A stretch of 34,100 bases of DNA from a bacterium (GTDB lineage: Bacteria > Actinomycetota > Thermoleophilia > Solirubrobacterales > 70-9), in NCBI GenBank assembly GCA_023251975.1, contig JAHEXU010000011.1, positions 1 through 34,100 of the forward strand, in the 5' to 3' direction. Positions 1 through 34,100 of the stretch are shown piece after piece (the first letter of the stretch is position 1; every line of letters begins with the position of its first letter). Both the position numbers and the translations under genes were made by a program. Under the pieces are notes generated by a model. The model saw only the letters and a program-made list of their open reading frames with translations. It was not told the origin of the DNA and did no database searches.

Positions 1-282
1 GCCGTCGTCGGCGGAGTCGACCAGGCCGTCGTTGTCGTCGTCGAGGAGGTTGGAGCAGGCGGGCAGGGTGCCGCCGACATCGGGCAGGGAGTTGCCGTCG
101 GGCAGGTCGATCGAGACGCCAGCTCCGCCGATGCCGAGGACCTGGCCGCCTTGGGCGGTGACGGCGGCGGTGAACAGGACCGAGCCGAGGATCGCGATAA
201 CGACGATCACTGACAGCTTTCGATTTCGTCTATTCAAGATACGCTCCCGCGCGGGCCTTGCAGCGCCCTCGTCTTTTGACAT
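1..282 (-). CDS. Partial exported protein with Asp-rich Ca-binding-like repeat
   Basis: The reverse strand reads open from an ATG at 282 to the window edge, so only the first 94 residues are visible. A basic segment (RRNRK) precedes a hydrophobic stretch (about residues 23-40, ending TAAVTAQG), which looks like a signal peptide or signal anchor. The visible end holds an Asp-rich stretch, DDDNDGLVDSADDG, of the DxDxDG type seen in calcium-binding thrombospondin-3-like repeats. An in-frame TTG at 237 is an equally good start: it leaves a compact n-region and has GGGAG about 8 bases upstream, whereas the ATG at 282 has GGAGAG almost touching it. It probably acts outside the cell or on its surface. 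The family is not recognised because the C-terminal part lies outside the window. Confidence 0.65.
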   Translation of the reverse strand, partial: MSKDEGAARPARERILNRRNRKLSVIVVIAILGSVLFTAAVTAQGGQVLGIGGAGVSIDLPDGNSLPDVGGTLPACSNLLDDDNDGLVDSADDG

Positions 283-435
283 CTCTCCGCACCTGCCGAC
301 TGTCTACGTTACCGCGCCGAGCCGACAGGTGCGCAGGTTATCAGTTCTGGTTGGATATGCACAATGCGTCCGTACGGGCTGTAAGCTGGTCCGCCGGTTT
401 CCGTTGACGCTCCATCGGCGACTGATCCGATTGCC

Positions 436-1248
436 TTGACCGATCTCGACGACATTGGCGGTTTCGACGATGTTCGCTTTGCGATTTCCGGCTCCGCCGC
501 CCGGATTGTCCTCGATCGACCGGCTTCACTGAACGCCTGGACACCCTCGATGGGTCGAGAGTTGCTGGCTGCGGTTGAGCGCTCCGCAACCGATCCGGCG
601 ATCCGAGCGGTCGCGATCAGCGGCTCCGGCAGCGCATTTTCTTCCGGTGCCGACCTGACCGTCGAGCGCGAGTTGACACCGCACGGCGATCCCGACCTCA
701 GCGTCCGCCTGCTGACGATCTACAACCCGATCATCGAGGCGATCACCACCGCGCCAAAGCCGGTGGTCGCCTCGGTCCAAGGAGCCGCCGCCGGACTCGG
801 ATGCTCGTTGGCACTGGCGTGCGATCTGGTGATCGCCGAGGAGTCGGCCTTCTTCATGCTGCCGTTCGTTCGAATCGGGCTGGTCCCCGATGCGGGCGCC
901 CTGGTGCACACTGCCGCTCGAATCGGTCTCACCCGCGCCGCCGAGATGGCCCTACGGGGGCGTCGGGTCAAGGCCGAGGAGGCATTTGCCTGGGGCCTGA
1001 TCAACCAGGTCACCGCGGTCGGCGAGCTCGGGGCTGAAACCGACAAACTGCTGGCAGAACTCGCAAACGGACCGACTGTCGCGCTCGCGAATGCAAAGCG
1101 TCTGCTGCGCTCGGGGGCATTGGCCGGCCTGGCCGATCAATTGGCGCACGAAGCTCGCACCCAGCAGCTCCACGCGACGACCGACGACTACGCCGAGGGT
1201 GTCGCGGCGTTCCGCGAAAAGCGCCGAGCCGAATACAAGGGCCGGTAG
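436..1248 (+). CDS. Enoyl-CoA hydratase/isomerase family protein (PaaG-like active site)
   Basis: This 270-residue protein is a full-length crotonase-fold enzyme acting on acyl-CoA thioesters in the cytoplasm. The first oxyanion-hole segment is SGSGSAFSSGADL (about 62-74) and the second VQGAAAGLG (about 114-122). The position that carries the first catalytic Glu in true hydratases (GGGCEL) is Ser here (GLGCSL). The following IGLVPDAG motif carries the Asp typical of PaaG-type ring-1,2-epoxyphenylacetyl-CoA isomerases and related isomerases. A double-bond or ring isomerase is therefore more likely than a classical hydratase. The start is TTG at 436; no ATG or GTG lies close enough to keep the N-terminal strand, and no clear Shine-Dalgarno is visible. 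The gene stands alone, between an exported-protein gene and decayed DNA. The substrate cannot be told. Confidence 0.85.
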   Translation: MTDLDDIGGFDDVRFAISGSAARIVLDRPASLNAWTPSMGRELLAAVERSATDPAIRAVAISGSGSAFSSGADLTVERELTPHGDPDLSVRLLTIYNPIIEAITTAPKPVVASVQGAAAGLGCSLALACDLVIAEESAFFMLPFVRIGLVPDAGALVHTAARIGLTRAAEMALRGRRVKAEEAFAWGLINQVTAVGELGAETDKLLAELANGPTVALANAKRLLRSGALAGLADQLAHEARTQQLHATTDDYAEGVAAFREKRRAEYKGR

Positions 1249-1649
1249 TCGAAGGGCCGGTGGGCTCGCTCGAATGCGCCGGACCGACCGCCGGCGGGGC
1301 GCACCCCGTTCGAACTCGACCCGTCGCCAGCCCTACGGCCGCTCGCGAACGCTGTCGATTGCTGCGGCATCCCCAAGAGCACAAGAGCGACAACCATCGG
1401 ACCGCCGCTCCGTGAAGGTCGAGGTTGACTAGTCGTCTCGACGCTGCGCACGCGAAGATGCCAACCACTCGGGACGACGGCCTGAGCCCTGACGGGCTCG
1501 TCGGGAAGCCGCACGCCCTTCAGATGAACAAAATCAAGGGACCTTCAGCAAGCAAGCATTCAGCCGTTCGGTGCGGATCACGCGGTCGGTGTAGCGCACC
1601 GAGTGCTGGGCGCTGGCTGCGCCGCCGCGGTGCGCCATAACCTTGGTCG
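1249..1649. other. Intergenic, no supported gene
   Basis: About 400 bases follow the hydratase stop. Open frames exist on both strands, but none has a recognisable motif, ribosome-binding site or natural composition (they are Arg/Pro/Ser-rich, as expected of shadow frames in GC-rich DNA). I see no terminator with a T-run and no RNA gene. Confidence 0.5.
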
Positions 1650-1912
1650 GTGCCCCGTGTCCGCTCTGTCTACGGCGTCGTTATCGCGATGTATTGGAAC
1701 GAGGGGCCGCACGCACGCCCACACTTCCATGCCCGCTACGGCGGGCGCTCGGCGTCGGTGGGTTTCGACGGGGCTGTGATCGCCCGCTCCCTGCCCCGCG
1801 TGCGCTCGGATTGGTCCGGGATTGGGCTGCGCTGCACGGGCCCGAGCTCGCCGCGAACTGGGAGCGAGCCCGTCGGGATGAGCCGTTGTTACCGATCGAT
1901 CCCCTGGCCTAA
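1650..1912 (+). pseudogene. DUF4160 protein, frameshifted
   Basis: From a GTG at 1650 the frame reads MPRVRSVYGVVIAMYWNEG and PHFHARYGG, the hallmark N-terminal half of DUF4160 proteins. At about 1791-1803 the match jumps to another frame, which gives RALGLVRDWAALHGPEL and then WERARRDEPLLPIDPL up to a stop at 1912, the expected C-terminal half. One missing base near CTGCCCCGCG explains the shift. DUF4160 genes are small (80-90 codons) and commonly sit next to DUF2442 genes, as here; the pair is often treated as toxin-antitoxin-like. The next gene is also broken, so real decay is more likely than a single sequencing error. Confidence 0.75.
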
Positions 1913-1997
1913 CGGGCTTGCTGCGGTGCCGCAGCCGCGACGGTAATCGACCGCGTAAAGCCGCGGTTATCGTTGCGGGAGCCCTAAGATTCTCAGC

Positions 1998-2276
1998 ATG
2001 GAGCAGCTCGTCGATATTGTGGCGGTCGAAGTCGTGGGCACCTAACGCCTCGAGCTGAGCTTCGAGGATGGCCTTGTGGGGGAGGTCGACTTCACCGACC
2101 ATGAGTGGACCGGGGTGTTCGAGCCGCTTCGTGATCCCTCGTACTTCGCCAGGGTCCGTATCGATCCGGAGCTCGGGACGATCGGCTGGCCCAACGTAGC
2201 TGACATGGCCCCCGAACCCCTCTACACGGCGGCTCAGCGCAGCGCCGTTGCAGCGGCGCCCACGGCGCAGTCCTGA
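1998..2276 (+). pseudogene. DUF2442 protein with an in-frame stop
   Basis: From the ATG at 1998 the frame reads MEQLVDIVAVEVVGT, then a TAA stop at 2043-2045. It continues in the same frame with RLELSFEDGLVGEVDF, FEPLRDPSYFARVRID and IGWPN.ADMAPEPLY to the stop at 2276. FEPLRDP and WPNGAD are the DUF2442 signatures; the Gly of WPNGAD is Val here. The stop falls where a Tyr is usual (TAC to TAA, one base). The gene lies 85 bases after the DUF4160 pseudogene on the same strand, the usual family arrangement. Re-initiation at GTG 2076 could make only a truncated product. Confidence 0.75.
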
Positions 2277-2761
2277 TCAGCGCGATCGGCCAGGGCTCCG
2301 GATCGGACCGGGCGCGGGCGTACCCGCGACGTTGGCGACTTTCGCCCCCTGGGGCGGGGCGCTCGCGGTGCGCCTCCAGCTGCGCCGACGCGAACTCTGC
2401 AGGGTTCGGCGCCGAAGAACAGCCTGCTGCGGCCAATCGCGCAGCGCTGCCCGCCCGCCTCACTGGGCGAGCCCCGCAACAGCCCGATCGAAACCTCGAC
2501 CCGCTTGCTTCAGCTCATCTGGCGTCGTCTCCTCGTTTCGCGGTCCCCGGGGCCAACGGCCACCCTGCCTGTCTCCTTACTGGGGAACACGTTGGGCACG
2601 AGGTCGAGCATCGCGTTCACGCCTCGTACGTAAACCCGTTTGTCAAGCCGCATCTGGACCGCCGGGAGCCGACCTGAACGATCGCCTCGACAACAAGATT
2701 TGGGGGCCATCGTTAGGCCGTGGTAAGCTGCTTGCGGTTTCAACGAGGGAGGCGACCACGC
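2277..2761. other. Gene-free stretch with a short DUF5615-like fragment
   Basis: No complete gene is seen. At 2318-2351 the + strand encodes GRTRDVGDFRPL, the C-terminal core of DUF5615 PIN-like proteins. The 30 bases at 2322-2351 match 5236-5265 with one difference. Beyond it the frame is lost. The end of this stretch holds the ribosome-binding site of the next gene (GAGGGAGG at 2745-2752). Confidence 0.45.
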
Positions 2762-3511
2762 ATGAACAAGGGCGGAAAGCGGGTGTTTCCTCTCCTCGGC
2801 GGAGTCGTGGCAGCAGGATTGCTGGCTCTAATGCCAATCTTGCTGGTCGGCCCCCAGTCGGCCGCGGGAAGCGGCGGCGCTGCCGACTACGAATACAAGG
2901 TCGTCGGCGGCGCCTACGCGGCGGGAGGGCACCTGACCGCTGGTCGGTCCAACGAGCCCTGCGTGGAGGGAGTCACGGCGGCCTGGATCGGCGACGTGTC
3001 GACGAGCGCGGAGGAGTCACTTTTCGGCGGCTCGGGAGATCTGCACATCGGCGGGCACGGAACATCGGGCCTGGTCAGCAGCAGCTTCGCAACCGATTCA
3101 ACCTTCAGCGCCCACCACGACCGCAGAGTTAGCTGTGATCGTGAACATCCGGCGCCAGACACGCCGACGGACTGCTCGGACAGCGCCCTCAGGAGGGTCG
3201 AAGTGGACGCAAATATCGGCGGGAATCTCGGCAACAAGGTCCGGATCCAGTGGAACATCCGCCAGACCACCGGGCCGACCAGGGGCTGGGTACCCCAGAC
3301 GTTCGGCTGCGTGGAGCCGTTCAACAGCTTCCCATGGCAGGGATGCAAGTCCGAAGCGACGCTGAACACCTTCACGGAACAACGGTTCCGCCTGCGGTTC
3401 AAGTGCTACAAGGTTAGTTTCGTCCCGCCTCCCGGCACCGACTACTACCGCTACCAGGCCGACTCCCTGGTCCGCGGCTTCATCACCCTGAAGCGCCAGC
3501 ATCAGAGCTAA
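2762..3511 (+). CDS. Exported Cys-containing protein, unknown function
   Basis: The start is ATG 2762, with a strong GAGGGAGG 9 bases upstream. The 249-residue product begins with MNKGGKR and a hydrophobic segment (about residues 8-30, GGVVAAGLLALMPILLVG), a signal peptide or single membrane anchor. The exported part is Gly/Ser-rich at first. It carries scattered Cys residues (EPCVEG, VSCDREH, TDCSDS, FGCVEPF, QGCKSE, FKCYKV) that could form disulfides outside the cell, and ends in a Tyr/Arg-rich region. I do not recognise a domain. A 6-bp-stem hairpin 28 bases after the stop may end the transcript. The neighbours are degenerate repeats, so context gives no role. Confidence 0.75.
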   Translation: MNKGGKRVFPLLGGVVAAGLLALMPILLVGPQSAAGSGGAADYEYKVVGGAYAAGGHLTAGRSNEPCVEGVTAAWIGDVSTSAEESLFGGSGDLHIGGHGTSGLVSSSFATDSTFSAHHDRRVSCDREHPAPDTPTDCSDSALRRVEVDANIGGNLGNKVRIQWNIRQTTGPTRGWVPQTFGCVEPFNSFPWQGCKSEATLNTFTEQRFRLRFKCYKVSFVPPPGTDYYRYQADSLVRGFITLKRQHQS

Positions 3512-3538
3512 ATCCGCGGGCTTGCAGTAAGCGTCTAA

Positions 3539-3556
3539 TCGGGCCGTTGCGCCCGA
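3539..3556 (+). terminator. Possible terminator hairpin
   Basis: TCGGGC and GCCCGA form a perfect 6-bp stem around a 6-base loop (CGTTGC), 28 bases after the stop of the exported-protein gene. No T-run follows, so intrinsic termination is uncertain. Confidence 0.35.
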
Positions 3557-3620
3557 CAGCAGTGCTTTCGCGCCGCTCCCAACCCAGTCACGGCCACGAT
3601 CGGCCCACCTCACGCCCTCA

Positions 3621-3833
3621 ACCTTGATCGCCCAGGCGCTCGGTGCCGCGGTTGAGCGGAGGGTGCGAGTCAACCGGGGCGGAGGTGGTCAACGGCTGGG
3701 CGCGGGACCGGGTTTCCGATTGCTGAGGGGGTTCGATCGGCACTACCCCGTCCTCGCGGGCGCCGCGGAACCACTCCGGCTGCGAACCGCGGGTCATGCA
3801 CCGCCGCCGCGCCTCGGTTGGGTCCATCCGGTC
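3621..3833. repeat. 213-bp direct repeat, copy 1
   Basis: The block from ACCTTGATCGCCCAGG to the GGTCCATCCGGT region recurs at 4016-4230, roughly four-fifths identical by eye. Shared landmarks include GTTGAGCGG, GGGTGCGAGTCAA, GGGCGCGGGACCGGGTTTCC and GATTGCTGA. Similarity begins and ends abruptly, which defines the element edges. It has no convincing open frame, so a non-coding mobile element or the relic of one is likely. Confidence 0.8.
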
Positions 3834-3989
3834 TCGCTGTCCCGCTCGCGGCGTCGGATAATCCGATCGATCTCAACGATCGGGCTGATTTGTTCCGAGG
3901 ATCGCGCGACACCAGAACACCGGCGCCGCCCCGGTACTCGACGAGCATCCGGATTCCAGATCGCCCGCTCGAGCAGATGGAGGTGCGAT

Positions 3990-4022
3990 ATGCCGCGAAT
4001 ACCGAGGCTAATCGCACCTTGA
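3990..4022 (+). pseudogene. RAYT/IS200-like transposase, N-terminal stub
   Basis: ATG 3990 is preceded by GGAGGTG and encodes MPRIPRLIAP before TGA at 4020-4022. Arg-rich starts of this kind (MARIPRLxxPG..HHVTQRG) are typical of the Y1 transposase family that includes REP-associated tyrosine transposases. Only the first ten codons remain. The reading is cut exactly where repeat copy 2 begins (ACCTTGATCG), as if the repeat element had inserted there or a deletion had joined them. The match is short, so the family call is tentative. Confidence 0.45.
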
Positions 4023-4230
4023 TCGCCCAGGCCGCTCGGGGCCGCCGCGGTTGAGCGGTGGGTGCGAGTCAAGCGGCCCGGAGGTGGTTAATGGGTGGGC
4101 GCGGGACCGGGTTTCCGATTGCTGATGGGGTTCGATGGCACCCCTCGCCCTCGTGGGCGTCGCGAAACTACTCCGGCCGCGAACTGCGGATCGTCGGCCG
4201 CCGCGGCGCCTCGGCTGGGTCCGTCCGGTT
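4016..4230. repeat. 213-bp direct repeat, copy 2
   Basis: This is the second copy of the element at 3621-3833, in the same orientation, 395 bp further on. It differs by substitutions and one- to three-base gaps. Its left edge truncates the transposase stub. Confidence 0.8.
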
Positions 4231-4288
4231 CCGGATTCGGCTGTGCTCGTGGGTTCGGAAGCGCCAGATCGAGCCGTTTCAGCGTCAG

Positions 4289-4360
4289 GCGCGGGTCAAG
4301 CGGGTTGAAGGCGTTCGGACTGCGCTGGAGATCGGGTTTACCGCTTGCTGATGCGGTTTG
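4289..4360. repeat. Diverged partial third copy of the repeat
   Basis: GCGGGTCAAGCGG and, further on, GATCGGGTTTACCGCTTGCT followed by GATGCGGTTT resemble the middle of copies 1 and 2 (GCGAGTCAAGCGG, GACCGGGTTTCCGATTGCT, GATGGGGTT). Only this core is recognisable, so it is an older or partial copy. Confidence 0.45.
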
Positions 4361-4508
4361 GGGTGTCCCTTGGAAGGTGCTGCACTTAGCGCTCCCCTCG
4401 TATGGTAGCGTCTGAATCCCACGCTCCGGCGACGCCCACGGACCCGGATGGACTGGCGAGCCGGACTAGGTCCGGACCGCCAGCCACATCCAACGGAGGA
4501 TCATCGCG

Positions 4509-4904
4509 ATGAAGATGCCCAAGATCAACCGCCGCTACCTCGCGGGGCTCGCTGGCTTGGCAGTGCTGGTCGCCGTGGGAATCGTGATTACATCGGATGA
4601 CTCCGGCTCGGAGAGCGCGCCGAGCGACCGATCCGTGACGGCGCGGGAGTTCGGCGCCGACTACAAGGTCACCACCGTCATCGCCACCGTCAAGGGGCCG
4701 GTGACTTGCGGCGGCGACAACCTCAGACTGACTCCCAAGCAACTCGATCAACTCGGCGCCATTGTCGAGGGCAGCAAGGGGGCGCACCACAGCGAGGGCG
4801 TCGAACTCCCTCCGGACTCCGTGCCGAGGTGCCCCAGCGGCGCAACTGCGAAGCATGCTGCCGCACCGATCAGCCTTTACGGAATAGCGGGCGCCACCGG
4901 TTGA
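4509..4904 (+). CDS. Small membrane-anchored or exported protein, unknown function
   Basis: ATG 4509 is preceded by GGAGGA at 4495-4500, an ideal 8-base spacing. The 131-residue product has a basic N-terminus (MKMPKINRR), then one hydrophobic segment (about residues 11-28, LAGLAGLAVLVAVGIVIT). An acidic/Ser-rich linker (SDDSGSESAPSD) follows, and then a small extracytoplasmic domain. Two Cys residues (TCGGDN and RCPSGA) could form a disulfide. It ends SLYGIAGATG. I do not recognise the family. It shares its general layout (short leader, one hydrophobic segment, sparse Cys) with the exported proteins at 2762-3511 and 23767-24126, but there is no obvious sequence similarity. Confidence 0.75.
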   Translation: MKMPKINRRYLAGLAGLAVLVAVGIVITSDDSGSESAPSDRSVTAREFGADYKVTTVIATVKGPVTCGGDNLRLTPKQLDQLGAIVEGSKGAHHSEGVELPPDSVPRCPSGATAKHAAAPISLYGIAGATG

Positions 4905-5119
4905 CCCGACGCCCGAGGCGCCGCTCGGTTCCTCGATCCAACCTCAAAGTCGTATTGAGTTAGCGCCCTCCCAACCTCCGCCAGCCCTCCGTCGAGCGTG
5001 CAGGACTCCTCCCGGTTGCAGCGAATCTTGCACCCATGGGCCGACGTCCTTCATGTCTGGCAACCGGCCGTGAGCGGCGGTTTCGCCATCCGCGCCGCGT
5101 CCGGATCGCAGCGATCGAA

Positions 5120-5441
5120 CCTCAAACCCTCAGCCTGAGCGCGCCCTGAACAAGCGACTGCTGGCCGAGAACGTGCGGCTACGAGCCGAGCTGGAAAAGG
5201 CGCGACGGATCGTGCTGAGCGGGCGGGCGATCGTAACCCGCGATGTTGGCGACTTTCGCCCCCTGCTCGCGGCTGCCCTCCGCGAAGGGACGCCGACTTT
5301 TGGGCTGCTAGCGTCTCGTGTCGGTTCCCGCTTCGTCGTGCGGCAATCGGCGTCTTGGTCGCGGCTCTTGGCGAATTCCAGCGCGGCCACCCTGAGGATG
5401 ATGCCGTCGTCATGCAATACGGCGGCGAGGACTGGCTGTAG
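5120..5441 (+). pseudogene. DUF5615 PIN-like fragment fused to a transposase-like coiled coil
   Basis: The + strand encodes ALNKRLLAENVRLRAELEK, a heptad-rich segment like the coiled coil of IS3-type OrfA transposases. It runs in frame into GRAIVTRDVGDFRPLLAAAL, the C-terminal core of DUF5615 PIN-like proteins. At about 5305-5325 the match shifts frame and continues as FPLRRAAIGVLVAALGEFQ and DAVVMQYGGEDWL to TAG 5439-5441, a typical DUF5615 end. No N-terminal DUF5615 half with the first PIN Asp is present. This is therefore a chimeric relic: an IS piece joined to a frameshifted toxin-like gene. Confidence 0.6.
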
Positions 5442-5513
5442 ATTAATCCATCCGGGCTCCGTGGAGCCAACGAAAGCGAAGTCTCGGATCCTGCGCCGAC
5501 CGGTTGATCCGGT

Positions 5514-6011
5514 TCAATAATCGAGATCAGGAAGCTCGAACTCGGGCAGCGGACCGTGGATCTGGGTCAGGGCGTCGAGGGCGCTACGGTCCTTTACTCG
5601 ATTGGCGAGGCGCTTCATTGTCGCCAGATGACGCAGGCTGACGACCGGAACGTCGACCCCGCCAAGCGGAATCGTGCAGGCGTCGCGACGGACATCGGTC
5701 CAGCTGAGCGGAGGTAGGCCCTCCTCGATCACGTCGAGGCGCCCGCCGTCGGTCTCGACCCCGAGGTGGGCCGCCTGAGAAGGCCAGTGGGCGGCGATGA
5801 ACGGCCCGCTTCGGGTCCTAGCGCTGAGCGCCAGCAGTGCCCGCTCGAGCCGCTCCCGATTCTTCCGCCCCGGCGCGATCATCACGTCCACATCCTCGGT
5901 GGTGTGCGGGGCGCCGTGCAGCCGCACCGCGTGCCCCCCGATCACGACGTAGTCGACCGCGGCGTCGTTGAGGGCGGTGAAAATCGCAACCGGATCGCCG
6001 ACGCCACTCAC
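5514..6011 (-). CDS. Nucleotidyltransferase, MNT/AbiEii-like (module copy B)
   Basis: This 165-residue protein has the Pol-beta-type nucleotidyltransferase signature: VIGGHAVRLHG (about residues 22-32) and TTEDVDVMI (about 36-44), with GG and the paired Asp residues (DVD) that bind metal. A later acidic site, GGRLDVIEE, may supply the third carboxylate. Such domains move nucleotides onto proteins or RNA and often occur in toxin-antitoxin pairs. I chose GTG 6011 because it lies 10 bases after the stop of the upstream gene (TGA 6024-6022); the frame is open further up but overlaps that gene. It is translationally close to the 288-residue protein at 6022-6888. Its first 24 codons match the paralogue at 6975-7475 almost exactly, while the rest has diverged strongly. 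Confidence 0.8.
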   Translation of the reverse strand: MSGVGDPVAIFTALNDAAVDYVVIGGHAVRLHGAPHTTEDVDVMIAPGRKNRERLERALLALSARTRSGPFIAAHWPSQAAHLGVETDGGRLDVIEEGLPPLSWTDVRRDACTIPLGGVDVPVVSLRHLATMKRLANRVKDRSALDALTQIHGPLPEFELPDLDY

Positions 6012-6021
6012 CGGATGGGGC

Positions 6022-6888
6022 TCACGAAGCCGCGCTGTACAACCCGGCGCTCCGGCCCGCCTCGGCAAGTCGCTCGGCGACCCGCGACAGGCGCTCGGCC
6101 CGCCGCATCAGCTCGGCCGGGTCGACCCGGCCATCGCGCATCAAGTCGATCTGGCGATCGATGTCCTGGGCGCGATCGTCGGCGCGAATCCGCCGTGCCG
6201 CCTCGGCGCAGCGGCCACAGGCGGTGAGATGGGACAAGATCCGTTCGGCGATCTCGGCTCCGAGCAGCTCGGGGAAGTCATAAGCGGCGTGAATCCGGGC
6301 ACGGCCGATGTGGGGGGCGCAGGGGCGCGGCAACGGTGATCCGAAGCGCGGCGCTCCGACCGGGTCGGGGCGAAGTGCCTGGCGGTAGGTCGCAAAAGCC
6401 GCCGACAGCTCGCCGAACTCGACGAAGTCGAGCGCCGAGAAGTCGCTCGGCTCGGCCCGGACGGCGAGGGCATCGCGCATTCGCTCGATCTCAAAACCCG
6501 CGGCCCGGTAGAGGTCTCGCACCTCGAACAGGACTCGCCTGGCGTCGTCGCGATGGGTCAGCGGGACAAGCAGGGTTGTCTCGAGCATCGCGATGAACTC
6601 GTGGCAGCGCTTTAGCTGCTCGATCGGGAGGCGTTCGCGCTCGTGGGTTTGGCGGGCCTGGCAGCCGAGCCGCCACAGGACTACGTCACGGCCCCACTCG
6701 GTGCGGGCGGCAATCCGCTCGACGACCCGGTCGATCGTGTCGAGCAGTTCGCGGCGATCAAGCGGCAACATCGCCCAGTCAGACGCCTCCGACCAGGCAT
6801 GACGACCGAGCCGACTTGCCTGGCCAAGCTCGTAGAGGGCTTCGAGGGTCGCGATCTCGGCGACGACCTCCTCACGATGCGGCGACAT
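6022..6888 (-). CDS. 288-residue protein with zf-HC2-like C-terminus (module copy B)
   Basis: ATG 6888 has GGAGGGG just upstream, and the length (288 aa) equals that of copy A. The first 180 residues are charged and mostly helical in character (EIATLEALYELGQASRLGR, TEWGRDVVLWRLGCQARQ) and match no family I know. Around residues 213-250, PHIGRARIHAAYDF and then HLTACGRCAEAARRI resemble the His-x3-Cys-x2-Cys zinc motif of zf-HC2 anti-sigma-like domains. The remainder (DIDRQIDLMRDGRVDPAEL) is helical. There is no membrane segment, so it is not a classical membrane anti-sigma factor. It is followed 10 bases later by the nucleotidyltransferase. It may be the partner or regulator of that enzyme; that is inference from the conserved pairing. 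Confidence 0.75.
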   Translation of the reverse strand: MSPHREEVVAEIATLEALYELGQASRLGRHAWSEASDWAMLPLDRRELLDTIDRVVERIAARTEWGRDVVLWRLGCQARQTHERERLPIEQLKRCHEFIAMLETTLLVPLTHRDDARRVLFEVRDLYRAAGFEIERMRDALAVRAEPSDFSALDFVEFGELSAAFATYRQALRPDPVGAPRFGSPLPRPCAPHIGRARIHAAYDFPELLGAEIAERILSHLTACGRCAEAARRIRADDRAQDIDRQIDLMRDGRVDPAELMRRAERLSRVAERLAEAGRSAGLYSAAS

Positions 6889-6974
6889 CGGCCCCTCCAT
6901 GGCATGTAACAGAACGCACCATCGCTTGATCGTATCGGCATTGCGCCGTAAACTGTGAGCAGCGCCGAGCCACG
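6889..6974 (-). promoter_or_regulatory. Possible promoter of module copy B
   Basis: Between the two modules, the reverse strand has TACGAT at 6934-6929. The same hexamer occurs upstream of copy A at 8367-8362. A clear -35 box is not visible. The hexamer is the main feature shared by the two upstream regions. Confidence 0.3.
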
Positions 6975-7475
6975 TCAGCTCGCAACCACCGGCTCGAGCA
7001 GCGGCAGGGGACCGTGCACGCACTCCAGCGACTCGAGGTCGGCCAGGTCGGTGTAGCGGCCGGCCCGCTGCTTCAACACCACCAGGTGCTCGAGCGACAC
7101 CACCTTGAGCTCGCAACCCGACGCGAGGATCACCCGGCGCGCGGCGTTGCGGATGTCGGCCCATTCAAGCGGCGGTCCGGAATCGGCAGGCATGATGTCG
7201 AGGGGCCCGCAAGCCGTCGTGACCCGGACGTTCTCGCCCTGCGGCCACCCTTGGATCCCGAACGGCTCGCCACCCCGATCGGTTGCCTCCAGGGCGGCAA
7301 ACGCGGTCTCAAACCCATCCCGCCCCGTCGGCAGCGGCGAAATCATGATGTCAACGTCCATCGTGGTCCGGACGACTCCGTGCAAGATCACCGCCATCCC
7401 CCCGATCACGACGTAGTCGACTGCGGCGTCGTTGAGCGCGGTGAAAATCGCAACCGGATCGCCGACGCCACTCAC
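6975..7475 (-). CDS. Nucleotidyltransferase, MNT/AbiEii-like (module copy A)
   Basis: This 166-residue paralogue of the gene at 5514-6011 has the same GTG start context 10 bases after the upstream TGA. It shows VIGGMAVILHGVVRTTMDVD (about residues 22-41) with the GG and DxD metal-binding motif, and CGPLDIMPA as the possible third acidic site. After roughly residue 24 it shares only the fold signature with copy B (for example HGPLPLLEP versus HGPLPEFEL at the end). Its partner, the 288-residue protein, stays highly similar between copies. Products are probably cytoplasmic. Possible roles are a toxin that nucleotidylates a target, or a neutralising enzyme; the sequence does not decide this. Confidence 0.8.
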   Translation of the reverse strand: MSGVGDPVAIFTALNDAAVDYVVIGGMAVILHGVVRTTMDVDIMISPLPTGRDGFETAFAALEATDRGGEPFGIQGWPQGENVRVTTACGPLDIMPADSGPPLEWADIRNAARRVILASGCELKVVSLEHLVVLKQRAGRYTDLADLESLECVHGPLPLLEPVVAS

Positions 7476-7485
7476 CGGATCGGGC

Positions 7486-8352
7486 TCACGAAGCCGCGCA
7501 GTGAAGCCCGGCGCTCCGGCCCGCCTCGGCAAGTCGCTCGGCGACCCGCGACAGGCGCTCGGCCCGCCGCATCAGCTCGGCCGGGTCGACCCGGCCATCG
7601 CGCATCAAGTCGATCTGTCGATCGATGTCCTGAGCGCGATCGGCGGCGCGGATTTTCCCTGCCGCCTCGGCGCAGGCGCCGCAGGCGGCAAGATGGGAGA
7701 AAATCCGTTCGGCGATCTCGGCTCCGAGAAGTTCGGGGAAGTCGTAAGCGGCGTGAATCCGAGCGCGGCCGATGTGGGGAGCGCAGGGGCGCGGCAGGGG
7801 CGATCCGAAGCGGACCGATCCGGGGGCGTCGGGGCGAAGCGCTTGGCGGTAGGTGGCAAAAGCCGCCGACAGCTCGCCGAGCCCGACGAAGTCGAGCGCC
7901 GAGAGATCGCTCGGCCCGGCGCGGAAGTCCAGGGCCCGGTGCATTCGTTCGATCTCAAAGCCAGCCACCCGGTAGAGGTCTCGCACCTCGAACAGAACTC
8001 GCCGGGCATCGTCGCGATGGGTCAGCGGAGCAAGCAGGGTGGCGTCGAGCATCGCGATGAACTCGCGGCAGCGCTCCAGCTGCTCAATCGGGAGGCGTTC
8101 GCGCTCGTGGGTCTGGCGAGCCTGGCAACCGAGCCGCCACAGGACTACGTCGCGGCCCCACTCGGTGCGAGCGGCGATCCGCTCGACGACTCGGTCGATC
8201 ATGTCGAGCAGGTCGCGGCGATCGAGCGGCAGCGTCGCCCAGTCAGACGCCTCCGACCAGGCATGACGGCCGAGCCGACTTGCCTGGCCAAGCTCGTAGA
8301 GGGCTTCGAGGGTCGCGATCTCGGCGACCTCGTCCTTCTCAAGGGTGGCCAT
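7486..8352 (-). CDS. 288-residue protein with zf-HC2-like C-terminus (module copy A)
   Basis: This is the near-twin of 6022-6888: the same length, and almost identical over most of the sequence apart from the N-terminus (MATLEKDE versus MSPHREE) and scattered changes. The HLAACGACAEAAGKI segment keeps the His and both Cys. ATG 8352 has no Shine-Dalgarno. TACGAT lies 9 bases upstream on the reverse strand (8367-8362), so a leaderless or very short-leader transcript is plausible. It lies 61 bases downstream of the flavoprotein gene on the same strand. The function is unknown; the duplicated pairing with a nucleotidyltransferase is the only clue. Confidence 0.75.
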   Translation of the reverse strand: MATLEKDEVAEIATLEALYELGQASRLGRHAWSEASDWATLPLDRRDLLDMIDRVVERIAARTEWGRDVVLWRLGCQARQTHERERLPIEQLERCREFIAMLDATLLAPLTHRDDARRVLFEVRDLYRVAGFEIERMHRALDFRAGPSDLSALDFVGLGELSAAFATYRQALRPDAPGSVRFGSPLPRPCAPHIGRARIHAAYDFPELLGAEIAERIFSHLAACGACAEAAGKIRAADRAQDIDRQIDLMRDGRVDPAELMRRAERLSRVAERLAEAGRSAGLHCAAS

Positions 8353-8413
8353 ATCGCGCTTATCGTAGCGCCGATTCCCCGGATCGGTGCTGCCGATCGG
8401 AGGGGTCGGTCAG

Positions 8414-10012
8414 CTACGCCTTCAGATCCCTGATCATCGTCTTGGCGGCGTTCATCCCCGGCATCCCGTTGATCCCTGCAATCGGGTGGGTACCAGAGCC
8501 CGACAAATACAGCCCCGGGACCGGAGTCTTGTAGCCGGCGAGCCCGGCCGCGGGCCGGGTGGGACCGAACCGGGTAATGATCGGGTCGACGTGGTAGACG
8601 TTGCCGTCGGGTGCGTTGAATCGCTCCTCGATGCCCTTTGGGGTGAGGGTCCGCCGGGCGATCTCGAGCTTGTCGAGGCCGTCGTAGTAGTTGGCGCAGT
8701 CGTCGAGGATGACCTTTTCGCAGGTCTCGCGCACCGTCTCCCAATCCTCGATCGGCTTCGACGGAACCAGCCCGCTCCAAAACCACCAGGTGTCGTGCCC
8801 GGGAGGCGCCATCCCGGGGTCGAACGCGGTCGTCACCTGGGCGAGCCCGGGGATCATCTCGGGTACCTGGCCTCGGGTGCAGGCCTCGCCCGCGTCGAGG
8901 CTCTGCTGGTGGGTTGACCAGGTGACGCAGGGCAGGCGCAGGTCGACCGAATCGCCCGTCAGGTTGTCCTTTCGCCACCGCTGGTGGCGGGTCATCTCGA
9001 CCCGGCCGCTCAAGGCGACGTTGACCTTGATGTTGCCGTAGCCGGTCGAGGTGGTCGGGATGTTCTTGACCCGGAGCGCCAACTGCTCGTCGAGAACACC
9101 TTCAGGCAGCAGCTTGCCGAGGGTGATCGTGGGCCCGCAGGAGGTGACGACGCCGCGAGTTGCGCTGAGCTCCTCGCCACCCTCCAAAACAACGCCGGTG
9201 ACGGTTCCGCCCGACATCAGCAGTTGCTCGACCGGGGCGGAGCAGCGAACCCTGCCACCGTTGGCCTCAAGGCAACGAATCAGCGCCGCCGGGAAGGCGC
9301 CGGTTCCGCCCTCGAACATGGCCACCCCCCACTTTTGGTAGACGCCGAGGTAGATCAGTGCCCAACCGGAAGCGTCGGCGTCAAAGCGCATAAACGGCAG
9401 GTTGACCGTCAGCGGCCCCCGCACCATGTCGTGCTCGAAGTACTCCTCGATCGCCTCGCGCTGCGAGACACTCGCCCAGTGGATGATCCGCCCCAGTTCC
9501 TTGCGTCCCTTGGCGACCGCCTTCAGCGCCTCCAAAAGCCGCTTGCCCTCGGGGCGCAGCGGGTTCGTCTGCATCATCGGCAGCCCCATCGCGGTGGCAT
9601 GGGCGATCGTGTTCGAGAGTTCAAGCCAGCGCGCCGCATCCTTGCGCGAAAACCGCTTTATCTCCTCGACCGTGCGCTCGGCCTCGCGCCACATCGCGAT
9701 CGACTCGCCCTCCGGGCCGAGATGAACGTGGGCTGGGTTGATCAACCGCATCCGCAGGCCATAACGCGACGACAATTCGAGCTCGTTGTCGATGTTGGTG
9801 GTGCGAAACAGCGAGGCGTGGATCGAAGCCTCGTTGATCATGTGCTCGGGAGCCTCCGGCGCCATCGGGTTGGTCGAGGTCATCCCTCCCGGGGTCGACG
9901 ACGCCTCGACCACCTCGACCTTGAGCCCGGCCTTGGCCAGGTAGCAAGCGCAGACGAGGCCGTTGTGCCCCGCGCCAACAACTATTACGTCGGGCTTCGG
10001 TTCGGTGGCCAT
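8414..10012 (-). CDS. Phytoene-dehydrogenase-like FAD-dependent oxidoreductase
   Basis: This 532-residue protein starts at ATG 10012, with GAGGAG about a dozen bases upstream. The N-terminal Rossmann motif VIVVGAGHNGLVCACYLAKA (residues 9-28) binds the ADP part of FAD, followed by VEVVEASSTPGGMTS. The C-terminal FAD signature reads PGLYLSGSGTHPIAGING, then MPGMNAAKTMI. The layout and length match the phytoene desaturase / PYROXD2-like (NAD(P)/FAD-dependent oxidoreductase) family, which desaturates or isomerises hydrophobic polyenes and related substrates. The substrate here is unknown. It is transcribed divergently from the two-hydratase/SDR operon over a 97-bp shared control region, so it probably serves the same pathway. 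Confidence 0.88.
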   Translation of the reverse strand: MATEPKPDVIVVGAGHNGLVCACYLAKAGLKVEVVEASSTPGGMTSTNPMAPEAPEHMINEASIHASLFRTTNIDNELELSSRYGLRMRLINPAHVHLGPEGESIAMWREAERTVEEIKRFSRKDAARWLELSNTIAHATAMGLPMMQTNPLRPEGKRLLEALKAVAKGRKELGRIIHWASVSQREAIEEYFEHDMVRGPLTVNLPFMRFDADASGWALIYLGVYQKWGVAMFEGGTGAFPAALIRCLEANGGRVRCSAPVEQLLMSGGTVTGVVLEGGEELSATRGVVTSCGPTITLGKLLPEGVLDEQLALRVKNIPTTSTGYGNIKVNVALSGRVEMTRHQRWRKDNLTGDSVDLRLPCVTWSTHQQSLDAGEACTRGQVPEMIPGLAQVTTAFDPGMAPPGHDTWWFWSGLVPSKPIEDWETVRETCEKVILDDCANYYDGLDKLEIARRTLTPKGIEERFNAPDGNVYHVDPIITRFGPTRPAAGLAGYKTPVPGLYLSGSGTHPIAGINGMPGMNAAKTMIRDLKA

Positions 10013-10062
10013 TTGGCGTCTGCTCTCCTCGGGTTTCGAAAACTGCGGTCGGTTCCAAGACA

Positions 10063-10100
10063 ATACTACGCCCTGTCTGGACACCGCGTTCGGGTAGTAT
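10063..10100. promoter_or_regulatory. Divergent promoter/operator with inverted TAGTAT boxes
   Basis: In the 97-bp gap between the divergent genes, ATACTAC (10063-10069) and GTAGTAT (10094-10100) form a perfect 7-bp inverted repeat. TAGTAT is thus present on each strand as a possible -10 box for each transcript. Between them lies the palindrome TGTCTGGACA (10074-10083), a possible repressor site. Neither strand has a clear -35 box. Confidence 0.4.
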
Positions 10101-10109
10101 GAGCGACTG

Positions 10110-10892
10110 ATGAACTCGCCGAGCAACGAAGTCCTCCGCGCCACCGCCGACGGCGTCTGCACGATCACGCTAAATCGACCCGAGGCGATGAACGCGATCA
10201 CGACCAGCCTCGCCGCCGCGCTCGGCGAGGCGCTGAGCGAGGGCGCCGCGAACGCCGACGTGATCGTGATCGAGGGCGCCGGAGCAAACTTCTGCGCCGG
10301 TGGCGACTTCAACCACCTACAGAGCGTCCGCTCCGATCCGGCGGCGCTGCGGGCGCTGTTCGAGACCTTTTCCACCACCTGCGCCACGATCGCCGAGCTC
10401 GAGGTGCCGGTGATCGCGTCGGTCCGGGGGGTCGCGATGGCTGGCGGGTTCGAGCTGATGCAAGCGTGCGACATTTGCCTGGTCGACGAGGATGCCCAGA
10501 TCGCCGACAACCATTCGAACTTTGCGATGGTGCCGGGCGGCGGCGGCACCCAGCGACTGACCCAACTGGTCGGCCGACAGCGCGCCCTCGGCCTGATCCT
10601 GACCGGCTCGCGGATCGGCGGTCGTGCGGCGGTCGAGTGGGGGCTCGCCTACTCGGCCCACCCGCCCAACCAACTCGCCGCGGCAACCGCTGGCCTGGCG
10701 AGGGCGCTGGCGAACAAGGACCGCGCCACCCTGGCGAAAACCAAGCGGCTGATTCGCGGCGGCCTCGAACACCGGCTCGCCACCGGGTTGGAGGCGGAAA
10801 TCGAGGTCGTGCTCGAACATCTCGGCAGCGCTCGCGCCGCGGCTGGGATCGGAGCGTTTATCGGCGGCAAGCGTGAGAAGGAGACAGGATGA
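10110..10892 (+). CDS. Enoyl-CoA hydratase/isomerase family protein
   Basis: This is a full-length crotonase (260 aa). The oxyanion-hole segment GAGANFCAGGDF lies at residues 56-67, and the second segment, VRGVAMAGGFELMQACD, at 105-121 keeps the first catalytic Glu (E115 in GGFEL). The second catalytic Glu of classical hydratases is replaced (DNHSNFAMVPGGGGTQRL), so activity may be isomerase- or hydrolase-like rather than hydration. ATG 10110 follows a four-codon frame ATG AGC GAC TGA whose stop overlaps it (TGATG), possibly a coupling micro-ORF. Its own stop overlaps the next start (ATGA). It is the first gene of a three-gene operon with another hydratase and an SDR, a beta-oxidation-like set. 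Confidence 0.88.
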   Translation: MNSPSNEVLRATADGVCTITLNRPEAMNAITTSLAAALGEALSEGAANADVIVIEGAGANFCAGGDFNHLQSVRSDPAALRALFETFSTTCATIAELEVPVIASVRGVAMAGGFELMQACDICLVDEDAQIADNHSNFAMVPGGGGTQRLTQLVGRQRALGLILTGSRIGGRAAVEWGLAYSAHPPNQLAAATAGLARALANKDRATLAKTKRLIRGGLEHRLATGLEAEIEVVLEHLGSARAAAGIGAFIGGKREKETG

Positions 10893-11695
10893 CCGAGACA
10901 CTGCTCAGCGACGGCCCGGTGCTGCTCGACCTCGACGGCGGGATAGCCCGGCTGCGGCTGAACCGCCCCGAAGCGTCGAACTCGCTCAACCAGGCGCTGT
11001 TGGAAGCCCTGGTCGAGGCGATGCGCCTATGCGGCGAGGCGGCGGGCCTGCGCGTCTTGGTGGTGAGCGGCGAAGGCGACAACTTCTGCGCCGGCGGCGA
11101 TGTCAAGGAGTTCGCGGCGAAGGGCGATGGGCTGCCCGACTACCTGCGGTGGGCAACAGCCCAGCTCCAGATCGCGACTCGGGCGATGCTCGACCTGCCG
11201 GCGCCGGTGATCGCACTAGTCCAGGGCTGGGCGGCGGGCGGCGGCGGGCTCGGGCTGGTTTGCGCCGCCGACCTGGCGATCGGAACCGAGGGCTCACGCT
11301 ACATCTCCGGTGCGACCCGGGTCGGCATGGCCCCCGACGCCGGCGGCAGCGTCACGCTGGCGCAGATCGTCGGGGTTCGAAAGGCGATGGAGCTATTTTT
11401 GACCAACCCGACCCTGACAAGCGACGAGGCGCTCCGGCTCGGGATCCTCAACCAACTCGTCGCCGACGACGAGTTGGCAGTACGAGGTGCCGAGCTGGCC
11501 GCGCAACTGGCGGCGGGACCGACGCTGTCGTTTGCCGAGACGAAACGGCTGGTTTGGGCGGGTCTCGGTCGGACCGTCCAAGATGCGCTCGACGACGAGG
11601 CCGAAACGGTCAGCACGCTGTCGGCAACCGCCGACTCGATGGAAGGTCTGCGCGCCGTAATCGAGCGCCGACGCCCCACCTACACGGGAAGCTGA
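10889..11695 (+). CDS. Enoyl-CoA hydratase/isomerase family protein (PaaG-like)
   Basis: This 268-residue crotonase starts at ATG 10889, four bases overlapping the previous gene, with AAGGAG upstream. It has GEGDNFCAGGDVKEF (about 61-75) and VQGWAAGGGGLGLVCAADL (about 110-128). There is no Glu at the first catalytic position, but RVGMAPDAGGS carries the Asp of PaaG-type isomerases. It resembles the gene at 436-1248 more than its operon partner does. The coupled pair of a Glu-retaining and a PaaG-like crotonase suggests sequential isomerisation and hydration (or ring opening) of one acyl-CoA. The substrate is unknown. Confidence 0.88.
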   Translation: MTETLLSDGPVLLDLDGGIARLRLNRPEASNSLNQALLEALVEAMRLCGEAAGLRVLVVSGEGDNFCAGGDVKEFAAKGDGLPDYLRWATAQLQIATRAMLDLPAPVIALVQGWAAGGGGLGLVCAADLAIGTEGSRYISGATRVGMAPDAGGSVTLAQIVGVRKAMELFLTNPTLTSDEALRLGILNQLVADDELAVRGAELAAQLAAGPTLSFAETKRLVWAGLGRTVQDALDDEAETVSTLSATADSMEGLRAVIERRRPTYTGS

Positions 11696-11704
11696 GGCGT
11701 CGCG

Positions 11705-12445
11705 ATGGACCTGGGATTGAGCGGTCGCCGGGTCTTTGTGACCGGCGGCGCCCGCGGGATCGGCGCCGCGATCTGCGAGTGCTTCGCCGCCGAAGGGGCC
11801 GAAGTGATGGTCGGCTACCGAAGCTCGACCGAGGGGCCCGAACTGGCCGAACGGCTCGGCGGTAGCGCCGTCAAGCTCGACGTTGCCGAGCCGCAGGCCA
11901 CAATCGAAGCGGTTGCCGGACTCGGCACCCTCGATGTCCTGGTCAATAACGCCGGCGTCGACGACATGGCCTTTTTCACCGAATACACACCGCAGCGGTG
12001 GCGAGCCCAGCTTGACATCAACCTCGAAGGCGTCCTTCACTGCACCTTGGGAGCGCTGCCGGCAATGCAGGCGGCGCGCGGGGGGCGGATCATCAACGTC
12101 TCCTCAGAGGCGGGGCGCCTTGGCTCTTACCGGGGATCGGTTTACGCGGCGGCGAAGGGCGGCGTGATCGCCTTCACCAAGTCGATCGCTCGCGAGAACG
12201 CCCGCTTCCAAATCACCGCCAACAACGTCCTCCCCGGCCCGATCCAGACCCCGATGCTAGAGGAGAACCGCCACGGTCCGAAAGGCGATCTGGTCGTCGA
12301 GGCAATGGCAAACGCCACCCTGATGCGGCGAATCGGCGCGCCCGAGGAAGTCGCAGCCGCAGTCGTGTTCCTCGCCTCAGCGCGTGCCTCCTACATCACC
12401 GGCGAGACCCTCGGCGTCTCCGGTGGGATGGGCACCGGGGCCTGA
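11705..12445 (+). CDS. SDR-family oxidoreductase
   Basis: This classical short-chain dehydrogenase has 246 aa. The cofactor motif is TGGARGIG (13-20) and NNAG is at 81-84. The active-site Ser is in NVSSEAG (133/134), with Tyr147 and Lys151 in YAAAK. The C-terminal GETLGVSGGMGTGA is typical of FabG-like enzymes. The GYRS after the second strand suggests NADP(H) preference; this is weak inference. It starts 10 bases after the preceding stop with TGAGG upstream, so it is the third gene of the operon. A 3-hydroxyacyl-CoA (or hydroxy-ring) dehydrogenase after the two crotonases would make a coherent pathway. Confidence 0.88.
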   Translation: MDLGLSGRRVFVTGGARGIGAAICECFAAEGAEVMVGYRSSTEGPELAERLGGSAVKLDVAEPQATIEAVAGLGTLDVLVNNAGVDDMAFFTEYTPQRWRAQLDINLEGVLHCTLGALPAMQAARGGRIINVSSEAGRLGSYRGSVYAAAKGGVIAFTKSIARENARFQITANNVLPGPIQTPMLEENRHGPKGDLVVEAMANATLMRRIGAPEEVAAAVVFLASARASYITGETLGVSGGMGTGA

Positions 12446-12502
12446 CGGGCACGACTCGCCAAGCAGCCTCGGCCGCATCAGCGACCGGCAGCGAGGACCC
12501 CA

Positions 12503-12518
12503 GCGCCCCTCAGGGCGC
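12503..12518. terminator. Possible bidirectional terminator hairpin
   Basis: GCGCCC and GGGCGC form a 6-bp stem around CTCA between the convergent SDR and exported-protein genes, overlapping the stop of the latter. There is no T-run. Confidence 0.35.
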
Positions 12519-13091
12519 GGAGTCTCCAGCGGAGCGAAGCTCGTTGAGCGAGGTCTCAACCCCGGCCGCGGTTAGGACATCGCCACTCGGGCTGACATCG
12601 CCGACCGCGGGGACGCCGGTAAGCCATCCACCGGTGTAGATCGACTCGCCACGCCACAGCATCAGGAGCTGGCGATGCCCCACTTTGATCGCATCGACCA
12701 CCTCGGGATCTTGAGTTCGGACCAGCAGTCGATCGGGGGCGCTCCCCTTCAAATATTGTGAGATATCAACCGTGAACTGGGTGTACTCTCCAAAAGTCCG
12801 CGCGATTTCCAATTTATCCGCGGGAAGGTCCGGGTTGTCGGTAAAGCTCGCGGTCTTAACCGAGATGGGAGTGCCGACGACAGCCAACTCGAGTCCTTCC
12901 ATGATCTGGATGGGATCGGTCACGTCGTAAGAGCCAATTACAACCGTTTTTGCATCCACGTTGGTTTGTGCATCCACGTTGTGCGGCGTGGCTCGAGCGG
13001 GCGCTCTGGCGTCGTATGTCGAAGCGGGCGACTTATCGCCGGTCTTAGCGGCGTATGCGATCGCAAATGCGACAATGCAAACGGTCCCCAA
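12510..13091 (-). CDS. Exported or membrane-anchored orphan, start uncertain
   Basis: About 190 residues are visible: a hydrophobic segment (GTVCIVAFAIAYAAK), then a short tandem repeat NVDAQT-NVDAKT encoded by two 13-base copies of TGCATCCACGTTG (+ strand, 12951-12963 and 12969-12981). A beta-rich domain follows (TVVIGSYDVTDPIQIMEGL, EYTQFTVDISQYLKG, DRLLVRTQDPEVVDAIKVG). The frame is open upstream into a decayed GH5 gene without a stop, so its true 5' end was probably lost in a deletion. TTG 13091 is the only nearby start, and it lacks a ribosome-binding site and basic residues. It may be expressed as a GH5 chimera, or not at all. The family is not recognised. Confidence 0.5.
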   Translation of the reverse strand: MGTVCIVAFAIAYAAKTGDKSPASTYDARAPARATPHNVDAQTNVDAKTVVIGSYDVTDPIQIMEGLELAVVGTPISVKTASFTDNPDLPADKLEIARTFGEYTQFTVDISQYLKGSAPDRLLVRTQDPEVVDAIKVGHRQLLMLWRGESIYTGGWLTGVPAVGDVSPSGDVLTAAGVETSLNELRSAGDSAP

Positions 13092-13119
13092 GGCAACGAT
13101 AGCCCGGACAAGAGCGGAT

Positions 13120-13759
13120 TGTTGTGTAAGTGCACTCAGCAGAGCGTCGGGGGCGGGGCAACCGGCCGGGCTACCGCAGCTCGGCCACTGCGACCCCGGC
13201 CACGGTTCGTTGAAGATGTTGTAGCCGAGGATCCGCTCGTCGCCGCGAAACTCGCGAACCACTCGTCCCCATCGCCCTGCAGCCCGACCCGGCCGGGGCC
13301 CGCAGCGTTTGTCATGAAGTGGTCGACGGCCGGGAGACGGGCGGCATGAACAGGTAGTTGGCGGGAAAGCCGTTGTCGGGCTCGGCAGGACCCAGAACCC
13401 CTGGCGCTGAAGCATCCGCGCGGTTCGCGCGATCCGAGCCAGGTAGGCCTCGTTGTAGACGCCGGGCTCGGGCTCAAGTCCCTTGTGAATGATCCCGAGG
13501 CGGATCGTGTCAAAGCCGTTGCGGTGCAGGAAACGGGCATCGTCACGGCCGAAGCCAATCGCCGCCGGGTGATACGGCGCCAGCTTGTTGACCATGCCCC
13601 ATCCCTGGAGGATCACGACCCGGCCCTCGGCGTCGGTGATCCAGCGACACTCATGTCCGAGCGGGGCGGTCGGCTGCGCGGCGTCCGATCCGGACGCCAA
13701 GGCCTGAGCGCGATCGCGGCAAACAACGAGGCGAGGCACCAGCGAGGACCACGGAGCAT
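13120..13759 (-). pseudogene. GH5 endoglycoceramidase-like glycosidase, decayed and truncated
   Basis: From ATG 13759 comes a signal peptide (MLRGPRWCLASLFAAIA). After a frame change follow RWITDAEGRVVILQGWGMVN, FGRDDARFLHRNGFDTIRLG and EPGVYNEAYLARIARTAR, typical of secreted GH5 endoglycoceramidase-like enzymes. The segment with the usual HQDxYNE motif is deleted after GFWVL. EPDNGFPANYLFMP, then AVDHFMTNAAGPGRVGLQGD, then FRGDERILGYNIFNEPWPG appear in three successive frames. The acid/base Glu of NEP is kept, but the C-terminal half with the nucleophile is missing. At GCPAPDALLSALTQQ the frame runs into the unrelated exported protein. At least three frameshifts and two deletions make it inactive. 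Confidence 0.7.
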
Positions 13760-13816
13760 CAACGGCGGTCTAAGCCCGAGATGACGAAACGAGCATCGTG
13801 CGCTTCGCTGTGCCAA

Positions 13817-13840
13817 GCAGACATCTGCGTCTGCTAATCT
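13817..13840 (+). promoter_or_regulatory. vapB promoter and operator palindrome
   Basis: GCAGAC-ATCTGC-GTCTGC (13817-13834) is an inverted repeat directly before a -10-like TAATCT (13835-13840). TAATCT ends 6 bases before ATG 13847, so the antitoxin mRNA is probably leaderless, and no Shine-Dalgarno is present. Its position fits autoregulation by the RHH antitoxin, alone or with the toxin. Confidence 0.5.
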
Positions 13841-13846
13841 GCACGT

Positions 13847-14083
13847 ATGCGTACAACCCTCAACCTCAATCCCGAGCTGGCGCGGACGGCAAAGCGCGTC
13901 GCTTCGGAACGGGGGGTGACCTTGACGGCTTTGATCGAGGAGGGGCTGCAGGGTGTGCTCACCGATCGCCGTCGCACGAAGGCGTTTCGGCTTAATCTCC
14001 CGGTCATCAGGGGACGGCGCGCACCGACCGTCGACCTGGCCGACCGTGATCGGCTGTACGAGCTGCTCGACCAGCCCGACTGA
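13847..14083 (+). CDS. vapB: VapB-type antitoxin
   Basis: This 78-residue protein starts MRTTLNLNPELARTAKRVAS, a ribbon-helix-helix N-terminus with a beta strand (RTTLNLN) followed by two helices (ELARTAKRVASERG, TLTALIEEGLQGVL). It resembles the DUF2191/VapB group. The C-terminal tail (RAPTVDLADRDRLYELLDQ) is the part that usually wraps the toxin. It lies 17 bases upstream of a PIN-domain gene, the standard antitoxin-first order. It should bind its own promoter palindrome and block the PIN nuclease. Both genes look intact, unlike the other toxin-antitoxin relics in this window. Confidence 0.85.
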   Translation: MRTTLNLNPELARTAKRVASERGVTLTALIEEGLQGVLTDRRRTKAFRLNLPVIRGRRAPTVDLADRDRLYELLDQPD

Positions 14084-14100
14084 AACGCCGGGCGGGCCGG

Positions 14101-14535
14101 TTGATCGCTGTCGACACCAACATCCTGCTGTACGCGCACCGCGCGGACTGTCCTCAACACGATACGGCGCTCGTCGCCGTTACTGACTTGGCCGAGGGGG
14201 AGCCGGTTTGGGGGGTCCCCGTCTTCGTGATCGCGGAGTTCTTGCGGGTTGCGACACATCGCAAGGTGTTCGAGCCCCCGAGTTCGCTCGAGGCTGCCCT
14301 CGCGGCACTTGGAGCGATCCTCGCCAGCCCGAGTGCGCGGGTCTTGATGCCCGGCGATCGCTTCGTGCCGCTGCTGAGGGAAGTCACGCTTGGATCGGGG
14401 GCGGTTGGGAACCGGATCCATGACGCCTCGATCGCCGCAGTGTGTCTGGAGTGGGGGGTCTCGGCCCTCCTAACCGAGGACCGCGACTTCGAACGCTTCG
14501 ATGGGATCAGGGTTCAACGGCTCAGGTCGGCGTAG
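14101..14535 (+). CDS. vapC: VapC-type PIN-domain ribonuclease toxin
   Basis: This PIN nuclease has 144 aa. The acidic metal-binding set is complete: Asp5 (AVDTNILLYA), Glu46 (VIAEFLRVA), Asp108 (RIHDASIAAV) and Asp127/Asp129 (LLTEDRDF). VapC toxins cleave specific sites in tRNA or rRNA with Mg2+. The start is TTG 14101; there is no ATG or GTG nearby that keeps the first Asp. It is in an operon with the antitoxin. Just after the stop, an IS1380 relic begins on the other strand. Confidence 0.87.
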   Translation: MIAVDTNILLYAHRADCPQHDTALVAVTDLAEGEPVWGVPVFVIAEFLRVATHRKVFEPPSSLEAALAALGAILASPSARVLMPGDRFVPLLREVTLGSGAVGNRIHDASIAAVCLEWGVSALLTEDRDFERFDGIRVQRLRSA

Positions 14536-14552
14536 TCGCAGCCCCGTGATAT

Positions 14553-14941
14553 GAGACGGGCGCCGAGCTCGACGGCCCGCTCCCGCGCCTTTGCCCGGGC
14601 GGCACTGATCGCCTCCAGCTCGCGCTCCCCGATCGCGTCGATCAGCCGAAAGGCGGTGGAGCCCGAGGCCACCGACCCGAACAGATCGGGCTGATCGCGA
14701 AGCGCGGCGGTCTGCGAGGTGTTCACCGCCCTGGGCGAACACGACTGGGAGGTCACGGATCACCTCGCCGGGGTCGTGGCGGCCGCGGCGCTTTCGGACC
14801 CCGCCAAGGGCCTTCGAGAGCTCGGCCGTGAGGCCGAGCCGATCACTGAGATTCGACAGCGCAAGCGCACCGGCGTGTGTCGCAAAGTCCCTCGCCGTCA
14901 GCCGTGATCTCGACAGTCTCGGACGATCCGTTTCTTTTCAC
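14553..14941 (-). pseudogene. IS1380-family transposase, N-terminal remnant
   Basis: From GTG 14941 the reverse strand reads ETVEITADGEGL and then shifts frame. It continues with ATHAGALALSNLSDRLGLT, RGRHDPGEVIRDLPVVFAQG, shifts again, and then reads LRDQPDLFGSVASGSTAFRL and ELEAISAARAKARERAVELG. These are the N-terminal blocks of IS1380 transposases (GEGLVSHAG, DRLGLT, HDPG.V.RDL, LRDQPELFGPVASDxTAFR). The match stops at LGAR, before the DDE core. Two frameshifts and the truncation make it inactive. I cannot identify terminal inverted repeats. Confidence 0.75.
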
Positions 14942-15214
14942 TTCACGGTGGGGCCGCCTGGGTTGGGGATGCTGGTTGCGATGCCTAGCTTTACCCAGCT
15001 CAGGAGGCGAATTTATGTGCTCAGGCGTGGTTCACGGGCCAGCTTGATGCACGATCTGGGGTGAGGGTGCGTGTCGGCGAGGGTGACCGGGTGAACCGCG
15101 TGATTCGGTGCCAACGGCGTCGGTTGCGCGCCAGAGAGCCGTCTCCGTTGGCTTGAGACTGACGGTCATGCAACCGATCAGTTCGCCGTCACGATCTCGA
15201 ATAGGATCTCGGTC
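14942..15214. other. Intergenic, upstream of the P450
   Basis: No gene is supported. The outer end of the IS1380 remnant is probably here, but no terminal repeat is clear. Near the P450, TTGAGA (after TTGGC, about 15154) could be a -35 box; no matching -10 is convincing. AGGATC about 9 bases before GTG 15215 may serve as ribosome-binding site. Confidence 0.4.
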
Positions 15215-16498
15215 GTGCCGCTTCCTCCCGGGCCGAGAATTGGCTCGATCGCCTGTACCGCGCGTTTCATGTGGCGGCCGATCGATTCGCTACTGACGTG
15301 GCACCGTCGCTACGGCGACGCCTTCACGGTCCCATACCTGCGCTTTGGCACCGGGGTCTATGTTGCCGACCCCGATGAAATTAGATCGATGTTCACCGGC
15401 GACCAGTCGAGCCTGCTGGCGGGCGAGGCGAACTCGCCGCTGGAGCCGGTCCTCGGCTCCTCCTCGGTGCTGGTGCTGGACGGCCCCGAGCACATCCGCC
15501 AGCGCAAGCTGCTCTCACCGCCGCTGCAGGGCGACCGCCTCGGATCGATCCGCGAAACGATCCGCGAGGTCGCCTCGACCGAGATCGACGGCTGGCGAAG
15601 CGGCGAGACAATCGTGGTCCGAGCGCGGATGCGCCAGGTCACCTTCGATGTGATCGCCCGGACCGTCTTTGGCGTCAGCGACCCGGATCGAATCGCTCGG
15701 CTGCGCGAAGCCCTGATGGCGCTGCTCAACCTCGGCCCGGCCTTCTTCTTGCCCGACGCGATGCGGACCAACCTCGGGCGCTACAGCCCCGGCGGGATCT
15801 TCGAGGCGCGGCTCGCCGCCGCCGATCACCTGCTCTATGAGGAGATCGCCCTGCGCCGCGCCGCGCCTGACCTCGACCGTCGTGGCGATGTGCTGTCGGC
15901 GCTGCTGCGAGCCCGCGATGACGACGGCGGTGCGATGAGTGACGCCGAGTTGCGCGACGAGCTGATCACCATGCTGGCGGCGGGACATGAGACGACCGCG
16001 ACCGGACTGGCCTTCGCGTTTGAGCTGGTGGCGAGGCATCCCGAGGTGCAGGAGCGACTGCGCTCCGAGCCCGACGACGACGCCTACCTGAAGGCGGTCG
16101 TCAGCGAGGTACTGCGGCTGCGGCCGGTGATCGACGCCAGCGAACGGACCCTGACCGAGCCTCGACAGGTCTGCGGGTATCAGCTGCCAGCCGGGATCCG
16201 GGTTTACCCGGCTGCGGTCTGTGTCCATCACCGCGCCGACATCTACCCCGAACCGGAGCGATTCCGCCCCGAGCGATTCCTTGAAGGGGAGCAGCAGCCG
16301 TACTCGTGGATCCCGTTTGGCGGCGGGATTCGCCGCTGCATCGGCGCCTCGCTCGCGCAGGCGGAGATCGCCGAGATTCTGCGGATAGCGGTTACCCGGC
16401 GGCGCTTCGAACCGGTCCGCCGCGACCCCGACCCGGTTGTTCTCAGCGGTATCACCCTGGCGCCGAGCCGCGGCGTCGCGCTGCGAATCACCGGCTGA
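15215..16498 (+). CDS. Cytochrome P450
   Basis: This soluble bacterial P450 has 427 aa and starts LPPGPRIGS, the proline hinge usual in this subgroup. The I-helix oxygen-binding motif is AGHETT (256-261), the ExxR motif is EVLR (298-301), and the heme loop FGGGIRRCIGASLA has the thiolate Cys375. The N-terminal RRYGDAFTV..FG..VYVADPDEIR and LVLDGPEHIRQRKLL match the CYP110-like group that oxidises fatty acids and terpenoids. The GTG start at 15215 keeps the proline hinge. It is convergent with the acyl-CoA dehydrogenase 13 bases beyond. It needs a ferredoxin and reductase, neither of which is present here. Confidence 0.93.
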   Translation: MPLPPGPRIGSIACTARFMWRPIDSLLTWHRRYGDAFTVPYLRFGTGVYVADPDEIRSMFTGDQSSLLAGEANSPLEPVLGSSSVLVLDGPEHIRQRKLLSPPLQGDRLGSIRETIREVASTEIDGWRSGETIVVRARMRQVTFDVIARTVFGVSDPDRIARLREALMALLNLGPAFFLPDAMRTNLGRYSPGGIFEARLAAADHLLYEEIALRRAAPDLDRRGDVLSALLRARDDDGGAMSDAELRDELITMLAAGHETTATGLAFAFELVARHPEVQERLRSEPDDDAYLKAVVSEVLRLRPVIDASERTLTEPRQVCGYQLPAGIRVYPAAVCVHHRADIYPEPERFRPERFLEGEQQPYSWIPFGGGIRRCIGASLAQAEIAEILRIAVTRRRFEPVRRDPDPVVLSGITLAPSRGVALRITG

Positions 16499-16511
16499 GC
16501 ACGCCAGCGAG

Positions 16512-17552
16512 TCAGCCTTCGAGCAGGGCGCCCGCGAGCTCAGCCGAGACCGTGTCGTGGCTTCCGTAGAGGCGGCGCAGCAGCTGTCCGCGTCGGAAGT
16601 AAAGCGGCGCATCGTGTTCCCAGGTGACTCCGATCCCGCCGTGGACCGACATGCACCTCCGGGTCGCGAGGTCAACCGCGGTAGCGGCACCGAGGCGGGC
16701 GGCGAGGGCGCGACGACGGAATCCTTCGGGGTTGTCGGCGTACTCCGAACAGGCGTCACGAACCAGCACCTCAGCCACCTCGAGCCGACGCAGTACCTCG
16801 ACCAAGCCGTGCTTTATCGCCTGAAAGGAACCGATCGGACGGGCGAAGGCGAACCGCTGCTTGGCGTATTCGACACCGAGCTCAAGCGCCGAGCGCCCGG
16901 TTCCGCAAAGCGACGCCGCGACCAAGAGGTGGGCGAGGGCACAGACACGGTTGCGGGCTGCGGTGTCGAGTGCAAGCGCACTCGCGGCGGCCCCGGAGAA
17001 CGAGGGCCGCGCCACCGCGACGCTCGGATCGAACGAATCGATCGCCTCGACCACCAACCCGACGGCATCGGCATCGACACACCAGGCGCTGGCGGCGGTG
17101 ATCACGACCAGCACGTCGGCGCCGGGAAGATCCGGGGTTAGCCCGCCGCTACCGCTCAGGCGGCCCCCCTCGTCGGCGCTCACGCTGGCCGAACCGAGCA
17201 CCGCCGCGGCGCGCAGCTCACCGCCAGCCAGCGCCGCCAGCCGCGGATCGCCGGGATCAGCGGCGGCAATAGCCGCGGTCCCAACCAGGTGGCCGATCAG
17301 CGGCAGCGGCGCCAGCCGACGTCCTGCCTCGGCCAGCACCAGCGCCGCCTCGGTCGGACCGAGGCCGGCTCCGCCCGCCTCCTCGTCGACCAACAGCCCG
17401 GTCCAGCCAGCCTCGACGGCGGTCGCCCACTGCTGCACGAGTTCGGCGCCGTCGAGCGCCGCGCGGATCGACTCCAGTGAGCAGACGCGCGACAGCGCGT
17501 CGGCCGCCGCCTCCTGGACGAATTTCTGCTCATCACTCAAAAAGGCTGGCAT
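16512..17552 (-). CDS. Acyl-CoA dehydrogenase, small beta-type subunit
   Basis: This 346-residue protein is shorter than catalytic acyl-CoA dehydrogenases (about 380-400). It has the N-terminal helical domain (FLSDEQKFVQEAAADALSRV, EEAGGAGLG), a reduced middle domain, and a C-terminal domain with RPIGSFQAIKHGLVEV, SVHGGIGVTWEHDAPLYFRR and LYGSHDT. This is the pattern of the non-catalytic-like subunit of heterotetrameric FadE enzymes known from mycobacterial steroid side-chain degradation. Its likely partner is the alpha-type subunit at 18593-19771. ATG 17552 overlaps the stop of the upstream SDR (TGATG), so the two are translationally coupled. Confidence 0.85.
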   Translation of the reverse strand: MPAFLSDEQKFVQEAAADALSRVCSLESIRAALDGAELVQQWATAVEAGWTGLLVDEEAGGAGLGPTEAALVLAEAGRRLAPLPLIGHLVGTAAIAAADPGDPRLAALAGGELRAAAVLGSASVSADEGGRLSGSGGLTPDLPGADVLVVITAASAWCVDADAVGLVVEAIDSFDPSVAVARPSFSGAAASALALDTAARNRVCALAHLLVAASLCGTGRSALELGVEYAKQRFAFARPIGSFQAIKHGLVEVLRRLEVAEVLVRDACSEYADNPEGFRRRALAARLGAATAVDLATRRCMSVHGGIGVTWEHDAPLYFRRGQLLRRLYGSHDTVSAELAGALLEG

Positions 17553-18391
17553 CAGCTCGTCATCCCCAGCGCGAGGCCACCGCTGACCCCGAGGACCTGC
17601 CCGTGCACGTAATCAGAACCGGGCGAGCAGAGGTAGTAGACGCCGCGCGCGGCCTCCTCGGCGGTGGCGGGACGACCGAGCGGGATGAAGTTGTGGAAGG
17701 CTGATCGTGCCTGCTCAGGGATCCCGATCGGGAGCTTTCGATCGTCACCGAGGTCGATCTCGCCGACGGTCCCGATCGCTGCGGTCAGCCGGGTCTCGAT
17801 CGCCCCGAAGGCGATCGCGTTGACGTTGATCTTGAGCGGCCCCCACTCCTTGGCAAGCGCCTTGGTGAGCCCAACCGAACCACCCTTCGCCGCGGCGTAT
17901 GCGACCTGACCGGCATTGCCCATCACCCCCGACAGCGAGGTGACCGTAACGACCTTGCGAAAGACCTCGCGACCGGCCGCCTGGTCGGCCTTGGCCGGCT
18001 CGCGCAGGTAGGGCGAGGCGGCCCGGAGCATCCGAAACGGGACCGTCGTGTGGATCGCGATCATCGCCTCCCACTGCTCGTCGGTGATCTTGTGAAGCGG
18101 CGCGTCCCAGGCGTAGCCGGCGTTGTTGACGAGAATGTCGATCCCGCCGAACGCCTCGACCGCAGCCTCGACCAGCTGCTCGCAGACGCCGCCAGCGGTC
18201 AGGTTGCCGCTGTGAACCGCGGCGTCGCCGTGCAGCGAGTCGGCGACCGACTGCGCCAGATCCCCGTCGAGGTCGGACACAACCACCTTGGCGCCGGCCG
18301 CGCTCAACTTGCGGACGGTCTGCTCGCCGATCCCGCGGGCCGAGCCCGTGACCACCGCGATTCGGCCCTCCAATTCCTTTGCCTCGCCCAT
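17552..18391 (-). CDS. SDR-family oxidoreductase (FabG-like, 3-hydroxyacyl dehydrogenase type)
   Basis: This 279-residue protein has TGSARGIG (15-22), Asp40-containing VVVSDLD (suggesting NAD), NNAG (89-92), Ser152/154 (TSLSG), Tyr165 and Lys169 (YAAAK). An insert of about 15 residues (EPAKADQAAGREVF) lies before the active-site strand, and the end is GQVLGVSGGLALGMTS. ATG 18391 has AAGGAG 7 bases upstream. The gene is coupled to the beta-type acyl-CoA dehydrogenase downstream and divergent from the alpha-type subunit. Oxidation of a hydroxyacyl-CoA or a ring hydroxyl in the same pathway is the likely role. Confidence 0.88.
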   Translation of the reverse strand: MGEAKELEGRIAVVTGSARGIGEQTVRKLSAAGAKVVVSDLDGDLAQSVADSLHGDAAVHSGNLTAGGVCEQLVEAAVEAFGGIDILVNNAGYAWDAPLHKITDEQWEAMIAIHTTVPFRMLRAASPYLREPAKADQAAGREVFRKVVTVTSLSGVMGNAGQVAYAAAKGGSVGLTKALAKEWGPLKINVNAIAFGAIETRLTAAIGTVGEIDLGDDRKLPIGIPEQARSAFHNFIPLGRPATAEEAARGVYYLCSPGSDYVHGQVLGVSGGLALGMTS

Positions 18392-18450
18392 CTCCCTGCT
18401 CCTTTTCAAGCCATAACTCGCTGGCGCGCCCGGTCGCGTCCAGGGGCGAA

Positions 18451-18475
18451 CTGTACAGGCTGTTTGAACACCTCG
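18451..18475. promoter_or_regulatory. Operator-like site O1 (divergent region)
   Basis: This 25-bp site contains CTGTACA, TGTTTG and ACAC..TCG. It matches site O2 (18539-18563) at 20 of 25 positions in the same orientation, 88 bp apart. It lies close to the SDR start, so it could repress the leftward transcript. Confidence 0.55.
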
Positions 18476-18538
18476 TCGGAGCCACCCAGGGCGCAGGACC
18501 GCAGCCCGCAAGCGCCGCCCGCCATTTCAGCGCGATCG

Positions 18539-18563
18539 CTGTACACTGTGTTTGTACACGTCG
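18539..18563. promoter_or_regulatory. Operator-like site O2 (divergent region)
   Basis: CTGTACA and TTGTACACG place two TGTACA palindromes seven bases apart, giving an inverted-repeat operator of the TetR-target kind. It ends 29 bases before the TTG start of the alpha-type acyl-CoA dehydrogenase. The repeated occurrence with O1 supports a shared regulator of both divergent operons. Which regulator is unknown. Confidence 0.6.
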
Positions 18564-18592
18564 TAGGATCGCGGCCGAGAGGGAGCCGACAG

Positions 18593-19771
18593 TTGAAACC
18601 CAAGGACACCGCCGAGCAGGCGGCATTCCGTGCAGAAGTGCGCGATTACCTGGCACAAATTGCCGACCAGGCACCCGAAAGCGCGACCGAGTCGGCCTCG
18701 GTCGCTGCTCGCGCCGCCTGGCAGCGCAAGCTCGCCGAGGGCGGCTTCGTCGGGGTCGCCTGGCCGGCCGAACACGGTGGCCGCGGCCTCGGCCCGCTCG
18801 AACAGATGATTGTCGACGACGAGCTTGAGCGCGCCGATCTGCCGGGGATCCTCGACTTCATCGGGATCGGGATGCTCGGGCCGGCGATGATCGTGCATGC
18901 CTCCGAGCAGCAACAGCACCGCCACCTCGGGCCGCTCCTGCACGCCGAGGAGGTTTGGTGTCAGCTCTTCAGCGAGCCTGCCGCCGGGTCCGACCTCGCC
19001 GGGATCAAGGCCCGCGCCAAGCTCAGCGACGGCGGCGGCTGGACAATTGACGGGCAGAAGGTTTGGACGACCAACGCCCAGTTCGCCTCCTACGGGATGC
19101 TTTTGGCGCGAACCGACACGAGCGCGATCAAGCATCGCGGCCTGACGATGTTCATCGTCGCGATGGACTCAGCCGGGCTCGAGGTTCGCCCGCTCCGCCA
19201 GATCAACGGCGAGGCCCACTTCAACGAGGTCTTCCTCGACGGGGTCGAGCTGCCCGCCGACGCGGTGATCGGTGGGGTCGGCAACGGCTGGAAGGTCGCC
19301 CTGACGGTGCTGATGTTCGAACGGATGGCGATTTCCGGCCACGCCCGCAGCTTCGGGATCGAGCTCGACGCGGTGGTCGAAGCGGTCCGCGATTCGGGCC
19401 GTGGGGACGACCCGATAATCCGCCGCCGCCTGGCCGAGCTGGCGGTCGATCTGATGGCGCTGTCGGCCGCTTCGAAGGAGACCCTGTTCGCGCTGCAATC
19501 GGGGCTAACCCCAGGTCCGGAGGTCGGCCTTCAAAAGGTGACGTTGGTCGAATCGACGACGGCGGCGGGGGAACTCGGAATCGATCTTTACGGGCCCGAG
19601 GCGCTGGTCGCCGGGAATCGCTGGGCCGAGACGACCGCGTTCGCCCCCGGGCTCCGCTCGGCCGGCGGCTCGAATGAGATTCTTGCCACCACGATCGGCG
19701 AGCGAGTCCTCGGGCTGCCGCCGGAACCGCGACTCGACAAGAACGTCGCGTTCGACCAGCTGCCCGGCTAA
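18593..19771 (+). CDS. Acyl-CoA dehydrogenase, alpha-type catalytic subunit
   Basis: The TTG start at 18593 with GAGGGAG upstream gives 392 residues. The N-terminal domain includes GGFVGVAWPAEHGGRGL. The FAD/substrate motif CQLFSEPAAGSDLAGIKARA is followed by DGQKVWTTNAQFA. The usual catalytic Glu position near the C-terminus is Ala (SAGGSNEI). LMFERMAISG instead has a Glu at the place used by isovaleryl-CoA dehydrogenase-type enzymes (LERLVL), so that Glu is the likely base. This arrangement is common in alpha subunits of heteromeric FadE enzymes. It would pair with the beta-type subunit at 16512-17552 and desaturate an unusual acyl-CoA with FAD. The P450 follows 30 bases later in the same operon. 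Confidence 0.9.
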   Translation: MKPKDTAEQAAFRAEVRDYLAQIADQAPESATESASVAARAAWQRKLAEGGFVGVAWPAEHGGRGLGPLEQMIVDDELERADLPGILDFIGIGMLGPAMIVHASEQQQHRHLGPLLHAEEVWCQLFSEPAAGSDLAGIKARAKLSDGGGWTIDGQKVWTTNAQFASYGMLLARTDTSAIKHRGLTMFIVAMDSAGLEVRPLRQINGEAHFNEVFLDGVELPADAVIGGVGNGWKVALTVLMFERMAISGHARSFGIELDAVVEAVRDSGRGDDPIIRRRLAELAVDLMALSAASKETLFALQSGLTPGPEVGLQKVTLVESTTAAGELGIDLYGPEALVAGNRWAETTAFAPGLRSAGGSNEILATTIGERVLGLPPEPRLDKNVAFDQLPG

Positions 19772-19801
19772 CGCCACCCTGAGTACAACGAGGAGATCCA
19801 G

Positions 19802-21025
19802 ATGAGTACTACCGACGCGACCGTCCTAACCGACCACGAGACCTTCGCCGAGGGGCCGCCGCACCCGATGTTCGACGCGATTCGGGCCGAGACGCCGCTC
19901 GCCGACAGCGGCGTCGGACCCGAGGGCAACCGGCTGTGGGCGGTCTGCCGCCATGCCGACATCGCCGAGGTGAGCCGCAGCACCGACCGCTTCTCCTCCA
20001 ACGTCGCCGGAATCTTTCCGAACAGCAACGCCGTCTTCAACCTGATGTTGACCCAGAACCTGCTCCTCTACAAGGACCCGCCCGACCACACCAAGTTCCG
20101 CAAGATCCTGCAGACCGCGTTCGTCCCCAACTCGGTCAACAAGCGCCAAGAACAGGTTCGCGCGACGATCGATGCGTTCATCGACGGTGTGATCGAGCGC
20201 GGCGAATGCGACTTCGTCAAGCAGATCGCGGTCCCGTTCCCGCTGAGCGTCCTGATGGACCTGATGGGCCTGCCCCGCGAAGACATTCACACCCTCGAGG
20301 GCTGGATCGACGCGATTGAGGCGGCCACGATCTCCGGCGTCTCCGACGAGGCGAACCCGGTGATGATGGAGATGGCCCCCTACCTGCTCGAGCAGATCAC
20401 CCGCCAAAAAGAGGCCGGCACCGAAAGCCTGGTGGTCACCCTGGCAAACGCGGTGGTCGACGGTGAGAGCATGAAGGATGAGGAGATCTTGGTCTTCTTC
20501 GGCCTGCTCGTGTTTGCCGGCAACGACACGACCCGCAACACCCTGGCGAACGGAATGCGAGTCCTGCTCGAGCATCCCGAGCAGATGCGGATGCTGGTCG
20601 ACGACCCGTCGCTGATCCCGAACGCGGTCGAGGAAATCCTCCGCTACACCTCGGTTGTCCAGTACTTCTGCCGCACCGCCACCGCCGATACCGAGCTGTC
20701 GGGCTGCCCGGTCGGCGAAGGCGACAAGGTGATGATCTGGTACACCGCCGGTTCGCGCGACCCCGGCGTCAACGACGACCCGCACCGCTTCGACATCACC
20801 CGCGATTCGATTGAGCACATGGCGTTCGGCGGCGGCGGTCGTCACTTCTGCCTCGGTGCGGGGCTCGCCCGCCAAGAGCTTCGGGTCGCCTTCGAACAGA
20901 TCCTGGGTCGGATGGAGAACATCGAGCTGGCGGACGCGCCGGTGCGAAAGCGCACCAACTGGGCCAACGCCCTGACCTCGATGCCGATCACCTTCAGGTC
21001 GGGTTCTCCCCTCAACCCGTCCTGA
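19802..21025 (+). CDS. Cytochrome P450 (CYP124/125/142-like group)
   Basis: This 407-residue P450 starts at ATG 19802 with GAGGAG upstream. It shows LLLYKDPPDHTKFRKIL (about 87-103), the I-helix motif FAGNDTTRNT (238-247), EEILRYTS (277-284) with the ExxR residues, and the heme loop FGGGGRHFCLGAGLAR with Cys350. GNDTTRN and GRHFCLG are typical of the actinobacterial P450s that hydroxylate terminal carbons of steroid side chains and branched lipids; this subgroup call is by resemblance. It is in an operon with the alpha-type acyl-CoA dehydrogenase. Electron donors are not encoded nearby. Confidence 0.92.
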   Translation: MSTTDATVLTDHETFAEGPPHPMFDAIRAETPLADSGVGPEGNRLWAVCRHADIAEVSRSTDRFSSNVAGIFPNSNAVFNLMLTQNLLLYKDPPDHTKFRKILQTAFVPNSVNKRQEQVRATIDAFIDGVIERGECDFVKQIAVPFPLSVLMDLMGLPREDIHTLEGWIDAIEAATISGVSDEANPVMMEMAPYLLEQITRQKEAGTESLVVTLANAVVDGESMKDEEILVFFGLLVFAGNDTTRNTLANGMRVLLEHPEQMRMLVDDPSLIPNAVEEILRYTSVVQYFCRTATADTELSGCPVGEGDKVMIWYTAGSRDPGVNDDPHRFDITRDSIEHMAFGGGGRHFCLGAGLARQELRVAFEQILGRMENIELADAPVRKRTNWANALTSMPITFRSGSPLNPS

Positions 21026-21029
21026 AAAG

Positions 21030-21094
21030 CCGCAACTCCGCCGCCAGCCCCGGACTGGCTCTCTCCTCCCAGTTGGGGCTGGCGCGGGTTGCGG
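21030..21094. terminator. Strong long-stem terminator between convergent genes
   Basis: CGCCAGCCCC (21042-21051) pairs perfectly with GGGGCTGGCG (21075-21084). The stem extends outwards with CCGCAAC/GTTGCGG (21030-21036 and 21088-21094), and the loop holds ACTGG/CCAGT. On the reverse strand the hairpin is followed by CTTTT, fitting termination of the aldehyde dehydrogenase transcript. It may also stop the P450 transcript from the other side. Confidence 0.8.
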
Positions 21095-21161
21095 ACTGAG
21101 ATTATTAGCGGGAGCGCAACCCAGGCGCGCCCCCCGACCAGGTCAGCCGGCTCGTCGCCGC

Positions 21162-22736
21162 TTACCCGGCGCGGCGGTGAACGAACTTGGTGGCGCGGTT
21201 TAGCAGGTTGGTGGTCCGCTTCGAGTAGGGAAACATGTATGGCTCGCGCTTGGTCGGCATCCGATTGACGCTGAGGGTCTGGGTCTTGCAGTACTTGCGA
21301 ATTCCGTTCGAGCCGTGGCGCGAGCCGACGCCCGAGGTCTTCCAGCCACCCATCGGGGCGCCGAAAGCGGCGTAGTTGATCTGAGCGTCGTTGACCAGGC
21401 AGGCGCCGGCTTCGATTCGACGGGCGATCTGCTCACCCCGGGCGTTGTCGCGCGTCCAGACCGAAGCTTGCAACCCGTACTTGCAATCGTTGGCAAGCTC
21501 GATCGCCTGTTCGGCGTCGCGGACCTTCATGATCGGCATCGTCGGGCCGAAGGTCTCCTCGGTCATGCAGTCCATCGAGTGATCGACGTCGACCAGGATC
21601 GTCGGCTCGAAGTAACGCCCGCCGCCGTGCTCGGCGCGCTTGCCGCCGGTCACGATCTTGGCGCCCTTCGCGACCGCGTCGGCGACATGCGCCTCGATAA
21701 TCGAGAGCTGCGGCGCAAAGGTCACCGCACCCACCTCGGTCGAACCCGGTGAGCTGTCGGGCCCCTGACGCAACGCCTTGACCTTCTCGGTCACCTTGGC
21801 GAGGAACTCGTCGTAGATCGGCTCCTCAACATAGACGCGCTCGACCGAGATGCAGACCTGGCCGCCGTTGTTCATCGAGAAGTAGGCGGCAGCGTTGGTC
21901 GCCCGCTCCAAGTTGGCGTCGGCCAAAACAATCATTGGATCCTTGCCACCGAGCTCAAGCGAGGCCGGGGTCAGGTTCCGGGCCGCCCGTTCCATCACCT
22001 TGCGGCCGGTTGCGGTCGAGCCGGTGAACATGACGTAGTCGACGTTGTCAATCATCGCCGCGCCGGTCTCGCCGTCGCCGGTCGCAATCCCGAGCACGCC
22101 CTTTGGCAGGCCCGAGGCCTCCATCATCTCGGCGACCAAGAAGATCGTTAGCGGGGTCACCTCGGACGGCTTCAATAGGACCGAGTTGCCCGCCATCAGC
22201 GCCGGGACGCAATCGCAGAAGGCGTTGACCAACGGGTAGTTCCAGGGGCCGATCACGCCGACCAAACCGACCGGCTCGTAGCGGGTTATCACCTTGCGCC
22301 CGAGCACCATCGGCGAGCGGGCCGAAATCCGCTCATCGCGCAGGTACTTCTCGGCGTGCTTTGCCCAGTAGGCAAACGACTCGAGCGCGACCGCGAGTTC
22401 GAGCCCGGCATCCTCATTGGTCTTACCGGTCTCGTCGATGATCGTCCGGGCGAACCGTTCACGATTGTCGAGCAGCCAGCGCCGGGCCCGATTAAAGACC
22501 GCACCGCGCGCCCGGAACCCAATCGCGCTCCAGCCGGGTTGGGCGGCCCGGGCCGCGTCGGCCAGAGCTCGGACCGCGTCGGCGTCAAGCTTTTCGATCG
22601 ACCCGACACTCTCACCGGTCGCCGGATTCTCGACCGAGATCGATTCGACCGCGCCTGATCCGGCGCTGGCGCCAGCCTCGGAACCGTTCGAAGACTCGAT
22701 CTCAACCGGCTGTTGCTCAACGGTCTCGGTGCTCAC
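21162..22736 (-). CDS. NAD(P)-dependent aldehyde dehydrogenase
   Basis: This full-length ALDH has 524 residues. The GTG start at 22736 has GAGGAGGAAG just upstream. After a Ser/Glu-rich N-terminal extension of about 30 residues comes the cofactor region GVIGPWNYPLVNAF (160-173) and FTGSTATGR (237-245). The catalytic Glu261 is in LELGGKDP and the nucleophile Cys295 in NNGGQVCISVERVYV. The C-terminus is basic (KRTTNLLNRATKFVHRRAG), like ALDHs annotated as succinate-semialdehyde or long-chain aldehyde dehydrogenases. Next to the P450 and FadE genes, oxidation of a P450-derived aldehyde to the acid is a reasonable role. It is expressed convergently to the P450. Confidence 0.92.
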   Translation of the reverse strand: MSTETVEQQPVEIESSNGSEAGASAGSGAVESISVENPATGESVGSIEKLDADAVRALADAARAAQPGWSAIGFRARGAVFNRARRWLLDNRERFARTIIDETGKTNEDAGLELAVALESFAYWAKHAEKYLRDERISARSPMVLGRKVITRYEPVGLVGVIGPWNYPLVNAFCDCVPALMAGNSVLLKPSEVTPLTIFLVAEMMEASGLPKGVLGIATGDGETGAAMIDNVDYVMFTGSTATGRKVMERAARNLTPASLELGGKDPMIVLADANLERATNAAAYFSMNNGGQVCISVERVYVEEPIYDEFLAKVTEKVKALRQGPDSSPGSTEVGAVTFAPQLSIIEAHVADAVAKGAKIVTGGKRAEHGGGRYFEPTILVDVDHSMDCMTEETFGPTMPIMKVRDAEQAIELANDCKYGLQASVWTRDNARGEQIARRIEAGACLVNDAQINYAAFGAPMGGWKTSGVGSRHGSNGIRKYCKTQTLSVNRMPTKREPYMFPYSKRTTNLLNRATKFVHRRAG

Positions 22737-22750
22737 GCTTCCTCCTCGAA

Positions 22751-22765
22751 GCCCGCGCTGCGGGC
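22751..22765. promoter_or_regulatory. Hairpin in the aldehyde dehydrogenase leader
   Basis: GCCCGC-GCT-GCGGGC is a perfect 6-bp stem directly upstream of the GAGGAGG ribosome-binding site of the aldehyde dehydrogenase. On the + strand it is followed by GTTTAAAAT. It could be a 5'-UTR hairpin affecting translation or a leftover terminator. Confidence 0.3.
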
Positions 22766-22856
22766 GTTTAAAATCATGGTTGGCGGCGCGCCGCGCCTAC
22801 CGCAGCAGAGTATCAGGCAAACGGATTGCTCGATCAAGGTGTCCGGACAGATCCGC

Positions 22857-23184
22857 TCAAACGAGCAAGCGCGCCCGCAGTCGTCCGATCGTCGCCGTCT
22901 CGAGGCCGTTGGGTTGCAGGTAGGAGGCGACCTCCGCCGGCTCGCCAAGCGCGACCAAAACCCCAAGCATCGCCGACTCGCAGGGCAACATAAGCGCAGC
23001 ACGGACCGGATCGAGCGGCACCCCATCCGCCAGATCGAAGTACTCGCGGGCCAGCACGGCGCTGCGCTCGAGCGGCGGTGCGTCTCCGAGGTAGCGCGCC
23101 AGGACGCTCGCGTGGTCAACCCCGAGCAGTCGTTGCAGCAGGGGCGCGACGATGCCGGTGCGATCCTTGCTTACCGGCGGCACA
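22857..23184 (-). pseudogene. Tyrosine-phosphatase family protein, C-terminal half only
   Basis: The reverse strand reads KDRTGIVAPLLQRLLGVDHA, then SVLARYLGDAP, and ends ASYLQPNGLETATIGRLRAR with LLV. This matches the end of Tyr_phosphatase_3-type enzymes (HCxxGKDRTG...LGV...YL...GL....LR..L). Just before it, another frame gives CAAGK, so the P-loop signature CxxGKDRTG is recoverable if four extra bases (CAAG, a local duplication) are removed. Nothing phosphatase-like precedes the Cys: the adjoining DNA is the start of an AveC-like fragment on the opposite strand. The 5' half is lost. Confidence 0.65.
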
Positions 23185-23185
23185 G

Positions 23186-23713
23186 CCAAAGGCCCTGATC
23201 GCGCTGGCCGATCTGCTGCTGGAAATCCCGATCATCAAGATCGCCGGGCTAGCCGGGCTCTACACCTACTGGGGGGAGCGCCAACCGTTTTACTCGCAGG
23301 AGTGGTTCCCGCTGCCGATTTGGTTCATCACCACCAACCGCTGGTTTAACCTGCTGCTGGCGCTGACGATCATGGCGTTGATGTCGACCCGAATCCGCCA
23401 TATCGAGTTGTCGATTCCGTTCGTCTTGCCGGCGGGCTGCTACGTCAGCTATGGCTCGGTCACCTGGTCGGTAATTGCCGCGCTGCAAAACCACGCGGGC
23501 AGCGCCCTAACCTGGTTGGCGGGGTGGGGAACGATCGCGCTCGGCTGGTTCGCCACCTACCTCGGCGCCCGCTACGCGCCACGGCTACGCCATTCGCTCG
23601 ATCACCTCGACTCGGCGACCAATAAAGGCCCGGCGGCGGGCCGAATCAGCCCCGCCGAGCATCTCCAGCCGCTCGCTCGCGCCATCGACCCGGACCCGAT
23701 CGCAGTCTCATAG
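23186..23713 (+). pseudogene. AveC-like membrane protein, C-terminal half only
   Basis: The + frame reads LADLLLEIPIIKIAGLAGLY, TYWGERQPF, WFPLPIWFITTNRWFNLLLA and several further hydrophobic segments (PFVLPAGCYVSYGSVTWSVI, WLAGWGTIALGWFATYLGAR). The pattern of DxxxEIP..., YxYWG.QPF and PL.W corresponds to the second half of the intact AveC-like protein at 28989-29843 (VDVFLETPGI...YYGHQPF...PLWW). No start codon lies between the junction at about 23185 and the first conserved block, so the 5' half is missing. Residual expression from an upstream GTG would give a nonsense leader. Confidence 0.65.
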
Positions 23714-23766
23714 CCGCTCGCTGGCCTCGCGGGTGTCGAGGGGGAGCGAAGCCCGATTCCGTCCGA

Positions 23767-24126
23767 TCACGGTGCAGCTTCTGCGTCGCCGTATCCGTAT
23801 CGTTGGGCGTGTTCTACGTACTCGCGACACAGCCCCGGCGCGTCACCCTGAGCAATATGCTCCTCACACAGCGCGACGATGTCCGGATTCCAGTGCGGCG
23901 TGACCAGTCCGTGGATGTCGGCGGCCGAAGGACAGTCCGGAATGTAGAAATCAACGTGGATGTCGGCCCCCTTCAAAGCTTCCGTCTGCGCAGGGCACGC
24001 GGCGGCGGTCTTGTGCGGTCCGGGCGGCACCTGACCACCCTCTTCGTCTTGGGCGAAGAAGAGCCCAGCCGACATTCCGACCAGCGCTCCCACAGCCCCG
24101 AGGATAGCTAAGACTTTTCGGTTCAT
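23767..24126 (-). CDS. Small exported Cys-containing protein, unknown function
   Basis: ATG 24126 has GGGGTGG a few bases upstream; GTG 24135, three codons earlier, is an alternative. The 119-residue product begins MNRKVLAILGAVGALVGMSA, a signal peptide ending near LFFAQDEEGG. The mature part carries four Cys (AACPAQ, IPDCPSA, ALCEEH, GLCREY), enough for two disulfides. There is a helical stretch (PDIVALCEEHIAQGD, LCREYVEHAQRYGYG) with Cys spaced as in helical-hairpin folds. I do not recognise the family. It lies directly after the truncated Doc gene on the same strand. Confidence 0.65.
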   Translation of the reverse strand: MNRKVLAILGAVGALVGMSAGLFFAQDEEGGQVPPGPHKTAAACPAQTEALKGADIHVDFYIPDCPSAADIHGLVTPHWNPDIVALCEEHIAQGDAPGLCREYVEHAQRYGYGDAEAAP

Positions 24127-24150
24127 TGCAACCACCCCAGTTCGTCCGTT

Positions 24151-24380
24151 TCAGTGCCAAGCCACCAGATGGACCAGCCTGCTTCCACGATCGACTATAC
24201 CCCCCCCCCGAAGCGTTTTGCCAGGGTAGAAGTCGGTACCGTCAAAGGTCGCGGCCGGTGAATGCAGCGCGGAGTCGGCGAGCCCAAGGTTCGGCAGACG
24301 CCCCACGGTCTCAAGGCTGGGGCCGGTGAGTGCGGCGGCAATTACGACGTAGTCGGCGAGGTCCAAATATAGACGCTCAT
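24151..24380 (-). pseudogene. Doc/Fic-type toxin, frameshifted and truncated
   Basis: ATG 24380 overlaps the antitoxin stop (ATGA) and starts MSVY. After a one-base frame error near 24366 the frame reads LDLADYVVIAAALTG, RLPNLGLADSALHSPAATFD and GTDFYPG, the N-terminal half of Doc/Fic toxins. The motif HPFxxGNKR needed for phosphorylation or AMP transfer is absent. Instead the frame passes through a run of ten G residues and stops. This makes it an inactive relic of an RHH-antitoxin/Doc-toxin operon. Confidence 0.65.
24200..24209. repeat. Run of ten C
   Basis: A homopolymer of ten C (+ strand) lies in the 3' part of the broken Doc frame, upstream of the exported-protein gene. Such tracts are prone to slippage in cells and to length error in sequencing. 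Confidence 0.9.
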
Positions 24381-24586
24381 CGCGCGAGACGTTCGAGAAG
24401 CTCCCGATCCTCTTTGATGATCTTGCCTAGTCGCGCGCCGAATTCAGGATCCTCACGCCGACGTTCAACGGCAGCCCGAAGCGCCTCCTTGACCGTTTCG
24501 TTGATGCTCGTGCCGTCGACGCGGGCCAGCGCAGCCGTATCGGCGGCAAGTACCTCATCAAGTCGGATCGTCAGATTCTTGGTCAT
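24377..24586 (-). CDS. RHH-type antitoxin of a Doc-like toxin
   Basis: This 69-residue protein reads MTKNLTIRLDEVLAADTAAL, then VDGTSINETVKEALRAAVER and EFGARLGKIIKEDRELLERL. The short N-terminal strand (NLTIRL) followed by two helices is the ribbon-helix-helix pattern, and the C-terminal helix would bind the toxin. Its stop overlaps the ATG of the Doc-like relic, as in intact operons. With the toxin broken, it may persist as an orphan antitoxin or repressor. ATG 24586 lacks a Shine-Dalgarno. Confidence 0.75.
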   Translation of the reverse strand: MTKNLTIRLDEVLAADTAALARVDGTSINETVKEALRAAVERRREDPEFGARLGKIIKEDRELLERLAR

Positions 24587-24594
24587 GAGGCCAT

Positions 24595-24621
24595 GATACC
24601 ACGGTGCAAGTTCGGATACCA
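24595..24621 (-). promoter_or_regulatory. Direct repeat at the antitoxin promoter
   Basis: On the reverse strand TGGTATC occurs twice, 20 bp apart (24621-24615 and 24601-24595). The downstream copy is part of TATCAT, a possible -10 box about ten bases from ATG 24586. Two half-sites on one DNA face suit an RHH autorepressor. Confidence 0.35.
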
Positions 24622-24659
24622 GCGGCTGGCTTGCTCTTGGGAACGGCCCCGCCGCGATG

Positions 24660-24678
24660 GGGAGCCTTAAGGGCTCCC
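24660..24678. terminator. Hairpin upstream of the antitoxin operon
   Basis: GGGAGCC-TTAAG-GGCTCCC is a perfect 7-bp stem with a 5-base loop. There is no T-run on either side, so terminator activity is uncertain. Confidence 0.4.
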
Positions 24679-24738
24679 GAAGCCTCGATCCACCGAGCCG
24701 GTCGAGTGAATCCGCGGGCCAGGCGAAGCTGTGGGTCG

Positions 24739-24782
24739 ATTTGCGGACACCCGCGGGGTGGTGCCCCGTGGTAGTCGCAAAT
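24739..24782. other. Nested inverted repeat of unknown role
   Basis: Outer arms ATTTGCG (24739-24745) and CGCAAAT (24776-24782) enclose an inner CGGGG-TGGTG-CCCCG stem (24754-24768). It could be an IS end, a small structured RNA element or a protein-binding site. No gene overlaps it convincingly. Confidence 0.4.
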
Positions 24783-25035
24783 TAGCTTCCAGCGCCAGGA
24801 TGGCGCGGGGATTCGCCGTCCGGATCGGTGAATCGAGGCTAAGCCAGGGCGCCGTTCCGATCTCCCCCGGGCGCAAGAAGGATGGCTTTGACGATGCTCG
24901 TGGCCGATCCCGCAACTGACCTGGCTGATGTCAGTCTCAGCTGCTTTTCGTTGCGTTCCGTGGGAGCTGCGCCCGGGACGCGATGGGGCGGAACTGCTCG
25001 CTTCGCGCCGTAGCAGTGGTCGCGGGGTGCCGGCG

Positions 25036-25191
25036 AAGGGCCGTTTGATTACGGCGATCGCGCTTGCAACCGGGCTTGCGATCGTGACCCTGACCGCGCG
25101 CGACTTCGACGGCTCAAGCGTGTCGGTCATCGACCCGCGCTCGGGTGACCCGAGTTCGGGAGCAGATCGCGACGGCACGAACTCCGGTTGA
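25036..25191 (+). pseudogene. PIN-domain (VapC-like) C-terminal remnant
   Basis: The frame reads GRLITAIALATGLAIVTLTA, then RDFDGSSVSVIDPRSGD. This is the final helix, strand and Asp motif of VapC toxins (DALIAATALAHGLTLVTRNVRDFEG..V.VINP). Upstream of GRLI the match stops, so the first two thirds of the gene are gone. It is a toxin fragment without nuclease activity. Confidence 0.55.
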
Positions 25192-25239
25192 GCGAAGCCG
25201 ATTCGTTGCGGAGGGCGGGGCCTCCGCCAGACCGCTCCC

Positions 25240-25990
25240 ACCGATTCGCCGACCAGTTTTGTTTTCGATCCCGTCGCCTCGCCGGTGATGGTCCCGGCCT
25301 CACGGGCGGCGCGGCGCTGTTTCCAATCCTTCAGGGTGGCGATCAGCCGGTCGGGGCCCGGCGCGGCGGCGTTGGCGTCGCTCCAGTAGTCGGCGTCGTC
25401 GAGGAGCAGCGCGACGAGATCGGGGGTGCCTGCCGCGTCCAGGGTGTCGGGCGAGCGTGGCCACCATCGGCTCGAACAGGTCGACGTCGTTGGCGTCCCT
25501 GGCTGAGCTGGTAGGCGAGCACGATCTGGTTTCAGTCCGCGACGGTTTGGGCGTTGTAGCCCTGCAGCCAGCCCTGTTGGGTTTTCATGACCCGGCTGTC
25601 GGAATCGGTGATTTTGGCCCGGCGCTTGACAGGCGCGGCGGCGCTCGCTGCGGCCGTGGCCGCTGCCAGTGCCGCCTCGGCCGCCTGCAGGGCGCGGTCC
25701 GGTCCGGGCTTGGAGCCGGGCAGCGATTTCCCAGCGGCCTCGGCTTGAGCCTCGATCGGCGCGCTCGGCCTGTCGGGCCTTTGCGCGCGCCGATGCTGCG
25801 GCGTGATCGGCCGTGGCTCACGCCAGCGCGGCACGGGGCTCGGTGGGCTTTCGACCCCGCACCGTGTGCCCCTTCGCGGCGCGCTCCATCGCGTCCTGGG
25901 TCTTTTGGCGGTCGCTGCGGCGGCCCCCTCGGTCGTCTTGGGCTTCGATCACGGCCGGGGCCGCGAGCGGTGCTGCCCGGCAGCCTCGTG
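25240..25990 (-). pseudogene. IS1182-like transposase remnant
   Basis: The reverse strand encodes KITDSDSRVMKTQQGWLQGYNAQTV (25535-25610), the conserved centre of IS1182-type DDE transposases (TDPDSRIMKT..G..QGYNAQ). It is followed after a stop and frame change by a DANDVD-like segment. Upstream, an Ala-rich linker (AAEAALAAATAAASAA) and RGRKPTEPR, in different frames, match the linker region of the same family. Several frameshifts and no N-terminal DNA-binding part make it dead. The remaining DNA between 24783 and 26109 shows no other gene except the PIN remnant. Confidence 0.65.
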
Positions 25991-26169
25991 GTCCGCTCCA
26001 CACGCTGCGGCAAGCCCACCTTCCGCTACGAGGCCGACACCCCTGAACTACAGGATCGGCCAGGATCCGCTCGGGATTCTCCGATGGCCGTTGACGGCCG
26101 CGGTGGTCAGTGAACCTGCAAAACCACCTGATCGGCGCACTCCGCGGAGCCTGGTACCGTGCGGGGGCG

Positions 26170-27201
26170 GTGATTGCATACGAACCCGAGGATGAGGAGG
26201 CGCTTGAGCGCGAGTTTGCCGAGATGCTGCAGGCGTCTCGCTTCGATGATGCTCGGGAGCAGGTCGAGCGGCTCGCTGCCGATCCGGCGGCTCCGCGCTG
26301 CCTGATAACAAGCATGCTCGCGGACCTCGGGAGTGAGCTTGCGCGTCAGGGTCGGCACGACGAGTCGATTGCTGCGTTTGAGCGGGCGATCGAGCTTGGT
26401 TGGGAGGTAGAACCGGACGGTCGCTGCGAAATCGCGCGTGTGCTCCTGCTCGCCGGTCGCCATGCGGAGGCGGACGCGCTCTGGGCGCAGCTGCGAGCTG
26501 CGAGCCCGGCAGACATCTGGATGCTCAACGCAGGTGGCATCTCGTACAGCGAGGCGCGCCGTGACGAGGAGGCCGTCGAGTGGCTTGCCGACGGTCTGCG
26601 TGTCGCGCTGTCCGACGCGGATTCCGAGCAGCTCCTCAATCAGATGTCGGACGAGCGCCGCGCCGCGTTCGGGCGACTGGGTCGCGAGCACGACGAGCTG
26701 GAGCGCGAGGTGAATGTATTCCGTGCGAGGCGGGGCGACCGGAGAGACGAGCAGACCGCAGAGCTAGACCGCTCGGAGCGTGGCTCCGCCGGCCCGGGGG
26801 GTGGCAGCACTGCCACCGTTGTGTGGCTGTCAGAAGCCGCCGAGCACTTGGCGCGCGAGCGCTGGCCCGGGTGGGCGGACGGGCTGGTAATCGATGAACC
26901 GTTTGACGACCGCGCCGCTCGAATGGAGATGACGATGCGCCGCCGACGCGCCGATGGTGACGGGTCGCTCGAAGTGGTGACGATCGACTTGGAGCGCTAC
27001 GCGGCGTGGTGCGAGGAACAAGAATGCGATCCGGCCCACCGTAGCTCCCGCGGGACCTTCGTCACCGTCGAGAGGGATGCCGGTGCCGGACGGCCTTGGC
27101 CGCCGAATCGAAACGAACCGTGCTGGTGCGGAAAGGATCGCAAGTACAAGCGTTGTTGCGGTTCGCCGACAACACGCGACCCAGGGGCATCGCAGCCCTG
27201 A
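26170..27201 (+). CDS. TPR-like protein with C-terminal SEC-C zinc motif
   Basis: I chose GTG 26170: it is preceded by a -10-like TACCGT at 26155-26160 and gives the N-terminus MIAYEPEDEEALEREFAEML. GTG 26110, 20 codons upstream, is possible but has no better signals. The 343-residue protein has repeated helix pairs with TPR character (LADLGSELARQGRHDESIAA, FERAIELGW; ARVLLLAGRHAEADALWAQL). A linker and a mixed domain follow, and then the SEC-C motif NRNEPCWCGKDRKYKRCCG at the C-terminus (CxC...CC zinc ligands). SEC-C tails, as in SecA, bind zinc and mediate protein or ribosome contacts. An adaptor role is likely, but the partner is unknown. Confidence 0.82.
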   Translation: MIAYEPEDEEALEREFAEMLQASRFDDAREQVERLAADPAAPRCLITSMLADLGSELARQGRHDESIAAFERAIELGWEVEPDGRCEIARVLLLAGRHAEADALWAQLRAASPADIWMLNAGGISYSEARRDEEAVEWLADGLRVALSDADSEQLLNQMSDERRAAFGRLGREHDELEREVNVFRARRGDRRDEQTAELDRSERGSAGPGGGSTATVVWLSEAAEHLARERWPGWADGLVIDEPFDDRAARMEMTMRRRRADGDGSLEVVTIDLERYAAWCEEQECDPAHRSSRGTFVTVERDAGAGRPWPPNRNEPCWCGKDRKYKRCCGSPTTRDPGASQP

Positions 27202-27327
27202 GGCCGAGGCAGGCGCCCCAAACCGGCGGCGCCGCGGAGCGCGATCGACGGCTGGCTGGAGCACGCGAATCACGCTCGCCGATACGAACATCACCGATCC
27301 GCCCCCGCCCGACTTGCGGCGGGAGCG
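27202..27327. other. Short intergenic stretch
   Basis: No gene or clear terminator is visible between the SEC-C gene and the phosphotransferase remnant on the opposite strand. Confidence 0.4.
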
Positions 27328-27482
27328 CTAACCGGCCTCGCCGAGCAGCTCGACCCGGCCACTCGTGCCGTCGACTCGGACCCGATCGCCGTCGTGTAGC
27401 CGCTTACTGGCGTCACGGGTGTTGACGACGCACGCAATCCCGAACTCGCGAGCAACCACGGCGGCGTGGCAGAGCTCGCCGC
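27328..27482 (-). pseudogene. PEP-utilising enzyme mobile domain, C-terminal remnant
   Basis: The reverse strand reads GGELCHAAVVAREFGIACVV, then NTRDASKRLHDGDRVRVDGT and SGRVELLGEAG up to TAG at 27330-27328. This is the swivelling phosphohistidine domain (GG.xxHAAVVARE.GIP.VV.T...T..L.DGD.V.VDG..G.V). It closely resembles the end of the gene at 32655-34100 (GGAMSHGAIVARELGVPCVI). The phospho-accepting His is present, but the frame upstream degenerates, so the rest of the protein is missing. Confidence 0.65.
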
Positions 27483-27923
27483 CGTCCGAGCGGCCGCCGC
27501 CGGGTAGCGACGAGCTGTCGGCGCGAACCGCATCGTTTCCGGACCCTCCCGAAAATCCAACTCATCACCTCTTCCCCACTGGTCCCCGGCATCCGGTCGC
27601 CAAGCAGCGCCAAGAACTTCAGTGCGATCGCGATCCGCCCGTCATACGGCCGCACCGATGGCCCAAATCGCCCGCTCTCAGCGGCCGAGATCACCCCGAG
27701 CCGCCGCTTCAGCCGTTTGGTTGCGCGATCACCCCGGTCGCCCCAAAAGCTCCAGCTCAGCGCCGTCAAAACCCCGGGTGCTGCCTCGCCGACGTTGTCG
27801 GTGGTTCAGTGCTGCTGCGGCGCCCCCGGGCCGGTGCAGGAGCTGTGCAACTCGGTCGTCCATCCCGCCGATCCTACATAATGTCCAGCCTCGCTGTCGG
27901 AACTGTGATATACACCGGCCCCA
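27483..27923. other. Gene-poor stretch before the DUF7064-like gene
   Basis: A reverse-strand frame (about 27770-27483) reads RIAIALKFLALLGDRMPGTS and may belong to the decayed phosphotransferase region, but I cannot assign it. Near the right end, TATACA at 27909-27914 lies nine bases before ATG 27924 and is a fair -10 box for a nearly leaderless transcript. The preceding ACTGTGATATACAC loosely resembles site O2 at 18539-18563. Confidence 0.35.
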
Positions 27924-28970
27924 ATGTCGCTACCGATCGTCTCCCCCCAGGCCGACCTTCTGCTGCCGCTGCCGCAACCCGGCGAACGTTGGGCGAGCCA
28001 CCTCGTTCACACCCATTACTTCGGATTCTCGATCCCCGAGGCAGCGCTCGGCGCCTTCATCTACATCCGCTACCAGCCCGCCTTTCCGCTCTGCCAGGGC
28101 GGGGTTTGCATCTTCAGCGGTCTTGACAACGTCAACCTCATGGACATCGACTTCCTCGATTACCAAAACACGATGCCGTGGCCGCAGGCCGAACCCGACG
28201 GGCCGATCGAGACCGCCAACGGATTGCGGATCACCTATCCCGAACTCGGCCGACACGCCCAGGTCTCCTACCAAAGCCGCGACGGCGCGACCAACTTCAA
28301 AATTGATCAGCGAGCGATCTCGCCGCTGCTGGCGCGCGGCCACGTCGTCCCGGGCGAAGACACCGACGCCGATCCGAGCCAGGAACCGGGCGGCTTTGAG
28401 CAGTACATGCGCTGCACCGGCTCGCTGACGCTGCACGGGGAAACCCATCCGATCGACTGCTTCGCGCCGCGCGATCGCTCTTGGCGCCAAATTCGCGCCG
28501 AGCGACAAGGCGGCAGCGTTGCGATGCCGGGGGTCGGCTGGTCGCCGATATGCTTCGGCGAAGACCTCTCCTGGAGCCAGGTCAGCATCGAGGCGCCGAG
28601 CGGCCACCCCCTCTGGTTGGGTCACTTTGATGTCCCGGCCGGCCGTCCAGCGCACACCTTCGCCTGGATCTGCGTCGACGGCGAGACCCGCGCGATCACC
28701 GATGTCCGCCGCAAAGTCCACCAGCACCACCCGCGCCTTTACAGCGCTACCCGCCAGACCGTCGAGGCGGACGACGAGTCGGGGGTGACCCATCGCTTCG
28801 AGGGCACCGCGATCGCGGCAGCCGCGCTCCCCGCTTGGCCGAACGCCACCTTCCGCGACCACGTCTACCGCTGGGAAGCAGAAGACGGTCGGGTCTCCCA
28901 CGGCACCTACCAGGAGCTTTGGTTTGACCCCTACCACTCGGTGATCCGCCGCCACCTCACCGCCGCCTGA
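27924..28970 (+). CDS. DUF7064/DUF7065-like protein
   Basis: This 348-residue soluble protein has no signal peptide. Marked segments are SHLVHTHYFGFSIPEAALGA, then FIYIRYQPAFPLCQGGVCIF near the N-terminus, and CFAPRDRSW, GWSPICFGEDLSW, TFAWICVDGE and YQELWFDPYHS further on. I recall this pattern from beta-sandwich, lipocalin-like proteins annotated DUF7064/DUF7065 in actinobacteria; the family name is from memory. Such proteins may bind or isomerise hydrophobic molecules, which would suit the neighbours. It is followed 18 bases later by the intact AveC-like gene, clearly one operon. No Shine-Dalgarno is visible. Confidence 0.78.
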   Translation: MSLPIVSPQADLLLPLPQPGERWASHLVHTHYFGFSIPEAALGAFIYIRYQPAFPLCQGGVCIFSGLDNVNLMDIDFLDYQNTMPWPQAEPDGPIETANGLRITYPELGRHAQVSYQSRDGATNFKIDQRAISPLLARGHVVPGEDTDADPSQEPGGFEQYMRCTGSLTLHGETHPIDCFAPRDRSWRQIRAERQGGSVAMPGVGWSPICFGEDLSWSQVSIEAPSGHPLWLGHFDVPAGRPAHTFAWICVDGETRAITDVRRKVHQHHPRLYSATRQTVEADDESGVTHRFEGTAIAAAALPAWPNATFRDHVYRWEAEDGRVSHGTYQELWFDPYHSVIRRHLTAA

Positions 28971-28988
28971 GCACACCAACCGCGCCCG

Positions 28989-29843
28989 ATGCACAGCCTC
29001 CTCACAGCCGCGATACCGCAGCCTCCGTTCGACGCGGAGATGCCGCAGAGGGCCGAGACGGTTTTCAACATTTTCATCTTCATCCCGCTGGGGATCGGTC
29101 TCGCGATCGCGATTCGACACCTGCTCGGCGGCAAGGGGCCGCTGCTTTTGTTCTGCATCCTCGGCGGCGCTATCGCCGCCTGCTTTGAACCGATCGTCGA
29201 CGTGCTCGGCCTCGCCTACATGAAAGAGCAAGGGGCGACCGGTGCGTTCACGATCTTCGATCGGACGATGCCACTCTATATCTGCTTCGTCTACCCGTGG
29301 TATGTCGGCGGCCTTGGCTACCTCTCGTTCAAGCTGTTCGAACGCGGGATCGGAATGAAGGGTCTGTTTGTTTTATGGGGCCTCGACGCGATCGTCGATG
29401 TCTTCCTCGAGACGCCCGGGATCGCCCTTGATACCTATCTCTACTACGGTCACCAGCCGTTCAACATCTGGGGCCTGCCGCTTTGGTGGTGCTTCATCAA
29501 CCCGGTGATGCCGATGGTCGCCGGGGCGCTGATCTACAAGCTTCGCCCCCACCTTGACACCGGCTGGAAGCTGGCTGCGGTGATCGCGATCATCCCGATG
29601 GCCGACGGGATCGCCAACGGCGCGACGGCTTGGCCAATGTGGATTACGCTCAACCAAAGCGATGTCGCTTACCTGTGGACCTACCTGGCTGGGTTTGTCA
29701 CGCTCGGTCTATCGCTGCTGTCCGTCTGGATAGTCTCGCTCGTCGTCGCCCGACCGGAAGCCGAACTGGAACCGGAGACCCTGGCTGGAAAGCTCCGCGC
29801 GATCACCTTCGGACCCAAGTCGGCGGCCACCGCCAGCCGATGA
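28989..29843 (+). CDS. AveC-family (spirocyclase-like) integral membrane protein
   Basis: This 284-residue protein has about seven hydrophobic helices. Conserved blocks include GGAIAACFEPIVDVLGLAYM, FVYPWYVGGLGYLSFKLF, WGLDAIVDVFLETPGIALD, YYGHQPFNIWGLPLWWCFIN and MPMVAGALIY. The pattern corresponds to the AveC family, named after the avermectin spiroketal cyclase, whose many relatives in actinobacteria have unknown substrates. Acidic and aromatic residues inside the helices (FEP..D, D..LE.P) could form the active centre; that is inference. It is in an operon with the DUF7064-like gene. Two broken paralogues lie at 23186-23713 and 32074-32627, so this is the only intact copy in the window. 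Confidence 0.8.
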   Translation: MHSLLTAAIPQPPFDAEMPQRAETVFNIFIFIPLGIGLAIAIRHLLGGKGPLLLFCILGGAIAACFEPIVDVLGLAYMKEQGATGAFTIFDRTMPLYICFVYPWYVGGLGYLSFKLFERGIGMKGLFVLWGLDAIVDVFLETPGIALDTYLYYGHQPFNIWGLPLWWCFINPVMPMVAGALIYKLRPHLDTGWKLAAVIAIIPMADGIANGATAWPMWITLNQSDVAYLWTYLAGFVTLGLSLLSVWIVSLVVARPEAELEPETLAGKLRAITFGPKSAATASR

Positions 29844-29877
29844 GCCTGGCGCCAACGAGCTGGAACCGCGCTCAGGC
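29844..29877. terminator. Terminator-like hairpin between convergent genes
   Basis: Directly after the AveC-like stop, GCCTGGCGC pairs with GCGCTCAGGC (one bulged base) around a 15-base loop, between the convergent AveC-like and TetR genes. There is no T-run. Confidence 0.45.
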
Positions 29878-29923
29878 ACGAATCGATGCTGCTGACCTAC
29901 CTGGCCGCTGAGCGCCTCGTAGC

Positions 29924-30580
29924 TCACGACGCGGCCCGCCTCAACTCAGGGCGGGCGCCAGCGTAAACCATGCGCCAAATCAGGTCGGTTAGCGACTCAA
30001 CCCAGGGCTCGACCGCATCGGGGTCGGCGATGCTGACCGCTTGGTAGAAGCCGCGCTCCAGCATCCAGACCAGCCAGGTTGCTGTCCGCTCGGGGTCGAG
30101 TTCGGGTGCCGCCAGACCACGCGCTTGTTGACCAGTGATATGGGCGCTGAGGTGGTCGATCGTTTGCGACATCAAGGCGCCGTAGGTCTCGCGAACCTGG
30201 TCGTCGTAGGCGGCGGTCTCGGCGACGGCGCGGATTAGGATTCGATGCTGCAGGTAGGCGTCAATGGCGGGACGGAGCGCCTCGCGCAGCTCGTCACGGC
30301 CAGCGTTATCGGCGAGCCGCCACCACGCCTCGCTCCCCTCACCGATATCGGCGGTCAGATCCTCCGCCATCGCCCTCAGCAGGTCGCCCTTGTCCTTGAA
30401 ATAGGAGTAGAAGGTGGCCCGGGATACGCCGACCGCACGAATGATCCTCTCGACGCTGAGCGCGGCGTACGGGGTTCCGGCGTCGATAATCGGCTCGATC
30501 GCCTCGATTAGCGCCCGGACCAGAATGATCCGGCGCTCGGACTGCTCCAGCACCAGCGGACTTGCGGAACGACCTGCCAC
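29924..30580 (-). CDS. TetR-family transcriptional regulator
   Basis: This 218-residue protein starts at GTG 30580. The N-terminal helix-turn-helix, YAALSVERIIRAVGVSRATF followed by YSYFKDKGDLL (about residues 38-68), is typical of TetR. The C-terminal helices form the ligand and dimer domain (about 75-215), with ATWLVWMLERGFYQAVSIAD. It is divergent from the FAD oxidoreductase over 78 bp, in which candidate operator half-sites occur. It probably represses that operon and perhaps itself, with release by a hydrophobic ligand or acyl-CoA, as in many TetR proteins beside lipid-oxidation genes. Confidence 0.9.
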   Translation of the reverse strand: MAGRSASPLVLEQSERRIILVRALIEAIEPIIDAGTPYAALSVERIIRAVGVSRATFYSYFKDKGDLLRAMAEDLTADIGEGSEAWWRLADNAGRDELREALRPAIDAYLQHRILIRAVAETAAYDDQVRETYGALMSQTIDHLSAHITGQQARGLAAPELDPERTATWLVWMLERGFYQAVSIADPDAVEPWVESLTDLIWRMVYAGARPELRRAAS

Positions 30581-30613
30581 AGCTCGATTCTACGCGGTCG
30601 TTGTATCTGGCCC

Positions 30614-30649
30614 AAACATCGTGTCTGCGATCTAAACATCGCGTATATT
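30614..30649 (+). promoter_or_regulatory. Promoter and TetR operator candidate
   Basis: AAACATCG occurs twice, 20 bp apart (30614-30621, 30634-30641), and ATCG-TGTCTG-CGAT (30618-30631) is an inverted repeat spanning the gap. TATATT at 30644-30649 is a good -10 box for the FAD oxidoreductase, whose ATG lies nine bases later. The repeats would cover the -35 region, fitting repression by the adjacent TetR protein. Confidence 0.5.
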
Positions 30650-30658
30650 TTTAAGGCA

Positions 30659-32025
30659 ATGGACGACAAGGGCACGGTGATCGTCGTCGGAGCAGGTCCA
30701 TCCGGTCTCGCCGCCGCTTGGCGACTCAAGGAGCGCGGCTACTCACCGATCGTGCTCGAAGAGCGCGATCGAGTCGGCGGCCAGTTGCTGACGATCAAGC
30801 AGGACGGCTTCTTGATGGAAGCCAGGACAACAATCCTCCCCGAGGCCTACGAGTCGGTGATGCGATTGGTCGGCGATTGCGGGTTGAGCGACCAACTCCT
30901 CCCGGCCGCCTACCTGATGGGGTTCATGCGCGACGACAAGATGCACATGCTGCGGGCGAACCGGCTCGCCCTCGACGCCGCCCGCACCTCGCTGCTCTCC
31001 CCGGGCGCCAAACTGAAGGCGGTCAGGCTCGCGCTCGACGCCTTTCAGGATGCGCAAGCTCCTCTCCTACGAGGATCTCTCCTCAGCGAGCGCCCACGAC
31101 TTTGAGACCCCGCTCGAATACGCCGGTCGACGCGGCCTCGACGGCGAGTTCTACGACTACCTGATCGACCCGGTGGTGCGCGGCGGCGCCGGCGTGCCCG
31201 GCGAGATGATCTCGATGGTCGAGTTCTTCTTCTTGTGGCAGAAGGTCCTGGGGTCGAAGCTCTGCGCGTTCAACGAGGGCTACTCGCAGTTTCCCCAGGC
31301 GCTGGCCGCCGGAATCGACGATGTCCGGCTCGGTGTCGAGGTGACCGAGGTGAGCGAAACCACTCACCTACCGCGGCCCCGACGGCGAGCGGACCGAGAG
31401 CGCCGCCGGCTGCATCGTCAGCTCGATGGGCAATCGAGTCCCGGACATCGTGCCCGGGCTGTCGGCACAGCGGGCGAGCTTTCTTCGCGATCTCAACTAC
31501 ACGAGCTGCATCTCGATCAACCTGGCGCTGAGTCGCCGCCCAGCGGCCGAGACCTCATTCGTGGTGGTGCCGGGACCGGTCTCCGAAGGCCTGTTCGCGA
31601 TCATCCTCGAACACAACAAGGTGGCCCGTCGCTGCCCCGACGGCAAGGGCCTCTGCACGATGTTCATGCTGAACGAATGGTCGGTCGCGCACGCCGAGGA
31701 CGATGACGAAACGATCCTGGCCGCGATGATCGGCGAGGTCGAGAAGGCGCTGCCGGGAATCGGCGACGACATCGAGTTCATCCGGGTCATCCGCTGGTAC
31801 CCGGTGCTCGTCTACTCGCATCCGGGGCTTTACCGGAAGCTCGGCCGCTTCCACGCCGGCCGTGATCGGTCCGCTCGAATCCACCTCGCCGGCTCCTACA
31901 ACTCCTCCGGCAACGTCAACACCGCGACGGTGACGGGCGAGCGTTCCGCGCGCGAACTCGTCGATTCGTTGGAGGGCCGCGTCCCAACAAGCATCAAGCC
32001 GACGCTCGCCGCAGCGGCGCTCTGA
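30659..32025 (+). pseudogene. FAD-dependent amine-oxidase/desaturase-like oxidoreductase, two frameshifts
   Basis: From ATG 30659 the frame reads VIVVGAGPSGLAAAWRLKER, then VLEERDRVGGQL, a classical FAD-binding N-terminus. At about 31040-31055 it must change frame to continue as RKLLSYEDLSSASAHDFETP, YLIDPVVRGGAG and FFLWQKVLGSKLCAFNEGYS. At about 31355-31366 it changes again, to LTYRGPDGERTESAAGCIVS and MGNRVPDIVPG, and runs to HLAGSYNSSGNVNTATVTGE and the stop at 32023-32025. Placed end to end these give about 455 residues with no gap, the normal length of protoporphyrinogen-oxidase/phytoene-desaturase-like enzymes. Codon use stays coding-like throughout, so these are either sequencing errors or very recent mutations. 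It is divergent from the TetR gene. Confidence 0.8.
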
Positions 32026-32073
32026 TCCGGCCGAGGCGAGACTGATCCGCCGACGATCGGGCCGTCAGTCGCG

Positions 32074-32627
32074 ATGGATGCCTTTAACTTCCCAACCGCC
32101 CCGCACACGACCTTTCCGCACGCCCACGTCTACGCCGATATCGCGATCTGGGCGGTCGCGATCGGTCTCCTGATCTTCTGCCTTGGCGAGGTCAAGCGGA
32201 CCGGCTCGCCGCTCGCCCTGATCTTGTTTGTCGGCGGCGCCCTCGCCTACTTCAATGAGCCGGTGGACGACGTCCTCGGCCTGGTTCACCATCCTCGAAG
32301 CGGTCAAAACGTCGTGCTGGAGACAATCGGGCCGGTGCCGATGCGGGGCCTGCCGACCTACATCATCTTCTTTGGCGGCGTCCCCCTACCTGTTCCTGCG
32401 CGAGATCGAATCGCGCAACTTCAACCTGCGCGCCTTCTGGATCGGGATCGCAATCACCTTCGTGCTCGATCTCCTGATCGAAATGCCGCTGCTTTACGCC
32501 GAGCGGCTTGGTCCGCTGGGCGGCCGCCCTGCTCTCCTGCGTCGTTGGGCTCTTTTTGCTCGACGCCTTCTCCCGCTGGATCCTCCACCTGAAGCGCTCA
32601 CGCGCGGTCTCGGCGAGCGCGGGCTGA
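32074..32627 (+). pseudogene. AveC-family membrane protein, frameshifted with internal deletion
   Basis: ATG 32074 starts MDAFNFPTAPHTTFPHAHVY, followed by hydrophobic helices and GGALAYFNEPVDDVLGLVHH, equivalent to GGAIAACFEPIVDVLGLAYM of the intact copy. After LPTYIIFFGG (about 32375) the frame changes to YLFLREIESRNFNLRAFWIG and FVLDLLIEMPLLYAERLGPL. At about 32520 it changes again to LLSCVVGLFLLDAFSRWIL, ending at TGA 32625-32627. The total of about 185 codons is some 100 short of the intact paralogue: the segment with the conserved YYG.QP..PLWW-type block is missing. It lies 48 bases after the FAD oxidoreductase on the same strand. Confidence 0.7.
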
Positions 32628-32654
32628 CCGCCTTCGAACTGCGGCGCGGGCGCG

Positions 32655-34100
32655 CTAGGCTGCCCGCTCGAGAACCCGAACCTTGCCGGACTCGCCGTCG
32701 ATGGCGACCAGATCGCCGGTTCGGATTCGGCGGGTTCCGTTGCGGGTATTGATGACGCAGGGAACGCCGAGCTCGCGGGCGACGATCGCGCCGTGCGACA
32801 TCGCGCCGCCGATGTCGATCACCAGCGCCGAGGCAACCAAGAAGTAAGCGGCCCAGCTCGGATCGGTTGTCTCGCAAACCAAGACCTCGCCGGGTTCAAT
32901 CTCGACCCCACCATCAGGGTCGGTGATGACCCGGGCCCGCGCCTCGACGATCCCAGGCGACACCGGCAGGCCGTCAACCTCGTCGCAGTCATCTTCGGCC
33001 TCGTCGAGAATCCGGATCGGCTCCGGGTTGCCCTGCCAGGAGTCGGGGAGTCGCAATTGACGATATTCCTCGCGCTCGGCTCGGCGCGCCGCGACCAGCT
33101 CGCGCAGGTCGTCGATCCGACCTTCGCCGACCTCCGATTTGGTCAGATAGAAAACGTCCTCGGGATCGTCGAGCCGACCGGCGGTTACCAGCCAGCTGCC
33201 GTAACTGCGGGCGGCCGCGCGACCGCCGTCGATCGTCTGCAAGAAGGCCGCCTTGCCGATTTCGCGGAGCGGGACGTGGCGCCGCGCGAAACCGAGCACC
33301 GCCCGCGCCCGGGCAGACCCGACTCGGCCGAGCGAGCCCAGCAATTGCGCCTCGGCGCGCTCGCGCTCGACGGACCGTTCGACCTCGGCACGATGCGGGT
33401 CATCGCTATCGGGCATCGTCTGGTAGGTCTCGACAAGCGCCATCAGCGGAGCGGCGTCTTCACGCCAGGAGTGGCTGTGAACCGCCCCCTCGTTGGGGCC
33501 GTGGTAGCCATGTCGGGCGGTGAACTGCTCAATCGTTGCCTTTCCGCGAGAAACCGACCAGAGATCGCCCGCGACCTCGGCTTCCTCGAAGTCGCCGTAG
33601 CCGGTTACGAGGCGACGCTCAAGCCCGGGATGTCCCGCCGCCTCGGTAAGCAGACGAACCTGGTCGTAGGCGGCCTGGGCGAGCATCGTCGCCGCGGCGT
33701 GATGGCGCATCACCGCCTGAAAGCGACGGCTCGCATCGAGAAAGCGCCGCGGCGCCGCGGCGCCGTCCTGAAAGCTCTGCGGCGAGGTTGCCTCGGCCCA
33801 CCATTGGTTCGTCTCGCGACGGACCGCGGCGAGGCGCTTCGGGATCGCGAACGCCAGCCGCGGCATCTTCGCAACAACCACCGGGTAGCGCTTCGGCTCG
33901 GCCTGCGAGGCGATCCCGGAGCCGAGTCCACCGAGAATTTGCTCCTCGACCGCATCGCCGTTGGTCCCGAGCATCCGATCACCGACCATCCGCATCTGGT
34001 TGATGTTGGCGCTGTAGCGGCCGTAGAAGACAACCGAGAAGCGCTCGTCGGCGCTACTCGGGTTGTAGACCTCCGACGAGCTCAGGACGCCGAGATCAAA
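32655..34100 (-). CDS. PEP-utilising enzyme, C-terminal 481 residues (partial)
   Basis: The frame is open to the right edge of the window, so the N-terminal part is missing. The visible protein is mainly helical (FDLGVLSSSEVYNPSSADER at the edge, ARHGYHGPNEGAVHSHSWRE in the middle). It ends with the phosphohistidine swivel domain DIGGAMSHGAIVARELGVPC followed by TGDLVAIDGESGKVRVLERA. His of SHGAIVARE is the phospho-carrier. Relatives with an N-terminal ATP-grasp domain (rifampin phosphotransferase, PEP synthase) transfer phosphate from ATP or PEP; the acceptor here is unknown. It is convergent with the broken AveC-like gene, and a remnant of a similar domain lies at 27328-27482. Confidence 0.85.
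   Translation of the reverse strand, partial: FDLGVLSSSEVYNPSSADERFSVVFYGRYSANINQMRMVGDRMLGTNGDAVEEQILGGLGSGIASQAEPKRYPVVVAKMPRLAFAIPKRLAAVRRETNQWWAEATSPQSFQDGAAAPRRFLDASRRFQAVMRHHAAATMLAQAAYDQVRLLTEAAGHPGLERRLVTGYGDFEEAEVAGDLWSVSRGKATIEQFTARHGYHGPNEGAVHSHSWREDAAPLMALVETYQTMPDSDDPHRAEVERSVERERAEAQLLGSLGRVGSARARAVLGFARRHVPLREIGKAAFLQTIDGGRAAARSYGSWLVTAGRLDDPEDVFYLTKSEVGEGRIDDLRELVAARRAEREEYRQLRLPDSWQGNPEPIRILDEAEDDCDEVDGLPVSPGIVEARARVITDPDGGVEIEPGEVLVCETTDPSWAAYFLVASALVIDIGGAMSHGAIVARELGVPCVINTRNGTRRIRTGDLVAIDGESGKVRVLERAA

Follow-up and report, generated by a model that had tools for sequence, protein, structure and literature searches.

The window analysed here (contig JAHEXU010000011.1, positions 1 to 34,100; 34,100 nucleotides) carries two divergent operons whose predicted products include both subunits of an acyl-CoA dehydrogenase. 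The left operon reads on the minus strand from a short-chain dehydrogenase/reductase gene (SDR; 17552-18391; Pfam adh_short_C2, 4.4e-48) into an acyl-CoA dehydrogenase beta-like subunit (16512-17552, minus strand; identified by Pfam, with the IpdE2 model below its cut-off), and the right operon reads on the plus strand from an alpha-like subunit with a TTG start (18593-19771; Pfam) into a downstream cytochrome P450 (19802-21025, plus strand; Pfam p450, 9.7e-25). The best solved matches of alpha and beta are two different chains of one heteromer of the FadE26 type, Tcur3483 (3.9e-43) and Tcur3481 (2.1e-21), respectively. The first-pass annotation had read the two subunits as halves of a heteromeric dehydrogenase; the matches to both chains agree with this, and the heteromer itself is a prediction from sequence. 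Other genes considered here are an enoyl-CoA hydratase (436-1248, plus strand; Pfam ECH_1, 7.8e-55), a CrtO-like FAD oxidoreductase (8414-10012, minus strand, start MATEPK at 10012; Pfam and NCBIfam), two further enoyl-CoA hydratases with an SDR (10110-12445, plus strand; Pfam), a DUF7064 protein (27924-28970, plus strand; Pfam, 3.3e-8) and an EthR-like TetR regulator (29924-30580, minus strand; Pfam TetR_N and EthR_C). The first 282 bases hold the start of a secreted, calcium-binding-like protein on the minus strand, cut by the contig end and transcribed divergently from the hydratase gene that starts at 436.

The gap between the SDR start codon (ATG, 18391, minus strand) and the alpha start codon (TTG, 18593, plus strand) spans 18392-18592, which bears out its reported size of 201 bp, and it contains two similar putative operators, O1 and O2. 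The previously noted identity of 20 of 25 positions between 18451-18475 and 18539-18563 holds in both coordinates and count, but the conserved element is longer than the 25 bp first given: it covers about 30 bp (O1, 18451-18480; O2, 18539-18568), over which 24 of 30 positions agree. These are the best ungapped direct matches in the gap, and neither 20/25 nor 24/30 was reached in any of 2,000 dinucleotide shuffles. With up to three mismatches allowed, the merged 30-base pattern matches only O1 and O2 in the window and nothing in 100 shuffles. Across the genome, TGTACANNNTGTTTGNACA at up to three mismatches has 10 matches against 6 for a reversed control, and below three mismatches finds only O1 and O2. 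Both sites share one anatomy, ACA-N3-TGT followed 13 bp on by ACA-N3-CGT: the cores of O1 are ACAGGCTGT (18455-18463) and ACACCTCGT (18468-18476), and those of O2 are ACACTGTGT (18543-18551) and ACACGTCGT (18556-18564). The two TGTACA palindromes reported in O2 are present (18540-18545 and 18553-18558) but are not the working unit; TGTACA-N7-TGTACA, tried as the motif, has further window matches only at three mismatches. Two other candidates were dropped. AAACANNSTGT with one mismatch, considered as a link to the gap beside the TetR gene, matched 4 times against 3.2 expected, a count reached in 37 of 100 shuffles, and was for that reason excluded from the evidence; a 24-base match in contig C154 falls outside O1 and O2.

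The unit that recurs is a pair of tandem ACR-N3-YGT cores at a 13-bp shift, forming a 22-bp doublet, ACR-N3-YGT-N4-ACR-N3-YGT. The degenerate core AC[AG]NNN[TC]GT occurs 25 times in the window, and among all pairs at shifts of 9-40 bp only five were found, four at 13 bp (at 361, at 10068, O1 and O2) and one at 20 bp (at 30616). Pairs at 13 bp averaged 0.02 in 300 shuffles of the window (maximum 1), and pairs at any shift from 9 to 40 bp averaged 0.70 (maximum 4). The letters of the core were derived in part from O1 and O2, and the independent finds are therefore those at 361, 10068 and 30616. The third doublet, ACAATGCGTCCGTACGGGCTGT (361-382), lies in the gap 283-435 and faces the enoyl-CoA hydratase; the fourth, ACGCCCTGTCTGGACACCGCGT (10068-10089), lies in the divergent gap 10013-10109, with the CrtO-like gene that it faces on one side and the two hydratases and SDR on the other. 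Between the TetR gene and a divergent amine-oxidase-like gene lies a probable autoregulatory pair, ACATCGTGT and ACATCGCGT, 20 bp apart (30616-30644). A weaker site, the single core ACATAATGT (27876-27884), stands 39 bp before the DUF7064 gene, with a degenerate second core. By count, the single core ACANNNTGT does not stand out in the window: it occurs 4 times where 2.08 are expected, and 16 of 100 shuffles have as many. In another scan of pair shifts, 13-bp pairs numbered four, shifts of 20, 24, 27 and 30 bp had one each and the others none, but the stretches used had been chosen partly because they held matches, so these counts are not an unbiased sample. The search for the motif elsewhere in the genome, proposed in the first-pass annotation, has now been run, and the exact doublet recurs: it occurs at six places in the 3.47-Mb genome, four of them in this 34-kb contig (O1, O2, 361 and 10068), one at C243:432 in the promoter region of an EthR-like TetR gene and one at C137:1560 upstream of an SDR domain. 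Allowing up to one mismatch raises the number to 40, and the reversed control then gives 17. An identical 22-base near-match stands at five places (C18:3831, C113:23714 and 24660, C183:5913 and C250:11871) and probably lies inside a repeated element. The pseudo-palindromic doublets thus lie in the promoter regions of their putative target genes, as TetR-family operators do, and one type of doublet precedes several operons of the cluster (361, 10068, O1 and O2), as in a shared regulon.

Of the eight oriented doublet ends in the window, four carry a −10-like TAnnnT hexamer whose first base is the last base of the doublet (offset 0), and all four face a gene; the background is 0.0079 per T. The putative −10 of the SDR-beta operon is TACAGT (18450-18455, minus strand), which shares its first base with the end of the O1 doublet as read on that strand, and that of the alpha-P450 operon is TAGGAT (18564-18569, plus strand), which overlaps the final base of O2's doublet in the same way. 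The corresponding hexamers are TAAGCT (382-387, plus strand) on the hydratase side of the 361 doublet and TAGTAT (10063-10068, minus strand) on the CrtO-like side of the 10068 doublet. A scan of 18300-18700 for the strict sigma-70 consensus found no promoter and no −35 box, so the −10 elements are ones that we infer. The same register is found at C243:5321 and on C137, where the hexamer points away from the SDR, and it fails at C243:432, C118:17753, C243:13648 and both doublets on contig C146 of genome G187.

A scan of 232 genomes of the order for the doublet plus TAnnnT, with no mismatch allowed, returned 26 places spread over 13 genomes (5 of them in this genome and 21 outside it), against 4 control places. 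The sites are bunched, with four within 28 kb in G040 (1350123-1377986), three within 7 kb in G093 (175739-182448) and three within 12 kb in G097 (13472-25145). Single hits in G045 and G181 from a different search, that in G181 inside a long open reading frame, were set aside. The G040 stretch encodes homologues of the CrtO-like protein (47% identity), the DUF7064 protein (56%), the protein at 28989 (51%), a PEP-utilizer (39-50%, three copies), the hydratases (51-60%), alpha (51%), beta (45%) and two TetRs (40% and 30%), and, just as in the window, its doublets with their −10 hexamers face the genes for the CrtO-like protein, the hydratase and alpha-beta. In each of G093 and G097 one doublet faces a hydratase homologue (53-55%), and G187 has doublets upstream of homologues of an ALDH (61%) and a P450 (53%); at the P450 homologue the −10 register does not hold. 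Orthologous intergenic regions in related genomes, to which the first-pass annotation had pointed for a check, gave a divided answer. At 33 alpha homologues that are closer by sequence (56-60% identity) and lie in a different gene context, the preceding 400 bp do not contain the core ACANNNTGT, whereas the doublet is kept at the 51% homologue within the G040 cluster; among 23 more distant alpha homologues ACANNNTGT lies upstream in one locus. Judged from these sequences, the putative operator goes with the cluster and not with the enzyme family.

The arrangement of the subunit genes bears on where the two copies came from. Beta directly adjoins alpha in 32 of the 33 loci of 56-60% identity (the remaining locus reaches a contig end), and in G040 alpha and beta form one operon behind one doublet, whereas in the window they are split between divergent operons with one copy of the doublet for each. 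Among 11 sites compared over 30 positions, O1 and O2 are the most alike (24/30; other comparisons, 14-23), and the next-best match is to the site before G040 alpha (O1, 20; O2, 21), a pattern that fits, weakly, a duplication at the time the operon split. The two sites could also be alike only because a segment of promoter DNA was duplicated and has since decayed, no common regulator being involved, but this is highly improbable: the identity is concentrated at core positions, the 13-bp doublet also stands in unrelated gaps of the window, and it recurs before homologous genes in G040.

The core connects these sites with a class of regulator. The window TetR passes the gathering cut-offs of TetR_N (39.9 against 24 bits) and EthR_C (46 against 27 bits), which places it in the EthR-like subfamily, and no solved protein other than EthR matches it at E ≤ 1e-5 (best 5e-10). 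The genome has 29 TetR_N matches, of which 8, the window TetR included, form a subfamily with the signature SVExL...SRSTFYxYF, assigned by eye on the recognition helices. Within 450 bp upstream of the helix-turn-helix (HTH), ACANNNTGT is present at 3 of these 8 EthR-like genes (the window gene, one on C243 with two sites and one on C118) and at 1 of the 21 other TetR genes, there inside coding sequence. At the relatives' EthR_C loci (27 of 30 used; in the other three the HTH was not found), 18 ACA-N3-TGT sites fall in 12 promoters, with 0-6 for other spacers, and 31 promoters of homologues of the window TetR hold 18 sites in 11, with 0-5 for other spacers. Pooled with the genome's own 8 and after removal of 6 of 66 as duplicates, 24 of 60 promoters contain 37 sites (other spacers, 0-10); the perfect ACA-N3-TGT is absent from the other 36. 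Degenerate cores in the 60 promoters, taken at distances up to 45 bp, are 12 (14 cases), 13 (2), 20 (7), 22 (4), 24 (6) or 34-41 bp (6) apart and at no other distance, and 21 control TetR promoters contain no core pair. In Mycolicibacterium, four of five strong EthR promoters (L213, L214, L215 and L219) have three TCRACR-N3-TGT cores 20-21 bp apart, and the fifth (L216) has one core at the edge of the stretch, where the start is probably misplaced. Seven weaker loci gave a 20-bp pair in one, a single core in two, none in three and one that was unreadable; L224 was left out since its HTH was not found. The ACR-N3-YGT core is thus common to O1, O2 and the promoters of EthR orthologues, but the 20-21-bp phasing of EthR is not shared by O1 and O2; the window TetR's own site has a spacing of 20 bp. 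Because their cores are 13 bp apart, we regard O1 and O2 as EthR-like in working but do not file them as EthR operators proper.

The fixed register between doublet and −10-like hexamer raises the question of whether the doublet is instead an activator site or an element of an alternative sigma-factor promoter. Offset 0 at four of eight window ends and at the 21 places outside this genome, the latter by design of the search, would suit such an element, as would the lack of a sigma-70 −35 box. We nevertheless consider it unlikely, as TetR-gene promoters carry the same cores at other registers and spacings (offset-0 TAnnnT is found at 0 of 30 oriented 12- or 13-bp doublets from the relatives' TetR promoters), the cores match the EthR type, and pseudo-palindromic doublets would fit protein dimers and not sigma factors.

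The likeliest regulator of the doublets is probably the cluster's own TetR, which the first-pass annotation had named among the proteins to try in a gel shift. Its candidacy is plausible, with EthR as its solved relatives and homologues in related clusters, but unproven, its own promoter pair being spaced 20 bp. Since 13-bp doublets also stand at promoters of other EthR-like TetR genes (C243:432, exact; C118:17753, one mismatch), another TetR could be the binder, for example the C118 tandem pair or a protein encoded on C243, C16, C176 or C204. The 20-bp spacing before the window TetR gene would agree with this, as would the two doublets that flank a tandem TetR pair on C146 of G187. Comparison of half-site letters did not discriminate which TetR binds. 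The window TetR is favoured by its place in the cluster: four of the six exact doublets are on its contig, its homologues lie inside the homologous cluster of G040 and near the doublets of G093 and G097, and it is sister (98/97) to a TetR of G179 whose pair adjoins a CrtO-like gene 51% identical to that of the window. We hold a different EthR-like TetR to be the less likely candidate. We note that EthR-like TetRs often occur as tandem pairs (G000 C118:16481-17703, G187 C146:2853-4117 and G179 C1:2361507-2362895), which are possible heterodimers. A second cluster, on C243 (L202), encodes a thiolase, an AMP-ligase, an MlaE permease, an ABC protein and its own EthR-like TetR, and has doublets in promoter regions at 432, 5321 and 13648, one exact and two with one mismatch.

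Our main reading, to which we give a probability of roughly three in four, is that O1 and O2 serve as a pair of operators for an EthR-like TetR repressor, which controls a local catabolic regulon. The earlier proposal of a single regulator acting on both sites gains from the shared doublet and −10 register with one copy facing each operon, from the doublets elsewhere in the cluster and before G040 alpha-beta, and from the core common to EthR-like TetR promoters. On the other side stand the missing core at the 33 alpha homologues of 56-60% identity, the 20-bp spacing before the candidate TetR gene and the 13-bp doublets at two other TetR promoters, the unremarkable count of ACANNNTGT in the window, the 36 TetR promoters that lack a perfect ACA-N3-TGT, the doublets at which the −10 register fails and the negative strict sigma-70 scan. 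Because the doublet stands before other genes of the cluster and in a related genome, one EthR-like repressor probably switches the pathway jointly. Two TetR dimers would sit side by side on the 22-bp pseudo-palindromic doublet, and because this ends on the first base of the −10-like hexamer, a repressor in place would mask the promoter as far as the −10 and keep RNA polymerase out, O1 silencing SDR-beta and O2 silencing alpha-P450. The inducer may be an intermediate of the pathway, to judge by analogy an acyl-CoA or a comparable lipid-like compound, which would free SDR-beta, alpha-P450, the CrtO-like gene and the hydratase gene at 436 together. More tentatively, and as a possibility on which we would not insist, the EthR-like TetRs of the order may share ACA-N3-TGT and separate their targets partly by two-dimer phasing at 12, 13 or 20-24 bp, the 13-bp form being register-locked to the −10; on this view, O1 and O2 would be operator copies from a split ancestral alpha-beta operon, keeping subunit expression balanced. 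Phasing might in this way help paralogous repressors to avoid cross-talk.

O1 and O2 are real, functional-looking putative operators of a known kind, and what is new is the predicted cluster-wide, cross-genome regulon. An observation of two sites thereby becomes a testable regulon that comprises four doublets with predicted promoters and a single candidate repressor, and that is kept in a relative's homologous cluster. A description of this regulon or its 13-bp phasing was not found in the literature searched, which is not a claim that none is in print. The steroid-catabolism regulators KstR and KstR2 of actinobacteria are TetR repressors of acyl-CoA catabolic clusters with P450, acyl-CoA dehydrogenase, enoyl-CoA hydratase and SDR genes. 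They are alike in placing such clusters under TetR control, but their known consensus motifs differ from the doublet. EthR is reportedly subject to cooperative octamerization on its operator (Engohang-Ndong et al. 2004). Two dimers together occupy 22-32 bp in the dimer-of-dimers binding described for CprB (22 bp), QacR (28 bp), CgmR and Ms6564 (PMC4150764). The long operators of these proteins hold two dimers, and the doublet here, known from its sequence, is 22 bp; their operator sequences are not known to be ACR-N3-YGT doublets. The EthR motif is described as larger and complex, with multiple copies, in a 2015 paper that calls the physiological role of EthR unknown (PMC4482099). Mycobacterial EthR is the closest solved relative of the window TetR, with low overall similarity (E 5e-10) and different target genes. 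EthR orthologue promoters carry phased TCRACR-N3-TGT-N-GA, which contains the ACR-N3-TGT core of O1 and O2, in arrays phased at 20-21 bp as against the 13-bp doublets here, and it is this common DNA core that ties the window to a much-studied repressor.
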